Positions 1 through 64,000 of a stretch of DNA of 64,000 bases are shown one piece after another (positions within the stretch are counted from its first letter, which is position 1; each line of letters starts with the position of its first letter). Both the position numbers and the translations under genes were made by a program. Location: assembly GCA_002724315.1 (NCBI GenBank), contig PBOJ01000014.1, positions 1-64,000 of the forward strand, written 5' to 3'. Below the pieces are notes generated by a model that saw only the letters and a list, made by a program, of their open reading frames with translations, did no database searches and was not told the origin of the DNA. Source of the stretch: Planctomycetaceae bacterium. Its GTDB lineage: Bacteria; Planctomycetota; Planctomycetia; Planctomycetales; Planctomycetaceae.

Positions 1-220
1 CCGGATGTGTGGCCTGTGACGGCGGTGCGGGTTGTTCACCGGGGTGGGCCCGGCTTGTTGCCAGAGCCACCCGGGCTGGCTAACTTGAGTGGATCGCCGA
101 TGGGTGAAGGGAATCTTTGAGATTCGTTGCCTCCACGTCGGCCTGGGAGGACTGCAAGGGACCTGCTGCCGATCGTTCTCGATCACCACGCCCGAACCGA
201 ACTGTTCCGGACCCGTCACG
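1..220. other. Left-edge stretch with no recognisable gene
   Basis: I see no family resemblance in any frame here. Plus-strand frames 1 and 3 stay open from the window edge to stops near 120 and 83, so the tail of an upstream gene is possible but cannot be identified. The rest is probably the upstream region of the CstA-type gene, without a clear sigma-70 promoter. Confidence 0.4.
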
Positions 221-2095
221 ATGCTGACGCTGTTGATTGCCGTCGGGGCCTTCGTCGGCTACCTGGTGGCCTACCACACCTATGGCCGCTGGTTGTCCGG
301 CAAGATCTTCAATCTCGACTCCGAGGCGGTGGTTCCCAGCCGCGAACTGGAGGACGGTGTCGATTTCGTCCCCACAAAGAAGGAAGTGATTTTCGGGCAC
401 CATTTCACCAGCATCGCCGGGACCGGACCGATCGTGGGACCGGCAATCGCGGTTTTCTGGGGCTGGTTGCCGGCACTGTTGTGGGTGCTGCTGGGTTCGA
501 TTTTCATCGGTGCCGTTCACGATTTCGGGGCCCTGGTCGTCAGCCTGAGAAACCGGGGGCAGACCGTCGGCGAGGTTGCCGGCCGGTTGATTTCTCCACG
601 GGCGCGAGTGCTGTTCCTGGTCATTTTGGCGATGGCGCTGACGGTGGTGCTGGCCATCTTCGGCCTGGTGATTGCCAGCATCTTCGCGGATTACCCCGAG
701 AGCGTGCTGCCGGTGTGGATCTCTTTGCCGATCGCCGTGGGCATCGGCATCTGGGTCTACCGTCGCGGCGGCGGCTTGCTGGTTCCCAGCCTGGTGGCGC
801 TTGTGGTGATGTACGTCGCGGTGTGGGTGGGAGCCTATCACCTGCCGCTGGATCTCGAGTCAATGCTGGGGGTGACCCGGTTGGGTCCATTCCCCAACAC
901 GGTGATGATCTGGACGATCGTGCTGTTGATCTACTGCTTCGTGGCCAGTGTGCTTCCGGTGTGGTTGCTGCTACAGCCTCGCGACTACATCAACAGCCAC
1001 CAGCTGGTGCTGGCACTGGGCCTGTTGCTGCTGGGCGTGTTTGTGGCCGGTGCCACCGGCCAGGCCGACCTGGTTGCCAGTGCCCCGGCCATCTCCAAGG
1101 ACATCCCCGTAGATGCGCCTCCGATCTGGCCGTTTTTGTTCATCACGATCGCCTGTGGAGCGGTCAGTGGGTTCCACTGCCTGGTCTCCAGCGGCACCAG
1201 CAGCAAGCAGGTGTCCAACGAGATGGACGCGCAGTATGTCGGCTACGGGGCGATGTTGCTGGAGGGGGGGCTTGCGGTGATCGTGATCCTGGCCTGCTGT
1301 GCCGGGGTGGGGATGGGCAAGTTCGATCGGTCCGGGTCGGGAGCCGCCTACACCTACTCACCGGTGATGGTTCAGGCCGGTGAGTCCGAGACACAGTTGG
1401 CCGGCAAGTCGGCCTGGCGAACACGTTACGACCCGGCCAAGGGCTGGGGAGCCTTCAAGCTGGGGGCCAAGGTTGGTGCGTTCATCGAGGGCGGCGGCAA
1501 CTTCCTGGCCGCGCTGGGGATGCCCCTGAAACTGGGTATCGCGGTGATCGCGGTGTTGGTGGCCAGCTTTGCGGCCACGACGCTTGACACGGCCACGCGG
1601 CTGCAGAGATACGTGCTGCAGGAGCTGGCCGGGACGTTTCGCATCACCCCGTTGACCAACAAGTACGCCGCGACCGGCCTGGCAGTCGGCCTGGGTGGCC
1701 TGGTCGCGATGATCCCCTCGGGAAACCTCGGCCCGGGTTCCGGCGGTCTCATTCTCTGGCCACTCTTCGGGGCCACCAATCAACTGTTGGCCGGCCTGGC
1801 TTTCATGGTCACCGCCTTCTACCTGTGGCGTCGCAACAAGCCGGTCATTTTCGTGGTGGTTCCGATGATCGTGATGCTGATCATGCCCGCCTGGGCGATG
1901 CTGTGGAACATGTTCCACTCCGGGGGCTGGTGGGACAAATCCGACCACCTGCTGATGAGCTTCGGGGTCGCCACCCTGGTGGTGCAGGCCTGGATGATCG
2001 TCGAAGGTCTTTTGTTGTGGCCGCGTGTCCGGGGGATCCGCGAGGAGGCGTTGCCTTCCCTGGAAGCTGTCCAACCGGCCGCCGGTGGCCACTAG
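221..2095 (+). CDS. cstA: CstA/BtsT-family carbon-starvation (pyruvate-type) transporter
   Basis: This polytopic inner-membrane protein of 624 residues belongs to the CstA family, whose studied members are H+-coupled pyruvate (BtsT, CstA) or peptide transporters. It is hydrophobic throughout, and near the N-terminus it carries the family hallmark FGHHFTSIAGTGPIVGPAIA. A second conserved stretch, SGTSSKQ, follows about two fifths of the way along. The length is somewhat below the roughly 700 residues of E. coli CstA. The frame is open upstream to 89, but the leading 44 residues are polar and unlike the family, so I place the start at ATG 221, where the first membrane helix begins at once. A ThuA-domain gene follows after 43 bases and is probably cotranscribed. 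The substrate cannot be read from the sequence. Confidence 0.93.
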   Translation: MLTLLIAVGAFVGYLVAYHTYGRWLSGKIFNLDSEAVVPSRELEDGVDFVPTKKEVIFGHHFTSIAGTGPIVGPAIAVFWGWLPALLWVLLGSIFIGAVHDFGALVVSLRNRGQTVGEVAGRLISPRARVLFLVILAMALTVVLAIFGLVIASIFADYPESVLPVWISLPIAVGIGIWVYRRGGGLLVPSLVALVVMYVAVWVGAYHLPLDLESMLGVTRLGPFPNTVMIWTIVLLIYCFVASVLPVWLLLQPRDYINSHQLVLALGLLLLGVFVAGATGQADLVASAPAISKDIPVDAPPIWPFLFITIACGAVSGFHCLVSSGTSSKQVSNEMDAQYVGYGAMLLEGGLAVIVILACCAGVGMGKFDRSGSGAAYTYSPVMVQAGESETQLAGKSAWRTRYDPAKGWGAFKLGAKVGAFIEGGGNFLAALGMPLKLGIAVIAVLVASFAATTLDTATRLQRYVLQELAGTFRITPLTNKYAATGLAVGLGGLVAMIPSGNLGPGSGGLILWPLFGATNQLLAGLAFMVTAFYLWRRNKPVIFVVVPMIVMLIMPAWAMLWNMFHSGGWWDKSDHLLMSFGVATLVVQAWMIVEGLLLWPRVRGIREEALPSLEAVQPAAGGH

Positions 2096-2138
2096 AAATC
2101 CCTGAGAATCGAACATTCGCACTCCAAGGAGAGTCACC

Positions 2139-3032
2139 ATGATACGCCGAGTTTCGTTGCTGCTGACCACCTTTGCGGTGGTCCTGGTGCTGCTGGCTTC
2201 CGACTCGTCGGCTGCCGAGAAGCTGAAGTTGTTGATCGTCGACGGGCAGAACAACCACAACTGGAAGGCGACCACGCCGGTGCTGAAGGCCTTCCTGGAA
2301 AAGTCGGGACGGTTCACCGTCACGGTGGCCACCTCACCGGCACGGAACGGCAAAGAGGCCGACTGGGCCAAGTTCCGACCGGACTTTGCGGCCAATGATG
2401 TGGTGCTGTCCAACTACAACGGTCAACTGTGGCCCAAGCCCGTCCAGGCGTCGCTGGAGAAGTACGTCACCGGCGGTGGCGGGCTGGTGATCGTCCACGC
2501 GGCCAACAACGCGTTTCCGCAGTGGGGCGAATGGAACAAGATGATCGGCCTGGGCTGGCGGGGGGCCGGTTACGGTGAACGGGTGACTTTGGACAAGGCC
2601 GGCAAGACGGTCCGCACGGCCAAGGGCAAAGGGCCGGGTGCCGGTCACGGCCCGCAGCACCCCTTCTCGGTTGTCGTCCGTGACCGCCGCCACCCGGTGA
2701 TGGCGGGGATCCCGGCCGAGTGGATGCATTTCCGCGACGAGTTGTACCACGGGCAGCGTGGTCCGGCGCTGAACATGCACATCCTGGCCACGGCGTTTTC
2801 GGCCAAGGCCAAACGGGGGACGGGTGTCCACGAGCCGATGGTCTGGTGGATCCCCTACGGGAAGGGCAAAGTCTTCACCACCGTGATGGGACACGCCGAC
2901 TACTCGATGAAATGTGTCGGCTTCCAGACGATCGTCTCGCGTGGAGCCGAATGGTCGGCCACCGGCAAGGTCACTCTGGCGGTGCCGAAGACGTTCCCGT
3001 CGGCCGAAGAGACGAGCGTCGCGGGTGAGTGA
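2139..3032 (+). CDS. Secreted ThuA-domain protein
   Basis: This 297-residue protein has a Sec signal peptide: MIRR, a hydrophobic core, then a likely cleavage after SSAA at about residue 26. A single ThuA (trehalose-utilisation-like, class I amidotransferase fold) domain follows. Family features are DGQNNHNW at the start of the domain, VIVHAANNAFPQW in the middle, and the HPVMAGIP ... HFRDELYH segment. ThuA-domain proteins are abundant in planctomycetes and are usually tied to carbohydrate breakdown, but the reaction is not settled. The start is well supported by AAGGAGAG eight bases or so before ATG. It follows the CstA-type transporter closely, which fits a carbon-use role, though that is inference. 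Confidence 0.85.
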   Translation: MIRRVSLLLTTFAVVLVLLASDSSAAEKLKLLIVDGQNNHNWKATTPVLKAFLEKSGRFTVTVATSPARNGKEADWAKFRPDFAANDVVLSNYNGQLWPKPVQASLEKYVTGGGGLVIVHAANNAFPQWGEWNKMIGLGWRGAGYGERVTLDKAGKTVRTAKGKGPGAGHGPQHPFSVVVRDRRHPVMAGIPAEWMHFRDELYHGQRGPALNMHILATAFSAKAKRGTGVHEPMVWWIPYGKGKVFTTVMGHADYSMKCVGFQTIVSRGAEWSATGKVTLAVPKTFPSAEETSVAGE

Positions 3033-3051
3033 CGGCGGTCGGCGCGCACAA

Positions 3052-3087
3052 CGACCCGGGGCACGGCACGGGGCCGATCCCGGGTCG
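3052..3087. terminator. Inverted repeat between convergent genes
   Basis: CGACCCGGG (3052-3060) and CCCGGGTCG (3079-3087) form a perfect 9-bp stem with an 18-base loop. It sits between the ends of the ThuA gene and the convergent small lipoprotein gene. No T-run follows, so it could act as a bidirectional transcript end or only as an RNA-stabilising hairpin. Confidence 0.4.
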
Positions 3088-3116
3088 GGTGTTCGCTTCG
3101 GTGTCGGCTGCTCGAC

Positions 3117-3404
3117 CTAGCGGAAGGTCGGCAGGGACTCGACGACCACTGGCGTGGGAGTCGTGATTGGTGTCGGCATCATCATGACCGGCGTGGCAGC
3201 CGGCGTGGCGACCGGGCTGGCGACCGGCACGGCGTCGATCATGTTGTACCCGGTTGATGGCACCGGTGTCGGCATCATCTGCGTCGGTTGGGTCGGGGGG
3301 CATCCCAGCGGGAAGCCCATACCGCCGCCGTAGGGCATGCAATAGCATCCGGTGGTCGTGCCCCAGAGGGCCGCCGCCAACAAGAGACTCGCTGTCCGTT
3401 TCAT
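3117..3404 (-). CDS. Small Pro/Met/Thr-rich secreted protein, possible lipoprotein
   Basis: This protein of about 95 residues starts with a short basic and hydrophobic signal sequence (MKRTASLLLAAALWGTTTGC). It then runs into a low-complexity tail rich in Pro, Thr, Val and Met, with repeated TPV/TPI units. The cysteine after TTTG resembles a lipobox but lacks the usual Leu at -3, so lipid attachment is uncertain. Two ATGs nine bases apart are possible (3413 and 3404). I chose 3404 because GGAAAGG lies nine bases before it, whereas it abuts the first ATG. I do not recognise a family. It converges on the ThuA gene. Confidence 0.6.
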   Translation of the reverse strand: MKRTASLLLAAALWGTTTGCYCMPYGGGMGFPLGCPPTQPTQMMPTPVPSTGYNMIDAVPVASPVATPAATPVMMMPTPITTPTPVVVESLPTFR

Positions 3405-3631
3405 CCTGGGCATCCTTTCCGATCAGGCCGAAGCGATATTTCGATGGGAAGATCCGTGCGCCAAAGGACGGCACCCAAATGGGACACCGCCGACAGGTCG
3501 TGAAAGACTGTGGGAGTTGTGGAGCTTGGGTGAGAGTCGTGAGAGCGGCGGGACGATAGGACCTGCGGGGGTGGGCGTCAATAGGGGTTTTGGCGGGATC
3601 TCCTGCACTCGCTCACTCACGACGACGCTCA

Positions 3632-3637
3632 TATAAT
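3632..3637 (+). promoter_or_regulatory. Perfect -10 box (TATAAT) just before def
   Basis: A consensus TATAAT stands out in otherwise GC-rich sequence. A start site about seven bases downstream would fall near 3644, only a few bases before the deformylase ATG at 3648. No convincing TTGACA lies 16-18 bases upstream. If it is used, the def-fmt transcript would be nearly leaderless. Confidence 0.4.
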
Positions 3638-3647
3638 CGGCCACATC

Positions 3648-4235
3648 ATGCAGATCGTTCATTACCCTCACCCGTCGCTTCGCTGGAAGTCCCGCCCGGT
3701 TTCCCGCGTCAGCGGCGCCCTGCGACGGACCGTGCAGGAGATGTTCGAATTGATGTACGAGGCGAAGGGGATCGGATTGGCGGCCAACCAGGTCGCTTTG
3801 CCGTTTCGCTTTTTCGTCATCAATATCAGCGGTGATCCCGACCTCGCCGACGAGGAACTCGTGTTCCTCAATCCCGAACTTTCGGCGCAGTCGGGTTCGA
3901 CCGAGGGAGAAGAGGGGTGCCTGAGTGTCCCGCAGGTATATGGCCAGGTGAAGCGGTTCGAGAAGATCACCGTCGAGGCGTATGACCTGGACGGGCGAGG
4001 ATTTTCCATGGACCTCGACGAACTGCCGGCGCGGGTTGTGCAGCACGAGACCGATCACCTGGACGGGGTGATGTTCTTCGACCGCATGAGCGAAACCGAT
4101 CGCCAGGGGCTCGAGCCGCAGATCGATGAGTTCGTGACTGTTTTCCGTCACCAGCAGTCGACCGGCGAGAGTCCCTCGGACGAGGAACTGGCCGAGCAGC
4201 TGTCGGCCCTGGAACGCGACGGATTCGGAGGGTGA
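3648..4235 (+). CDS. def: Peptide deformylase
   Basis: This enzyme removes the formyl group from the N-terminal methionine of new proteins in the cytoplasm. All three deformylase motifs are present in the 195 residues: GIGLAANQ (41-48), EEGCLSV (88-94, metal ligand Cys91) and HETDHL (133-138, metal ligands His133 and His137, catalytic Glu134). There is no Shine-Dalgarno sequence before ATG 3648. A perfect TATAAT lies 11 bases upstream of it, so initiation may be leaderless or nearly so. The formyltransferase gene follows with one base between its GTG and the def stop, the classic def-fmt pairing that adds and removes the formyl group. Confidence 0.97.
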   Translation: MQIVHYPHPSLRWKSRPVSRVSGALRRTVQEMFELMYEAKGIGLAANQVALPFRFFVINISGDPDLADEELVFLNPELSAQSGSTEGEEGCLSVPQVYGQVKRFEKITVEAYDLDGRGFSMDLDELPARVVQHETDHLDGVMFFDRMSETDRQGLEPQIDEFVTVFRHQQSTGESPSDEELAEQLSALERDGFGG

Positions 4236-4236
4236 G

Positions 4237-5202
4237 GTGACTCTGAAGCTGCTGCTGATGGGCACCGGCGAATTCGCCGTGCCCGCGTTCGCGGCCCTCG
4301 CCGATGGTCCTCACCAGGTCGTCGGCCTGGTGACTCAGCCCGACCGTGGCGGGCCGGGTCACCACGACCATCGCCATCCGCTGGAGTTGATCAAGTCGGC
4401 GTGCCTCGAGCAGGGCATTCCGGTCCTGCAGCCTCCGAAAGTGAATGCGGCCGACGCCATTGCGGCCATCGCGGACCTGGCTCCGGACCTGGCGGTGGTG
4501 GCCGCCTACGGACAGATCCTTCGTCCCGAGTTGATCGGGGTGCCGCGACTGGGGGCGATCAACCTGCATGCCTCCTTGTTGCCCCGTCACCGGGGGGCGA
4601 CGCCGATCCACCACGCCATCCTGGCCGGTGACACCCAGACCGGGGTCAGCGTGTTCCAGATTGAGCCGGCAGTCGATACCGGACCGTTGCTGGGCGTGGT
4701 CCGCACCGAAATCGGCCCACGCGAAACGACCGGGGGATTGCACGATCGCCTGTCGGAACTGGCCGTCGGACTGGCCAGCCAGGTCGTCGACGGGCTGGAT
4801 GCCGGCACCGTCAATCCCCTGGTCCAGGACGAGGATCGGGCCACGCCCGCACCGAGATTGAAGAAGGCAGATGCGGCGATCGACTGGTCGGCCGATGCCG
4901 TGGCCGTCGATCGTCACGTGCGGGCGATGCAGCCCTGGCCCAACCCGTTCACGTTTCTTCACGGTGGTGGCTCGGAGCCCCGCCGGTTGATTGTCCAGTC
5001 GGTCGAAACCGGACCGGATCTCGAGGGGGTGGAATCCGGAGAAGTGGTGGCTGGCAGCGGGGTCGAGGGGCTTCTGGTCGGATGCGGTGATGGGACGGTG
5101 CGGGTGCTCGAACTGCAACCCGAGGGGCGTCGAGTGATGGATGCCGACGAGTTCCTCCGCGGGATCGGACGGCTCGAGGGATTGAGGCTGGGACCGGTTT
5201 GA
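4237..5202 (+). CDS. fmt: Methionyl-tRNA formyltransferase
   Basis: This enzyme transfers a formyl group from 10-formyl-tetrahydrofolate to initiator Met-tRNA. At 321 residues it has the normal family length. The N-terminal formyltransferase domain shows MGTGEFAVPAFAAL at residues 8-21 and the catalytic triad Asn109, His111 and Asp147, within NLHASLLPRHRG and AVDTGPL. The rest is the OB-like C-terminal domain that grips tRNA. The start codon is GTG 4237, immediately after the def stop, so translation is probably coupled. Confidence 0.97.
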   Translation: MTLKLLLMGTGEFAVPAFAALADGPHQVVGLVTQPDRGGPGHHDHRHPLELIKSACLEQGIPVLQPPKVNAADAIAAIADLAPDLAVVAAYGQILRPELIGVPRLGAINLHASLLPRHRGATPIHHAILAGDTQTGVSVFQIEPAVDTGPLLGVVRTEIGPRETTGGLHDRLSELAVGLASQVVDGLDAGTVNPLVQDEDRATPAPRLKKADAAIDWSADAVAVDRHVRAMQPWPNPFTFLHGGGSEPRRLIVQSVETGPDLEGVESGEVVAGSGVEGLLVGCGDGTVRVLELQPEGRRVMDADEFLRGIGRLEGLRLGPV

Positions 5203-5307
5203 ACCCGTATTGCCCGGTTGTCGGCTTTCTGGGACCATCCGCGATCCGCTGCCGGCCCGAGCGAGTCGGCATTCCCTGGCCCCCGACGCCGTTGCCCTCC
5301 ACCAGTC

Positions 5308-5694
5308 ATGCGCCGACTCACAACGCTTCTGTTTGGTATGGCCGTGGGGGGAGGACTTGTCTTCTCGGCCCACCACTATCACTTGGTCCGCACCGGCGAA
5401 CAGTTCCTGCTGATCCCCAAGATCGAGGTCTCTCTGGTCGACCCCTACGTCGATGTTCGTGACTGGGGTCTCGATGACTGGGAGAAGCATCCGCAACTGC
5501 TGGCGGCGATGAAGGATCACGGTCATGCCGACCTGTTGCCGGAGACGCGTTCGGGAACTCGCCGAGGTGACTCACCGGGTTCCTCTTCCGACGATTCCGG
5601 TGACCACCTGGGGACGATTCCGGTACGGCTGGTTCCGCGTGGACTGATTCCTCGAAGCGGGGCCAGGGACGACGAAACGGCGAGGCGAGAGTGA
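5308..5694 (+). CDS. Small single-pass membrane protein of unknown function
   Basis: This 128-residue protein has one N-terminal hydrophobic segment (about residues 5-20). A soluble part follows with the stretch DPYVDVRDWGLDDW and a polar, Ser/Asp/Arg-rich tail. The frame is open back to 5218, but the extra residues are Pro/Arg-rich and lack membrane character, so I start at ATG 5308. It lies 105 bases after fmt on the same strand. I recognise no domain, and it looks like a lineage-restricted hypothetical protein anchored in the membrane. Confidence 0.6.
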   Translation: MRRLTTLLFGMAVGGGLVFSAHHYHLVRTGEQFLLIPKIEVSLVDPYVDVRDWGLDDWEKHPQLLAAMKDHGHADLLPETRSGTRRGDSPGSSSDDSGDHLGTIPVRLVPRGLIPRSGARDDETARRE

Positions 5695-5752
5695 CCGTCG
5701 GGCAACCCGCAATTTCTCCTGCACTCCAGATCACCCAACCTCCACGAGGCCC

Positions 5753-8011
5753 TTGATCATCGGACCGGCTTCCACCAGTGGCCTGCAGCGATCAGGCGGT
5801 GTCTCTTTTGCGTGGGATGTTGATCCGTCCCTGGCCGAAGTCCTGTTCGGGCCCGGCCCGCGGGATCCCGATGCCTTGCCGTTGGAGCAATGGCAGAAGG
5901 AGGGCGTGCTGGAATTGGTCAAGACCGGGCGTCACCGCACGGTCTATCGTCTCGAGTTGCCTGACGACCCGTCCGGGGCCTCGCTCTACATCAAGCGTTA
6001 CCGTGCGGCCGACTGGAAGGCGCGGTGGCGGCGTCTGGCACGGGGGGCCACGTCACGGCGTGAGTATCGTGGGATGGTGGCGGTGGCCGACCTGGGTGTT
6101 CCAACTGCCCAGGTGGTCGCGATCGGCGGACCCCTGTGGCCGGGGCACGACCGTGACAGTTGGCTGGTGACCGTCGGTGTTCCCGAATCGCGACCGCTGG
6201 ACGAGTTGCTGTCCGACAACGATCCCGCCATCGGACCGGCTCTCAGGCGGGAAGTGGTGAGCCAGGTCGCCGAGATCCTCGCACGACTCCACGACGGCGG
6301 AATCTGGCACGGCGATCTGCACGCCGGCAACTTCCTGGTGCAGTCCTGGGACGGAGAGCGACCGCGGGTGGTGTTGATCGACTTGCACCCTCTCTCGAGG
6401 TACCGCCCGACCACCGCGCGGCGGCTGAAGGGGCTGGCTCGTCTGGCATCCGCGTTCGGATCGAGTGTCACGCCGTCAGAACGATGGGTGTTCCTGCAGA
6501 AGTACATGGAGGCGTCTGCGGCTGTCGCCTTCGACGAGGTGACACGGCGTGAATGGGCCGCGACTTGGCGTCCAATGTTCTGTCGTCGTCGCGAACGGAT
6601 GTGGCGGCGGATGGACCGGCACTGGGCGCGTGGCAACCGGCGACTGTTGATTGCCGATTCTGCCGAGGCCACCTGTCGGGGACTGGTTTTTCTCGGCCAG
6701 CGTCAGCTCGAACATCTCCGAGATCGGCTTGCAGCGGTGCCACCACCTGATGGAACCGGCGTGCCTCTGGCCACCGGTCGTGGTGCGGTGATGACCAGCA
6801 TGCTCCGATTCGACCGGGCGGCCAATGGTGGCTCGGCTCGGGATGCGTGGGAACTGGGCCACGCGCTGTGGCGGCGCGGGTTGCCAGTGGCTCGTCCGTG
6901 GTTGTACGTCGAGACGCCACGTCATGGTGTGCTGGTGGTACCGGTGCCCGATCAGGCGGTACCGTTGGCCGAGTGGCCCGATCACGAATCGGTTGAACGT
7001 GAGCTCGGAATTCTGAGGGATCGCATTGTCCGCTCCGGCGTGTCGATAGATGATCTCGGATCTGACCAGGTGCTCGTCGATCCCGAAAATCCTGATCGGC
7101 CGCTGCTGCTGTTGCCGACCTGGACGGGGAAGCCCGTCCGAACCGCGTCGCCGAAGGTGGGGCCACGTGCTGCGATGTGGCTGGCGGCGGTGTCGCTGGC
7201 CGTTGCCGGGTGCCTCTCCAACACCCGCAACGTTGCTGAACCGCCGGTCAGGCATTCGGTCCAGGCCGAGCGGTTCACCCTGCTCAGTGATGTGCCGCTG
7301 AAGAAGGACCACTGGCTGATCGACGATCTTGAACGGCTGGAACGTCACATTGTCTCGGGACTGTCATTGCCCGAGCCGTCTCGGGAGGTGGTCGTGCACG
7401 TGTTCGCCAGCCGCCGCGAATACGAGTCCTTCCTGGCATCGTCGTATCCGCAGTTGCCCAGCCGGCGAGCGTATTTTGTGGGCACCCCCCGGAGACTGGC
7501 CGTCTACACATTCTGGGGTGACCGGATCCAGGAAGATCTCCGCCACGAGTTCACTCACGGGATTCTCCATTCGTCGTTGAAGCGAGTCCCGCTGTGGCTG
7601 GACGAGGGGTTGGCCGAGTATTTCGAGGTGGTGGGTCCCAAGCCCGGAGGGGTCAATACCGAGTACTCCGACCGGTTGGCCGCGGCGGTTGCCAACGGCT
7701 GGCAACCGGACCTGGAACGGTTGGAACAACTCGAGCACGTTGCCGACATGCAACGGGTCGACTACGAACAGGCCTGGGCCTGGGTGCATTTTCTCTTGCA
7801 CGGCCATCCCCGGGGTCCAGAGGTGTTGCGGCGGTACCTGGGAAACCTGGCCGAGCGGCCGTACGCCGGGCTGCTTGGTCCGCGCATCGAAGAATCGATC
7901 CCCGATGCGGACAGGCTGCTGCTGGCTTACGTCCGAAAACTGCCGACCCTGGGCCACCCGATGGTGGTCACTCCGGCTGTCGGTTCTTCGGCTGCCGTTT
8001 CCGCTCCCTGA
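5753..8011 (+). CDS. Fusion: WaaP/Kdo-type lipopolysaccharide kinase plus DUF1570-like lipoprotein metallopeptidase domain
   Basis: This is one uninterrupted 752-codon frame. Residues about 55-300 look like a WaaP/Kdo-kinase-family fold: Lys81 in LYIKRY, Glu104, catalytic loop HGDLHAGN (Asp188, Asn193) and metal-binding Asp210 in VLIDLH. A second kinase-like region of lower conservation follows. At 475-487 comes MWLAAVSLAVAGC, which is a perfect signal sequence with lipobox ending at Cys487. After it is a domain with HEFTH (598-602) and DEGLAEYF (Glu618), the zinc signature of gluzincin-like DUF1570 proteins. Two proteins could be made, because an in-frame ATG lies at 7175 with GAAGGTGG about 14 bases upstream. 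The TTG start at 5753 with GAGG before it is tentative. The gene overlaps the convergent HtrA gene by 44 bases. Confidence 0.75.
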   Translation: MIIGPASTSGLQRSGGVSFAWDVDPSLAEVLFGPGPRDPDALPLEQWQKEGVLELVKTGRHRTVYRLELPDDPSGASLYIKRYRAADWKARWRRLARGATSRREYRGMVAVADLGVPTAQVVAIGGPLWPGHDRDSWLVTVGVPESRPLDELLSDNDPAIGPALRREVVSQVAEILARLHDGGIWHGDLHAGNFLVQSWDGERPRVVLIDLHPLSRYRPTTARRLKGLARLASAFGSSVTPSERWVFLQKYMEASAAVAFDEVTRREWAATWRPMFCRRRERMWRRMDRHWARGNRRLLIADSAEATCRGLVFLGQRQLEHLRDRLAAVPPPDGTGVPLATGRGAVMTSMLRFDRAANGGSARDAWELGHALWRRGLPVARPWLYVETPRHGVLVVPVPDQAVPLAEWPDHESVERELGILRDRIVRSGVSIDDLGSDQVLVDPENPDRPLLLLPTWTGKPVRTASPKVGPRAAMWLAAVSLAVAGCLSNTRNVAEPPVRHSVQAERFTLLSDVPLKKDHWLIDDLERLERHIVSGLSLPEPSREVVVHVFASRREYESFLASSYPQLPSRRAYFVGTPRRLAVYTFWGDRIQEDLRHEFTHGILHSSLKRVPLWLDEGLAEYFEVVGPKPGGVNTEYSDRLAAAVANGWQPDLERLEQLEHVADMQRVDYEQAWAWVHFLLHGHPRGPEVLRRYLGNLAERPYAGLLGPRIEESIPDADRLLLAYVRKLPTLGHPMVVTPAVGSSAAVSAP

Positions 8012-9179
8012 ATCGCTGCCGGATCCGGTCCGACGTTGCGGGCATTTCGGCGACGGTCACCTTGAGGGTCTGCTGTTTGCCGTCTCGCCGGATCTTCACC
8101 GGGTACGTCTTGCCCACCTCGAGACGTTCGACGATCGACTGCAGCTTTCTCGGCCCGTTGATCGTCTTGCCGTCGAATGACTGGATGATGTCCTTGGGCG
8201 AGAGGCCCGCCTTGGCGGCGGGCGAGTTCGGCATGACGCCACCGATGATCGCTCCTGCACCAATCTGGATGTCGAACTGTCGGGCAACCTGGGCATCGAT
8301 TGGCTGCACACCGACGCCCAGCCAGGCGCGTTTGACACGGCCTTCCTCGATCAACTGCCGGCTGACCCAGCGGACCATGTTGACCGGTACGGCGAAACCG
8401 ACACCGGCCGAACTGCGGGTGCTGGTGGCGATGGCGGTGTTCATGCCGATCACGCGACCACTCATGTCGATCAGTGGTCCGCCGCTGTTGCCCGGGTTGA
8501 TCGCGGCGTCGGTCTGGAGAAAGTCCTCGCGTTCGGCGATGCCGGGTCCACGGCCCTTGGCACTGATGATGCCGGCGGTGACCGAGAGATCCAGTCCGAA
8601 CGGGCTGCCAAAGGCCAGGACCCAGTCACCGACCTGGGTCGCGTCGCTGTCGCCCAGTTGCAGGGGCTGCAGCTTGCCGGCTCCCTCGATCCTGACGATC
8701 GCGACATCGGTTCGCGGGTCGCCCTTGACGTCGATGGCAGTGAACTCGCGTCCGTCGTGAAGACGCACCACCACCTCCTCGGCGTCTTTCACCACGTGAT
8801 TGTTGGTCAGGATGATTCCACTGCGGTCGATGATTGATCCGGATCCCATGCCCTGGGGGCCGCGGGGCATCTGCCCGTTGGGTCCACCACGGAAAAACTC
8901 GCGGAACCGCTCGGGGATCTCGGGATGCTCTTCGAAGAACTTCTCGGCGTCCTCGCGACTGCGGCCGGCCGGTGCCTTCTGCTTGACTCTCAGCGACACC
9001 ACGCTGGGCAAGACGTTTTTCGAGACGTCGCGGAAGACGTTCGAGAGTTGGGTGATGTTGGCGGCGACCGGTGCGGCCTTCGCGCGGTCGGCTCTCTGGC
9101 CGAGGCCGACGACGGCGACAACGCCAATGCCACAGATCAACGAAAACAACCAGGGGGTACTGCTACGAAGCAATTTCAT
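7968..9179 (-). CDS. htrA: HtrA/DegQ-family periplasmic serine protease
   Basis: This envelope protease and chaperone has 403 residues. It shows an N-terminal hydrophobic signal or anchor (about residues 6-26), a linker with an acidic stretch, a trypsin-like domain with catalytic triad His128 (NNHVV), Asp158 (RTDVAI) and Ser232 (GNSGGP), then one PDZ domain (LGVGVQPID onward). With a single PDZ it resembles DegS-type architecture more than DegP, but the loops do not identify a subtype. ATG 9179 was chosen because AAGAGGAA sits about eight bases before it; the frame is open to 9212. The C-terminal tail is rich in Arg, Lys and Gln. Its 3' end overlaps the convergent kinase-fusion gene by 44 bases. 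Confidence 0.93.
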   Translation of the reverse strand: MKLLRSSTPWLFSLICGIGVVAVVGLGQRADRAKAAPVAANITQLSNVFRDVSKNVLPSVVSLRVKQKAPAGRSREDAEKFFEEHPEIPERFREFFRGGPNGQMPRGPQGMGSGSIIDRSGIILTNNHVVKDAEEVVVRLHDGREFTAIDVKGDPRTDVAIVRIEGAGKLQPLQLGDSDATQVGDWVLAFGSPFGLDLSVTAGIISAKGRGPGIAEREDFLQTDAAINPGNSGGPLIDMSGRVIGMNTAIATSTRSSAGVGFAVPVNMVRWVSRQLIEEGRVKRAWLGVGVQPIDAQVARQFDIQIGAGAIIGGVMPNSPAAKAGLSPKDIIQSFDGKTINGPRKLQSIVERLEVGKTYPVKIRRDGKQQTLKVTVAEMPATSDRIRQRFRERKRQPKNRQPE

Positions 9180-9353
9180 GGTGAGGTTCCTCTTGGCACC
9201 GCATCGGACCACCGTTGGTGGCCTCGGATCGTCTGCTACCAGTGTACGTGCTTACGTCTTGACCCTCCAGATGTGTTGGAGACTCGTTGACTTTCTCAGG
9301 AGGCCAACCTAGTTTGCGGGCCGGCTGAGAATTTCCGGTGAGGTGTCACCGAC

Positions 9354-10106
9354 ATGGTGTTCGACAACGAGAACCCGGGATGGGATGAGCGACTGGCCGG
9401 GTGCCAGCAGGCGATCGGCGTCCGCTTCGACGATCTCGAAATCCTCCGCCGCTGCCTGACGCACTCTTCCACCGCCCCGACGCGATTGGAGAGCAACGAG
9501 CGGCTGGAGTTTCTCGGAGACGCGGTGTTGGGACTTGTCGTCTCCGACTACCTGTTCCGGACATTTCCGGACTGCCCCGAGGGCGAGATGACGCGGATCA
9601 AGTCCGCAGTTGTCAGTCGGGCGACCTGCGCCGAGGTCTGCGTGGAACTTGGACTCCACAGGTTCCTCAAGCTCGGCAAGGGACTCGTCGGCGGGGCCGG
9701 TTCGGCCGACACCGTCCCGTTGTCGATTCTCGCTGCCACCCTCGAGGCGATCATTGCCGGAGTCTATCTCGACCAGGGATACGAGGCCGCTGAAGCGTTG
9801 ATCGAGCGTTGCCTGTGCGAACGGATTGCGGAGGCGGCCGACGCCGATTCCCGGAACTACAAGCACCTTCTGCAGCAACTGGCTCAGAAGCGTTACGGGG
9901 AAACCCCCGACTACCTGCTGCTGGACGAGCAGGGACCGGACCACGCCAAGTGTTTCCAGGTCGCCGCCAGGATTTCCGACGAGACTTTTCCCGCGGCATG
10001 GGGTCCCAACAAGAAGGAGGCCGAGCAGTTGGCAGCTCTTCAGGCGCTCGGCGAATTGCAGCCGACGGCACCGGTTGACGACGACGAGGTGTCGGATTTC
10101 GAGTGA
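9354..10106 (+). CDS. rnc: Ribonuclease III
   Basis: This double-strand-specific endoribonuclease acts in rRNA and mRNA processing. The 250 residues have the RNase III catalytic domain with signature NERLEFLGDAVLG near residue 52. A second acidic cluster (LEAIIAGVYLDQG) follows, and a double-stranded-RNA-binding domain occupies roughly residues 160-235, ending in KKEAEQLAALQAL. An acidic tail closes the protein. It is divergent from htrA (174 bases between starts) and converges on the TIM-barrel gene with only 15 bases between the stops. Confidence 0.96.
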   Translation: MVFDNENPGWDERLAGCQQAIGVRFDDLEILRRCLTHSSTAPTRLESNERLEFLGDAVLGLVVSDYLFRTFPDCPEGEMTRIKSAVVSRATCAEVCVELGLHRFLKLGKGLVGGAGSADTVPLSILAATLEAIIAGVYLDQGYEAAEALIERCLCERIAEAADADSRNYKHLLQQLAQKRYGETPDYLLLDEQGPDHAKCFQVAARISDETFPAAWGPNKKEAEQLAALQALGELQPTAPVDDDEVSDFE

Positions 10107-10121
10107 CCCGTGGCGGTCGCT

Positions 10122-10973
10122 TCAGGACGCCCTGTTCTCGCGGCTGGCAGCCAGCGCCTGCTGGAGATTCTCGAAGCTGGTTCGGGAAATGTGTTCGGCA
10201 CCCGGGGCATAATCGAAGACCTCGACCGACACCCAGCCGTTGTAGCCGATCTCCTCGAGGGCCCCGAGAATCGGGACGAAATCGGTTTCGCCCATTCCCG
10301 GACCCAGCAGGTTCGTGTCGTTGACATGGAAATGACCCAGCCGGTCGGCATGGCGGTGGACCAGTTCCGGAACAGGGTCGGTTTCCTGACCAACCATCGC
10401 CTTGACGTCCTGGTGCAACAGGAAATTCCTGGCATCCGTGGCACTCTCGACACGCTCGATCAACTCGACCGCCTCGGCACACGTGCGGATGAAATCGGTT
10501 TCGTTGGTTGTCAACGGTTCCATGCAGATGCTGACACCCAGTTCGGCTAGCCGCGGCAGCGCTCCGGCAAACACCTCGGCGGCGTAGCCCATCGCCTCCT
10601 CACGCGAAACGCCCTCGAGCAGGTTCCGCTGGGCCGGCGATCCGAAGACCATCAGGTCGCCGCCGAGATCGGCACAGGCCTCTCCCAGCGCCACCACGTA
10701 GTCGCGCGTTGCGTCCCGCACCGGTGCCTCGGGGGAAGTCAGGTACAACCCCTCGGTCTTGGCCAGCAGCCAGTGCAGCCCGATGATCTCCAGCCCGTGG
10801 GCCTCGGCCTGTTCCCGCAGTTCCACGCGGCGGTCAGCTGAGAGTTCGTAGATCGTCGAGGCCAGTGTGAACGGTGCCGCCTCAATTCCCGTGTAACCGA
10901 TCTCGGCAATCAGCTCACACTGACGCTCCCACTCCCACCCCTCGAACAGTTCCTGGCAAATGGCGAACTTCAT
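10122..10973 (-). CDS. Sugar phosphate isomerase/epimerase-like TIM-barrel protein
   Basis: This 283-residue protein of the AP-endonuclease-2/xylose-isomerase-like TIM-barrel superfamily begins MKFAICQELFEGW. Metal-site features typical of the group are visible: a Glu in ICMEPLTTNE, His in LLHQDVKAM and in LGHFHVNDTN, and Glu in WVSVEVFDY. Members isomerise or epimerise sugars and keto-sugars or cleave modified sugars, and the substrate cannot be assigned. ATG 10973 is supported by AGAGGAACGGGA just upstream, although the frame extends to 11072. Confidence 0.85.
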   Translation of the reverse strand: MKFAICQELFEGWEWERQCELIAEIGYTGIEAAPFTLASTIYELSADRRVELREQAEAHGLEIIGLHWLLAKTEGLYLTSPEAPVRDATRDYVVALGEACADLGGDLMVFGSPAQRNLLEGVSREEAMGYAAEVFAGALPRLAELGVSICMEPLTTNETDFIRTCAEAVELIERVESATDARNFLLHQDVKAMVGQETDPVPELVHRHADRLGHFHVNDTNLLGPGMGETDFVPILGALEEIGYNGWVSVEVFDYAPGAEHISRTSFENLQQALAASRENRAS

Positions 10974-11237
10974 TCCCGTTCCTCTGTGTGGCTGTCTCGG
11001 ACGAGCCATCCTAGCAATTCGATGTCGCTGAAGTCGTGGCACTCCGGGGGCGTGCCCGGTCCGAGTTCCCACTCCAAGGAAGTGTCAATCTGGGCAGGTT
11101 GGGCAAAGCCTCAAGGTTCTCTGGATTCTGTCGGCCAGAGTGCCGAGTAAAGAATAGGCGGTTTCACCGGTTGGTGTGGTCGTACCGGTCCCCCTTTTCC
11201 CAGCCAGCCTCATTCACTCGACTCGTTTTCCGTTGCA

Positions 11238-12602
11238 ATGCCGTTTTCCCCTAACACCTTCCGAAACTTCGCCGGGCTGCTGCGGTCGATGATGTTGGTG
11301 CTCGGTTGTGGCCTGGTCGCCGCAACGGGTCGTTCGGCCGAGGCGGGGTATTGCGGGGCAGCGAGTTATCGGGCGTGCCCGACGAGTGCGTGTCGGGCCA
11401 GTGACGAGTACTGCACGGCGAAGGTCCGTTGCAAGACCGAGTACCGAACGATGAAGGAGACGGTCTGGGAGCCGAAGGAATTCACGGTCTACAAAACGGT
11501 CTTCAACACCGTCTGCGAGCGAATACCACTCGAGTGCACACGGACGATCTACGAGACGAAGTACCGTCACGAAAACTACACGGTGAAGATCCCCACCTGC
11601 GAGACGAAGTACCGCATCGAGAAGTACACGGTGTGTCGGAAGGTGCCCGAGACGAAGTACAAGACGATTCGGTGCACTCACCGTTACGCGGTGCACAAGA
11701 CGAAGTACCGCGAGGAGTCCTACACCGTCTGTCGCCATGTGCCGGTGAAGAAGGTCCGCGAGGTCAGTTACACCGTCTGCCGGAAGGTCCACGAGACGAA
11801 GTACCGCGAGGAGACCGAGACGCACTACAAGACGGTCCGCGAGACACATTACAAGGATGTGACCTGGAAAGTCTGCAGGCCGGTGACGTTGCGGAAGGAA
11901 GTGGAAGTCGACGGAGGCGAGTGGAAGACGGTGAAGGTCGCCTGTCGTACGCCGGTGGTCCCCAAGTGCAGTGGACCGACTCGGCCGGGTTGTGAAAAGC
12001 CGGCACAGGTGGCGTGTGCACCCCGGATGGTCAGCAAGCGGGTCTGGGTCCCCAAGCGGGTCAAGAAGATGGTCTCGTGCAAGACGCACGTCACCGAGAT
12101 CAAGCACAAGCGGGTGCCCTACACGGTGTGCCGCCGCGAGCCGTACTGCGTGAAGAAGCGAGTGCCCTACACGGTCTGCAAGGTGATCCGCGAGAGGAAG
12201 ACCAAGAAGGTGCCCTATACGGTCTGCAAGGTGGTCCGGGAATGCCGGACCCGCAAGGTGCCCTACACTGTCTGCGAGTGGAAGAAGAAGACACACGAAA
12301 AGCGGGTGCCTTATACCGTTTGCAAGGTGATCCGAGAAAAGAAGACGCGTCGTGTGCCGTACAAGGTGCACGGCCACCGGACCGAGACGAAGACCCGGTG
12401 CGTGCCTTACTGTGCTCCCCGGAAGGTCTGCTACACGCGTTACGTCAACCGTCCCAAGAAGGTGCCTCGCCAGGTCGAGTACAAGGTGACCCGCTGTATT
12501 CCGAGAACTGTCACCCGGAAGGTACCCGTGCGGGTGACGATTCCGTTGAAGATCAAGTCGAGTTGTTCGAAGCCGAGGGACTGCGAAACCTGCAAGGACT
12601 GA
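11238..12602 (+). CDS. YTV-repeat cysteine-rich surface protein
   Basis: This 454-residue exported protein has an N-terminal hydrophobic signal (about residues 12-35). The mature part consists almost entirely of degenerate repeats of about 14-20 residues around YTVC(K/R), for example KRVPYTVCKVIRE, with alternating Cys, Lys/Arg and Tyr. YTV-domain proteins are known from planctomycetes such as Rhodopirellula and are associated with the proteinaceous cell surface. The regular Cys content suggests a disulfide-stitched sheath, which is inference. Two repeat blocks flank a repeat-poor centre (about residues 215-270). A strong intrinsic terminator lies 100 bases downstream. I see no good Shine-Dalgarno sequence before ATG 11238. 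Confidence 0.9.
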   Translation: MPFSPNTFRNFAGLLRSMMLVLGCGLVAATGRSAEAGYCGAASYRACPTSACRASDEYCTAKVRCKTEYRTMKETVWEPKEFTVYKTVFNTVCERIPLECTRTIYETKYRHENYTVKIPTCETKYRIEKYTVCRKVPETKYKTIRCTHRYAVHKTKYREESYTVCRHVPVKKVREVSYTVCRKVHETKYREETETHYKTVRETHYKDVTWKVCRPVTLRKEVEVDGGEWKTVKVACRTPVVPKCSGPTRPGCEKPAQVACAPRMVSKRVWVPKRVKKMVSCKTHVTEIKHKRVPYTVCRREPYCVKKRVPYTVCKVIRERKTKKVPYTVCKVVRECRTRKVPYTVCEWKKKTHEKRVPYTVCKVIREKKTRRVPYKVHGHRTETKTRCVPYCAPRKVCYTRYVNRPKKVPRQVEYKVTRCIPRTVTRKVPVRVTIPLKIKSSCSKPRDCETCKD

Positions 12603-12704
12603 GACATCGGCAACGGGGTGCTTGCCTCCCGCGTCATTGAAAACCAGGGCCCTTCAACAACATGCCCTGAACGGTGGGTCGTACTCCCGACCCGACCATG
12701 CCCT

Positions 12705-12746
12705 CCGCGAGCCGGTCTCCATCCAGGAGGCCGGCTCGCGGTTTTT
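12705..12746 (+). terminator. Intrinsic (rho-independent) terminator after the YTV gene
   Basis: CCGCGAGCCGG (12705-12715) pairs perfectly with CCGGCTCGCGG (12731-12741). The stem extends inward by five more pairs (TCTCC/GGAGG, one wobble) to a five-base loop, and TTTTT follows directly at 12742-12746. This separates the YTV gene from the macroglobulin gene. Confidence 0.9.
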
Positions 12747-12885
12747 CCCTGTTCAACTTCCCTCCCCTTGCTCTTGTGATTTTGTGTAGCAGCGGGGAAC
12801 TTGGGGGAGCTCGGCAGCGTCTAACCGTGACCCGGTTCGCGATCGAGAAGAACGGGGCAGGCACCGCGGGCCAGGAGAAGCGAAC

Positions 12886-15800
12886 GTGATACACCCCCTA
12901 CGCACCGCTCCCTGGAGGCTGCTGGTCCTTGGCGGTCTGGTTTCTCCCTTGCTGCTGGCCGGGTTGGCCGTTGTTTCGTCGGGGGTTCCGGCCCATTCCG
13001 GAATCGCCAACGCGGTGGCCGAAGAGGCGACCGAGCGGGCCATGGCCAAGCGGCTGTTCACCGCCGGCAACTTCAACGAGTCGTACAAGATCTACAGCCG
13101 GCTGGTCCTGCAGCCGGGGACCTCGGCCACGGAGGTTGGCGGTGACCTGAAACAGGCCATCGTCTGCCTGGGCCGGTTGGCTCGGACACCCGAGGTGGAT
13201 GCCCTGCGAGACAAGGTGGTCTCGATCCACCGTGGCAACTGGCGGTTGTTGCTGGCCGCCGCCCAGACGCTGGCAGATGGTCCGCACAATGGCCAGGTCG
13301 TCGCCGGTGAGTACCAGCGAGGCGGTTCGCGCGGAATCCGTCGCGGCCGTGTCCGGGCCCGTTTCGTCAGCTCCTTCCAACGGGACCGCACGATCGCTCT
13401 TGGCTGGCTGGAACAGGCCGTTCCGCTGGTCGCCGCTGAAGCCGGACAACCTGGCCAGCAGGAGCGGGGTCGGTTTCACGTCGAACTGGCCAGGATCCTG
13501 ATGCAGGGTCGGGAAGTCGGGCAGTCGTGGAGGCTGGCCAACCTGACTGACACGACGAAGCTGCCGGACTTCGAGGAGAATCGGTTCGGGTTCTACCGTC
13601 CCGGTTTCTCAGGAACTCCCCGCGGAGCACCGGTCGATCGGAAGAACAGCCCGATTTATCACGACGATTCCCGCACGTACAAGGCGGCGGCCAGCGATGG
13701 CCAGCGATGGCGGTGGGCATTGTCCGAGGCCGCCCGCGTGGACGCGGGGCTGCGGACATCGACGCTGGTCAGACGGGCCCGGTTTCTCCTGAGCCAGTTC
13801 GGTGTCCAGACCATGCGGCAGGCGGGCATCCAGCCCCGCGAGTCCGGCGACGGTGACGAACCGCCGGCAGGTCCGTGGGCAGTGAGGTCCTTGGCCGAGA
13901 ACGAGACGATCGCGCGGTTGGCGACGGGCGTGCGGCGTTTCGATCTGCCGGCTGAACACAATCACATCCAGCTGTTGATCGAAGCGGCCCGCGAGGGCCG
14001 CGGCGGAGACGCCTCCTCAGCGGCCGACCTGCTGGCCGGTGTCTTCGAGAATCGGCAGCAGTATCCTCGAGCAGCTGCGGCCTGGCGCGAGGCTATCAAA
14101 CGGTTCGGGCCAGGCAACAACATGTTTCGCCGCAAGAAGCTCGACCAGATCGTCGGCCGCTGGGGTCAGTTCGAGCGTGCGACGGTTGCCGCGGCCGGTA
14201 CCGCGACCACACTCGATTTTCGCTTCCGGAACGGCAACGAGCTGAAGCTCGAGGCGTTCCGGGTGCGGGTCGACCAGCTGCTGGCCGACGTCAAGGCCTA
14301 CATCAAGCGGAAGCCACTGAAGTTCGACTACAACGAGTTGAACGTCGAGAACATCGGTTTTCGACTGGTTCAGCAGAAGCAGCAGAAGTACATCGGTAAG
14401 AGAGTCGCCTCCTGGACCCAGAAACTGGTTCCTCGCCCCGAACACCTCGACCGGATGGTCACGCTCACCACGCCGCTGAAACAGGCCGGTGCCTACCTGC
14501 TGACTGCCCGGATGACCGGAGGCAACGTCAGCCGCATTTTGGTCTGGATCAGTGACACGGCGGTGGCGCACAAGCGGATCAACGGTGGCGACCTGTACTT
14601 CGTCGCTGACGCGGTCACCGGCTCGCCGATCGCCGGAGCCCAGGTCGAGTTCTTCGGTTACGAACAGCGGCGGATCCAGAAGCAACGTCGGGTCGAGATC
14701 AACGTCAAGGAGTTTGCCGAGGTCACCGACCGGCAGGGGCAGGTGGTGCCGCCGGTCGCCGCTCCCCAGCAGCGGTTCCGCTGGCTGGTGGTGGCTCGTG
14801 GAGCCGGTGGCCGCCGCGCGTACCTCGGGTTCCGCTCAGCCTGGTTCGGTCGCCGCGTGTCCCGGGTCTTTGACAACACCCGTGTCTTCGTGATCACCGA
14901 TCGGCCTGTCTACCGGCCCGGTCAACCCGTGCGGTTCAAGTTCTGGATTCGTCAGGCGCGTTACGACAAGGACGAGCAGAGCATGTATGCCGGACGGAAG
15001 GTGACGATTCGTGTCACCGATCCCCGCAACCAGGAACTGCTGGAACGCCAGTTCACCACCGACGCCTGGGGCGGGTTTGACGGTGAACTGGACCTGGCTG
15101 ATGACGCCAACCTGGGCCACTACAACATCCGCATCGTTCCCAAGAAGTCCGACCTGCTGGTTGTCGGGCAGAACAGGCGTTCGGTTGGCGGCGGCGGGTC
15201 GTTCCGGGTCGAGGAATACAAGAAACCGGAGTACGAGGTGACCGTCGAGGCCCCCGAGCGACCTGTGTCGCTGGGCAAGAAGATCAAGGCGAAGATCGTG
15301 GCCAAGTACTACTTCGGTGGCCCGGTCAGCCGGGCGACGGTGAAGTACCGCGTCCAGCGCGAGGCTCACAGTGACCATTGGTTCCCCGTCGGCCGCTGGG
15401 ACTGGCTCTACGGACCGGGCTACTGGTGGTTCGCCGATGCCTACAGGTGGTATCCCGGTTGGGGAACGTGGGGGTGTCCGGGCCCGGTGCCACCGTGGTT
15501 CGGCCGGCCGCACCATCCTCCCGAACTGGTCATGGAGAACGAGGCTGAGATCGGCGAGGACGGGACGGTGGAGTTGGAGATCGACACGTCGGTGGCCAAG
15601 CGGTTCCACCCCGACTTCGATCACCGATACCGGATCACAGCCGAGGTGGTCGACGGTTCGCGGCGGACGATTGTCGGCACCGGTTCGGTGATGGTTGCCC
15701 GTCAGCCGTTTCGCGTGGTGACCTGGGTCGACCGGGGTTTCTACCGCACCGGGCAGACGATCCGGGCCAGTGTCCAGGCCCGCACGCTGGACGGCCGCCC

Positions 15801-18800
15801 CGTTGCCGGGAAGGGCCGCTTCACGCTTTATCGGATCAGCTACGACAAGCAGGGGCGTCCCGAGGAGAAGCGGGTGCGGAGATGGGATGTCGCCACCGAC
15901 GACCAGGGTCGCACCACGTTGATGCTCAAGGCTACCGATGCCGGACAGTACCGCATCACGTGCGAAATCGAGGACGACGACGATCACCTCATCGAGGGCG
16001 CCCAGGTGTTCGTGGTCCGTGGTCCGGAATTCGATGGCGATGACTTCCGCTTCGATGACCTGGAACTGACCGCCGACCGACGCGAGTACAAGCCGGGCCA
16101 GGTGGCTCGCCTGATGCTCAACACCGATCGCCGTGGCAGCACCGTGCTGCTGTTCGTACGGCCCGAGGGTGGGATTTACCAGCGGCCACAGGTCATCAGG
16201 ATCCGGGGCAAGAGCACCGAGATCGAGGTTCCGATCGGGCCTGGCGACCGGCCGAACATCTTCGTCGAGGCGATCACCGTCTCGGACGGAAAACTGCACT
16301 CGAAGGTCCGCCAGTTGTTCGTGCCGCCCGAGAAGCGGGTGATCAACGTGGCGGTCAAGCCGTCGGCCGAGGAGTACCGGCCGGGGGATCCGGCGACGCT
16401 CGACGTGTCACTGACCGATGCGGGCGGCAAGCCGTTCAGCGGATCGCTGGTTCTGACGATGTACGACAAGAGTGTCGAATACATCTCGGGGGGCAGCAAT
16501 GTCGGAGAGATCCGGAAGTACTTCTGGAACTTCCGTCGTTCCCACTACCCGCGGACGGCCTCCAACCTCACCCGCTCGACCGGCAACCTGGTGAAACCCG
16601 GTGAGATGTCGATGTCCCGGTTGGGAGTCTTCGGGAACCTGGTCGTCCAGGAGATGTCGCGGGGTCGAAGAATGTTTGGCGGAGGGGGACCTGGTGCACC
16701 GATGGCGATGCGGGCCGCTGCGCCCAAGATGGCGATGGACAAGGCTGTCGCCGAAGCCGATGCCGGCGGCGGGCCACCCGGTGGCGACCTGGCCACGCCG
16801 ATGGTTCGTTCGGAGTTCGCCGACACGGCCCTGTGGGTCGGATCGGTGACCACCGACAAGGACGGACACGCGCAGCTGAAGCTCGACATGCCCGAGAACC
16901 TGACGACATGGACGGTTCGCGCCTGGGCGATGGGTCACGGGACCAATGTTGGCGAGGGCACAGCCAGTGTGCTGACGACCAAGAACGTGCTGGTTCGCTT
17001 GCAGGCTCCGAGGTTCTTCACGGAAAAGGACGAGGTGGTCGTTTCGGCCAACGTCCACAATTATCTCGACGACGACAAGACCGCGGTGGTTCGCCTGGCG
17101 GTGGATGGTGGCACGCTGGCACCAGTCGATCCACTGGAGAAACGGGTTCGTCTTCCTGCCGGCGGTGAGGTGCGGGTCGATTGGCGGGTCAAGGTGACGG
17201 CCCCGGGCGAGGCGAAGGTGAGAATGGCGGCGTTGACCGATGTCGAAAGCGACGCGATGGAGTTGACGTTTCCGGTCAAGATCCACGGGATGCAGAAGAC
17301 CGTCTCGACGACGGGAGTCCTGCGTGGTGACCGTCAGTCGACGCGTTTCGAGTTGACCGTTCCCGAAGCGCGTCGGCCCGATCGTTCGCGGCTGGAAATC
17401 CGCTACTCGCCGACTCTGGCGGGATCGCTGGTCGACGCCCTGCCCTACCTGGTCGACTTCGAGTACGGCTGTACCGAACAGACGCTCAACCGGTTTCTTC
17501 CCACCCTGGTCACTCACAATCTTTTGACGCAGATGAAGATCGATCTCGAGGCCGTTCGAAAGAAACGCACCAACCTCAATGCCGGGGAACTGGGCGAGGC
17601 GGGGGAACGGGCCAAGCGTTGGAAGCGGTTCAAGCGGAACCCGGTGTTCGACAACGCCGAGGTGGCCAGGCTGGTCAAGGAGGGCGTCAAGGCCCTGTCG
17701 GAGATGCAGCTGTCCGACGGGGGCTGGGGCTGGTTCTCCGGTCCGGGAGAAAGTTCCAGTGCCCACACGACTGCCACCGTCGTCCACGGGCTGACCCTGG
17801 CCCGGGCCAACGGTGCGGCCGTGGCGGCGGGGGTTCATGAGAACGGCGTGGCCTGGTTGAAGAGACGCCAGGCCGGCGAGGTGCAGAAGCTCAAGAATGC
17901 GGCCACCAAGACCAAGCCGTACAAGCTTCGCGCCGACAATCTCGATGCGCTGGTCTTCCGCGTGCTGGTCGAAGCCGACGCACTCGACGAGGCGATGGGA
18001 GACTTTCTGTACCGTGACCGCATCCAGTTGAGCGTCTATGCCAAGGGGTTGATCGGACTGGCCTTCCACGCCAGTGGCCAACTGCAACGGCTGGCGATGG
18101 TTGTCCGCAACATCGACCAGTTCCTGCAGCAGGACGACGAGAATCAGACCGCGTGGTTGCACCTGCCCGATTCGGTGATGTGGTGGCGGTGGTACGGGAA
18201 CGGGATCGAGGCGAACGCGATCTACCTGAAGCTGCTGGCCCTGACCGATCCCAAGGGCGTCCGCGCATCGCGCCTGGCCAAGTACCTGGTCAACAATCGT
18301 CGGCATGCGACCTACTGGAACAGCACCCGCGACACGGCGCTGTGCATCGAGTCGTTGGCCGAGTTCCTTCAGCGGAGCGGGGAATCGGTTCCCGATGTCA
18401 CGATCGATGTGGTGGTCGACGGAAAGGTGGCCAAGTCGGTGAAGGTCGATGCTGGGAACCTCTTCAGCTTCGACAATGCCGTGGTGATCGAAGGGGCCGA
18501 CGTGGCCGGTGGAAAGCACATCATCGAGGTCCGTCGTCGCGGCCGGGGGCCGGTGTACTACAACACCTGGCTGTCGTACTTCACGACCGAGGATCTCATC
18601 ACCAGGGCCGGACTGGAGATCAAGGTGCAGCGAAAGTACTACCGGCTGGTCCAGCGGAAGGATGCTACTGCCGACGTGCCGGGCGGCCGGGGCCAGGCAC
18701 TCAAGCAGGCCAGGCTGGTCTACGATCGCCAGCCGTTGGCCCACCTGGGGGAGTTGACCAGCGGTGACCTGGTGGAGATCGAGCTGGAGATCGAGAGCAA

Positions 18801-19095
18801 GAACGACTACGAGTACCTGGTGTTCGAGGATCCGAAGGCGGCTGGTTTCGAGCCGGTGGATCGCCAGAGCGGTTACACGGGGGGGTACCCGTCGGTGTAC
18901 CGTCAGCTGCGGGATGACCGGGTTGCGTTTTTCTTCAGGACCCTCGGTCGTGGTCGCCACAGTGTCTCGTACCGGGTGCGGGCCGAGATCCCCGGCCGTT
19001 TCAGCGCGTTGCCGACTCTCGGCAGCGCGATGTACGCTCCCGAGTTGAAGGCCAATTCGGACGAGATTCGGCTGGGAATCCGGGATCGGGAGTGA
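12886..19095 (+). CDS. Bacterial alpha-2-macroglobulin (thioester type), very large
   Basis: This exported protease-trapping protein of the A2M family has 2069 residues, against about 1650 for E. coli YfhM. It has a signal peptide (residues 1-38), a helical, repeat-like N-terminal region to about residue 450, and macroglobulin domains including an MG2-type block near 665-765 ([20 protein letters not shown]) and another near 950. A Gly/Pro/Met/Ala/Lys-rich segment at about 1265-1302 lies in the place of the bait region, followed by the conserved MG7 segment ([10 protein letters not shown]). The thioester motif GCTEQ is intact (Cys1529 to Gln1532), followed by the helical thioester domain. GTG 12886 is preceded by AGGAG. 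No PBP1C gene is adjacent, unlike in many proteobacteria. Confidence 0.93.
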   Translation: [2069 protein letters not shown]

Positions 19096-19105
19096 CGCCC
19101 GGGTT

Positions 19106-20926
19106 CTACATCGGCCAGGCCCACGGGACCAGCAGTACGATCGCGATCCAGATGATCACGCTCAGCAACCCGCCGAACCTCAGGTAGTCTCCGGACCGGT
19201 AACCGCCCGGTCCGTAAACCATCAGGTTGGTCTGGTACCCGATCGGTGAGGCGAGGCTCGAAGCGGCTGACAGGGCGACGGCCACGACGAACGGCATGGG
19301 ATTGGCCGTCACGGCGTCGGCGGTTGCGGTGGCGATCGGGAACATCAGCACGGCGGCGGCCTTGGCGGTGATCACGTTGGTCAGGACCAGGGTCAATCCG
19401 GCCACCAGTGCGAGCAAGACCTGGGGGTGGGCGGTGATCGTGTCGCCGGCCATCGCGTATCCGGCATCGGCCGCATCGAACAGTGAGCCGGCCACGATCC
19501 TCGCGGCGTTGGTGACTCGCATCGCTTCACCGATTCCCAGGCCTGCCCCGATTCCCAGCACGACGCTCCAGTCGATCGCCTGGCGGGCCTCGGCTCCGCT
19601 CAGGCAACCGGTGATCAGCATCACGAACGATGCGACCAGCGCGGCCTCGAACATCCCGGACCATTCCAATGCCACGGCACCAACCATGGCCAGCATCACG
19701 GCCCGGGCCAGCCATGCCAGGTGATGCCGCGGCGGCGTGAAGTCATCGACGGCACTGACCAGGTAAAAATCGCGGCTGTTCCGCTGTCGTTCCAGGAAGC
19801 TGGGGTGCGCCTCCAGCAGCAGCGTGTCGCCCGGACGCAGGTGGATGTCCCCGATCTTGCTGTTGATCCGGGTTCCGTGTCGCGCGACCGCGATCACCGC
19901 TGCGGCGTAGCGGCTGCGAAAACGTCCGTCACGGATCGTACGATGGATCAGCGGGCACCCTTCCGACACCACCGCCTCGACCAGTCGACGATGAGAACGG
20001 GGTCCGTCGAGTTCGAACACCTGGTCGGTGGCGGGTTCCAGGCCGGGGATTTTCTGCAGGTCGACGACCGATTCGACGATGCCGACGAACACCAGCCGAT
20101 CATCAGCCTCGAGCACTTCGTTCGACGGGACCGCCGGCAGCACCCGGCCATCTCGGTCGATTTCGACCAAATACATCCCGGGCAGGTGGCGGAGACCGGC
20201 CGCTTCGATCGACTTGCCCACCAGTGAACTGTCAGGCGTGACCAGCATCTCGACGGTGTATTCCCGCGGGTCCGACGCGGTTGCGATGGCCGATCGGCGA
20301 TCGGGCAGCCACCATTTCGAGCAGACCAGGATGTAGATCAGGCCGATCAGGGCGATCGGGATCCCCACCCAGGCGATCTCGAACATTCCCAATCCGCTGC
20401 CACCGAGACCGGGATGTTCCGATTCGATGATCAACCCGTTGACGATCAGCGTGGTGCTGGTGCCGACCAGCGTGCAGAGTCCTCCCAGAATGGCGGCGTA
20501 ACTCATCGGGAGCAGCAGTCGCGACACGGCCACGTGGTGCTTGCGTGCCCAATCACTGACCACCGGCAAGGCCATGGCTACCACCGGAGTGTTGTTCAGG
20601 AAGGCACTGGCCAACGAAACCGGCAGCATCATCTTCGCCTGCACGAGAGGCAGGCTGCCGGGACGTCCCAGCAGTGACCGTCCCACGGGTCCCAGGCCGC
20701 CGGTCTGCTTCATTCCCTCGGCGACCACGAACAGGACCGCCACTGTGACCAGGCCCTCGTTGGCGAACCCCGAGAGTGCCAGTGACGTCTCGGGAAATAC
20801 GCCCAGGACAACCAGCAGCACCAATCCGCCCAGCAGCACCAGGTCGGGGGCCGTTTTCAACACGGCCAGTCCCACCATGACGCCGACGACAACCAGCAGA
20901 GTCCATCCCGCCGGGTCAATTCCCAT
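19106..20926 (-). CDS. SLC13-family permease with two RCK/TrkA-C domains
   Basis: This inner-membrane divalent-anion permease has 606 residues. Two blocks of transmembrane helices flank a central cytoplasmic part. Its N-terminal half shows FLNNTPVV and GTSTTLIVNG, motifs of the DASS/ArsB-like fold. The soluble insert (about residues 210-390) contains two TrkA-C-like modules, each ending in glycine-rich, Leu/Val-rich strands (for example LRPGDTLLLE). Such SLC13 proteins with TrkA-C modules include sulfate transporters of algae and bacteria. The gene's ATG lies 11 bases inside the upstream phosphatase gene, so translation is coupled. That partner hydrolyses PAP-type nucleotides, which favours sulfate as substrate; this is an inference from context. 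Confidence 0.85.
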   Translation of the reverse strand: MGIDPAGWTLLVVVGVMVGLAVLKTAPDLVLLGGLVLLVVLGVFPETSLALSGFANEGLVTVAVLFVVAEGMKQTGGLGPVGRSLLGRPGSLPLVQAKMMLPVSLASAFLNNTPVVAMALPVVSDWARKHHVAVSRLLLPMSYAAILGGLCTLVGTSTTLIVNGLIIESEHPGLGGSGLGMFEIAWVGIPIALIGLIYILVCSKWWLPDRRSAIATASDPREYTVEMLVTPDSSLVGKSIEAAGLRHLPGMYLVEIDRDGRVLPAVPSNEVLEADDRLVFVGIVESVVDLQKIPGLEPATDQVFELDGPRSHRRLVEAVVSEGCPLIHRTIRDGRFRSRYAAAVIAVARHGTRINSKIGDIHLRPGDTLLLEAHPSFLERQRNSRDFYLVSAVDDFTPPRHHLAWLARAVMLAMVGAVALEWSGMFEAALVASFVMLITGCLSGAEARQAIDWSVVLGIGAGLGIGEAMRVTNAARIVAGSLFDAADAGYAMAGDTITAHPQVLLALVAGLTLVLTNVITAKAAAVLMFPIATATADAVTANPMPFVVAVALSAASSLASPIGYQTNLMVYGPGGYRSGDYLRFGGLLSVIIWIAIVLLVPWAWPM

Positions 20927-21899
20927 CGGTGGAATCCCGTTTCGTTTCGGAGGCCATCACGGCGGCCAAGACCTGTTCGTGGAGAGTTCCATTGGTGACG
21001 ACCACCCCGGAATTGGCTGACAGGGTGCGGCCGAGCGAAAAGTCGAGCGTCTGGCCTTGGGTGTCGGTCACCGTTCCGCCGGCCTCGGTGACCACCAGCG
21101 ACCCTGCCGCGTGGTCCCAGATCTTCTCTTGGTAATTCGCGTCGACGGGCAACCTCAGGTAAATCTCCGCCCCGCCGTCGGCCACCGTCGCGTACTTGGC
21201 CTGGCTGTCCAGTCGCACCGGTTCGGCCTGCAGACCCAGTGTCCCGCCGATCACCTCCGAACGGTCGTGGGCGCTGTGTCCCGCTTCGACCGATTCACAT
21301 AGTCGTGCCGTGACCGTCTCGCCACAATCGCTAACCCTCACGGGCCGCGAATCACCCGGGTCGTCAGCCGGAGCGACACGGGTGCCACCGTCCCGGATGG
21401 CCGAAAACACCAACCCGCCGCTGTCGGCATTTCCCATCCCTGGACATCCCAGGGCGGCGATTTCGACCCGGCCGTTGACGATCAATGCCAGGGCGACGGC
21501 GTATTGACCGCCCCGGAGAAACCCCTTGGTCCCGTCGATTGGATCGAGCGTCCAGAAGCGGTCACTCGGTGCCGCGGCACCACGATCGATCCAGTTGCAG
21601 ATGGTTTCTCCGTCGGCCACGACATCTCGGGCGGCCAGTTCACTTCTGACGCGATCGAGGAACCCGGCCTGGTCGGGTTGCCGCAACACGCCGGCGTTTT
21701 CCTCACCGACCACGGGATCCCCGGGCAGGTGCGTTGCCAACGATCTGCAGACGAGGGCCTGGCTGCCGAAATCGGCGATCGTGACCGGGCTGCGATCACG
21801 TTTTTCGAGAACACCGGCATCGATTGTGGCCTGTACGGCGCGGCAAAGACCCATTGCCTCCCGTACGGCCAGTTCCGCAGCATGCAGTTCATTCACCAT
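20916..21899 (-). CDS. cysQ: 3'(2'),5'-bisphosphate nucleotidase (CysQ/Hal2-like)
   Basis: This Li+-sensitive, Mg2+-dependent phosphatase family removes the 3'-phosphate from PAP and PAPS, by-products of sulfate assimilation. The 327 residues carry the metal-site motif DPIDGTKGFL and the second family motif WDHAAGSLVVTEAGG. An upstream acidic metal ligand is present in GEEN. The DPIDGTKGF variant points to the Hal2/CysQ branch rather than inositol monophosphatase or HisN. The frame is open to 21956; ATG 21899 is the start closest to the conserved domain. The 3' end overlaps the SLC13 permease by 11 bases, linking sulfate uptake and PAP removal. Confidence 0.88.
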   Translation of the reverse strand: MVNELHAAELAVREAMGLCRAVQATIDAGVLEKRDRSPVTIADFGSQALVCRSLATHLPGDPVVGEENAGVLRQPDQAGFLDRVRSELAARDVVADGETICNWIDRGAAAPSDRFWTLDPIDGTKGFLRGGQYAVALALIVNGRVEIAALGCPGMGNADSGGLVFSAIRDGGTRVAPADDPGDSRPVRVSDCGETVTARLCESVEAGHSAHDRSEVIGGTLGLQAEPVRLDSQAKYATVADGGAEIYLRLPVDANYQEKIWDHAAGSLVVTEAGGTVTDTQGQTLDFSLGRTLSANSGVVVTNGTLHEQVLAAVMASETKRDSTDGN

Positions 21900-22054
21900 G
21901 GCGCGCGGAGTATAGCGGATTGGCGGGTTTGCGGAAGAGGTTGGTTGCCGAGACAAGCCGGTCGTTGGCTTTTGGGTTAGGCTGGCTGCATTTTCGGGCG
22001 CGACTTACAATGTGCCCCCGTCTCCTGTCCACAGCCCACAGGCTTTCCACCCTG

Positions 22055-22987
22055 ATGACGTCGCCGAAGGTTGACCTGAAGAACCGATGGCTGGCCGCTG
22101 TGCTTGCGTTTCTGGTTCCCGGGGCCGGCCACCTTTACCAGCGACGGATTTTCAAGTCCCTGGTCTACTTCTTCGGCATTCTCGGCATGTTCTTCTCGGG
22201 CATGGCGATGAGCGAGTGGACGGTCGTTTACTGGAAATGGGAAGGCGGTGGAAACCGGACCGTCGGGTATTACTCGCAGGTCCTGGTCGGTTTGCCGGCG
22301 CTGTCGGCCCGCTACCAGGCGTTGAGGTACACGCAGCCGCCGATCGACGAATTTCATGTGGGCCGTCAATTGCGAGGTGACCGGATCATGGGGAGCGGTG
22401 TCGACCAGGTGCTCGATGCCCGGTTCACCGGCCGGCTCCGGTACAACTCGAAATCCGAGTCGATTGCTCCGGAGGCTGAGGTCGAGCCGGCGGCGGAACC
22501 GATCCAGGATGTGTTTGGGCAAATTCGTTGGAGTCGAGAGGATGGGATCTGTACCGGGACGTTCGAGGGTGTCCTGGGTGACGGCCAGTCGGTGTCGTTG
22601 GCGATTTTCGATGAACCGACGGTCACTCCCCGCGTGTTTGCTCACGGGGAGATCACGCTCACCGAGCTGCGGCGTGACAACGAACAGCTCCAGCGAGAGT
22701 TCTCCAATTCGCTCCGCTACGTTCGTTGTTCTGTCAGGGACGGAGAGCGGGACGGCATGCTCGAAGGGACCGTCCCCCGGCAATTCTGGGACTGGTACCA
22801 GGTTCCACTGGAAGACAAGGCCCTGGAAGAGATTCACGGGCGGCTGGGACGTCATTTCGAACTGGCGCAGGTTTTCACCTGGATCGCCGGATTGCTGAAC
22901 CTGCTGGCGATCTGGGATGCGTACGAGGGACCGGCCTACGGTTACGGTGACGAAGACGAGTTGGCCGAAGAGGAATCGGCGGCCTGA
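22055..22987 (+). CDS. Membrane protein of unknown function (DUF6677-like)
   Basis: This 310-residue protein has an N-terminal hydrophobic pair (LAAVLAFLVPGAGHLYQRR, then a second helix to about residue 50) of the kind seen in small TM2-like membrane proteins. A long soluble region without recognisable catalytic motifs follows, then a C-terminal hydrophobic helix (FTWIAGLLNLLAIWDAYEG) and an acidic tail. I recall this layout from planctomycete hypothetical proteins of the DUF6677 type. ATG 22055 was chosen over upstream starts because the preceding residues are not protein-like. A 60-residue membrane protein gene follows 23 bases later. Confidence 0.7.
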   Translation: MTSPKVDLKNRWLAAVLAFLVPGAGHLYQRRIFKSLVYFFGILGMFFSGMAMSEWTVVYWKWEGGGNRTVGYYSQVLVGLPALSARYQALRYTQPPIDEFHVGRQLRGDRIMGSGVDQVLDARFTGRLRYNSKSESIAPEAEVEPAAEPIQDVFGQIRWSREDGICTGTFEGVLGDGQSVSLAIFDEPTVTPRVFAHGEITLTELRRDNEQLQREFSNSLRYVRCSVRDGERDGMLEGTVPRQFWDWYQVPLEDKALEEIHGRLGRHFELAQVFTWIAGLLNLLAIWDAYEGPAYGYGDEDELAEEESAA

Positions 22988-23010
22988 ATTCGTTCGAGGG
23001 AGATGAGACG

Positions 23011-23193
23011 GTGGATGTCCATAGCACCTGGTACCTGTTCCCCCTGGCGATTGTGATCAGCCTCGTCTACAGCGCCAGCCGCTACGAGCTGCCCTCGAAG
23101 ATCCTCTCGCGAGCCGGTCGCATGTTCCTGACAATCATGATCTTCATGGGGATCGTGTTCGTCGTTCTCGACACGCTCTCCTTCTGGCTCTGA
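23011..23193 (+). CDS. 60-residue double-spanning membrane protein
   Basis: This tiny hydrophobic protein starts with GTG 23011 and has GAGGGAGA upstream. Two predicted membrane helices (residues 6-22 and 39-57) flank a short basic loop (SRYELPSKILSRAGR). It is probably cotranscribed with the preceding DUF6677-like membrane protein and converges on lptB with 19 bases between the stops. I recognise no motif. The tight spacing and clean two-helix hairpin make it likely to be real. Confidence 0.65.
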   Translation: MDVHSTWYLFPLAIVISLVYSASRYELPSKILSRAGRMFLTIMIFMGIVFVVLDTLSFWL

Positions 23194-23212
23194 CGTCGTT
23201 TCGCCTTTGGCG

Positions 23213-23953
23213 TCACGCGGCGAGGTTCGTTTCCGACGGATCCTGCTGTCCGAAGTAGACTTCCTGGGCCCGGCGGTCGGACAACACCTTGCTTGGTGTT
23301 CCGCTGACCAGCACTTTGCCCTGGGAGATGACGTAGGCCCGGTCGGTCACTCCGAGCGTTTCCTGCTCGCGGTGGTCGGTCAACAGGATCGAGATCCCCT
23401 GCTCGCGAAGCCTGACGATGATGTTCTGGATGCTGTTGATTGTCACCGGATCGACTCCGGCGAAAGGTTCGTCGAGCAGGATCAGGCTGGGCCGACTCGC
23501 CAGGCAGCGGGCGATCTCCAGCCGACGCCGCTCTCCACCCGAGAGCGTCGAGGCAATCTGGGCGTGACGGTCGGCAATCCCGAACTGATCGAGCAGTTCG
23601 TGGATTCTCTGTTTTCGTTCGGATCGCTTGATGCCGAGGTACTCGAGCACCACCTGCAGGTTTTGTGCGACGGTCAGTTTGCCGAACACGCTGTCATCCT
23701 GGGGCAGGTAACCCAGTCCCATGCGGGCGCGGCGGAACAACGGCCAGTTGGTGACATCGGTGCCATCCAGCAAGACCTGTCCCTTGGTGGGCGTGACCAG
23801 GCCGCAGGTCATTCGGAACGAGGTGGTTTTGCCGGCCCCGTTGGGTCCGAGAAGGCCCACGATTTCGCCGCGTTCGACGGTGTAGTCGACGCCGTCGACG
23901 GCACGCTTGCCGGGGTAATCCTTGACGAGTCCTCGGCAGTCCAGCAGTGGCAT
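23213..23953 (-). CDS. lptB: LPS export ABC transporter ATP-binding protein
   Basis: This 246-residue ATPase powers lipopolysaccharide extraction from the inner membrane in complex with LptFG. Walker A is GPNGAGKTT, the Q-loop region is GYLPQDDSVFGKLTV, the signature is LSGGERRRLEIARCLA, and Walker B with catalytic Glu is LILLDEPFAGVDP. The segment SIFRKLTV/SVFGKLTV plus SGGERRR-EIAR is diagnostic of LptB among branched-chain-type ATPases. It is the last gene of the lepA-lepB-lepB-lptB run, 40 bases after the second lepB. Confidence 0.9.
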   Translation of the reverse strand: MPLLDCRGLVKDYPGKRAVDGVDYTVERGEIVGLLGPNGAGKTTSFRMTCGLVTPTKGQVLLDGTDVTNWPLFRRARMGLGYLPQDDSVFGKLTVAQNLQVVLEYLGIKRSERKQRIHELLDQFGIADRHAQIASTLSGGERRRLEIARCLASRPSLILLDEPFAGVDPVTINSIQNIIVRLREQGISILLTDHREQETLGVTDRAYVISQGKVLVSGTPSKVLSDRRAQEVYFGQQDPSETNLAA

Positions 23954-23993
23954 TGACGGGATCCTCCGTGACCCGCATCCGGCCGGAGACCGG

Positions 23994-25862
23994 CTAGCGG
24001 ATCCGTTTCATGCGTTTCAACTGGGGGTAGAAGGGCACGCGGAACTGCGGGTAGTCCGAGAGTGTCGGCTGCTCGTTGGTGAGCTTGACATGGTAGAACC
24101 ACCGGTTGAACACCGGAACGTGTTTCAATAGCGAGTTCTCGCTGTCGGGGAAACCTCGACCATTGTTGAGAAACGGCACACCGTGCGGCCAGTAGATGTA
24201 GAAGGCTTTGCCGACCAGCGCCGACCGCGGCACCGCGTGTCGCCTGGCGGCTCCGCGGCGGTTTCCCCACAGTCGTCCGTCCTTGCTCTTGGCGGAATTG
24301 TCTCCGAGCATCAGGAACTCGTCGGGCCCCAGCCGGAACACCGCCTCAGTGGCAGTACTGCTGTAGAGTTCCTGCCATCCGCGCGGGTCGTCCAGGGAAG
24401 CGGTCAATCCGCTTTCGTTGCTGCTTTCATCCACCCCGGTGGGGTCTGCTTCGTAGGGATCTTCGACGTGCTCGCTGCGGTAGTAGATGTCCCGAAACAA
24501 CTGGAGGTGGGTGACGGCCATCTGGATTCCCGATGCCGCAATTCCCACCGGCACCAGGTCGTCGATTCCCGGGCCGGGGAAGTCGGTGGCATTTTGCCGG
24601 TAGGATGATCCGGGACCCAGTTCCACCAGTTCGTCGTCGATCCACAGGCAGAGCCGGTCATCAACGTTGGCGAATCGGAGCCGATGTCGTCCGGTTCCCA
24701 GCCGGACATTCTCGGAACGCCCCAGCTCCTCCTCCTCGTCTTCTGCCCGGTTCAGGTCAACCTTGGCTGTCACGCGGACGCCTCCGGCAACCAGGTCGAA
24801 ATCTGCTCGGAAACGGCGTCGTCCTTCGACCAGTTCCAGCAGCAACCGCCCCCTGTCACCAACCTGCCCGATGTTGATTTCACAACCCAGCGTCAGGTCA
24901 CCGACCCAGTAGCAGTCCTCGTAGAGTCCGGTCCCGTGGGCACCCTCATAGGAGTTGTAGCCGCAGAAGTCGGTGATCAGCTGAGGCCGCGGCCGCGACG
25001 CGAGTTGCTCCTGGCTCGCCCACGTTTCGGGTTCTGGCACGTAGTGGCGGTACCTGAGCCAGGACAGCTTGTTCGAGGAGCCCAGTGTGAACGAGCGTCC
25101 GTCGTCGGACTGCGTCCAGCCCGAGCCCGGGGCCGATTCGGCCCAGCCGGCCACGGCTCGGGGATCGTCGAGATTGCGGTCGACACCGGCCCAGCGGCTT
25201 GGCCACCCTCGCCGGTGCAGTTCGGTTTCGGGATGGTCGTTGTCGAAGACGCTGAGCTGCAGCACGTTCTGCTTCAGCGGGTCGTCCTTCCGCAGGATCT
25301 GACGTGTGCCGTCGGAGGCCTGGAGATACAGGTTGCCCTGGCGAATCACGATCGTTTCCTCGGGCAACCCGACCAGTCGCTTGATGTAGTTGATATTGGG
25401 TTGTTCGGGATACTTGAAGACCGTCACATCCCAGCGGCTCGGTTCACCGAACTCGAACGGGAACTTGTTGACCAGGATCCGGTCGCCCTTGAAGACCGGG
25501 AGGTCCTTGATGTTGTTCTTGTGTCGGCAGTTGGGACAGAAGGACGCCGAGATGCGGAAGTTCGGTTGAAACCAGTCATCCTGCAGTTCCTCGCTGGCAC
25601 CCACCGCGTAATCGTGCCCGCATTTCTCGCAGTCGACCTGCTTGTGGCGACCGTAAAGCGTGGGGGCCATCGATCCGGTGGGAATGACGAATGCCTCGGC
25701 TTCGAACGTCTTGAACACGAAGGCCAGGATGAAGGCGATTGCGAAGGACTCGATGGATTCCCGCCACCCTCCCGTCCGCTCCGGTTCGACCCCGGTCAGC
25801 AGGTCCGTGGCACTGCTGCCAGGCCTCTGTTGGGTCTTGGCTGGTTCTTCAGATCGGGACAT
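23994..25862 (-). CDS. lepB: Signal peptidase I with zinc-ribbon and large central insertion
   Basis: This leader peptidase cleaves Sec and Tat signal peptides at the outer face of the cytoplasmic membrane. It has 622 residues, about twice the usual length. A transmembrane segment (about 38-54) precedes catalytic Ser64 (IPTGSMAPTL). Lys161 (INYIKRLVGLPEET) completes the dyad. Between them lies a four-cysteine ribbon (CEKCG ... CPNC). Between the Lys box and the terminal box (FLMLGDNSAKSKDGR) there is an insertion of more than 300 residues that looks beta-rich, with repeated strands like RLRFANVDDRLCLWIDDEL. ATG 25862 marks the natural start; the open frame reaches 26051. A paralogue lies directly upstream. 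Confidence 0.92.
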   Translation of the reverse strand: MSRSEEPAKTQQRPGSSATDLLTGVEPERTGGWRESIESFAIAFILAFVFKTFEAEAFVIPTGSMAPTLYGRHKQVDCEKCGHDYAVGASEELQDDWFQPNFRISASFCPNCRHKNNIKDLPVFKGDRILVNKFPFEFGEPSRWDVTVFKYPEQPNINYIKRLVGLPEETIVIRQGNLYLQASDGTRQILRKDDPLKQNVLQLSVFDNDHPETELHRRGWPSRWAGVDRNLDDPRAVAGWAESAPGSGWTQSDDGRSFTLGSSNKLSWLRYRHYVPEPETWASQEQLASRPRPQLITDFCGYNSYEGAHGTGLYEDCYWVGDLTLGCEINIGQVGDRGRLLLELVEGRRRFRADFDLVAGGVRVTAKVDLNRAEDEEEELGRSENVRLGTGRHRLRFANVDDRLCLWIDDELVELGPGSSYRQNATDFPGPGIDDLVPVGIAASGIQMAVTHLQLFRDIYYRSEHVEDPYEADPTGVDESSNESGLTASLDDPRGWQELYSSTATEAVFRLGPDEFLMLGDNSAKSKDGRLWGNRRGAARRHAVPRSALVGKAFYIYWPHGVPFLNNGRGFPDSENSLLKHVPVFNRWFYHVKLTNEQPTLSDYPQFRVPFYPQLKRMKRIR

Positions 25863-25903
25863 CAGTGCCTGGCGGCGGAGGATTCCGGGTTGGAGGGACG
25901 CAA

Positions 25904-27250
25904 TCAGCGAATATACCGAATGCGTCTGAGGTCGGGAATGCGGATGTGTCGAGTCCCTTCTTCCGATTCGATGGACCACTGTTGAGACGGCAGGTGGACC
26001 AGCAGCGGTCGTCCGATCACCAGGCGTCGCGGTACGGCCGGGAGAGTCCACGAGCGGCTGTCGAGCGAGACGGGGCTGTTGTCGCCCAGCATGAAGAATT
26101 CGTCGGGACCCAGTTTCCAGGGGGAGGTGGTGGCGTGCTGTCCGGCGGCGTCCCGGTAGAAGACATCCCGATCGATCCGCACGTTCTGGATTTCGAGATC
26201 TCCCGCCGCGGCCCCCAGTTTCAGCAGGTCCGCCTCACCGGTTCCCGAGCGGTGACGCGAGTTGGACAACGCCAGCGGGGGCAGGACCAGCCGTCCATCC
26301 ACTGCGGCGCGGAGCGTGCGGTCGATCGTCGAGAGTTCCATGGTCCGCCGCCGGCCGGGTTCCACGGGGACCAACCGAACCGATTTCATCCGGCGGCCGT
26401 CGACAACCAGCCACTGTTTCCCGGCCACGGGATCACGAACCCAGGACACGCGGTGCTGTCCGGTGTCGAGTTGGATTGTCAACCGCGGTGGCGTTTCGCT
26501 GGTGATCGCCTCGAAGGTCACCAGCAGTTCGCTGACCGTCCGGGTTCTCGATCGAGGCTCTCGCGGGTTGTAGGCGTAGCGGTCGCGGACGATTCCCGGT
26601 TGTTCGATGTCCTGGTGTCGGTAGATCAGCCAGCTGGTGCGAGTGTCCATCGCGGCGAAACGGAAGGCGGGGTGTTGATCGGTCCAGCCCGGTCCGGCGG
26701 TCCATCGACTCGTGCCGGCTCGCGGCCGGAAACGGTCGTCATAGACCGGCACCGCCAGGCCACGTTGCTGAGCGAGTGTCTTGCGGCAGATCCGGCCGTT
26801 GGCGTGGATGTTTCCGCCGACAAGCTGAACGGTTTCACCGGGCAGCCCGACCACCCGCTTGACGAACGCGGTGGTGGCTCGGTCGGGACGCCGGAAGACC
26901 ATCGGTTCCCAGCGACGGATCTCCGAAAAGACCCAGGGCAACTTGTGCACCAGCAACTGGTCGCCTTCGTTGCGGGGCACTTCGGCGACGTCGATTTCCG
27001 TCTGGCCGCAGTTGATGCACGTGGCCACCCGAGGCTGGTTGGACGGGTCGTCGATGTCGGTGCCACGAGCGAAACCGAAACCGCATTCGGGACACACGAC
27101 GTGCTTGTGGTACCCCAGCAGGTGCGGAGCCATCGACCCGGTCGAAATCAGGAAGCCCTCGACCAGGAATCCCTTGAGCAGCGAGACCGAGATCGCGGTG
27201 CAGGCGATCAGTTCGAGCAGACCTCGAATCGCACTGCCGCGGCGCAACAT
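25904..27250 (-). CDS. lepB: Second signal peptidase I paralogue with zinc-ribbon
   Basis: This 448-residue signal peptidase has the same plan as its downstream neighbour. A membrane helix (about 12-34) is followed by catalytic Ser39 (ISTGSMAPHL), a four-cysteine ribbon (CPECG ... CINCG, 53-81), catalytic Lys131 (AFVKRVVGLPGET), a beta-rich insertion of about 240 residues and the closing box FMLGDNSPVSLDSR. The two proteins are clearly diverged, so this is an old duplication rather than an assembly repeat. Its ATG at 27250 directly abuts the lepA stop codon (27251-27253). The lepA-lepB order is also found in proteobacteria. Confidence 0.92.
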   Translation of the reverse strand: MLRRGSAIRGLLELIACTAISVSLLKGFLVEGFLISTGSMAPHLLGYHKHVVCPECGFGFARGTDIDDPSNQPRVATCINCGQTEIDVAEVPRNEGDQLLVHKLPWVFSEIRRWEPMVFRRPDRATTAFVKRVVGLPGETVQLVGGNIHANGRICRKTLAQQRGLAVPVYDDRFRPRAGTSRWTAGPGWTDQHPAFRFAAMDTRTSWLIYRHQDIEQPGIVRDRYAYNPREPRSRTRTVSELLVTFEAITSETPPRLTIQLDTGQHRVSWVRDPVAGKQWLVVDGRRMKSVRLVPVEPGRRRTMELSTIDRTLRAAVDGRLVLPPLALSNSRHRSGTGEADLLKLGAAAGDLEIQNVRIDRDVFYRDAAGQHATTSPWKLGPDEFFMLGDNSPVSLDSRSWTLPAVPRRLVIGRPLLVHLPSQQWSIESEEGTRHIRIPDLRRIRYIR

Positions 27251-29053
<1,803 letters not shown>

Positions 29054-29114
29054 GGCGGGCGGCATCCTAGTGAACGACTGCGAACAGGTCGAGACATCCG
29101 GCCGGCGACGGTCG

Positions 29115-29891
29115 CTAACCGTTCTCACCGCCTCGCAGCTGCTCGAATGCCTCGCTGGCACCGTCGATTCCCAGGTGAACAACGGTACCGATGTTGATGA
29201 ACCGGTAGCCGCGGTCTCGCCACCTGGCCGAGTGTTCAAAACCGACATCAGTGATACCTGCCGGCTTGCCGAACTGGGCCACCCGCTCGGGGAACCCGTC
29301 GAGGATCTCGACGACGTCCGGATGCCGTGGCTGGCCGATGACTCCCATCGAAGCAGCGATGTCCTGCGGACCGGCAAACACCACGTCAACGCCCTCAACC
29401 GCTGCAATCTCGTCGACGTTCTCCAGTCCCAGTGGAGATTCGATCTGGACGACCACCGCTGTTTCTTCGTTGGCCACCGGCAGGTAATCGTCCCAGGAGA
29501 CGTTCATCATCATCGGCCACAACGGTGAGACGCCGCGAGATCCCTCAGGGGGGTACTTGCAGTACTCTACGGCCAGCTTCGCCTGCTCGGCGGTGTCCAC
29601 CTGCGGGACCATGATCGTGCTGGCGCCGATGTCGAGAGCCTTCTTGATCCAGTTGGATTCCAGGCCGGGGACTCGGATCATCGGTGACACACCGGCCTGT
29701 CGGCAGATGATTGGCGCCCAGCGAACCTCGTTTGGCCCGTAGGCGCGGTGTTCGAGATCGATCCAGAGAAAATCGGGACCGGTGTCGACCGAGAGCTTGG
29801 CGAGCATATCCGAACAGTCGAGCAGACCCACGCCCCAGGCGACCTTGCCTTCGGACAGCCGCTGTTTGACCGGGTTGATGAATTCAGTCAA
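29115..29891 (-). CDS. HpcH/HpaI-family aldolase
   Basis: This is a metal-dependent class II aldolase of the HpcH/HpaI family (258 residues), which cleaves or forms 2-keto-3-deoxy sugar acids or related hydroxy-keto acids. Diagnostic segments are DFLWIDLEH near residue 47, MVPQVDTAEQAKLAVEYCKYP, SRGVSPLW, and VQIESPLGLENVDEIAAVEGVDVVF broken over strands that carry the metal-binding Glu and Asp. No ATG fits. TTG 29891 is preceded by GAGGAAGG at good spacing and overlaps the end of the upstream zinc-ribbon gene by 8 bases, so translation is coupled. The exact substrate is unknown. Confidence 0.87.
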   Translation of the reverse strand: MTEFINPVKQRLSEGKVAWGVGLLDCSDMLAKLSVDTGPDFLWIDLEHRAYGPNEVRWAPIICRQAGVSPMIRVPGLESNWIKKALDIGASTIMVPQVDTAEQAKLAVEYCKYPPEGSRGVSPLWPMMMNVSWDDYLPVANEETAVVVQIESPLGLENVDEIAAVEGVDVVFAGPQDIAASMGVIGQPRHPDVVEILDGFPERVAQFGKPAGITDVGFEHSARWRDRGYRFINIGTVVHLGIDGASEAFEQLRGGENG

Positions 29892-30300
29892 GAGATCCAG
29901 CCTTCCTCGCTGCCGCAGCGGCCTCACCTGCGGCCCCGGCGTCGTCGCCGGCGTCGACTGCCGGTGCTGTTTCGGCCAGCTTCGACGTTGCCGCAGCAAC
30001 CTGGCCGGCGCCTTCGATTTCCGAGAGTGCCCCAGCCAACTCCGACAGCAGGCCCCGCGGCACCGCCACCAGTTCCTCGGTTGCGGTTGCTTCCTCGGCC
30101 TCCGCTCCACCTTCGTCGGTCGCGGCACCGGACCGCTCGCTGTTCAGGCGGTTGGCCAGCCCGACGTGGTTGGAAACGACCCGGTCGAAAGTGGCTCCGC
30201 AGATCGAGCACTTGACGACCAGGGGATCGTCGACCAGGACCTTGCAACTGCCACAGCGGACGGTGTGAAGATCGGCAATCAGCGGAAAGACTTCCGTCAT
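29884..30300 (-). CDS. Zinc-ribbon protein with Ala/Glu-rich tail
   Basis: This 138-residue protein has an N-terminal zinc ribbon at about residues 16-34 (CGSCKVLV ... CSICGATF). A tail of low complexity follows, rich in Ala, Glu, Gly and Thr, which probably forms flexible helix. I recognise no enzyme domain; nucleic-acid or protein binding through the ribbon is possible. Its stop overlaps the start of the aldolase gene by 8 bases. The hydroxyacid dehydrogenase gene lies 69 bases upstream, so all three may be one transcript. Confidence 0.65.
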   Translation of the reverse strand: MTEVFPLIADLHTVRCGSCKVLVDDPLVVKCSICGATFDRVVSNHVGLANRLNSERSGAATDEGGAEAEEATATEELVAVPRGLLSELAGALSEIEGAGQVAAATSKLAETAPAVDAGDDAGAAGEAAAAARKAGSLD

Positions 30301-30369
30301 GACGAGTGACTCGGGAGTTTTGGAGGTAGAGGACGAAGACGAACGGGATGGCTGAACGCGGGTGAGTTT

Positions 30370-31362
30370 CTACCAGGACCAGGATGCCTGGACGTCGGGA
30401 TTGACCACTGCCGGACCCGGCCAGCTTCCTTCGTACAACGAAGCGATACAGTCAGCGGCCTCGTTGGCCATGTCCTGGATACTGGTCGTGTCGGCTCCGG
30501 CCAGGTGAGGGCTGACGACGATGTTGTCGAGAGCGAACAGGGGATTGTCGGCGGTGGCCGGCTCCTGCTCGAAAACGTCCAGACCGGCCGCGGCCAGCGG
30601 CCCGTTCTGCAGAGCGTTCAGCAGGTCACTCTCGACGATCATCCCGCCACGTGCCGTGTTGATCAACACGCTGTCGGGTTTCATTTTCGAGAACACGTCC
30701 GCGTTGAACAGACCGCGAGTTTCGTCGTTGAGCGGGCAGTGAATGCTGATGGCGTCGCTGCGTGACAGCAGTGTGTCGAAATCGACCAGTTCGATTCCCT
30801 GTTCGGAACAGAACGCCTCGTCGGGATACTTCTCGGTCGCGATCACCGTCATGCCCAGGGAGGCACACCGCACGGCCATGCTGCGGCCGATACGACCCAG
30901 GCCGAAGATGCCCATCGTCTGTCCGCGAATCGGCCGCATCGGCTCGGTGCTCCAGCCACCCGAGCGGACCAGTTTGTCATGAATGGCGACTCGCTTGGAG
31001 ACGCCGAACAGCAGGGCCAGTGCCTGCTCGGCCACCGCGGCGTGATTGGCCGTCGGTGTGATCGTCACCACCCGGCCCAGCCGTGTCGCGGCAGGAATGT
31101 CCACCTTGTCAAAACCCACTCCACAGCGGGCGATCACCCTCAGGCCCGGGCAGCCTTCCAGCACCTCGGCCGTCAACTGCTCTCCACCGGCAAGGATCGC
31201 ATCGATACCTTCCAGCCCGGCGATCGTCTCTGCCGGAGGTCTTCCCCGTGTGAACGTGGAATCTTCGGGATATTTCACTTCAAAACCCGCCCCCACCAAG
31301 CGGTCGACGTGTGGACCAGCCTGTTCGTAGAGGGCTTCGGGAGTGATCAATGCAGTGGGCAT
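30370..31362 (-). CDS. D-2-hydroxyacid dehydrogenase (SerA-like)
   Basis: This NAD-dependent D-isomer-specific 2-hydroxyacid dehydrogenase has 330 residues. The Rossmann motif is GIFGLGRIGRSMA. The catalytic Arg is in LINTARGGMI, a Glu follows in the LDVFEQEP segment, and the catalytic His is in VVSPHLAGAD. It resembles the catalytic half of phosphoglycerate dehydrogenase but has no ACT or regulatory domain, so serine synthesis is only one possibility; glyoxylate or other 2-keto acids are others. ATG 31362 has no Shine-Dalgarno sequence. A hairpin followed by a T-rich stretch lies in its leader (31391-31440), suggesting conditional expression. Confidence 0.88.
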   Translation of the reverse strand: MPTALITPEALYEQAGPHVDRLVGAGFEVKYPEDSTFTRGRPPAETIAGLEGIDAILAGGEQLTAEVLEGCPGLRVIARCGVGFDKVDIPAATRLGRVVTITPTANHAAVAEQALALLFGVSKRVAIHDKLVRSGGWSTEPMRPIRGQTMGIFGLGRIGRSMAVRCASLGMTVIATEKYPDEAFCSEQGIELVDFDTLLSRSDAISIHCPLNDETRGLFNADVFSKMKPDSVLINTARGGMIVESDLLNALQNGPLAAAGLDVFEQEPATADNPLFALDNIVVSPHLAGADTTSIQDMANEAADCIASLYEGSWPGPAVVNPDVQASWSW

Positions 31363-31390
31363 GGGGGCGTGGACCGAGGAAAAATGCAGA

Positions 31391-31440
31391 AACAGGGGCC
31401 GACCAACACCGCGCGGCTTGCCCGAGGACAAGCCCCTGTT
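31391..31440 (-). promoter_or_regulatory. Competing hairpins in the dehydrogenase leader (attenuator-like)
   Basis: Reading the minus strand, AACAGGGGC (31440-31432) can pair perfectly with GCCCCTGTT (31399-31391), followed within a few bases by the T-rich run CTGCATTTTT. The same 5' strand also contains GGCTTG, which pairs with CAAGCC (31420-31415) in a shorter hairpin. The two structures are mutually exclusive. The element ends about 30 bases before the dehydrogenase ATG, as expected for a transcription attenuator, but no ligand or leader peptide is evident. Confidence 0.35.
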
Positions 31441-31622
31441 CTACGAGTTCAACCGGTCGTTTGCAACTGCCGCCAACAGCCGGGACTCAGTGAATCCGTG
31501 TCACATTCCGGACGGGGATGTCCGGTATTTCGGCAGTGGTTTCTGGCGTCTTCGGACTTGTGTCCGGCGGCTGGGAGATCACACAATCGTTTCCGCAAAG
31601 TGGCTGGAGAAGGTCGTGAATC

Positions 31623-31898
31623 ATGAGTGAGGATCCCCGCGACGCCGAAACCAGCCCAAACGAAATGACCATCGTTTGTTCGCACTGCGGAGCGGAAACT
31701 CCGTTGAGTTCGACGTCCTGCATCTCCTGCGAGGCTCCGCTGGATACGGTCGATCCGCAGTGGACGCTGGCCGACAACGATTCAACCAGCGGAGGGTGGT
31801 CAAGAGCCCTGGCCGGGGTCGGTTGTGCGATCCTGGTGCTGGTGGCCGCCGTGGGTGCCTTTTTCGTTGGTTGTGCCGTTCTCTTCACGCGTTTCTAA
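31623..31898 (+). CDS. Small zinc-ribbon membrane protein
   Basis: This 91-residue protein has an N-terminal zinc ribbon (CSHCGAETPLSSTSCISC, residues 19-36) and one C-terminal membrane helix (about 65-88). The ribbon would lie in the cytoplasm if the helix is a tail anchor. The start is backed by GGAGAAGG nine bases before ATG 31623. It is followed 40 bases later by the radical SAM gene and is probably cotranscribed with it. A role as a small scaffold or redox partner is conceivable but unsupported by sequence. Confidence 0.65.
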   Translation: MSEDPRDAETSPNEMTIVCSHCGAETPLSSTSCISCEAPLDTVDPQWTLADNDSTSGGWSRALAGVGCAILVLVAAVGAFFVGCAVLFTRF

Positions 31899-31938
31899 GA
31901 CTCCTGTCGCCGGTTTCCGCGAAAAGTTTGATTCTGTC

Positions 31939-33450
31939 ATGCCGATGCCCTTCCGCGATCACACGTTTCTTGGCATGACGCAGAGCCTGTGTCCGGAGTG
32001 CCTGGAACTGGTTCCGGCGAAGATCATCGAACGGGGCGGACGGGTGTATTTCCGCAAGCACTGCCCGACCCACGGTTCCCGTGAAGATTTCGTCTGCGGC
32101 GATGTGCACAGCTTTGATCGGCTCGAATTCAGTGTCCCGGGCAAGGTGCCGAGACAGGTTGGTGTCACGGCCACCGGGAAGGGATGTCCTTACGAATGCG
32201 GGTTGTGTACCGAACACGAACAGCACACTTGCGTGGGACTGGTCGAGATCACTGGGTCCTGCAATCTCTCGTGCCCGATGTGCTACGCCTCCAGTGGCCC
32301 CGGTGGGCAGCATCTTTCGTTCGAGGACGCCATCAAGTCGATCGACCGTCTGGTCGAGGTCGAGGGTCGTCCCGAGGTGCTGCAACTCTCCGGCGGTGAA
32401 CCGACGATCCACCCTGAGTTCCTCGAGATCCTCGACTACGCCTGTGGGCAGCCAATTGACATCGTGATGATCAATACCAACGGGATCCGGTTCGCCCGGG
32501 ATCGCGACTTCCTCGATGCGGTGGCCCGTTATCGTGACCGGCTGGAGATCTACCTGCAGTTCGACGGGTTTCGAGATGAGACCTACGAGTCGCTGCGGGG
32601 AGAGCCGCTGGCGGAGACGAAGCGGCAGGCCATCGAGGCCTTTGGTGAGGTGGGGTTGCGAACGACCCTGGTCACCACCGTCCAGGGAGGGGTCAACGAG
32701 GATGAGCTGGGGGCGATCATCGAATTCGGGTTGGACCGATCGTGGATCACCGGTGTCAGCCTGCAGCCGGCCACCTACAGCGGCCGTCACGTGCTGCCCG
32801 AAACGATCGAGGCCCGGGTCACGTTTCCGGAGGTGGTGAAGCTGATCGAGCAGCAGACCGATGGCCGGTTCGTGGCCGACGATTTCATGCCGCTGCCGTG
32901 TGCCCATCCCAACTGCCACACGCTGACCTACGCCTACCGTTCGGGAGGCCGCTGGATCCCGCTGATGCGGCTCATCGATGCCCGCGAGCACAGTGATCTA
33001 CTGGCCAACGGGATCACTTTCAACCGGTCCCGGGCGCGGCAGTTGATCGAGACGTATCTTGAGCGTCTGGGGCACTGTGGGCCCGAGGGCTGTTCGGTTC
33101 CGGGTGCGATCGACCAGCTCGTGGCGCCCGAGCTCCCGGTTCTGGCTGGTCAACCGATCGTTCCGCAGGGACCCGATGTCGCCGCCGATCCGCTGGCCCT
33201 GGAATTCTTCCAGCGGGGCCTGGCTGAGGACCTGGATCCATCGGACGTCTTCCGGATCACGATCACCTCGTTCCTGGACGCCTACAACTTCGACGTGCGG
33301 CGGGTGATGAAGTGCTGTATCCATCACGTGCTGCCTTCCGGACACGTGATTCCCTTCTGTGCGTACAACGTGCTGTATCGCGAGGGTCATCTTCCACTGC
33401 CGACGCTGGACCGGCTGGCCGAGTTGACCGCAGATGCGGCCAAGAATTGA
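31939..33450 (+). CDS. Radical SAM protein of the tetraether-synthase (Tes)/MJ0619-like family
   Basis: This 503-residue iron-sulfur enzyme cleaves S-adenosylmethionine through the [4Fe-4S] site CNLSCPMC (Cys108, Cys112, Cys115). A separate cysteine-rich N-terminus matches the pattern I know from MJ0619 and the archaeal tetraether synthase Tes: SLCPEC (18-21), KHCPTHG (42), then GCPYECGLC (Cys83, 87, 90) and HTC (98). Near the C-terminus lie KCCIHH and HVIPFCAYN, also typical. Tes joins lipid tails by C-C bonds, while MJ0619 methylates a pterin, so both lipid and cofactor chemistry are possible. The gene is followed directly by an Lgt-like membrane protein, which favours a lipid substrate. 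Confidence 0.85.
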   Translation: MPMPFRDHTFLGMTQSLCPECLELVPAKIIERGGRVYFRKHCPTHGSREDFVCGDVHSFDRLEFSVPGKVPRQVGVTATGKGCPYECGLCTEHEQHTCVGLVEITGSCNLSCPMCYASSGPGGQHLSFEDAIKSIDRLVEVEGRPEVLQLSGGEPTIHPEFLEILDYACGQPIDIVMINTNGIRFARDRDFLDAVARYRDRLEIYLQFDGFRDETYESLRGEPLAETKRQAIEAFGEVGLRTTLVTTVQGGVNEDELGAIIEFGLDRSWITGVSLQPATYSGRHVLPETIEARVTFPEVVKLIEQQTDGRFVADDFMPLPCAHPNCHTLTYAYRSGGRWIPLMRLIDAREHSDLLANGITFNRSRARQLIETYLERLGHCGPEGCSVPGAIDQLVAPELPVLAGQPIVPQGPDVAADPLALEFFQRGLAEDLDPSDVFRITITSFLDAYNFDVRRVMKCCIHHVLPSGHVIPFCAYNVLYREGHLPLPTLDRLAELTADAAKN

Positions 33451-33452
33451 TC

Positions 33453-34178
33453 GTGGCCGGTCGCATCATCTACGCGGCGATCATGATGGCGGCCGTGGTC
33501 GCTGCGGTCTGGTTGTCCAGAGGCCGACAGGCGCGACTGGGATTGACGGTGTGGCAGCGCGTGATGGTCGGCCTGGGCGGATTCACCGGTGCGTTCCTGG
33601 CGGCGAAGCTGCCGTTTTTTCTTTCCTACGTCGTTGATGGCGATTGGCCGGCGGTGCTCAGCGGCCGGGCGCTGTTTTCCGACGGGAAGACCATCATGCT
33701 GGGGCTGGCGGGAGGGTACGCGGGGGTCGAGTTCGGCAAGTGGTACAGCCGGGTGAAGGTCTCGACCGGTGACAGCTTCGCGGTCTCGATTCCCGTGGCG
33801 GTGGCAATCGGACGGCTGGCCTGTTTCACCAACGGATGCTGTCACGGCATCGCCACCGGCCTGCCGTGGGGCGTCGATTTCGGTGACGGAATCGCGCGAC
33901 ATCCGACACAGATCTACGAGTCGTTGTTTCACCTGGGCTGTGCCGTCGTGCTGGCATCTTTGCGGCGTGACGGGATGCTTACCGGACAACTGTTCAAGCT
34001 CTACCTGGTCGTGTATTCGACCTACCGCTTCGCGACCGAATTCATCCGCCCCGAGGCGAAATTGTGGGGCGGCTGGACGGGATACCAGTGGGCGGCGGTG
34101 GTGATGGTGGGGGTTTTCGGTGCCCTGTGGTGGGCACAGGCCCGGACTGGCCAGCGTGATGTCGACGCGGTAGGGTAG
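33453..34178 (+). CDS. Lgt-like (prolipoprotein diacylglyceryl transferase family) membrane protein
   Basis: This 241-residue polytopic membrane protein has Lgt-family landmarks: IGRLACFTNGCCHG in place of the Lgt signature (Arg and Asn kept, the usual Glu region replaced by Cys-Cys), HPTQIYESL, and RFATEFIRPE near the C-terminus. Lgt moves diacylglyceryl from phosphatidylglycerol to lipobox cysteines. The GCCHG variant marks a subfamily of Lgt homologues whose activity I do not know to be proven. The start is GTG 33453, or TTG 33447 overlapping the radical SAM stop. Close coupling with the radical SAM enzyme suggests a joint role in lipid modification. Confidence 0.82.
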   Translation: MAGRIIYAAIMMAAVVAAVWLSRGRQARLGLTVWQRVMVGLGGFTGAFLAAKLPFFLSYVVDGDWPAVLSGRALFSDGKTIMLGLAGGYAGVEFGKWYSRVKVSTGDSFAVSIPVAVAIGRLACFTNGCCHGIATGLPWGVDFGDGIARHPTQIYESLFHLGCAVVLASLRRDGMLTGQLFKLYLVVYSTYRFATEFIRPEAKLWGGWTGYQWAAVVMVGVFGALWWAQARTGQRDVDAVG

Positions 34179-34322
34179 ACCCGGTTGTTCCCGCCGTGTT
34201 GATTCACTGGCATCGAGTGCCGTGGTCGAGCCGTGGTGGGGCCGTCAGCTCTATCGAGCGACCGCTCGTGCCGGCCGGGCACTTTGCGGATCGCGCATCG
34301 CACCCGGCCGGAGTACACAGGC

Positions 34323-35117
34323 ATGCGACAACTGACTCTCTCGCTGACTCTCGGCTTCGCGGTTCTGCTGACAGCGGTCGCACCGTCGGTCGATGCTCAG
34401 GACAAGAAGACGAAAAAAGGTGCGGCCAAAAAGGGTGCGGCCGGATCGACTCTGAAGACCAATCGTGACAAGGCGAGCTACGCGATCGGGCTGCAGATCG
34501 GCCAGGCACTCAAACGGCAGGGTCTCGACATCGATCCCAAGCTGTTGGCTGCCGGAATCTCCGATACGCTGTCCGGCAAGAAGCCCGCTCTGAGTGACCA
34601 GCAGTTGCAGGCCGCGCTGACGGCCTTCCAGCAGGAGATGCAGACCCAGCAGGCGGACAAGGCCAAGGCGGCATCCGAAAAGAACAAGAAGGCGGGTACG
34701 GCGTTCCTGGCAGGCAATGCCAAGAAAAAGGGTGTCAAGACGACCAAGAGTGGCTTGCAGTACCAGGTGCTGAAGGCCGGCAAAGGTGCCAGGCCCAAGG
34801 CGACCGACACCGTCGAGGTACACTATCGTGGCATGCTGATTGACGGGAAGGTTTTCGATGAGTCGTTCAAGGGAAAGATTCCGGCCAAAGCCGACCAAAC
34901 GGTCAAGTTTGCCGCCAACCGGGTGATCCGGGGCTGGACCGAAGCGTTGCAACTGATGCCGGTCGGTTCGGTTTACCGGCTGGTGATTCCTTCCGAGCTC
35001 GGCTACGGCGCCCGGGGTGCTGGACAGGAAATCGGACCGCACTCGGTGCTGATTTTCGAGGTGCATCTGTTGGCGATCGAGACGAGCAAGAAGAAGCCGA
35101 GCAAGAAGAAGAACTAG
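34323..35117 (+). CDS. FKBP-type peptidyl-prolyl isomerase, exported
   Basis: This 264-residue periplasmic folding enzyme has a signal peptide (residues 1-24, cleavage after VDA). A Lys-rich spacer leads to an FkpA/Mip-type helical dimerisation domain (about 45-130, starting with KASYAIGLQIGQALK). The FKBP domain occupies the C-terminal 110 residues (VEVHYRGMLIDGKVFDESF, then GWTEALQLMPVG and SELGYGARG). A Lys/Ser tail closes it. ATG 34323 is the start that gives a clean signal peptide. It lies 144 bases after the Lgt-like gene. Confidence 0.92.
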   Translation: MRQLTLSLTLGFAVLLTAVAPSVDAQDKKTKKGAAKKGAAGSTLKTNRDKASYAIGLQIGQALKRQGLDIDPKLLAAGISDTLSGKKPALSDQQLQAALTAFQQEMQTQQADKAKAASEKNKKAGTAFLAGNAKKKGVKTTKSGLQYQVLKAGKGARPKATDTVEVHYRGMLIDGKVFDESFKGKIPAKADQTVKFAANRVIRGWTEALQLMPVGSVYRLVIPSELGYGARGAGQEIGPHSVLIFEVHLLAIETSKKKPSKKKN

Positions 35118-35175
35118 ATCCGACGTTGTTCAGGGAGCGTGCCGGCCGAGTGTTTTCGGTCGGTGCGGCGGTGAC

Positions 35176-36753
35176 TTGCCCGCGACACTCCGCACTGCTG
35201 ACCTGGTCGTGATTGGCCTGGGGATGGCCCTGATCGCTGCGATCGGGGTCGTCTGCTCCCGGAAGAGCCGAACTGCCGGTGGGTACTTCCTGGCAGATCG
35301 CTCGTTGCCCGGTTGGGCTGTCGGTTTCTCGCTGATGGCCACGATCGTCAGCTCGATGACCTTTCTGGCCCTGCCGGCGGCGGCCTACCAGACCAACTGG
35401 CGTCATCTGCCGGCCAACGCCATGTACCTGCTGGCGATCCCGGTGGCGTGGCTGCTGTTCGTGCCCTTTTACCGGGCCGGTGGCCTGCAGTCGGCCTACG
35501 AATATCTCGAGCGGCGCTTCGGGCTCTGGGCCCGGCTCTATGCCGGCGGGGCCTTCATCCTGTTCCACCTGGCACGGATGGGCCTGATCCTGTTCGTGGC
35601 TTCCGAGTCGATCCAGCTGATGATTGGCCGTCGCGAGGACTGGGTGCTCGATGTGGTGATGATCGTTTTCGGTGTCATCGTGTCGGGTTACACCGTGCTG
35701 GGTGGGCTTCGGGCAGTGATCTGGACCGATGTGTTGCAGGGCGTGGCATTGATAGGCGGTGGGTTGATCTGTTTGCCGATTCTGCTCAACGGGATTCCGG
35801 AGGGGTTGTCGGGACTCCTGGAGGTGGCCGGTGAACACGACAAGATGAGCTTCGGGGTGTCCGAAGGCGACGTGCGCGGCCACACGATGGGCGCCACGAT
35901 GCTGACCAAGCTGATCGTGTTCCTGCAGATCATGGGAACCGACCAGACGACGGTGCAGCGGTACATGGCCGCCGGCAGCCGCCGCGAGGCCAACCGGGCG
36001 TTGTGGGTTGGCGGGTTGCTGACTTTTCCCGTCTGGGGCTATTTCCTGTTTGTGGGCACCGCGCTGTTCGTCTTCTACCGGTTCCAGGCCGACCCGGCCG
36101 TCGCCGGTCTGTCCCCCGAGCAGATCTTTCCGCACTTCATCATCACTCGTGTTCCTGCCGGCGTGGCGGGATTCGTGATCGTGGGACTGATCGCTGCCGC
36201 CATGTCGACACTCGACAGCAGTATCAATGCCATCGCCGCCACCTTGACCAATGACTTTTACCGGAGACTGTGGCGGCGGGATCGTGACGACCACCACTAC
36301 GGGCGAGTGGGGCGAGGGCTGAGCCTGGTGACCGGTGCGGTGATGATCGGCAGCGGGTTGCTGATCCACGCGTCGCGGACCGCTGAGGGAGTCGAAGATG
36401 TTCAGACGAAACTGCTGAGCATCCTGGGTGGCGGATTGCTGGGCCTGTTTCTGCTGGGATTGCTCACTCGTCGGGCCACCGGCCGTTCGGCCGCCACCGC
36501 CACCGCTGTGTCGGTTGCACTGGTCACCGGCTGGGTGGCACTTGGCAGTGGGGCCGCCGCCTCGTGGTTCCCGGCGCTGCACGAGCGGGTGCTGGACACG
36601 TTCTGGGTCGGCGTCGTGGCCAATCCCCTGCTGTTTGGCATCGGCTGGGCACTGGGTGGGCGCCCAGGCACCGACGGCCGTTCACTGGACGGGCTGACTG
36701 TCTGGACGACCGACAGCACAACAACGGAGATCGCACCGGGTCTCCCGGACTAG
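35176..36753 (+). CDS. Sodium:solute symporter (SSS family)
   Basis: This is a 525-residue inner-membrane symporter with about 13 hydrophobic helices and the LeuT-like fold of the SSS family. Markers are GGYFLADRSLPGWAVGFSLM near residue 37, the helix VSSMTFLALPAAAY, and GTDQTTVQRYMAAGS after the middle. AAMSTLDSSINAIAATL follows, including the Ser/Asp of the Na2 site. The substrate (sugar, sialic acid, proline or other) is undetermined. No ATG fits; TTG 35176 starts just before the first helix. The stop codon shares CTAG 36750-36753 with the convergent HTH gene. Confidence 0.87.
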   Translation: MPATLRTADLVVIGLGMALIAAIGVVCSRKSRTAGGYFLADRSLPGWAVGFSLMATIVSSMTFLALPAAAYQTNWRHLPANAMYLLAIPVAWLLFVPFYRAGGLQSAYEYLERRFGLWARLYAGGAFILFHLARMGLILFVASESIQLMIGRREDWVLDVVMIVFGVIVSGYTVLGGLRAVIWTDVLQGVALIGGGLICLPILLNGIPEGLSGLLEVAGEHDKMSFGVSEGDVRGHTMGATMLTKLIVFLQIMGTDQTTVQRYMAAGSRREANRALWVGGLLTFPVWGYFLFVGTALFVFYRFQADPAVAGLSPEQIFPHFIITRVPAGVAGFVIVGLIAAAMSTLDSSINAIAATLTNDFYRRLWRRDRDDHHYGRVGRGLSLVTGAVMIGSGLLIHASRTAEGVEDVQTKLLSILGGGLLGLFLLGLLTRRATGRSAATATAVSVALVTGWVALGSGAAASWFPALHERVLDTFWVGVVANPLLFGIGWALGGRPGTDGRSLDGLTVWTTDSTTTEIAPGLPD

Positions 36754-37187
36754 ATCTTACCGGCGATGTTCTGCAACCGGTCGGCCAGCGGTCCGAGAAT
36801 GCGGCTGCGGGCGACCAGGTCCCGCACGTCCCCGGGAGGGTTTCTCAGGTCCTCGGGATCCAGGCCCACCATTTCCAGCCGGCAGTAGACTCCGTTACGG
36901 GTCAGTCCCAGCTTCTTGGCCACGCCCTGGGGCCCCTTGATGCGACCGTCGGGACTGTTGCGAAATGCGGTGAGCAGGTCGTAGAGCTGCACCAGCCCGC
37001 TCAGCAGGCTGTGCGCGTCGGCGATCAACGGCCGGTCGCCGGTTTCGAAGGCGTGTTGCTCGACGCGACGGATGTTTTCGACCAGTTCCCCGACGGCCTG
37101 GCGATCTTCGTCGGTCCAGAAACGGCCTCCGTCCGGGGTGTTGTGGGACGGGCCGTCGTGAGTTCGGTTGGTCGTGATGCCTGGCAT
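36750..37187 (-). CDS. Protein with Fis-like helix-turn-helix
   Basis: This 145-residue protein begins with a polar, disordered region, then a helical part (about 25-85). It ends with a segment resembling a Fis-type helix-turn-helix (GPQGVAKKLGLTRNGVYCRL, about residues 86-105). In family members that helix pair contacts DNA, so a small regulator is possible. No receiver or sigma-54 AAA+ domain is attached. The start is uncertain: ATG 37187 is preceded by GGGGGAA, while ATG 37220 and TTG 37247 are alternatives. The stop shares a CTAG with the convergent symporter. Confidence 0.6.
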   Translation of the reverse strand: MPGITTNRTHDGPSHNTPDGGRFWTDEDRQAVGELVENIRRVEQHAFETGDRPLIADAHSLLSGLVQLYDLLTAFRNSPDGRIKGPQGVAKKLGLTRNGVYCRLEMVGLDPEDLRNPPGDVRDLVARSRILGPLADRLQNIAGKI

Positions 37188-37271
37188 GCTGTGTCGATTC
37201 CCCCGGCCCACCGCTGTCATTTTCCCGTCGGGGATCAGCAATGGCAATACGGATTGGCCCGGTCCGTGAGG

Positions 37272-38288
37272 TCACTCGCTTTCCAGGAATCGGTTCGTGA
37301 AGGTCTCTGACACGTTCACTGCTCCGGGCTTGATCGCCTCAACTTCCACCAGCTGATCCAGCAGCGTCTTCCAGCGTGCTTCGCTCATCTGCCCCAGTTG
37401 CTTGCGGGGGGTGTCCTCGGTCGAGCACAACTCCTGCAACTCCTTTGCGCCGAAAGCGAGAATCGGCAGGCCCATCTCCTCGTTTCGTTCGTGGATCGCC
37501 TGGTTGGTCCGGCTGGGATCATCAAGGTACTTCTGCCATCCGGCGATCGATGCCCGGACCATGGCGGTCACCAGTTCAGGCCGATTCTTGATCACTTCCG
37601 GTGTCGTGATCAATACGCTGGTGTAGGGATTGAAACCGAGGTCAGAGACCATCAGGACGCGGGGGCGAACGGATTTCTGACGAGCGACAAACGGCTCGCT
37701 GATCGAATACCCCTGTTGTGCGAAGTCGTCATCGAGCAGGAACTGTGTGACATTGCCGGCATAAGGCACCAGCTGCACTCCGCTCAGGTCGATTTTCTTC
37801 TGCAGAAATAGCGACCAGGTGGCCGTGCTGCTGACAGCCAGTGAACTGACCTGTCCCAGCTTCTCGAGCGAGTCGATTCCCGAGTTTTCGTGGACCATCA
37901 CGCACCGTGGGCTGACCTGCATCGCTGCCATCACTGCCACCGTTTTGGCTCCGGCGGCGTGGCCGACCAGCACGCGGTCGGCGTTGGTCACACCGAACAG
38001 GACCCGCCCCGTGGCGACCTGGGTGATGACCTGGACCCCTGGGCCTCCGGGTCGAATTTCCACATCCAACCCGGCGTCGTCGTAAAGCTCGTGGACATCG
38101 GCAGAAAAGAACCCGCCGTGTTCGGCTTCCGGAAACCAGTTCAATTGCAGAGACACCGCGGTGGGTGGCCGGACGATCTTGTCGGCAGAATCATCTTCGG
38201 GAACAGGCCGCGTTTCACCGCAACCTGCACAGGCCAGCAGCACTACAAGCGGCCAGTGTCGAAGCCGGCGAGAGGAGGTGGACGGCAT
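37272..38288 (-). CDS. ABC importer substrate-binding lipoprotein (NMT1/THI5, NitT/TauT type)
   Basis: This 338-residue exported binding protein has a signal sequence ending in LLACAGCG, which is lipobox-like. The mature part starts with the NMT1/THI5 hallmark LQLNWFPEAEHGGFF, followed by AGLDVEIRPGGPGV. Members bind thiamine-pyrimidine precursors, riboflavin, taurine, nitrate or aliphatic sulfonates. The opening motif resembles pyrimidine-binding ThiY/THI5 proteins, but no thiamine gene or TPP riboswitch is visible nearby. It is the last gene of an ATPase-permease-binding protein run on the minus strand, with 75 bases between it and the permease. Confidence 0.85.
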   Translation of the reverse strand: MPSTSSRRLRHWPLVVLLACAGCGETRPVPEDDSADKIVRPPTAVSLQLNWFPEAEHGGFFSADVHELYDDAGLDVEIRPGGPGVQVITQVATGRVLFGVTNADRVLVGHAAGAKTVAVMAAMQVSPRCVMVHENSGIDSLEKLGQVSSLAVSSTATWSLFLQKKIDLSGVQLVPYAGNVTQFLLDDDFAQQGYSISEPFVARQKSVRPRVLMVSDLGFNPYTSVLITTPEVIKNRPELVTAMVRASIAGWQKYLDDPSRTNQAIHERNEEMGLPILAFGAKELQELCSTEDTPRKQLGQMSEARWKTLLDQLVEVEAIKPGAVNVSETFTNRFLESE

Positions 38289-38363
38289 GCGAGGGTGTCC
38301 GGGAGGGTTGTGGCTGGGTCATTGTTGTTGTTCACGGGACGGTTGTCACGTCGTTGGCAATTC

Positions 38364-39152
38364 TTACTTCTCAACGCCCGATCCCCACCGTGCCAGCAGT
38401 GTCGAGCCGGTCAAGGTCACAATTCCGAACAGGGCGATTCCCAGGAGTGCCGAGGCGATCACCGCGGCGAAGAGGTGTGCCGTCTTGAGGTTCTGCGACG
38501 TGCTGAGGACCAGGTACCCCAGCCCGTAGTGGGTCGTTGTGTGGCCGACGAAGAACTCGCCGACGATCGCTCCGATCACGGCCATTCCACTGCTGGTCCG
38601 GGCCCCGGTGACCAGGTAGGGCACCGCGTGAGGGAGTCTCAGTTTCCAGAGCACCTGCCAGCGGCCGGCACGGTAGAGTCGAAACAGCTCGAGCAGATCC
38701 TCGTCGATGTTGAGCAGTCCCGAGGTGGTCGAGGCAATGATCGGGAACAGGCTGATGATCAGTGTCACCAGCACGACGCTGGCGAACCCTGTGCCGAACC
38801 AGGTGATGATCAGTGGGGCGATGGCGATGATCGGGACCGTCTGCAGGAAGATCGCATACGGGTAGCAGCTGGCCCGCACGAGCCGGGATTGCGAGAAGAT
38901 GACGGCGATCAGGACACCGCCAAGCAGGCTGGCGGCGAACCCGGCGACGGCGGCCACTCCGGTTCGGGCGGTCGCGGACAGCAATCGGTCACCGTCCTCG
39001 ACCACCGCAGTGGCCACGTCGGTGGGAGCGGGGACAAGGAACACCGGCCAGTCGAACCACCACACGGCCGTCTGCCACCCGGTCAACACGACCAAAAGCA
39101 GCAACAGCGGTGGCCACCAGGCCGCCAGGCGGAACCAGGATGACGGGCTCAC
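38364..39152 (-). CDS. ABC importer permease (NitT/TauT family)
   Basis: This 262-residue inner-membrane permease of the SsuC/TauC/ThiX type has about six helices. The ATPase-contacting loop contains the family feature ELFRLYRAGRWQVLWKLRLP, equivalent to the EAA motif, and LPHAVPYLVTGAR follows. The start is GTG 39152, whose last two bases form part of the ATPase stop (GTGA overlap), so both proteins are made together. It completes an importer with the flanking ATPase and NMT1-type binding protein. Confidence 0.9.
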   Translation of the reverse strand: MSPSSWFRLAAWWPPLLLLLVVLTGWQTAVWWFDWPVFLVPAPTDVATAVVEDGDRLLSATARTGVAAVAGFAASLLGGVLIAVIFSQSRLVRASCYPYAIFLQTVPIIAIAPLIITWFGTGFASVVLVTLIISLFPIIASTTSGLLNIDEDLLELFRLYRAGRWQVLWKLRLPHAVPYLVTGARTSSGMAVIGAIVGEFFVGHTTTHYGLGYLVLSTSQNLKTAHLFAAVIASALLGIALFGIVTLTGSTLLARWGSGVEK

Positions 39153-39925
39153 CTCGCCTCCTCCCGGTCACTATTCCGCAGGGTGGTTGAGACGTCACCG
39201 GCCAGTTGTGCGAAATCGGCGGTGGCCCGTAGTGCGGCGTTGCGAGGTCGAGAGAACCCGACGGGCACGTGTACGAATTCATCCCCGGTGGTCGCCGGCA
39301 TCACCACCACCCGGTCGGCCAGGAACACCGCCTCGGAGACGTTGTGGGTGACGAAAATGGCCGTGGTGCCGCGAGCCGAGTGAATCTCGAGCAACTCCTC
39401 GTTGAGTTGTTCTCTGAGCAGGTCGTCGAGCGCGGCGAAGGGTTCGTCGAGCAGCAACACATCGGGTCGAGTGACCAGGGCCCGTGCCAGCGACACCCTC
39501 ATCCGCATCCCTCCCGACAGTTCTCGCGGCCGTTTGACCGCGTCGGCCGGGCCGAAACTGATCAGCTCCAGGCTCTCGCCGACCCGCTGCCGGGCCTCTG
39601 TCGCTTCCACGCCCAGCAATTCCAGCGGCAGACGGATATTCTCTTCGACCGTTCGCCACGGCAACAGGTTGGGTTCCTGGAAGACCAGGGCAACCCGGGA
39701 ATCCTCATATCGCTCCACTGTGCCGGAGGTGGGTTCCAACAGCCCGGCCATGAGTCTCAGTGCCGTCGACTTGCCGCAGCCCGAGGGGCCGACCAGGGAC
39801 ACGAATTCGCCGTCGGCGATTGTCAGATCAACCCGTTCGAGCACGGGGTGTCGCGCGTCGAAAGCCACAGTGACCCCGTCGAATGACAGAGCCGGCAGAA
39901 CGGATGGTGCCGACGGGGAATCCAA
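39149..39925 (-). CDS. ABC importer ATP-binding protein (NitT/TauT family)
   Basis: This 258-residue ATPase has Walker A GPSGCGKSTALRLMAGL, Q-loop FQEPNLLPWRTVEENI, signature LSGGMRMRVSLARAL, Walker B LLLDEPFAALD and the switch His in FVTHNVSEA. The PNLLPW sequence after the Q-loop is typical of nitrate, taurine and sulfonate importers. The only start that covers the first strand is TTG 39925. The 3' end overlaps the permease start as GTGA. A divergent gene starts 176 bases away. Confidence 0.9.
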   Translation of the reverse strand: MDSPSAPSVLPALSFDGVTVAFDARHPVLERVDLTIADGEFVSLVGPSGCGKSTALRLMAGLLEPTSGTVERYEDSRVALVFQEPNLLPWRTVEENIRLPLELLGVEATEARQRVGESLELISFGPADAVKRPRELSGGMRMRVSLARALVTRPDVLLLDEPFAALDDLLREQLNEELLEIHSARGTTAIFVTHNVSEAVFLADRVVVMPATTGDEFVHVPVGFSRPRNAALRATADFAQLAGDVSTTLRNSDREEAR

Positions 39926-40101
39926 GATCAGGACGTTTCCGGGGAGGGGATGGCTGGACGGCCGGTGTGTGCCAATCCGTGTTCCGGCATCCTACCGGAT
40001 CGGTCGGCTGGCTCTACCCATCCCCGAACGAGTCTCATCGGTTTCCTCTCGCATTGGCTGATCTCGACTCCCCCATTTGTCCTCGTGAAAAGAGGTTTTC
40101 G

Positions 40102-40440
40102 ATGGCCGGGCATCTGGCTTGGCCGAGACTCGTCGGGATGGTGATGGCGGTCCTGACTGCCGATCGAGGAGGCTACCGTGAGTTGATACGGCCGGGCGAG
40201 AACTTCACTTCCGATTCCGGGGTGATTATCCTCGGCCCGTTGGATCTCCCCTGCACCGTGCCGGCTCATGCCAGCCTGATGTACGCCAACAACGTGGCCA
40301 ACTTCCTGTTGCACGTCTGTCGTGACGGCCAGATTGATGTCCAAACACAAGACGAGGTGGTTGTCGGGACGCTGGTCACCTGTGATGGACGTGTTGTCCA
40401 CAAACGGGTCCGTAAGGTGCTGGGGTCGGCCGAGAGTTGA
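40102..40440 (+). CDS. Stand-alone C-terminal piece of NAD(P) transhydrogenase alpha (PntA)
   Basis: This 112-residue protein aligns by eye with only the last fifth of the NAD-binding part of PntA. ADRGGYRELIRPGE corresponds to the AxxGGNCExTxPGE loop, then follow GVIILGPLDLPCTVPAHAS (TDLP region) and the C-terminal strands DEVVVGTLVTCDGRVVH. The first three quarters of PntA, including the Rossmann glycine motif, are missing, and no remnant is seen upstream. It is preceded by AAGAGG at correct spacing before ATG 40102 and is free of stops, so it may be expressed. No pntB is present. Isocitrate dehydrogenase follows 12 bases later. It could be a decaying relic or a repurposed domain. Confidence 0.65.
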   Translation: MAGHLAWPRLVGMVMAVLTADRGGYRELIRPGENFTSDSGVIILGPLDLPCTVPAHASLMYANNVANFLLHVCRDGQIDVQTQDEVVVGTLVTCDGRVVHKRVRKVLGSAES

Positions 40441-40452
40441 GGCAACCGACCG

Positions 40453-41490
40453 ATGAGTTCACATGATGTCGTATTGATTCCCGGAGACGGGATCGGTCCA
40501 GAAGTCACTGCCGCCGCTCGCAAGATTCTCGAAGCGGTCGCCGCACCACTTTCGTTTCAGGTGCACCGTGCCGGCCTGGCGGCATTGGAGCAGGGCGAGG
40601 AGGTGTTGCCACAGTCGACTGTCGAAGCAATCCAGCACTGTGGTGTGGCGTTGAAGGGACCCTGTACGACACCGGTGGGCGAGGGTTTCACCTCGGTCAA
40701 CGTTCAGCTCAGGCAACGCCTCAACCTGTTCGCCGCCGTCCGTCCGGTTCGCAACCTCGCGGGAGTCGACACCCGGTTTGATGACGTGGACCTGGTGATC
40801 ATCCGCGAGAATACCGAGGGCCTTTACAGCGGGGTCGAGAACCAGGTCACCCCCGATGTGGTGATGAGTATGAAGGTGGCGACCGAGACGGCCTGCGACC
40901 GGATCGCCCGTTGGGGTTTCCGGTTCGCCACTCTCCGCAAAAGGAAGAAGATCACCGTCTTCCACAAAGCGAATATCATGAAGATCACCGACGGACTGTT
41001 CCTGCGATGTGCCCGGAAGGTGCACCAGTCGGAGTACCCGAACATCGAGTACGAGGAGGTGATCATCGATGCGGGATGCATGAAGCTGGTGCAGGACCCG
41101 TCGCAGTTCGACGTGCTTCTGCTGGAGAATCTGTACGGAGACGTGGTCAGCGACCTGTGTGCGGGTCTGGTCGGCGGGCTGGGGGTCGTGCCCGGTGCCA
41201 ATTACGGTGAGGACCTGGCGGTGTTCGAGGCGGTTCACGGTTCGGCACCCGACATCGCAGGCCAGGGAGTGGCCAATCCTCTGGCGGTGACCATGTCGTC
41301 GGTGATGATGCTCAATCACCTCGCCGAGACCCGTGATGATCCGTCCTGTCGTGAGTCGGCCGACCGAATCAAGGCCGCGTACAACCGTACGCTGGCCGAT
41401 GGTTGCCTGACTCGTGACCTGGGGGGCGAACTGGATACGCAGGGCTTCGTCGACGCGTTGATCGAACGCATCGAGGCGGCTCGGTCGTGA
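40453..41490 (+). CDS. Isocitrate dehydrogenase, NAD-type (isocitrate/isopropylmalate family)
   Basis: This 345-residue beta-decarboxylating dehydrogenase oxidises isocitrate (probably) to 2-oxoglutarate in the TCA cycle. Evidence includes GDGIGPEV at the N-terminus, the substrate loop KGPCTTPVGEGFTSVNVQLR, RENTEGLYSGVE (the isocitrate-type sequence, unlike the isopropylmalate enzyme), catalytic Lys in FHKANIMK, Asp-rich NLYGDVVSDL and the NAD-binding HGSAPDIAGQGVANP. The HGSAPDIAG context favours NAD over NADP. GAGG before ATG 40453 overlaps the preceding stop. It leads the operon with coaX and the MnmE-like gene, joined by GTGA overlaps. Confidence 0.87.
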   Translation: MSSHDVVLIPGDGIGPEVTAAARKILEAVAAPLSFQVHRAGLAALEQGEEVLPQSTVEAIQHCGVALKGPCTTPVGEGFTSVNVQLRQRLNLFAAVRPVRNLAGVDTRFDDVDLVIIRENTEGLYSGVENQVTPDVVMSMKVATETACDRIARWGFRFATLRKRKKITVFHKANIMKITDGLFLRCARKVHQSEYPNIEYEEVIIDAGCMKLVQDPSQFDVLLLENLYGDVVSDLCAGLVGGLGVVPGANYGEDLAVFEAVHGSAPDIAGQGVANPLAVTMSSVMMLNHLAETRDDPSCRESADRIKAAYNRTLADGCLTRDLGGELDTQGFVDALIERIEAARS

Positions 41491-42299
41491 ATACATCCAT
41501 CCCGTCGAGGCTGCTGGCCGTCGACGTCGGCAACAGCCGGATCAAGTTCGGGTTGTTCGACCTGGCCACCGCAGCCGGTGACTTGCCCGAGTTGATCGAG
41601 TCGATGGCCGTGGCGCCGGATGGCCCGGTTCCATGGGCTGAGATCGGTGGATGGCCCGGCGAATTCGAGATCCGCTCGTCGAGCATCGTGGCCGCATCGA
41701 ACCCGGACGCGCGCGACATGTTGGTCTCCGGTTGGCCCGACGGCTGGTCCAGGCCGTGCGTGCTGGATGATGTTGATCGGCTGCCGTTGAAGGTCCGGCT
41801 GGAGGAACCCTCACGAACCGGAATCGACCGGTTGCTCAATGCGGTCGCGGCCAATCGGCTGGCTACCGACAATCGTCCGTTGATCATCGTCGATTCGGGC
41901 ACAGCCACGACCGTCGATGCGGTGGATGCCGACGGCGTGTTCCTGGGTGGGGCGATTTTGCCGGGCTTCGGATTGCTGGCCAGGTCGCTGCAACGCTACA
42001 CCACGTTGCTTCCGCTGGTCACCCTCGAAGAACTGGGCACCGGACCCCCGCCGGTGGTTGGCGGTGACACCACGGCCGCCATCAAGAGTGGACTGTTTTA
42101 TGGCCAACTGGGCGCGGTTCGCGAACTGGCGGCCGCGTTGGGGGACACGCTGGGAGACAAGGAGGCCGAGATGTTCCTGACCGGCGGGGGTGGTCCGTTG
42201 CTGGCCTCGGCCCTTCCCGAAGCCCGGCTGGTGCCCCACCTGGGATTGCACGGGCTGGCCGAGGTCTTTCGAGTGGATACGTCGGAGATGTCCCCGTGA
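41487..42299 (+). CDS. coaX: Type III pantothenate kinase
   Basis: This enzyme performs the first step of coenzyme A synthesis, phosphorylation of pantothenate. The 270 residues have the ASKHA fold markers of CoaX: DVGNSRIKFGLFD (phosphate 1), SRTGIDRLLNA, DSGTATTVDAVD (phosphate 2) and GGAILPGFGLL. GTG 41487 overlaps the isocitrate dehydrogenase stop as GTGA, and the next gene overlaps its stop in the same way. Type III kinases are insensitive to CoA feedback, which is family knowledge rather than seen here. Confidence 0.93.
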   Translation: MNTSIPSRLLAVDVGNSRIKFGLFDLATAAGDLPELIESMAVAPDGPVPWAEIGGWPGEFEIRSSSIVAASNPDARDMLVSGWPDGWSRPCVLDDVDRLPLKVRLEEPSRTGIDRLLNAVAANRLATDNRPLIIVDSGTATTVDAVDADGVFLGGAILPGFGLLARSLQRYTTLLPLVTLEELGTGPPPVVGGDTTAAIKSGLFYGQLGAVRELAAALGDTLGDKEAEMFLTGGGGPLLASALPEARLVPHLGLHGLAEVFRVDTSEMSP

Positions 42300-43444
42300 C
42301 CGCCGCTCGCGTGGCGGTCCTGACCCCGGGCGGACGTGGCGCCATCGCCAGCCTGTCAGTCTCTGGGGGAGTTGAACTCATCGATCGCCACCGGTTGTTC
42401 GAGGCTGTCAACGGCCGGCTGTTGGCAGAACAGGAACCGGACCGGATCTGCTACGGGTTCTGGGGTGGTGATCGAAACGCGTTGCCGAACGAACAGGTCG
42501 TGGTTTGTTGCACCGGGGAGAGCCGGGTCGAGTTGCACTGCCACGGGGGTAAAGCCGCGGTCCAGAGGATTCTGGACGATTTGGTCGGGTCGGGGGCGGT
42601 TTGCTGTGACTGGGACGACCTGGTCGTCGAGCCGATTGGCTCTCCGACCAGTCGGATCGAGGTGGAACTGGCCCAGGCCCTGGCCGCTGCAACGACCTGG
42701 CAGGTGGCCGCCATCCTGCTCGACCAACAGTCTGGCGTTTTGATCAATACGCTTGAAAGCCTGGCGGCAACCGACTGGGATCAGCGCCACCAGGCTGCTG
42801 CCTGCGTGGCCGGTTTGCTCGAATGGTCCGTCCTGGGCCGTCGGCTGGCCGATCCGCCCACCGTGGTCCTGTCCGGTGAGCCCAACGTCGGAAAATCGAG
42901 CCTGTTGAACGCGTTGCTGGGGTTCGGTCGGGCTATTGTCTGGGACCAGCCGGGGACGACTCGCGACGTGGTCACCGGCCGCACGGCCCTGGACGGCTGG
43001 CCGGTTCGGCTGGCCGACACGGCGGGGTTGCGGACCACCGACGACGAGATCGAGACGGTCGGTGTCGAGCACGCCCGACGTGAACGGGATGCTGCGGATT
43101 TGGTCGTGCTGGTCGTTGATCGATCGCACCCGCTTGATGAGCAGGCTCGGCAATTGGTCGACGAGTGGCCCGATGCCGTGGTGGTGGCCAACAAGTGTGA
43201 CCTGGACGATGCCACCGACGGAGCGCTGCCCGATGGCGCATTGATGGTCTCGGCATTGACCGGCGAAGGGCTGGACGAACTGGCCGGAGCGATCGTTGAT
43301 CGGCTGGTGCCCGGAATGCCGGAGCCGGGGACGGCCATTCCGGTTTCCGAGCGACTGATCGGGTGTCTGGAAAAGGTGGCACGTGCGATCGATGACGAGG
43401 ACGAAACCGGCTTCCGGTCGGCATTGGCCGAGACGATTGCCTGA
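42296..43444 (+). CDS. MnmE-like GTPase lacking the C-terminal cysteine motif
   Basis: This 382-residue protein resembles the tRNA-modification GTPase MnmE. It has a shortened N-terminal tetrahydrofolate-binding-like domain (GRGAIASLSVSG, then RVELHCHGGKAAV), a helical region and a G domain: G1 GEPNVGKSS, G2 DQPGTTRD, G3 DTAGLR, G4 NKCD. True MnmE has about 450 residues and ends in CIGK, whose cysteine is needed for U34 modification. Here the C-terminus stops at ALAETIA with no such cysteine. It may be a paralogue with another role. GTG 42296 overlaps the coaX stop as GTGA. Confidence 0.8.
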   Translation: MTAARVAVLTPGGRGAIASLSVSGGVELIDRHRLFEAVNGRLLAEQEPDRICYGFWGGDRNALPNEQVVVCCTGESRVELHCHGGKAAVQRILDDLVGSGAVCCDWDDLVVEPIGSPTSRIEVELAQALAAATTWQVAAILLDQQSGVLINTLESLAATDWDQRHQAAACVAGLLEWSVLGRRLADPPTVVLSGEPNVGKSSLLNALLGFGRAIVWDQPGTTRDVVTGRTALDGWPVRLADTAGLRTTDDEIETVGVEHARRERDAADLVVLVVDRSHPLDEQARQLVDEWPDAVVVANKCDLDDATDGALPDGALMVSALTGEGLDELAGAIVDRLVPGMPEPGTAIPVSERLIGCLEKVARAIDDEDETGFRSALAETIA

Positions 43445-43463
43445 ACCCGATACCGGTTCCCGG

Positions 43464-43472
43464 TGGTATGAT
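43464..43472 (+). promoter_or_regulatory. Extended -10 promoter element
   Basis: TGGTATGAT matches an extended -10 (TGn followed by TATGAT), about 39 bases before the ATG of the CxxCH membrane protein. It lies just after the MnmE-like stop, so that gene may have its own promoter. No clear -35 accompanies it. Confidence 0.35.
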
Positions 43473-43510
43473 TGTCGTGTGGATTCACTGACTGCCGACG
43501 AGCCTGTTTG

Positions 43511-44791
43511 ATGAGCGACTTCGACAACTGGGCGGAACGTTATAGCGAACGTTTCATCCTGATGCTGTGTTTCTCGGTCATCGTGCTGGCATTGTCCTTT
43601 GGCGTTCAACGCTGGATGCGGCGACGGCGAAATGGCTCGGAGGTCGGGGCGAACCGCCGTTTCAGAGACAGCGTGGTGGTTCTGGGGGTCTGGGGGGGAC
43701 TCTATTTGTTGCTGCTAGTTGTGTCCGTGTTCACGATGAGCCCGTTCCTGGTGCTGGAAGTGTTGGCGTTGCTGGTGCTGAGCCTTGTCGGCGGCGTGCG
43801 GAAGTGGTCGACCGGGCGTTTTTCGGTTGTGGCGACGGTCGTTGTGCTGGCGATGATCGTTGTGGCTGGCGTCCGGGGCATCAACCAGGCCGAGGACGCG
43901 CGGCGAAGATTCCCGTTCACCTCACTCGTCGAACGGTTGGAACCGGCGGCGGCCGTTCCGACCGAGCCACCACTGCTCACCAAGTCTGGAGAAGCTGCCC
44001 TCGAGCGTTCCGAACGCATTTTCGAGAACGGGATGAAGGGTTTCACGAGTGGATACCATTTCCGGCGGGCGTCGTTGGAGATGGTACACGCGAGCCAGGT
44101 GTGGAATTTCGTCAGCAGCGAAGGTTTCGGCATCGGTCGCATGCTGGCACCGACGATCAAAGGAGCGCGGCTGGCGGAACTCCGTACGTGGCGGCAACCG
44201 GTTGCCCCGGAGACCGATGATGTCGGATCGACCGGAGATCGACCGGATCTGTGGTTGCCGCTGAAGGGAGAAAACGTGCCGCGGAAGGCGCTGAACAAAT
44301 TGCACGAGAACCTGTCATTTGATTTTGCGGAGCCGGTGAGCTTTGGTTGGGTCCGCGATCTCGAGCATGTCACCGGTTTTCGGCCACACGCGGTCGCACA
44401 CTTCGATCGGCACAGGGTGACCTTCGGTCACAAGGCGGAAGACGAGATGTCCGCCAAACATGAGGCCGGGTGGAAGCTGGAGCGGGTCGAATTGGTCAGC
44501 CTGCTGAGGAGTGCCGAGCCGCGAGTGTACGTTTCGAGAGACCTGCCGAGGATGGATCAGTTGTCGGAGGTCAAGCGGCGACCACTGGACGGGTTCGAGA
44601 CGGTCGCCCTTCGCGAGCTGCGCAACGGCGAGCCACTGGTTATTCGCAGCCAGGGTGGCCAGGTGAAAATGATGGGGGCCGTGCGAGCTGTCAAACAGTG
44701 TTCGCTGTGCCACGAGGTGCCACGTGGCACGTTGCTGGGTGCCTTCAGCTACGGCTTCCGTGACCAGACTTCGGCGAGTGCGTCGGAGTAA
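43511..44791 (+). CDS. Membrane protein with C-terminal CxxCH haem-type motif
   Basis: This 426-residue protein has four or so hydrophobic segments in the first 125 residues. A long soluble region follows with no recognisable enzyme motif but conserved-looking patches (SFDFAEPVSFGWVRDL, VALRELRNGEPLVIRSQGGQ). Near the end is CSLCHEV (Cys397 to His401), the covalent haem c attachment pattern, then LLGAFSYGF. The layout recalls membrane-anchored sensor or c-type cytochrome proteins, but I cannot name a family. ATG 43511 fits the first helix. The last 43 bases overlap the convergent membrane protein gene. Confidence 0.7.
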   Translation: MSDFDNWAERYSERFILMLCFSVIVLALSFGVQRWMRRRRNGSEVGANRRFRDSVVVLGVWGGLYLLLLVVSVFTMSPFLVLEVLALLVLSLVGGVRKWSTGRFSVVATVVVLAMIVVAGVRGINQAEDARRRFPFTSLVERLEPAAAVPTEPPLLTKSGEAALERSERIFENGMKGFTSGYHFRRASLEMVHASQVWNFVSSEGFGIGRMLAPTIKGARLAELRTWRQPVAPETDDVGSTGDRPDLWLPLKGENVPRKALNKLHENLSFDFAEPVSFGWVRDLEHVTGFRPHAVAHFDRHRVTFGHKAEDEMSAKHEAGWKLERVELVSLLRSAEPRVYVSRDLPRMDQLSEVKRRPLDGFETVALRELRNGEPLVIRSQGGQVKMMGAVRAVKQCSLCHEVPRGTLLGAFSYGFRDQTSASASE

Positions 44792-46260
44792 TCCTGCTGC
44801 CAGCCGGGATCGGTGGCGAGCGCAGCCAGCAGTTTTCCCTGGCGGTGTCGATCGAGAACCACGGTGCGGATGTCGTAACGGCGGAGCCGTTGTCGCCAGT
44901 CGGAGGCCACACCGATCACCTCGAAGTAGTCGGTCCAGGCTTCCGTTGGAACCAGGTGTGCGTGCGAGGTGACCAGCAGACGAATCTGAGACGGTCCCTG
45001 CCAAAGCAGGAAGTCGCTCCACTCGTAGGAGGCCAACACCATCCCGCCGGGGGGGTGACTGGCCAGCCATCGGGTCACTTCGACCGGCGTGGACGCCGAG
45101 ACCATCGGCCGACGCGCCTGCAGCGTTTCGCGTTCGGTCAGCAGTCCACGTACCGCGGGTGTGGAGCTCATCGCGACTCCGGCCACAACCAGGCTGGCCA
45201 GCAGGACGGTGCGTCGTTCCGACGAAGCCAGCGTCGTTGCGACGGGGCATTTCGTGTTGATAGAGGCCGCCTGCAGGGCGAGGACAAGGCCGGCCACCGG
45301 CGCCCACCAGTTGATCATTCGTGAACACGACAACGTGGCCACACCGAGCGCGACGAGCATCAACCAGTTGGAGAATCGCACCCGGCGTCGGCCGGACATT
45401 GCCACGCAGACGACCAGGACGATGCTGGCAAGCATCGCTCGAGCCTGGGATTGGTGCCATTGCAGCGGTTGCCATTCGATGATGTCAGCCAGGTTGGGAT
45501 GCTGCCCGATTTGCCAGATCGACAGGGGCAGGCCGGGACCGTAGGGGGTGGCCACCAACGGCACCAACAACCCGACGGCGGCCTGCCGGAGACGATGGGC
45601 GAATACCCGATCGCTTTTCCAGGAGGGCCAACGGCCGGTGCGTCGGAATCGATCGGCTGCCCGCCCAACCGCATGTGACCCCAGCAGCAACCAGCCGATG
45701 ACGAATGATCCGTGCAGGTTGGCCCAGAGTCCCATCACGATTCCGACGACGATCACCCGCCATATCGATGGCCTGGGGTCGTGCAGCAGGGCCAACAACC
45801 CCACGAAGCAGGCCAGTCCGGCCAGCTGAGGACGGATGATCAGCAGCTGCTGCCAGCCGACGGCCAGGAAGACCGAGGCTCCACAGATCGCTGCAGGGAT
45901 TCTTTGGCGGTGCCGGGATGCCAGGACGGGTGAGACGGTCAGCAGGGCGCACCCGACGACCAGCGTGGCGTAAACCAGCTGCAGGGCTTCGACCCCCCCG
46001 GCCCGCATCAGCTGGAAGGCGATCAGCTGGCTCCAGCGGGCCGTGTCGACCAGTGGCCGGTCGCTTGTGTGCGTCAGAAACGGTTCGGTGGTCGGGGTTG
46101 CGCCACCGTGTTCGATCATCCAGCGGCCGTAGGCCAGGTGGCCCCAGAGATCGGTGTGCCACAGGGGGCGGCGAGCCAGTGCGGACCACAGGCCGGCCAC
46201 GGCGACGACCAGCGCCAGGTGGCCGATGAGTCTCTTGTGGCCGGACAACCGGGGGACCAC
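44749..46260 (-). CDS. Polytopic membrane protein, GT-C glycosyltransferase-like
   Basis: This 503-residue protein has about 10-11 membrane helices and a soluble C-terminal part of about 120 residues. A short acidic and aromatic motif occurs after the first helix (HTDLWGHLAYGRWMIEH), and HGSFVIGW and ANLHGSFV-like loops follow. This resembles GT-C-fold lipid-linked glycosyltransferases and related planctomycete membrane proteins, whose first outer loop carries an acidic catalytic residue. No specific donor or acceptor can be named. It starts with GTG 46260 and ends 43 bases inside the convergent CxxCH protein gene. The RodA gene is divergent from it. Confidence 0.7.
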   Translation of the reverse strand: MVPRLSGHKRLIGHLALVVAVAGLWSALARRPLWHTDLWGHLAYGRWMIEHGGATPTTEPFLTHTSDRPLVDTARWSQLIAFQLMRAGGVEALQLVYATLVVGCALLTVSPVLASRHRQRIPAAICGASVFLAVGWQQLLIIRPQLAGLACFVGLLALLHDPRPSIWRVIVVGIVMGLWANLHGSFVIGWLLLGSHAVGRAADRFRRTGRWPSWKSDRVFAHRLRQAAVGLLVPLVATPYGPGLPLSIWQIGQHPNLADIIEWQPLQWHQSQARAMLASIVLVVCVAMSGRRRVRFSNWLMLVALGVATLSCSRMINWWAPVAGLVLALQAASINTKCPVATTLASSERRTVLLASLVVAGVAMSSTPAVRGLLTERETLQARRPMVSASTPVEVTRWLASHPPGGMVLASYEWSDFLLWQGPSQIRLLVTSHAHLVPTEAWTDYFEVIGVASDWRQRLRRYDIRTVVLDRHRQGKLLAALATDPGWQQDYSDALAEVWSRKP

Positions 46261-46352
46261 CTGCGGTTCCTCGTGAGAAGAGAATCGACTACAACCTCGT
46301 CGCCCGACAGTAGCCGGTCGCCGACTGGGTGGTCAAACACGGGAGAAAAGCG

Positions 46353-47489
46353 GTGCAGCTGGGCGAGGGATTGAAACGGGTGCCCTGGAGTGTGGTCACG
46401 GCGGCCTCACTACTGGCCGCACTCGGACTGGCGGGGATCTCGCGAGGCGATCAGTTGGTCGGATCGGGGCTCCATTTCCACCGACAGCTGATCTGGATGG
46501 CGCTGGCTGTTCCGGCACTGATCATGGCCGCCTGGGTACCGTACCGTTCGCTGCGTCCGGCCAGTTACCTGTTGTTCGGCGTGACGACCGTGCTGTTGCT
46601 GGTGGTTTTCCTGATGCCGGCTCACCATGGGGCTCGCCGCTGGATTCCGATGGGTGTTTTTGACATGCAGCCGTCGGAACTCGCCAAGTTGACCTACATC
46701 CTGGCCTTGTCCCACTACCTGATGTTCCGGCGCAACTTCCGCCACTTCCTGGGCCTGTTCATCCCGTTTCTTTTGACGCTCGTTCCGCTGGTGCTGGTTC
46801 TCAAGGAACCCGACCTGGGGACCGCGTTACTGTTCCTGCCGATGCTGTTCGCGATGCTTCTGGCCGCCGGGGCCCGCGTGAGGCACCTTGTGCTGATCGG
46901 GATGATGGGGGTGGCGGTGACCCCGGTGCTGTGGCTGGGGATGAACGTCGAGCAGAAGTCGCGGGTGGTTTCGCTGTTGACCCAGGTCGAGAACGGTCCG
47001 GCTCCGCGGGGCGACGGGTACCACCTGTTCCAATCCAAGCGAATGTTGTCGCTGGGTGGGACCTGGGGCAGTGACCTGGCCGGAATGCCGGTCGACGATC
47101 CGGCCGCCTACCATCTGCCGGCGGCTCGGACCGACTTTGTCTTCTGCCTGATCGGTGAGCGATTCGGGCTGATTGGCAGCCTGCTGACACTGGCCACCTA
47201 TGCGGTACTGATCATCAAGGGACTTTCAATTGCCGCGTCGACGCGCGAGCCGTTCGGGCGGTTGCTGGCAACCGGGATCGTCACCCTGCTGGCGACACAG
47301 GCGATCATCAACACCGGCATGACAGTCGGGTTGATGCCGATCACCGGCATGACCCTGCCGCTGGTCAGTTACGGTGGTTCGAGCCTGGTCGCGACGGCGA
47401 TCGCGCTGGGGTTGTTGATCAACGTCGCGATCCGACCGGGGTACGAGGTGACGGCCGAGCCGTTTCGGTTTGCGGCCGAAACCAGCTAG
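46353..47489 (+). CDS. rodA: RodA/FtsW-family (SEDS) glycosyltransferase
   Basis: This peptidoglycan polymerase of the SEDS family has about 378 residues and ten membrane helices. Conserved elements are MQPSELAKL, EPDLGTALLFLP, the extracellular loop with LPAARTDFVFCLIGERFG and the closing PLVSYGGSSL. The AARTDFVFCLIGE spelling is nearer RodA than FtsW. GTG 46353 has GGGAG seven bases upstream; GTG 46329 is an in-frame alternative. No class B penicillin-binding protein or mre gene is adjacent. Its presence supports a peptidoglycan-like wall in this organism, though many planctomycetes lack FtsZ. Confidence 0.92.
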   Translation: MQLGEGLKRVPWSVVTAASLLAALGLAGISRGDQLVGSGLHFHRQLIWMALAVPALIMAAWVPYRSLRPASYLLFGVTTVLLLVVFLMPAHHGARRWIPMGVFDMQPSELAKLTYILALSHYLMFRRNFRHFLGLFIPFLLTLVPLVLVLKEPDLGTALLFLPMLFAMLLAAGARVRHLVLIGMMGVAVTPVLWLGMNVEQKSRVVSLLTQVENGPAPRGDGYHLFQSKRMLSLGGTWGSDLAGMPVDDPAAYHLPAARTDFVFCLIGERFGLIGSLLTLATYAVLIIKGLSIAASTREPFGRLLATGIVTLLATQAIINTGMTVGLMPITGMTLPLVSYGGSSLVATAIALGLLINVAIRPGYEVTAEPFRFAAETS

Positions 47490-47531
47490 GTCGTCAAACA
47501 CAATCCGCCGGTGTCCGGCCGAGCCGCGATC

Positions 47532-47816
47532 CTACTTCTGGAAGAAGTCGGTGGGCCCACGCAACGTGTAGTACGGATACTGCACGACCGCCGGTGGCTG
47601 GTTGGCCGGCGGGGACTTCAGATTCTTGGGGGCCTTGTACTCGTACGTGTGATAGTGCCCCCCGTGGAAGGCTCCGCGTGGTTCGTGATCGCCCTCGTGC
47701 ATCACGGTGTGTCCGGCCGGGGTCTGGCCCCGCACGATACCGCGAGGATTTTGACAGCCGACGGCCAGGGAAACGGCCAGGCAGGTCGCCAGGCTCAAGG
47801 CAATTCGCATTTTCAT
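47532..47816 (-). CDS. Small His/Tyr-rich lipoprotein
   Basis: This 94-residue lipoprotein has the signal MKMRIALSLATCLAVSLAVGC with a textbook lipobox (LAVGC). The mature part contains HEGDHEPRGAFHGGHYHTYEY, dense in His and acidic residues and possibly able to bind metal, and a Pro/Tyr-rich end. The family is unknown. It converges on rodA with 42 bases between the stops. A 16-bp perfect palindrome lies just upstream and touches its ribosome-binding region. Confidence 0.7.
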   Translation of the reverse strand: MKMRIALSLATCLAVSLAVGCQNPRGIVRGQTPAGHTVMHEGDHEPRGAFHGGHYHTYEYKAPKNLKSPPANQPPAVVQYPYYTLRGPTDFFQK

Positions 47817-47831
47817 CTTCCAGTGACCCCC

Positions 47832-47847
47832 TCGGTCTCGAGACCGA
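47832..47847. promoter_or_regulatory. 16-bp perfect palindrome before the lipoprotein gene
   Basis: TCGGTCTCGAGACCGA is its own reverse complement. It lies 16 bases before the start of the minus-strand lipoprotein gene, abutting GGGGG of its presumed Shine-Dalgarno region. It could be an operator or, in the RNA, a hairpin next to the ribosome-binding site. Confidence 0.35.
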
Positions 47848-48100
47848 ATGTAGTGTGCCGGATGTGTTCGGTTGGTTTCCGGATGCCCCTGCCGAGCAGC
47901 GGACGTCGTAGCGTTGTTATCGGCTCAGCAGGTCGCCCGAGGCCACAGAATGCGGAAAATCGTTCGAATCCGACCAGTTGCTCCAGTTCATCGATCTTGC
48001 AGCATCGTTGTGATCGGACTAGATTACCGCCCGCCGTGGTGTCGCCGTTCTGTAGTGACTCCCGTTTGAACCGACGTTGCAGTGGTCGAGAGCATTCCAC

Positions 48101-48850
48101 GTGTACATTGCCGTGACTTCTCGCTGCCTGGGTGACCTGCCGTTCCTGGACGCCTGCAGCCTGTTGACCGACTACGGGTACAGCCGGGTCGAGTTCTGGT
48201 TTGACGAGGATGGGGATCATCTCAAGCCCTCCGATGTGGTGGCGGATCTCGAGGGGTTCGCCAACAACTTTCGGGCTTCGTCGAGGTTGACCCCGGTCGC
48301 GTTCTGTTTCGAACAGGTCGTCGATCTCGAGACCTTTGCCGCCATCACCCGGCTGGCGAAGCTGATGCGGGTCGTTCAGATCACTGTGCCGTCGACGCCG
48401 CTGGGAACACCGTTCAATGCCGAGATCGAGCGATTGCAGGATCTGTTGCAGGTGGCCAATGCGGCTGGTGTGCAACTGTCGATTCGCACCCGTACCGGCC
48501 ATCTGACCGAGGACGCTCACACGGCCGTTGAACTCTGCCAGGCGGTCCAGGGTGTCGGGCTGTCGCTGGACCCCTCCTATTACATCTGCGGCCCACACAA
48601 GGGCGAGTCGTACGACCAGGTCTATCCTTACGTCTACCACGTCTACCTGAGAGACACGACGCCGGATCAGATCCAGGTCCAGGTGGGACTGGGTGAGGTG
48701 GATTACGGTCGTCTGATCAGCCAGCTGCGGCGCGAGAATTACGATCGCACGCTCTCGGTCGACTTTTTCCCCGACCAGTACGGCGATCTCGATCGCGCGC
48801 TCGAGCTGCGGAAGATCCGCATGCTGCTGGAATCGCACCTGTTGGTCTGA
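48101..48850 (+). CDS. Sugar phosphate isomerase/epimerase-like TIM-barrel protein (second)
   Basis: This protein of about 249 residues has a xylose-isomerase-like TIM barrel. It opens VYIAVTSRCLGDLPFLDA, has a conserved Glu in SRVEFWFDE, Asp in LSLDPSYY, His in VYHVYLRDTT and Asp in TLSVDFFP at barrel-strand ends where metal ligands sit in relatives. The substrate is unknown, and it is not closely similar to the TIM-barrel protein at 10122-10973. GTG 48101 fits the usual N-terminus of the family; TTG 48077 is possible. It converges on the S1 gene with seven bases between stops. Confidence 0.78.
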   Translation: MYIAVTSRCLGDLPFLDACSLLTDYGYSRVEFWFDEDGDHLKPSDVVADLEGFANNFRASSRLTPVAFCFEQVVDLETFAAITRLAKLMRVVQITVPSTPLGTPFNAEIERLQDLLQVANAAGVQLSIRTRTGHLTEDAHTAVELCQAVQGVGLSLDPSYYICGPHKGESYDQVYPYVYHVYLRDTTPDQIQVQVGLGEVDYGRLISQLRRENYDRTLSVDFFPDQYGDLDRALELRKIRMLLESHLLV

Positions 48851-48857
48851 GACGGGC

Positions 48858-50429
48858 CTAGAAGTCGTTCGGGTTGCCGAACAGGTTCCCGCCGTCTCCG
48901 GTGCCGCCCTTCAGAGCTGATCGCTCGATGCGTTCGATTGGCGGCAGGTCTTCCTCGGGCTGTTCATCCCGACCGGTTCCAGCCGGCCGCTCAGTCAGGG
49001 CCTTCAGCGACAGAGAGATTCTCTGTTGGCTGGCGTCGACGTTGAGGATCTGCACATCGACTGGCTGGCCTTCGCTGAGCACATCGCTGACGCGACGAAC
49101 CCGCGTGTGTTCCAGTTCGCTGATGTGCAGCAGGCCCTCGATGCCGGGTTCGAGTTCCACGAAAGCGCCGAAGTCCATGATCCGCGTGACCGTTCCGCTG
49201 ACCTGGCGGCCGACGGCATACACATCGACCGCTCCTCCCCAGGGATCGCTGGTCAACTGCTTCATTCCCAGGCTGATCCGGCTGCGTTCCTTGTCGATCT
49301 CCAGGATCTTGACCTCGACCGACTGTCCCTGTGTCAGCACCTGCTCGGGATGGTTCAGTCGAGACCAGCTGATCTCGCCGATGTGCAGGAATCCATCGAG
49401 TCCTCCGAGGTCGACGAAGGCTCCGTATTCCTTGAGTGTCTTGACGGTGCCGTTGCGGATCTCGCCGACATTGAGCTGTTTCCACAACTCGGCGGCTGCG
49501 TCCTTGAATTCTTCTTCCAGCAGAGCACGGCGGCTGACGACCAGGTTGCGTTTCCGCGAATCGACCTCGGTCACCTGGACCGAGAGTTTCTGTCCGATGA
49601 AGGGCTCGAGATCCTCGACGTAGGAGCGGTCGACCTGTCCGGCCGGCAGGAAACCCCGCAGGGCACCGACCTGCACTTCCAGCCCACCCTTGTTGGCCTT
49701 GGTCACGATGCAGTCGCATTTCATGCCGATGGTCACGGCATTCCAGTCTCCGCCCACCCGTCGTCGGCCACGCGGCAGGTTCAGCAGGATCAGGCCCTCA
49801 TCGGCGTCGTACTGTTCGACCGCGACGTCGATCACCTGTCCGACCTCCGGCTCACTCTTGTCCCACTGTCGCCGGGGCACGATGCCGTTGGCACGCATGC
49901 CGATGTCGACGAAGACGTAGTCGGAGTCAATGGCCTGAATGGTTCCCTTCAGCCGGCTTCCCTCTTCGAGATCCTCTTCGGATTCGATCCGCTCGCTCGC
50001 TGTGTCCTCGCCTTGCGTGTCGATGCTGGAGACCGCCTGGGCGGCGAGGTCGATCAGCTTGGCGTCGTCGCTGGCCAGGGCGGCTTCGATTTCGGCTTCG
50101 ATTTCCGCGTCGAGGTCGTCATCGGGGGGAAGGTCAACCGGGGGCGCGGCGGCCTGTTGCGCTTTTGGCGGTGGCTCGGCCGACTCTGTCGGCGATTCGG
50201 CCGCCTCGGCGGCCACGTCGGCCAGTTTCTCCTCGACGGTCGGTTCCCCTTCGGCCTGTGTGGACACCGGTTTGGTTCTCGAGGGAATCGGGCGGGCCGA
50301 TTCTCCACCTGTGGGATTCAGCTTCGGCCGTTTCCGCTCGGTCGTGGGAGCAGGCGAGGATTCTGCCTGCTGATCCGAGCCGGTCTCGGCGGGTGTCTCT
50401 TCGGGAGGGTTCGGCGTTGAATCGTTCAC
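48858..50429 (-). CDS. rpsA: Ribosomal protein S1-like protein with four S1 domains
   Basis: This 523-residue RNA-binding protein has four S1 repeats at about 155-225, 228-300, 317-388 and 403-475. The last two are the most typical (EYGAFVDLGGLDGFLHIGEI and FGAFVELEPGIEGLLHISEL). S1 helps bring mRNA to the 30S subunit. An unusual N-terminal extension of about 150 residues is rich in Pro, Glu, Ala and Asp and predicted disordered; a short acidic and Gly-rich tail follows the last domain. E. coli S1 has six repeats in 557 residues. It follows the SUMF1-fold gene by 43 bases on the same strand. Confidence 0.87.
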   Translation of the reverse strand: MNDSTPNPPEETPAETGSDQQAESSPAPTTERKRPKLNPTGGESARPIPSRTKPVSTQAEGEPTVEEKLADVAAEAAESPTESAEPPPKAQQAAAPPVDLPPDDDLDAEIEAEIEAALASDDAKLIDLAAQAVSSIDTQGEDTASERIESEEDLEEGSRLKGTIQAIDSDYVFVDIGMRANGIVPRRQWDKSEPEVGQVIDVAVEQYDADEGLILLNLPRGRRRVGGDWNAVTIGMKCDCIVTKANKGGLEVQVGALRGFLPAGQVDRSYVEDLEPFIGQKLSVQVTEVDSRKRNLVVSRRALLEEEFKDAAAELWKQLNVGEIRNGTVKTLKEYGAFVDLGGLDGFLHIGEISWSRLNHPEQVLTQGQSVEVKILEIDKERSRISLGMKQLTSDPWGGAVDVYAVGRQVSGTVTRIMDFGAFVELEPGIEGLLHISELEHTRVRRVSDVLSEGQPVDVQILNVDASQQRISLSLKALTERPAGTGRDEQPEEDLPPIERIERSALKGGTGDGGNLFGNPNDF

Positions 50430-50472
50430 GGCAGCAGCTCCGATGCAGCGAGGTCGATGGCCCGGTAGTGGG

Positions 50473-51381
50473 CTATTTCGACACCTTCTTCTTGTCGCCG
50501 CTGATCACGGCCGCTTTGACGCACCTCAGGCCGATCGCGTCGCTCTTGACGTGATCGGGAAGCGGCAGTCGCGCGGCACTTCTCAGCGACGGGTACCGGT
50601 CTCGCCACGATCCGCTCCGGATCACCCGCGAAACGAATTTCTTGTTGCCGTCCCATGCTCTGCTGTCCGTGGGAGCACGCTTGTAGTCAGCGTGCCAAGC
50701 ATCGGCGACAAATTCCCACAGGTAGCCGTGCATGTCGTACAGGCCCCAGGGGTTGGGCTTGAGTGCTCCGACCGGGGGATCGTTGCCGGCGGCGTTGCCG
50801 TTGTGCCAGCCATAGGGATCCAGCAGCCCGGCTTTCTTGCCCGTGTCGCCTTTGGCCTGTGCCTTGTCGCCGAAGCTGTAGGCGGTTGTTGTTCCCGCCC
50901 GGCAGCAATATTCCCACTCGGCCTCACTCGGCAGCCGAATCTCCTCGTCGGCCCCGATCAACTTTTCGGCTCGCATCATCAACGTCGCTCTCTGGCAAAA
51001 CACCACCGCTTCCTGCCAACTGAGCATCTCGACGGAATTCCTGGGGCCAGTCCAGCGGCTGGGGTTCTTGCCCATGACCGCTTCCCACAGGTTCTGGGGC
51101 ACCTCGTACTTGGCCATCGAAAACGCACCTGCGATCTTGACGGTCCGGGGCGGTCGTTCGCTGGCGTCACCGCCCTTGGTGCCCATCACGAACGTGGCCG
51201 GGAACTTCCCCTTGCCTGGAGTGATCGCGACGAATTCGCCGTTGAAGGTCTTCAGCAGGGCCTGTCGTTCGGCGGGAGTCATGGGCGATTTCTTGTCGTC
51301 CTTCTTTTCCTGGGCCGGAGCGGTCGAGGCGATCCCGAGGATCAGGGTGGTGATCAAACAGATCCGGAGCGTATCGGGCAT
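50473..51381 (-). CDS. SUMF1/FGE-fold protein lacking the catalytic cysteines
   Basis: This exported protein of about 302 residues has a signal peptide (cleavage near PAQ|EKK) and a formylglycine-generating-enzyme-like C-type-lectin fold. Markers are ATFVMGTKGGD, YEVPQNLWEAVMGKNPS, RLPSEAEWEYCCRAGT, NPWGLYDMHGYLWEF and GLRCVKA at the end. In true formylglycine-generating enzymes two cysteines lie near RYRCAARS; here that strand reads RYPSLRSAARL, without cysteine, so sulfatase activation is unlikely. ATG 51381 gives the signal peptide; an in-frame ATG at 51420 also exists. The S1 gene is downstream. Confidence 0.85.
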   Translation of the reverse strand: MPDTLRICLITTLILGIASTAPAQEKKDDKKSPMTPAERQALLKTFNGEFVAITPGKGKFPATFVMGTKGGDASERPPRTVKIAGAFSMAKYEVPQNLWEAVMGKNPSRWTGPRNSVEMLSWQEAVVFCQRATLMMRAEKLIGADEEIRLPSEAEWEYCCRAGTTTAYSFGDKAQAKGDTGKKAGLLDPYGWHNGNAAGNDPPVGALKPNPWGLYDMHGYLWEFVADAWHADYKRAPTDSRAWDGNKKFVSRVIRSGSWRDRYPSLRSAARLPLPDHVKSDAIGLRCVKAAVISGDKKKVSK

Positions 51382-51513
51382 GGGGGGACTCGTGGTGAGA
51401 AGGTGGCCAGACCACTTCATTACTATCGAAGTTGCCTGCAGGCCGCAACGATTGAAGAGGGACCGGTCCCCGAAGTTTGACGCACGCCGCTCGAGCGGTC
51501 AGAGTGTGCGGTC

Positions 51514-52104
51514 ATGATCGAGCCGGAAACTCGCCCGCCCCGCAGCAGCGAACTGCTATCGAGAACCGCCAGCCGATTGCTGGTGGTCGATGTGCAGCAG
51601 AAATTGCTGGATCACATCCCGGTCTCGGGGACGCTGGTCGAGAACTGCCGGCGGCTGATCCGAGGGGCCCAGGTGCTGGATGTGCCGGTCGCCGCGACCG
51701 AGCAGTATCCCGATGGACTGGGGCCGACTGCGGAGGTGTTGGCCGGCCTGCTGGGCGAGATCCCCGAGAAGCTCCGGTTCAGTTGTGCCGAGTGCCTGGA
51801 CTGGGGTGCGGCGGGCGGCGATGGGGATCAGCGAGACCAGGTGGTCGTCTGCGGCATCGAGGCGCATGTCTGTGTCACCCAGACGGCGTTGGACCTGGCC
51901 GCCCAGGGCTACCGTGTCTATGTTCCCGCCGATGCGGTTGCCAGCCGGCACAAGCTCGACTGGAAGACCGCTCTCGGACGACTCGCCGATTCGGGAATTG
52001 TCGTGTTGACGACCGAGAGCGTGTTGTTCGAGTGGTGTGAGGTGGCCGGGACCGACGAATTCCGGCAGATCAGCCGATTGGTGACCGGAAAAGACGAAGC
52101 TTGA
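51514..52104 (+). CDS. Isochorismatase-family cysteine hydrolase
   Basis: This 196-residue hydrolase has the triad of the family: Asp in VVDVQQKL (about residue 26), Lys in EKLRFSC, and the nucleophile Cys in GIEAHVCVTQTALDL (about residue 118). Family members act on amides such as nicotinamide, or on isochorismate. The short form with FSC after the Lys resembles YcaC/YecD-like members of unknown substrate. It is divergent from the SUMF1-fold gene and lies 68 bases ahead of hemB on the same strand. Confidence 0.88.
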   Translation: MIEPETRPPRSSELLSRTASRLLVVDVQQKLLDHIPVSGTLVENCRRLIRGAQVLDVPVAATEQYPDGLGPTAEVLAGLLGEIPEKLRFSCAECLDWGAAGGDGDQRDQVVVCGIEAHVCVTQTALDLAAQGYRVYVPADAVASRHKLDWKTALGRLADSGIVVLTTESVLFEWCEVAGTDEFRQISRLVTGKDEA

Positions 52105-52172
52105 AACGGGTTCGTACGGGGGGGTACAACGGAGTGAGTGCCACCGTGTCGAAAATTTGCTGACGGCAGCCC

Positions 52173-53207
52173 ATGGCTTCAACCGCACCAGAATCCACCA
52201 CACCCGAAACGGCCGCTTCTGCGACATTTCCCAATGTCCGGATGCGTCGCCTGAGAACCCATCCCCGGTTGCGGGAGATGGTCCGCGAGACCCGGTTGTC
52301 TCCGTCGGACTTCATCCTGCCGCTGTTCATCCGGCATGGTGAGAACCAGCGGTTGCCGATTTCCTCGATGCCCGGCCACAGCCAGTTGACGGTTGACCTG
52401 CTGGCTGAGGAGGTGAAGGAGATCGCATCGCTGGGCATTCCGGCAGTGATCCTCTTCGGGATTCCCGCCGAGAAGGATGCGGTGGGCAGCGATGCCTGTG
52501 ACGACCAGGGAATCGTGGCCGAGGCGGTGCGGGCGATCAAGGCCAGCGGCACCGACCTGCTGGTGATCACCGACGTGTGTTTCTGTGAGTTCACCGACCA
52601 CGGCCACTGCGGGATCATCAACGACCGCCATGGAACCCTGGATGTCGACAACGACGCGACGCTGGAGATCCTGGCCACCCAGGCGGTCACCCATGCCCGG
52701 GCCGGTGCCGACATGGTGGCGCCATCGGGAATGATGGACGGGATGGTCGGGGCAATCCGTGGCGGGCTCGATGCGGCCGGTTTCACCAACCTGCCGATTC
52801 TCAGCTACGCGGTGAAGTACTCGTCGGCCTTCTACGGCCCGTTCCGCGATGCGGCCGAGAGTGCTCCGCAGTTCGGTGATCGACGGACTTACCAGATGGA
52901 TCCGGCCAATGCGGGCGAGGCCCTGCGAGAGGCGGCGCTGGACGTGGCCGAGGGAGCCGACCTGCTGATGGTCAAGCCGGCCCTGGCCTATCTGGACATC
53001 ATCCATCGCGTCAAACAGGCTCATCCGGGTGTTCCCCTGGCGGCCTACAATGTCAGCGGTGAGTACGCGATGGTCAAAGCGGCTGCCGAGGCTGGTTGGA
53101 TCGATGAGCAGGGTGTGGCCCTGGAGAGCCTGCTGGCGATCAAGCGGGCCGGAGCCGACATGATCCTGACCTACTTTGCCAAGGATGCCTGTCGCTGGCT
53201 GGGCTAG
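52173..53207 (+). CDS. hemB: Delta-aminolevulinic acid dehydratase (porphobilinogen synthase)
   Basis: This enzyme condenses two aminolevulinic acid molecules into porphobilinogen in tetrapyrrole synthesis. The 344 residues include the cysteine-rich zinc site [14 protein letters not shown], both catalytic lysines (in [17 protein letters not shown] and LLMVKPAL), and the C-terminal [17 protein letters not shown]. The DVCFCxxTxHGHCG spelling marks a Zn-dependent rather than Mg-only enzyme. An N-terminal 20-residue Thr/Ala/Pro tail precedes the domain. Its TAG stop shares CTAG 53204-53207 with the convergent uvrA gene. Confidence 0.97.
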
Positions 53208-56200
53208 CCGTCCCGGTTGGCTTCGCACGCGGCCCGGTGTTCTTCCAGGAACCGCGAGAGGTCGGCGTGGCGAGCCTGCTTGAGCGATCGGAACGAGATC
53301 TTCACAGCGTCGCGCCCGTCCTTGTAGGTGGTGATCTCGCGTCTGGAACCCAGTGAGGCCACCCGCCCCAGCGGAATCGCCCCGGGGGGACCAAACAGGA
53401 CCAGGTCGACCGAGTGAACCCGTTTGGTCCACAGTTGTGCCCACACCGGACCGGTCTCTGAGAGCCGGAACGAGACCGACATGCGACCGGTCCAGTCGGT
53501 GACCGGTTTCCCGGCAGTGGTGTTCAATCCGTCGGCGAGTTCTTCCACCAGACCCTCGGGCCACCCCACCCGCTTGCCAGCCGGGAACCCCTTCCGCATC
53601 TGGTGCCACTTTTGTCCCAGCACCTTCCAGGGCATCAGGTTCTCGGGATCCTGTTTCGAACGGCGGGTGTGCTCGAGAAACGAGTCCTGGGCTGTCGCCA
53701 GGAATGCCCGGAATTCGGGGGTGTCAATTTCCCGCAGCCAGTGGACCTTCAGTGTCACCTCTTGCCACGGTCCCTTGATGTTCTTGACACCCACGCGGGA
53801 TCCCCGTCCGTAGATCGGCAATTCGTCGATGTCGTCGAGCGGCTTGAGATCGAGTTGTTGCTGGAGTTCCTCGCGGTGAAACGTGTTGCGTCGCACCCGG
53901 AATTTCAGCGTTACCAGCCATTCTCCACCGGTCAGGGCATGGAAGAACCATCCGTCCTTCTTCACCTGTCCGTTGATCGTGACGACGCTGCGAGAGTTGA
54001 AATCGGCCGCGCGGAGGTCGCCGCAGGTTTCCAGTTGATCGAGGACCGTTTCGAGCACCCCGCCCTCCCAGCGGGCGGGTTGGCCGTTGTGGGCAATACG
54101 GTCGGTGGTGTGCCAACGGCGACCGTCCCGTTCCCATGGCATCCGCGCTTCGCGACCGATCTGTCGGAAATCCAGGTCGCCGTCCCGCTTCTCGGCGACG
54201 GTCTTGACGTTGAACACGTCCCGGTCAGCCCGTTCGCCGGATCGCAGCACCGGGCCCAGCAGTTCTCCGGTCCACGACCTGGGTTCACCTCGCCGCTTGG
54301 CCACTCGAGCCTGGTCGACGACGTCCTCGGGGGTTCCCGTGGCCACGATCCGACCGCCACCGGAACCGGCCTCCGGACCCAGGTCGACAATCCAGTCGGC
54401 CGTCTTGATCACGTCGAGATTGTGCTCGATCACGACCACCGTGTTTCCCGCCTCGACCAGGCTTTCGAGCACCTTCAACAGCTTGTCGATATCGTCGAAG
54501 TGCAGCCCGGTGGTGGGTTCGTCGAGCAGGTAGAGCGTGCGTCCGGCCTGGGGTCGTGCGAGTTCGGCGGCGAGCTTGACGCGTTGGGCTTCTCCCCCCG
54601 AGAGCGTCGGGGCGGGTTGTCCCAGCGTGAGATAGTCGAGGCCAATCGCACACAGCGTGGCCAGGGGCGCACGGATCCGCGGAATGTTTTCGAACAGTTT
54701 CAGGGCCCCGGCGATCGGCATGTCGAGCACGTCGGCGATCGTGTGGCCGTGGTAGGTCACCGCCAGCGTCTCGGTGTTGTACCTCCGCCCCCGGCACTCG
54801 TCGCACTCGACCCACACGTCCGGCAGGAAGTGCATCTCGATGCACTTCTGACCGTTTCCCTCGCAGGCCTCGCACCGGCCGCCGGCCCGGTTGAAACTGA
54901 ATCGCCCCGGGCGATAGCCGCGGACCTTCGATTCGGGCAACCGGGTGAACAGTTCGCGGATCTCATCAAAGACACCGGTGTAGGTGCCCGGGTTCGACTT
55001 GGGCGTGCTGCCGAGAGGCTGCTGGTCGACAACGATCACCTTGTTGAGGTGTTCGATTCCCCGGAGTGCGGAGAATGGGCCGGGTGTGTCTCCTGTTCGA
55101 TGCAGTTGCCGGGAGACGGCACGGGCCAGGGTGTTTTCGATCAGGGAACTCTTGCCCGATCCGCTGACCCCGGTGATGCAGGTCAGGGTGCCCAGGGGGA
55201 TCCTCAACTGGACGTTGTCGAGGTTGTTCAGTCGAGCCCCGTCGAGTTCCAACCAGGCTCCACCCGGAGGATCGGCGTCGGGCGTTTGGGCCGAAGCCAT
55301 TCGTCTGTTGGCGGGGATCGAGATCGTGCGACGGTTGGAGAGGAACTTGCCGGTCAACGACCGGGTCTTGCCGGCCAGTTCCTCGGGCGGTCCTTGCGCG
55401 ACAATCTTGCCGCCGTGCTGCCCGGCTGCAGGTCCGAAATCGACCAGCCGATCGGCCGTTTCGAGCACTTCGCGGTCGTGTTCGACCACCACCAGCGTGT
55501 TGCCGAGATCCCGAAGACGCTGGAGAGCTCCCAGCAGCCGACGGTTGTCCCGGGGGTGCAGGCCGATGGTGGGTTCGTCGAGTACGTAGAGCACCCCGGT
55601 CAGGGCGCGACCGACCTGGCCGGCCAGCCGGATTCGTTGGCTCTCGCCTCCCGAAAGCGTGGGAAATGGGCGGTCGAGGCTGAGGTAATCGAGTCCGACG
55701 TCGACCAGGAATTTCAGGCGGCTGATCGCTTCCCGCAACAGGTCCCCGGCGATCCGCTTCTCGTCACGACTCAGCCGCACGCGGCGGAGTGCTTCCAGGG
55801 CCTTGTCGAGCGGCAGTCCGCACAGCGATCCGATGGTCTGGCCGAGCAGTCGCACGGCGGCCACATCGGGTCTGAGCCGGCTGCCGTCGCAGGAGGCGCA
55901 ATCGACCTCGCCCACCAAATCCAGCAGACGCCGGCGGTAGGTCGCCGAGACCCGTGACGCCTCTTCAATGGCCGGGTAGAGCCCCTTGTACTGCATCGAG
56001 ATCGTTGGGCCGTCGGGGAGCGTGACGGGGAACCAGCGGTCGCCGGTGCCGTAGAGCACCAGTCGACGGGCGGCCGGGGACAACCCTGAGAACGGAACGT
56101 CCAGGGGAAGGTCGAATTCCCGGTGCAGCGCGTCGAGAGTTGCCGAGAAGATCGGCACCGTAGAGGGGTCTGGCCATGCGGCGATGGCTCCTTCGCTGAG

Positions 56201-59200
56201 CGATTTGGAGTCGTCGGCGACCAGTGCCGAGAGGTTGGTGCCCTGCTGAGTGCCCAGGCCTTCGCACGCCCGGCACCAGCCCAGGGAGCTGTTGAAAGAG
56301 AAGTGGTTGGGGGTCAGTTCCTCGAAACTCCGACCGCATGTCTCGCAAGCCGCGTGCAGGCTGAACGGTTCGACCTCCCAGTCGGACTCGTTCCGATTGA
56401 GATTCTCGGTGGCGATTCTCATTTCTCCTCGACCCAGCCCCAGGGCCATCTCGACGCTGTCGGCCACGCGGGTCCGCGAGGTGTTTCCCGGCGTGATGCG
56501 GTCGATGACCACCTCGACGGTGTGACGTCTTCGGCGGTCGATTTCGGGGACGTCTTCGATCCGGAAGGTTGTCCCGTTGATTCGGACACGTCGGAATCCG
56601 TCCTCCTGTAGTGACTGCCACAGCCGGGCGTATTCCTGGCCGACTCGAACTTCCTGTGGGGCGAGGACCAGGACCCGTTTTCCGGACGGCAGGTTCCGGA
56701 CGCGATCGATCACCTCGTCGGTGGTCTGGCGGCTGATGGGAATCTCGCACTTCGGGCAGACGCGGGTTCCCAGCCGGGTGAACAGCACCCTCAGGTAGTC
56801 GTAGATTTCGGTCACCGTCCCGACTGTCGAACGGGGTGTGGTGCCGGTGTTCTTCTGTTCGATGGCGATCGCCGGCGACAGTCCCTGGACGCCTTCGACA
56901 CGGGGCTTGGGCATCTGGCCGAGGAACTGGCGGGCGTAGGCCGAGAGGCTCTCGACGTAACGACGTTGTCCTTCGGCGTACAGGGTGTCCATGGCCAGCG
57001 AGGACTTGCCGCTGCCGCTGGGGCCGCAGAAGACGTTGAACCGGTTGCGGGGGATCTTCAGGTTGACGTCCTTCAGGTTGTGCTGTGCCGCCCCGCGGAC
57101 GACGATTTCTGTCGCCTCCTTCCGCTGTTTCGCGGATCTTGTGTTTGGCGGTCTCTTCGCCGACGTCCGCGGTTTCTGGCGAACGGTGTTGGGAGACAAC
57201 AACGGGGCGAGAACGCGGCCGGTGTGGGAGTCGGGGCAGGCTGCGATGGTCTCGGGCGGTCCGGCCACCACCACCCGTCCGCCGCCGGCTCCTCCCTCGG
57301 GTCCGAGATCGATGACCCAGTCGGCGGTCTTGATGACATCGAGGTTGTGTTCGACCACCAGGACGGTGTTCCCCTCGTCGACGAACCCGTGGAGAACGTC
57401 CAGCAGTTTGCTGATGTCGGCAAAGTGCAGACCGGTGGTGGGTTCATCGAGCAGGTAGATCGTGCTGCCGGTGGACCGTTTGCCCAGTTCGCGTGCGAGC
57501 TTGATCCGCTGGGCTTCGCCTCCCGAGAGTGTCGGGGAGGGTTGGCCGAGCTTGAGGTATTCGAGTCCGACGTCACCGAGGGTTCCCAGCAGCCGGGAGA
57601 CCCGCGGATGGTTGCGGAAGTGCTCGAGAGCCTCCTGCACGTCCATCTCGAGAACCTCGGCGATGTTCTTGGTGCGGAACTTCACCTCGAGCGTCTCGTG
57701 GTGAAATCTCCTCCCCTCGCAGACCGGGCAGGTGACCCAGATGTCGGCCAGGAAGTCCATCTCCAGCCGGTTGGCCCCGTAACCCTCACAGGCTTCGCAT
57801 CGGCCTCCCTGGACGTTGAAACTGAACCGCCCCGGCTTGTAGCCCCGGGCCCGGGCCTCGGGCAGCTTGCTGTAAAGTTCACGGATGGCGTCAAGCAGCT
57901 TGACGTAAGTGGCGGGGTTCGAGCGGGGGGTGCGTCCGATCGGGGCCTGGTCGATGTTGATGGCGCGGTCGAGATGCTCGAGTCCGGTCACCTCGCGGTG
58001 TGCTCCCGGTTCGCCCTTGCCGGAGTTGAGCTCGCGGTTGAGGACCTGCCAGAGGATGTCGCCGGCGAGTGAGCTTTTGCCGGATCCGCTGACCCCGGTG
58101 ATACAGACGAAGGCTCCCAGGGGAATGGGCACGTTGATGCCGCGGAGGTTGTTGTGGCGGGCGGCCTTGACGGTCAACCGCTTGCTGCCGATTTCGCGAC
58201 GCCGCGCCGGCACGGGAATCGAGTCGGTGCCGCAGAGATACCGGCCGGTTACGCTCCGGGGGTTCTTCTGGATTTCCTCGACGGTTCCTTCGGCCACCAC
58301 CCGTCCGCCCCGGACACCCGGGCCGGGGCCGAAGTCGACGATGTGATCGGCCGCCAGCATCGTCTCCTCGTCGTGCTCGACAACGATCACCGTGTTGCCC
58401 TGGTCGCGGAGGTCGCAGAGGCTTTCCAGGAGCAACTGGTTGTCGCGGGAGTGGAGTCCGATCGAGGGTTCGTCGAGCACGTAGACGACGCCGACCAGCC
58501 CGCTGCCAATTTGTCCGGCCAGGCGAATTCTCTGGGTTTCTCCGCCCGAAAGCGTCGGAGCCGATCGATCCAGGGCGAGGTAATCGAGTCCGCAGCGGAG
58601 CAGGAATCCGAGTCGGGCGCGGATTTCCTTGAGCGCCTCGCCGGCGATCAACCGGGCGGTGTCGTCGAGTTCAATCTCCTCGAAAAATGCCGCCGCGTCA
58701 CCGATTGACAGCGCGCAGATTTCCGGGAGGCTCCGACGGCGACGGGCGACCCGGCGGCCGAATTGCCGGTTGGCGGTCGTGATCGAGACCGCCTGGGCCT
58801 GTTGGTTCAGCCGCGTGCCGTGGCAAGCCGAGCAGTCGGCGAACCGCATCGCCTTTTCCAGTTGCCGCCGCCGCATGGGATTGTTCGTGTTGTGGTACGA
58901 CTCGAGCAACTTGGGGATCACACCGGCAAACGTGCCACCGTGTTTCCAGACTCCGCCGCGGTATCTCCAGGCGAACGTGATGTGGCGATCGCCGGTTCCG
59001 AACAGGATCAGTCGCCTGGCTTCCTCGGGAAGGTCGGTCCAGGGAGTGTTCAGCACCGAATCGGTTTCGAGACCCAGTTCCCCCTCGATTGCCGCGGCGG
59101 CACCCTGGTAGATATGGCGTCGCCAGCGGCCGATTTTCCTGACGGCTCCCAGCACGCCGATCGCGCCCCGCCACAACGACTTGCCGGGTTCGGTCACGAG

Positions 59201-60154
59201 TTCCTCGGGCAGGAACTCGTGACGTCGGCCCAGCCCATTGCATTCCAAGCACATTCCCAGGGGGCTGTTGAAGCTGAACAGTTGAGGCGTGGGGGGTTCG
59301 TAACTGATTCCGCAACGACCGCAGGCGTAAAGAGAACTGTAGAGCGTGTCTCGGTCGGTGGGGGTTCCGGTGGACGGTTGGCCGGGTCGACCTGGGGTCT
59401 CCTCCGTCACACTCAGCAGCAACGTGCCGTTTCCCAGGCGCAGTGCCGTCTCGACGGCCTCGGCCAGGCGGCTTCGGCCACCCCGACGTGAGGAAAGCCG
59501 GTCGACGACCACCTCGATCGTGTGACGCATTTGTCGATCGAGTCCAAGATTCTCGCTCAGCGAGACGGTTTCACCGTCGACCCTGGCGCGGACGAACCCC
59601 TGCTTCAGCAAGTCGTCAAACAGGTCACGATACTCGCCTTTCTGCTGCTGGATCAGTGGGGCCAGGACGCTGTAACGGGTTCCGGTCGGCAACGCGCTGA
59701 TCGATTCGATGATCTGCTCGGATGTCTGTGCCCGAATTTCTCTCCCACACCGGGCACACCCTGGGCGGCCAACCCGGGCGAACAGGACGCGGAGATAGTC
59801 CTGGATCTCGGTGATCGTTCCCACGGTACTGCGCGGGTTCCGGCTGGCGGATTTCTGCTGGATCGAGATCGACGGAGCCAGGCCGCTGACTCGGTCGACG
59901 TCGGGCTTGGGGAGTTGGCCCAGGAACTGGCGGGCGTAGCTGGACAGGCTCTCGACGTAACGTCTCTGGCCCTCCGCGTAGAGCGTGTCGAAGGCCAGTG
60001 AGCTCTTTCCCGAACCGCTGACTCCGGTCATGACGATCAGCCGGTTGCGTGGCAGGCTGAGGCTGACGTTGCGGAGATTGTGTTCGCGGGCGCCGCGGAT
60101 CTCGATATCCGCCGCGTCGATCATCAACCTGCTTCCCGGCCGCGTCCGGCTCAC
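53204..60154 (-). CDS. uvrA: Tandem-fused UvrA (two UvrA copies in one chain) with C-terminal extension
   Basis: This 2316-residue protein contains two complete UvrA units; UvrA recognises DNA lesions in nucleotide excision repair, normally as a dimer of about 950 residues each. Copy 1 (about 11-1000) has Walker [10 protein letters not shown] (Lys50), zinc pairs CGRCG/CLECN, signatures [13 protein letters not shown] and [12 protein letters not shown]. Copy 2 (about 1012-1960) has [32 protein letters not shown], a second GVSGSGKSS and [12 protein letters not shown], plus the C-terminal zinc module. All four ATP sites look intact. About 350 extra residues follow without a family I recognise. 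GTG 60154 overlaps the upstream stop as GTGA; ATG 60124 is the alternative. Confidence 0.95.
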
Positions 60155-60570
60155 GTTACAGACTCGCTGCCGTCGGTCCCGGGCTCCTGTTCCTGTTCGG
60201 AGACCGTTTCACCGGATTTTCGTCGCCGCCGTCGTTTCTGTTTGCGTGACTGTTTGCGTGGTCGATCGTCGTCTCCATCATAGGCCGGTTCGGCCGAAGC
60301 GTCTTCGAGACGGTCCGGAGCACCGTCGGCCTCGCCGATCGAGGGGAAATTCAACCTCCCGGCAGCTCTTTGGGCGCTGTCGTCGAGTTGCATCCAGGCT
60401 CCGTCGATGGGGCAGGTTCGACTGGTGATGTGCCCGGCTGTCTTCAGGACCCGCTGGCAGCTGGGACAGCGCCAGACGCGTCGGACGTCGAGGTCGAGCC
60501 TGATACCGGGACCCTTGATAACGTGGTCCTCCCCGCTCCTCTTCGCGCCCCACGGCGCGATCACTACCAT
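60151..60570 (-). CDS. Zinc-ribbon protein with basic tail, coupled to uvrA
   Basis: This 139-residue protein has a zinc ribbon at about residues 33-54 ([14 protein letters not shown], then RTCPIDG). A mixed region follows, and a strongly basic segment rich in Arg and Lys ([15 protein letters not shown]) that could bind nucleic acid. An acidic/Ser tail ends the chain. It starts at ATG 60570, before which no protein-like sequence is seen. Its stop overlaps the uvrA GTG as GTGA, so the two are made from one message. Function is unknown; a DNA-linked role is suggested by the partner and the basic tail. Confidence 0.6.
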
Positions 60571-60686
60571 GCACGCCCGCTTCAGCCGTGCTCTTGACGT
60601 AAACGGCACTGGCCGCCCACCGCGGATCCATTCTCCGGCGTTGTCTCCTGTCGGGCAAGCCCACCCAGACTGTCTCGGGATCGCAG

Positions 60687-61598
60687 ATGAACCGTCGACC
60701 ATCCACAAACGGGACACGGCTGGGCCTGTTGGTCGGTGGCGTGTTGATGGGAGTGGCCGATGCGATCCCGGGAGTTTCCGGTGGCACCGTGGCGATGGTG
60801 CTGGGAATTTATGATCGATTGGTGACGGCCATCAGTCGCTGCGACACCTCGCTGGTGCGTTCGGTTCTCCGAGGTCGTTGGCGGGAGGCGTCTGGTCGGA
60901 TCGATCTGGCTTTCCTGTTCACGCTGGGTCTGGGGATCGCCGGAGGCATCCTGGCCCTCGCCTCGGTGATGCGGGGGCTGCTGACCAGTCATCCGGCGTT
61001 GGTCAATGCGGTGTTTTTCGGACTGGTGGCCGGCTCGTGTGTGATTGTCATCCGGTCGGTCAGGGCCTGGACGATTTCGCGAGCGGTGTTGATGGTGGTC
61101 GCGATCAACGCGTCGTTCGTGCTGGTTGGCTTCCCTCCGGAAGCCGGCGAATTGGACCGGGGGCAATTGCACCTGTTCTGCTGTGGGGCGGTCGCCATCT
61201 GCGCCATGATCCTGCCGGGTGTCAGCGGGGCTTTCCTGATGAAGGTGCTGGGCCAGTACGACCGTGTCATCGGCATGCTCTCTGGCGTGGTCCATTTCCA
61301 GGCCACCTCCGAGACGCTGCTCGCGCTGGGGGCCTTCGCGTGCGGGTGCGTGTTCGGGCTGATCAGCTTCAGCAAGTTGCTTCGCTGGCTGCTGGCCAAC
61401 GTCCGCGAGGCCACCCTGGCAGTGTTGTGTGGCGCGATGTGCGGGTCGCTGCGAGCGCTGTGGCCGTTCGATTCGGGGGAACTTGCCAACGGCCGCATCG
61501 CCGTTCCGGTGCTGCTGATGGTCGTCGGCTTTGCTGCCGTGTTGCTGTTGGATCGCCTGGCCCGGTCCACGGAGCCGGATACGTCACAGCCGTCCTAG
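60687..61598 (+). CDS. DUF368 membrane protein (polyprenyl-phosphate transporter family)
   Basis: This 303-residue polytopic membrane protein has the DUF368 markers: GVLMGVADAIPGVSGGTVAM near the N-terminus and ILPGVSGAFLMKVLGQYD in the second half, an internal pseudo-repeat. DUF368 proteins (PopT) have been shown to return undecaprenyl phosphate across the membrane for reuse in wall and glycan synthesis. That assignment fits with RodA elsewhere in the window. Start ATG 60687 lies 116 bases from the divergent zinc-ribbon gene. It converges on the M28 gene. Confidence 0.9.
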   Translation: MNRRPSTNGTRLGLLVGGVLMGVADAIPGVSGGTVAMVLGIYDRLVTAISRCDTSLVRSVLRGRWREASGRIDLAFLFTLGLGIAGGILALASVMRGLLTSHPALVNAVFFGLVAGSCVIVIRSVRAWTISRAVLMVVAINASFVLVGFPPEAGELDRGQLHLFCCGAVAICAMILPGVSGAFLMKVLGQYDRVIGMLSGVVHFQATSETLLALGAFACGCVFGLISFSKLLRWLLANVREATLAVLCGAMCGSLRALWPFDSGELANGRIAVPVLLMVVGFAAVLLLDRLARSTEPDTSQPS

Positions 61599-61633
61599 CT
61601 GGGACGGCGAGCCCATTTGGTGTCGTTGGGGCT

Positions 61634-62881
61634 TCAGAAGACCGAGAACAGCAGCAGCCCGCTGGCTCGGACCAGCCACTTGCGGTCACTGGGGGTGATC
61701 TTGCCGGCGTCCAGGATCTGGCGGCACTTGTTCCTGGTGGTGCTGATCAGCAGTTTCTGGAGATCGGTCAGCCCTTTCTGCCGTTCTTCCTCGAGCAACA
61801 GCGAGGTGATCCGGTGCAGGGCCCGGGGTTCGTCGAGTCCCGACTGGACCGCATCGGTCCAGGCGGGATCGGCTCGTCCCTCGACGACTTCCACCAGTAC
61901 GGCCAGGACGAGGTTTGAGATGCGGGTCAACTTGGGGTAGTCGACCTTCTCGGGCGTGTCCCGCGTCGAGTGGTAGTCGGGGTGTTCGCCAGTGGAGAAG
62001 AACAGGAAAGGCACCTTGCGGTCGCGAAACGGACCGTAGTCACTGCGAGTTCCCACCAGGTCGATCCCCAGCCGGGCCACTTCCAGCCCCCTGGGAGTTC
62101 CCACGCGGTCGAGGACGGTCCGGAGAACCGGAGCGTGTTCGCTGCCCAGGCAGAAGACCGTTGGCAGGGGCAGGTTGCCCAGTGAACGTCCGACCATGTC
62201 GGCGGTGATGAACAGCCTGACGTGTTCCAGCGGCCAGGGAGGGTTGGCCGCAAACCACCGTGACCCCCACAGGAGCCGCTCTTCCAGGTCGAAGCCGACG
62301 AAGGCAACAGAACGTGCCGGAGGTGTCTTGCGAGCGGCCAGTTGGCGGGCGATTTCGAGCATCAGCGCCACGCCGCTGGCGTTGTCGTCGGCCCCGGGGT
62401 AGACCGCGTTCTTGCGGACACCGAGGTGGTCGTAGTGGGCGCTGAGAATCACGATCTCGTCGGACGTTTGTCCGGGCAGCATTGCTCCGACGTTCCGACC
62501 GGCTGTCAGCGGCTTGCCCGACTTGTCCTTTCGCCCGGGAAGTGGCTGGAAGTAGCTGTCACCAAAGAGCGGCTTGAGCTTCAGGCGTTGGAAGTGATCA
62601 CGGAGATAGTTGGCCGATTGCCGGGCCGCTTCTCCGGACCGACCACGACGCGCCGGATCGGCCAGCCACTCGACATGACGCTTCACGTCTGTGGCCACGA
62701 TCGGTGCCGGAGGTGACGGTGCAGCCGGTTTCTCTTCGGCCGTTGACGGACCGGACAGGGCGACCAGGACCATCAGCAGGCGGCCGAAACCGCCGGGAGT
62801 TGTCGCGAGCGTCAGGATCTGCGAATCGTCACAAACTCCGCCGCATCCGGTGTTGTTTTCGTGCCGGTCTGGCTGGTGCAT
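61634..62881 (-). CDS. M28-family zinc aminopeptidase, exported
   Basis: This 415-residue protein has a hydrophobic segment (RLLMVLVALSG, about residues 33-45) that may be a signal or anchor, then an M28 peptidase domain. Zinc ligands and catalytic residues appear in SAHYDHLG, YPGADDNASG, GFDLEER, ITADMVG and EHPDYHSTRDTPEKVDY, complete for a co-catalytic di-zinc site. Such enzymes take single residues from peptides. A helical C-terminal tail of about 100 residues follows. ATG 62881 has GGGAGACGG before it; the first 30 residues are polar, so a later start is possible. Confidence 0.88.
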   Translation of the reverse strand: MHQPDRHENNTGCGGVCDDSQILTLATTPGGFGRLLMVLVALSGPSTAEEKPAAPSPPAPIVATDVKRHVEWLADPARRGRSGEAARQSANYLRDHFQRLKLKPLFGDSYFQPLPGRKDKSGKPLTAGRNVGAMLPGQTSDEIVILSAHYDHLGVRKNAVYPGADDNASGVALMLEIARQLAARKTPPARSVAFVGFDLEERLLWGSRWFAANPPWPLEHVRLFITADMVGRSLGNLPLPTVFCLGSEHAPVLRTVLDRVGTPRGLEVARLGIDLVGTRSDYGPFRDRKVPFLFFSTGEHPDYHSTRDTPEKVDYPKLTRISNLVLAVLVEVVEGRADPAWTDAVQSGLDEPRALHRITSLLLEEERQKGLTDLQKLLISTTRNKCRQILDAGKITPSDRKWLVRASGLLLFSVF

Positions 62882-63069
62882 CACATCCGTCTCCCTGGGC
62901 CGCGGCAGGGTAGCTTGACGCGTTTCAGCCAACAACCCCCGCTGTTGGCCGGGGGGTGCGGTTTGGCCGATTGTGACGAAGTTTCCTGTTGTAGCGGTCG
63001 TCAGGGTGTCGATAGACCAACGGAACACCCGCGTGGCGCGCGGACCTGCATGACTTGGAGAACGAGACA

Positions 63070-63375
63070 ATGCGTCGAGGATCGATTCTGACCGCCGTCC
63101 TGGTGGCCACCGTCGTAGCCTGGTCTGCTTCGGTGAGTTCGACGCCGGCACAGGCCGCCGGACAGGGGCAGCCGACCGACTGGAACCGGTTCTACTACTA
63201 CCCCTATGTCTACTATCCCCACAACTTCAAGCGGCCCCAGGGGAGTTTCAACCACCTCTATTACCGGTATTCGCCAACCTGGCGGATCCCCGTGATGCGA
63301 CAGGGTTGGCACAACTTCTACCAGAAGAAGCGGCCGTATCACCGTGGGCATCACTTCATCCTGGATGTCTTCTAG
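63070..63375 (+). CDS. Small Tyr/Arg-rich secreted protein
   Basis: This 101-residue exported protein has a signal peptide (residues 1-29, cleavage after AQA). The mature part is unusually rich in Tyr, Arg, His, Trp and Asn, with FYYYPYVYYPHNF and a Trp/Arg-rich end. GGAGA lies nine bases before ATG 63070; TTG 63055 is in frame but unnecessary. I recall proteins of this look in planctomycete genomes but know no proven function. A cell-surface role is plausible from the aromatic, basic composition. It is divergent from the M28 gene. Confidence 0.65.
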   Translation: MRRGSILTAVLVATVVAWSASVSSTPAQAAGQGQPTDWNRFYYYPYVYYPHNFKRPQGSFNHLYYRYSPTWRIPVMRQGWHNFYQKKRPYHRGHHFILDVF

Positions 63376-63454
63376 GCCGTTTCGGGAGATTTTCGGGAAA
63401 CCCGTTTACTTTCCCGCGTGGGTTCGATTGAGTCCATGCGGGGCCGGAGCGTCG

Positions 63455-63486
63455 CCAGACCCGTCCATTCATGTGGATGGGTCTGG
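63455..63486. terminator. Hairpin between the convergent genes at 63375 and 63510
   Basis: CCAGACCCGTCCA (63455-63467) pairs with TGGATGGGTCTGG (63474-63486) over 13 positions with one G-U pair and a six-base loop. No run of T follows on either strand, so it may end transcripts with other factors or simply protect 3' ends. Confidence 0.5.
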
Positions 63487-63509
63487 TGCGTTAAAGCGGT
63501 TGTGGAGGC

Positions 63510-64000
63510 TCACGTGCAGGCGAACACGTCGTCGCGGGCAGATCCGCTGAGCCCGTAGATCGACATCACGCACTCGTCGATTCGACTTTCGAGCGTCTCG
63601 ACGGTCGGCCCCGATCCCCGCAATTCCAGCAACCTCGCCACGTCCTCGACAATCGACCTGTAGGCGGCCCGCTGGCCGGAGTCGTCCAGGTCGGGCCAGA
63701 TGATCGGGAGATCACGGAGCGACCCGACTTTGACCTGGGGAAACGAGGCCTGGGCCGACTCGCGGACCGAGGTCGTGTAGAGGAAGCGGATCAGTCGCGA
63801 GTTGAGCAGTCCCACCACGTAGCCGACGTCGTACCCGTTGTCCGGATCGAACAGTGCCAACAGCGAATTGCGGAAGTACTCGGTTCCCCGCTTGGGACCG
63901 ACAATCGGATGGCGGGCCGTCTGCCGGATCACGAATCGGGCCCGGCGGTAGGTTTTCAGTGGACGAATCGTGAAGTATTCGCCGTCGTCGGCGCAGTAAT
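63510..64000 (-). CDS. C-terminal part of a DNA methyltransferase/restriction enzyme (TaqI-like specificity domain), truncated by window edge
   Basis: The frame is open to the right edge, so at least 163 C-terminal residues are present and the start is outside. The sequence FVIRQTARHPIVG, then EYFRNSLLALF, LLNSRLIRFLY, SFPQVKVGSLRDLPI is characteristic of the TaqI-like target-recognition domain at the C-terminus of Eco57I/type IIG and related N6-adenine methyltransferases. The FPQVK/LRDLPI ending is a reliable hallmark. The catalytic NPPY motif would lie beyond the window. An internal GTG at 63932 is not the true start. Confidence 0.85.
   Translation of the reverse strand, partial: YCADDGEYFTIRPLKTYRRARFVIRQTARHPIVGPKRGTEYFRNSLLALFDPDNGYDVGYVVGLLNSRLIRFLYTTSVRESAQASFPQVKVGSLRDLPIIWPDLDDSGQRAAYRSIVEDVARLLELRGSGPTVETLESRIDECVMSIYGLSGSARDDVFACT

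Follow-up and report, generated by a model that had tools for sequence, protein, structure and literature searches.

GDGT-MAS (MJ0619; PDB 7tol and 7tom) is the closest enzyme of solved structure to the radical SAM protein described here. Its cluster and rubredoxin ligands have been assigned, its C-terminal cluster has been proposed to store a substrate radical, and its Met439 is present without exception in about 1000 archaeal homologues; the M439A enzyme remains active (PMC9433317). Homologues of Tes in bacteria, those of Planctomycetota and Chloroflexota among them, are being taken as potential indicators of branched or membrane-spanning tetraether lipids (PMC8941075, PMC11868695). Mss, found in Bacillota and Thermotogota, is described as having the Tes catalytic architecture (PMC13274423). 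It is discussed with Ger/PlsA and not with Lgt, in contrast to the family treated below. The active site of E. coli Lgt faces the periplasm, and H103 is essential in this enzyme (residue roles: PMC4728403). Other Lgts have a different residue in place of this His, more distant ones have a Cys for N146, and an M. smegmatis N146C homologue has been presumed to be weakly active (PMC13251419). For MYXO-CTERM proteins, a helix-linked Cys without a lipobox has been proposed as lipidated by an Lgt-like enzyme (PMC11980579).

In the window (the whole 64,000-nucleotide stretch of DNA analysed), a check of the open reading frames shows a tight, co-directional unit of three genes. They encode a small protein with a Cys near a transmembrane helix (TM-Cys protein), a radical SAM protein, and a membrane protein of the Lgt fold. 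All three frames that the preliminary description had placed here are present, and the motifs it quoted are where it put them. The features are as follows.

31623..31898, + strand: small TM-Cys protein, 91 aa, with a CSHC/CISC N-terminus and one C-terminal hydrophobic helix ending AFFVGCAVLFTRF; proposed substrate
31872..31874, + strand: codon of Cys84, which is predicted to lie close to the outer end of the only TM helix; candidate site for lipidation or modification, invariant in four close relatives
31939..33450, + strand: radical SAM protein, 503 aa, ATG start, GDGT-MAS/Tes fold, Lgt-linked family (PF04055, PF23545, 7tol match)
31990..32073, + strand: rubredoxin-like site C18/C21/C42/H45 (GDGT-MAS C9/C12/C33/H36), in 115-118 of 120 family sequences
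32185..32217, + strand: N-terminal auxiliary cluster site C83/C87/C90/H93 (GDGT-MAS C73/C77/C80/H83), in 120/120
32260..32283, + strand: radical SAM cluster motif C108-x3-C112-x2-C115, in 120/120 family sequences
32899..33360, + strand: C-terminal auxiliary region with C321 (PLPC), C326, C459, C460 and C474, from the family alignment
33453..34178 (GTG start) or from 33447 (TTG start), + strand: Lgt-like integral membrane protein, 241-243 aa (PF01790; 5azb match)
33810..33848, + strand: Lgt signature region GRLACFTNGCCHG, with R121 (E. coli R143) kept and N146 and E151 changed to Cys

The TTG start at 33447 overlaps the stop codon of the radical SAM gene. Our literature search turned up no report of an Lgt/radical SAM system or an Lgt selenoprotein for this pair, a weak absence given thin coverage of subscription papers and bioRxiv. 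We conclude that the locus probably belongs to a system, not described before, for modifying small membrane proteins or anchoring them by a lipid.

The radical SAM family and its cluster sites

Two Pfam models recognize the radical SAM protein above their cut-offs, Radical_SAM (PF04055, 82.5 bits) and Zn_ribbon_HMPTM (PF23545, 69.9 bits). From its motifs, the preliminary description had assigned it to the Tes/MJ0619 family and had proposed structure prediction and HMM comparison as a check. Both are informative. GDGT-MAS 7tol is the closest solved structure (E 6.7e-79), and the AlphaFold2 model (pLDDT 85) matches it over the full length with a TM-score of 0.76; sequences from plasmid records were left out of the AlphaFold2 input alignments. 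The fold and domain order of GDGT-MAS/Tes are therefore shared, and this part of the assignment holds. The protein nevertheless falls short of Tes itself, with 302 bits against a cut-off of 450 for the NCBIfam model NF045702; as a positive control, the planctomycete proteins L113 and L114 reach 577 bits. Its top NCBIfam score (341 bits) is for TrsS (NF045646), where the cut-off of 490 is also missed. In the tree, the Lgt-linked family stands apart from both archaeal GDGT-MAS and genuine planctomycete Tes (split 99/95). Other relatives, in Mycolicibacterium and Halorarius, differ in adjoining methyltransferase genes and having no Lgt; the Mycolicibacterium relative is closest to the DVU_1556 model. 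A Foldseek search with the window model also matched its SAM core to RiPP maturases, including SkfB, SuiB and a sactipeptide maturase. A defence role was considered as well and rejected, as PADLOC gave only weak viperin-type matches to this core.

The rubredoxin-like, N-terminal auxiliary and SAM cluster ligands of GDGT-MAS are all present in the window protein and in nearly all of its 120 relatives. Unlike GDGT-MAS, every one of the 120 family sequences has the Met439 position deleted. The equivalents of C338, C455 and C470, whose assignment as ligands comes from the alignment and not from coordinates, are kept in the window protein (C326, C459 and C474) and lost in most lineages. The family has extra invariant Cys residues of its own at C98, C321 and C460. 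The family-specific Cys residues (PxPC, CC, C460) hint at an auxiliary cluster that has been re-wired. The protein is predicted to be soluble and cytoplasmic.

The Lgt-like membrane protein

The adjoining membrane protein was proposed to belong to the Lgt superfamily, and it does. It scores 98.6 bits against PF01790 (LGT), for which the Pfam gathering score is 24.9, and the single significant PDB match to its AlphaFold2 model (pLDDT 93) is E. coli Lgt 5azb, with a TM-score of 0.67. It shares not only the fold but also several key residues of canonical Lgt. Equivalents of R143, E202, Y235 and R239 are invariant in 51/51 Lgt-like proteins, that of E243 is Glu or Asp in 50/51, and that of R246 is Arg or Lys in all 51. 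The window protein has the catalytic R143, Y235, R239, E243 and R246 all as in E. coli. Unlike canonical Lgt, the cassette protein does not reach TIGR00544 (54 bits vs 118.9). H103 is absent from the Lgt-like proteins, where the region is hydrophobic, and N146 is a Cys in 49/51. In addition, the cassette gene is a paralogue distinct from the housekeeping Lgt that these genomes also carry.

The host's other Lgt (L001) has H103 and N146 replaced too and likewise lies below the TIGR00544 cut-off, at 106 bits. The Lgt tree sets L001 within the cassette group, a placement left unused here as only 62 of its residues (19% of columns) entered the alignment. Comparison with L001 also disposes of GCCHG, which had been singled out as a special variant: L001 has GCCWG at this position, and GCC is missing from many cassette Lgt-like proteins.

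Linkage across phyla and the small TM-Cys proteins

The preliminary description had allowed that the neighbours might prove random in other genomes. Instead, the radical SAM and Lgt-like genes are linked across phyla. Of 59 relatives, 16 carry the radical SAM gene, and these are precisely the 16 that carry a cassette-type Lgt. Within 148 Bacteroidota genomes, 14 of the 15 that bear the radical SAM gene have the Lgt-like gene too, and the other 133 hold one strong Lgt-like match alone. Profile counting places both genes in the fetched stretch at 68/80 loci from Planctomycetota, Chloroflexota, Bacteroidota and Cyanobacteria; this stricter count was adopted because the 76/80 obtained by neighbour clustering was inflated by overlapping frames. 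For the remaining 12 genomes, the Lgt-like gene lies elsewhere in 10. The order of the two genes is reversed between lineages, and a Mycobacterium avium plasmid carries an Lgt, two small TM-Cys genes and the radical SAM gene together. A compact form is seen at the Flavobacterium locus L070, where the Lgt-like gene spans 5265-6005, the radical SAM gene 5998-7386 and the small protein gene 7393-7590. Genuine planctomycete Tes genes have no Lgt neighbour, and genuine Tes and the other Tes-like clades have neither partner of the cassette. The pair is not a chance neighbourhood.

The small TM-Cys proteins are the recurrent third part, which the preliminary description overlooked; the gene at 31623 is one form of it. 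Small TM-Cys reading frames are present at 63/80 cassette loci, compared with 3/65, 3/68 and 8/80 in the controls. Each such locus encodes one to five of these proteins, whose last helix bears a Cys at its predicted outer end. Up to five diversified copies stand in tandem between the Lgt and radical SAM genes, as would be expected of substrates. When TM reading frames directly 3' of the radical SAM gene were chosen by position, with no Cys required, 31/32 carried a Cys 4-11 residues from the C-terminus. Basic residues precede rather than follow the helix in 102/114 candidates, a bias partly built into the search, and a lipobox ([LVI][ASTVI][GAS]C) appears in just 2/114 candidate acceptors. An invariant Cys beside a TM helix, with no lipobox, is reminiscent of MYXO-CTERM/myxosortase-type sorting. 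However, the cassette layout is inverted (basic segment, helix, Cys), the targets are tiny, the partner is a radical SAM enzyme, and no protease was noticed adjoining the pair in the loci read.

The 91-aa protein has the same position and layout as the small TM-Cys proteins of other cassettes, and in three genomes its relatives retain C68 and C84 as well as the gene's place before the radical SAM gene. It has no Pfam or NCBIfam match, and its zinc ribbon label derives from a CxxC..CxxC pattern; the host genome holds no second copy elsewhere. Among the small TM proteins as a whole, none exceeded a Pfam or NCBIfam cut-off, bar a zinc ribbon in one, and zinc-ribbon forms occur in Planctomycetota and Chloroflexota. 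A three-part system in at least five bacterial phyla is well supported.

A proposed route to modified membrane proteins and its alternatives

The best explanation of these data, to which we would give an even chance, is a single dedicated system for modifying small membrane proteins: its Lgt-like enzyme would lipidate the Cys, and its radical SAM enzyme would modify the lipid tail or the hydrophobic peptide. The small TM protein would insert so that the basic segment stays inside and the conserved Cys marks the outer end of its last helix. Having kept the phosphatidylglycerol-binding and catalytic network, the Lgt-like enzyme would move a diacylglyceryl (or related lipid) group onto this Cys. 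The cytoplasmic Tes-like enzyme would carry out C-H radical chemistry, either on the lipid tail, ahead of the transfer or following it, or on the hydrophobic peptide prior to insertion. With the radical SAM protein predicted to be cytoplasmic and the Cys predicted to be outside, the two steps would have to be separated, either in time or by the part on which each acts. We infer the Cys as lipid acceptor and likewise the identity of the donor, the sequence of steps and the role of the radical enzyme. The recurrence of the small proteins suggests a modified membrane protein as the product, either in place of a free membrane lipid or in addition to one. Counting against this explanation are the missing lipobox, the absence of H103, the change of N146 to Cys, and the 17/80 loci in which no small TM-Cys reading frame was found under the rule used, some of them owing to contig ends, overlapping ORF calls or distance. 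In a bolder form, the Tes-like enzyme would make a C-C-linked or otherwise modified tail and the Lgt paralogue would fix it on the outer Cys of tiny TM proteins, giving an unprecedented, possibly membrane-spanning anchor in at least five phyla; we hold this form to be possible but doubtful.

Lipid-tail chemistry by the pair, as first suggested, survives in part. The folds and the cross-phylum linkage agree with it; the radical SAM protein is not Tes, has no Met439 position and has mostly lost the C-terminal Cys residues, and small TM-Cys proteins recur. Put in full, this first view is one of lipid synthesis proper, in which the radical SAM enzyme would couple or alter acyl chains (for example, tail to tail into a membrane-spanning lipid), the Lgt-like protein would move the lipid to a head group or acceptor, and the small TM proteins would be accessory. 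The full-length GDGT-MAS fold of the model is consistent with this, as are the kept rubredoxin, N-terminal auxiliary and SAM ligands and the three C-terminal Cys residues of the window protein. M439A GDGT-MAS is still active (PMC9433317), and bacterial Tes homologues, including those of Planctomycetota, have been proposed for brGDGTs (PMC8941075, PMC11868695). We nonetheless consider lipid synthesis unlikely: the family misses the Tes cut-off and forms a separate clade, most lineages have lost C-terminal ligands and all have lost Met439, genuine Tes loci are without Lgt linkage, and an invariant Cys in diversified tandem small proteins would be left unexplained.

RiPP-like peptide maturation fares no better. 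Here the radical SAM enzyme would act on the small peptide, perhaps forming a thioether or C-C crosslink involving the Cys, and the Lgt-like protein would anchor, flip or cap the product. Small, tandem, sequence-diverse products beside a radical SAM enzyme fit this picture, as do the Foldseek matches to RiPP maturases and the extra Cys residues (PxPC, CC, C460). However, no SPASM family or leader-binding domain exceeded a Pfam or NCBIfam cut-off, no leader-core layout was seen, a TM helix carries the Cys at its predicted outer end, and over its whole length the radical SAM protein has the fold of a lipid enzyme.

Improbable by comparison is a membrane redox or metal module, in which the Lgt-like protein would be a non-catalytic membrane anchor and the Cys proteins would serve as scaffolds or redox partners. 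The zinc-ribbon small proteins of Planctomycetota and Chloroflexota, the extra Fe-S capacity of the radical SAM protein, and the loss of H103 and N146 could be read in this way, but invariance of the R143, Y235 and R239 equivalents over several phyla is hard to explain without catalysis. Pterin methylation, the old assignment of MJ0619 that survives in the Pfam name Zn_ribbon_HMPTM and that the preliminary description had weighed as a possible role of the closest relatives, has next to no probability here, being uncorroborated for MJ0619 itself (PMC9433317) and at odds with partners that are Lgt-kind membrane proteins and small TM proteins.

In the planctomycete genomes sampled, most of the stronger matches to the Tes model fall within the family tied to Lgt and TM-Cys genes, so additional evidence should be required before such genes are assigned to lipid synthesis. 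Genuine Tes can be distinguished by its score, its C-terminal cluster and its neighbours. Cultured genera, among them Flavobacterium, Chitinophaga and Oscillatoria, also have the cassette, which makes direct testing possible. If the proposed dedicated system is correct, it would represent a second, dedicated route of protein lipidation with a radical enzyme of its own.

Gene layout and protein relationships

The preliminary description recognized a small protein, a radical SAM protein, and an Lgt-like membrane protein as a unit, and this observation of the genes is confirmed. All three are codirectional on the plus strand and are flanked by genes of unrelated families. A 40-base gap separates the first from the second, and a simple scan found no sigma-70-like promoter at the cassette.

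Genes of the cassette and its flanks
30370-31431, minus strand: 2-hydroxyacid dehydrogenase gene, divergent, flanking the cassette on one side
31623-31898, plus strand: small protein gene, 91 aa, CSHC/CISC, one C-terminal helix
31939-33450, plus strand: radical SAM protein gene, 503 aa
Start GTG 33453 or TTG 33447, plus strand: Lgt-like membrane protein gene, 241 aa, its start touching the radical SAM stop codon
34233-35117, plus strand: FKBP gene, flanking the cassette on the other side

Elsewhere the window encodes a bacterial alpha-2-macroglobulin (12886-19095, plus strand; 2069 aa), an ABC transporter with NMT1/THI5-like binding protein, permease, and ATPase (37272-39925, minus strand), and a double-length UvrA with two UvrA interaction and two DNA-binding stretches (53204-60154, minus strand; 2316 aa).

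The radical SAM protein matches Pfam Radical_SAM and Zn_ribbon_HMPTM. Its NCBIfam scores for TrsS (341 bits, cut-off 490) and Tes (302 bits, cut-off 450) both fall short and therefore place it outside these two families by those rules. The nearest solved protein is the tetraether synthase GDGT-MAS (7tol, E 6.7e-79), and an AlphaFold2 model aligns to 7tol/7tom with a TM of 0.76 over about 510 columns. The membrane protein belongs to Pfam LGT (98.6 bits) and scores below the TIGR00544 cut-off; E. coli Lgt is the sole significant match to its model (5azb, TM 0.67). A further Lgt is encoded elsewhere in the host.

Genuine Tes was found in 2 of 294 planctomycete-phylum genomes, at loci L113 and L114 (genomes G112 and G090), at 577 bits and thus above the NCBIfam cut-off. 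These genes may be more promising than the window gene as candidates for archaeal-like lipid synthesis. No Lgt-like neighbor was present at either locus or at the L115-L119 loci; with short flanks, one was counted at 18 of the 23 loci of the window family in the planctomycete-phylum sample. A split in the tree (99/95) sets the Lgt-linked family apart from archaeal GDGT-MAS, genuine planctomycete Tes, and L115-L117. Some genomes of this phylum also carry two or three Tes-like radical SAM genes in tandem (L118, L119; G204:C15, G122:C299, G101:C132), including copies lacking the N-auxiliary cysteines. In relatives from Mycolicibacterium and haloarchaea, a methyltransferase stands in place of Lgt and is another partner type within the Tes/TrsS-like superfamily: on plasmids of Mycolicibacterium vanbaalenii (L143) and Halorarius (L144), a Tes/TrsS-like radical SAM gene precedes a methyltransferase gene, DVU_1556-like in the former.

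Linkage and distribution of the pair

The radical SAM and Lgt-like genes are linked. Among 59 related genomes, 16 carry the full-length radical SAM protein (E about 1e-87 or better), and exactly these 16 also carry the cassette-type Lgt (E below 1e-30); neither occurs in the other 43. A scan of approximately 85,000 species genomes gave at least 474 loci, the best 80 of which were taken; these come from Planctomycetota, Chloroflexota, Bacteroidota, and Cyanobacteria, with one filed as Pseudomonadota. Both genes lie together in the fetched stretch at 68 of these best 80, radical SAM first in most Planctomycetota and Lgt first elsewhere, and for 10 of the remaining 12 a cassette-type Lgt is found elsewhere in the genome. 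In 148 Bacteroidota genomes, the radical SAM gene is present in 15, 14 of which have the Lgt-like gene (on separate contigs in G390), and a strong Lgt-like match without it appears in one (G373). Relatives occur in 7 of 117 cyanobacterial genomes, and Lgt adjoins a divergent radical SAM gene in Nonomuraea and on a Mycobacterium avium plasmid. Such a patchy distribution is as for an accessory system. In both trees the copy from one planctomycete, L120, falls among Bacteroidota, suggesting that the two genes were transferred together. At L109, where three tandem genes for small cysteine proteins separate the pair, the radical SAM gene groups with a non-Planctomycetia clade and the Lgt-like gene with a Planctomycetia clade, suggesting exchange of one cassette part. 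At L094, a cassette carried by a MAG that is filed under Limnohabitans clusters with Flavobacterium in both trees, probably because of a binning error.

Cluster ligands and the Lgt pocket

Using the GDGT-MAS ligands named in PMC9433317, we find the rubredoxin, N-auxiliary, and SAM cluster ligands in nearly all 120 family sequences. The C-terminal domain lacks the Met439 position in 120 of 120, and Cys338, Cys455, and Cys470, whose ligand role was assigned from alignment, are retained in 56, 43, and 44, respectively; the window protein keeps all three. Since the M439A variant of GDGT-MAS remains active (PMC9433317), loss of the Met by itself proves little, and losing the Cys, as Bacteroidota and Cyanobacteria have, is more telling. 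Family-specific cysteines are invariant in a diverse alignment (C98, C321 in PxPC, and C460), and CC or CxnC is present in 96/100 Lgt-linked sequences, a pattern that suggests a re-wired auxiliary cluster.

Residue roles for Lgt were taken from PMC4728403 and PMC13251419. Across 51 cassette Lgt-like proteins, the equivalents of R143, E202, Y235, and R239 are invariant, R246 is R/K, and E243 is E/D with one exception; N146 is Cys in 49, E151 is variable, and H103 is lost. By this comparison, the proteins retain the network proposed for phosphatidylglycerol binding and transfer catalysis, within an altered pocket. The host's other Lgt shares N146C, E151C, and the loss of H103.

Small cysteine proteins and a proposed three-part system

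A recurring feature of these loci, found on reading them, is one or more small hydrophobic proteins whose last helix has a Cys near its end (TM-Cys proteins). They take two-helix forms of 55-70 aa directly after the radical SAM gene in Bacteroidota (...YLIVGLGICGGLIS), forms of about 110 aa in Cyanobacteria (...ALVNFGCYLF), and zinc-ribbon forms in Chloroflexota and Planctomycetota; the M. avium protein ends ...TAGICTGLNP. The window's version is the 91-aa protein, in which C68 and C84 do not vary across four relatives. A rule requiring K/R, at least 14 uncharged hydrophobic residues, and then Cys was applied to same-strand ORFs 40-260 aa long and no more than 800 bases away. It picks out such ORFs at 63 of 80 loci, as compared with far-flank counts of 3/65 and 3/68 and an opposite-strand count of 8/80. 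When TM ORFs were picked solely by position after the radical SAM stop, 31 of 32 had Cys 4-11 residues from the C-terminus. One genome has five related, diversified copies in tandem between Lgt and radical SAM genes (L157, G034:C143). In 102 of 114, basic residues come before the helix and are absent after the Cys, a layout partly built into the search, which by the positive-inside rule would place the Cys outside. A multi-helix membrane protein weakly similar to the PilS 6TM domain is encoded at L040:4725-5408 and 11 other planctomycete loci, often adjoining the zinc-ribbon TM-Cys gene; absent in the window, it is a possible fourth component.

We infer that the TM-Cys protein would be the substrate, with its outer Cys lipidated by the Lgt-like enzyme, and that the Tes-like enzyme would act by radical chemistry on either the lipid tail or the hydrophobic peptide. 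MYXO-CTERM offers a precedent, as it shares a helix-linked Cys without a lipobox and its lipidation by an Lgt-like enzyme has been proposed (PMC11980579). Against lipidation stand the lipobox in just 2/114 candidate acceptors and the altered H103 and N146 positions. Rival readings are a free unusual lipid as the product, peptide crosslinking, and a redox module. The earlier proposal, in which the pair may build or use an unusual lipid, is correct on kinship and on linkage and unproven as to lipid-tail chemistry, and it is incomplete in overlooking the cysteine proteins. The family libraries and literature searched contained no description of the three-gene system, and no precedent was found for a radical SAM partner in such a modification. 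The best explanation is Lgt-type protein modification with dedicated targets, which is known in kind.
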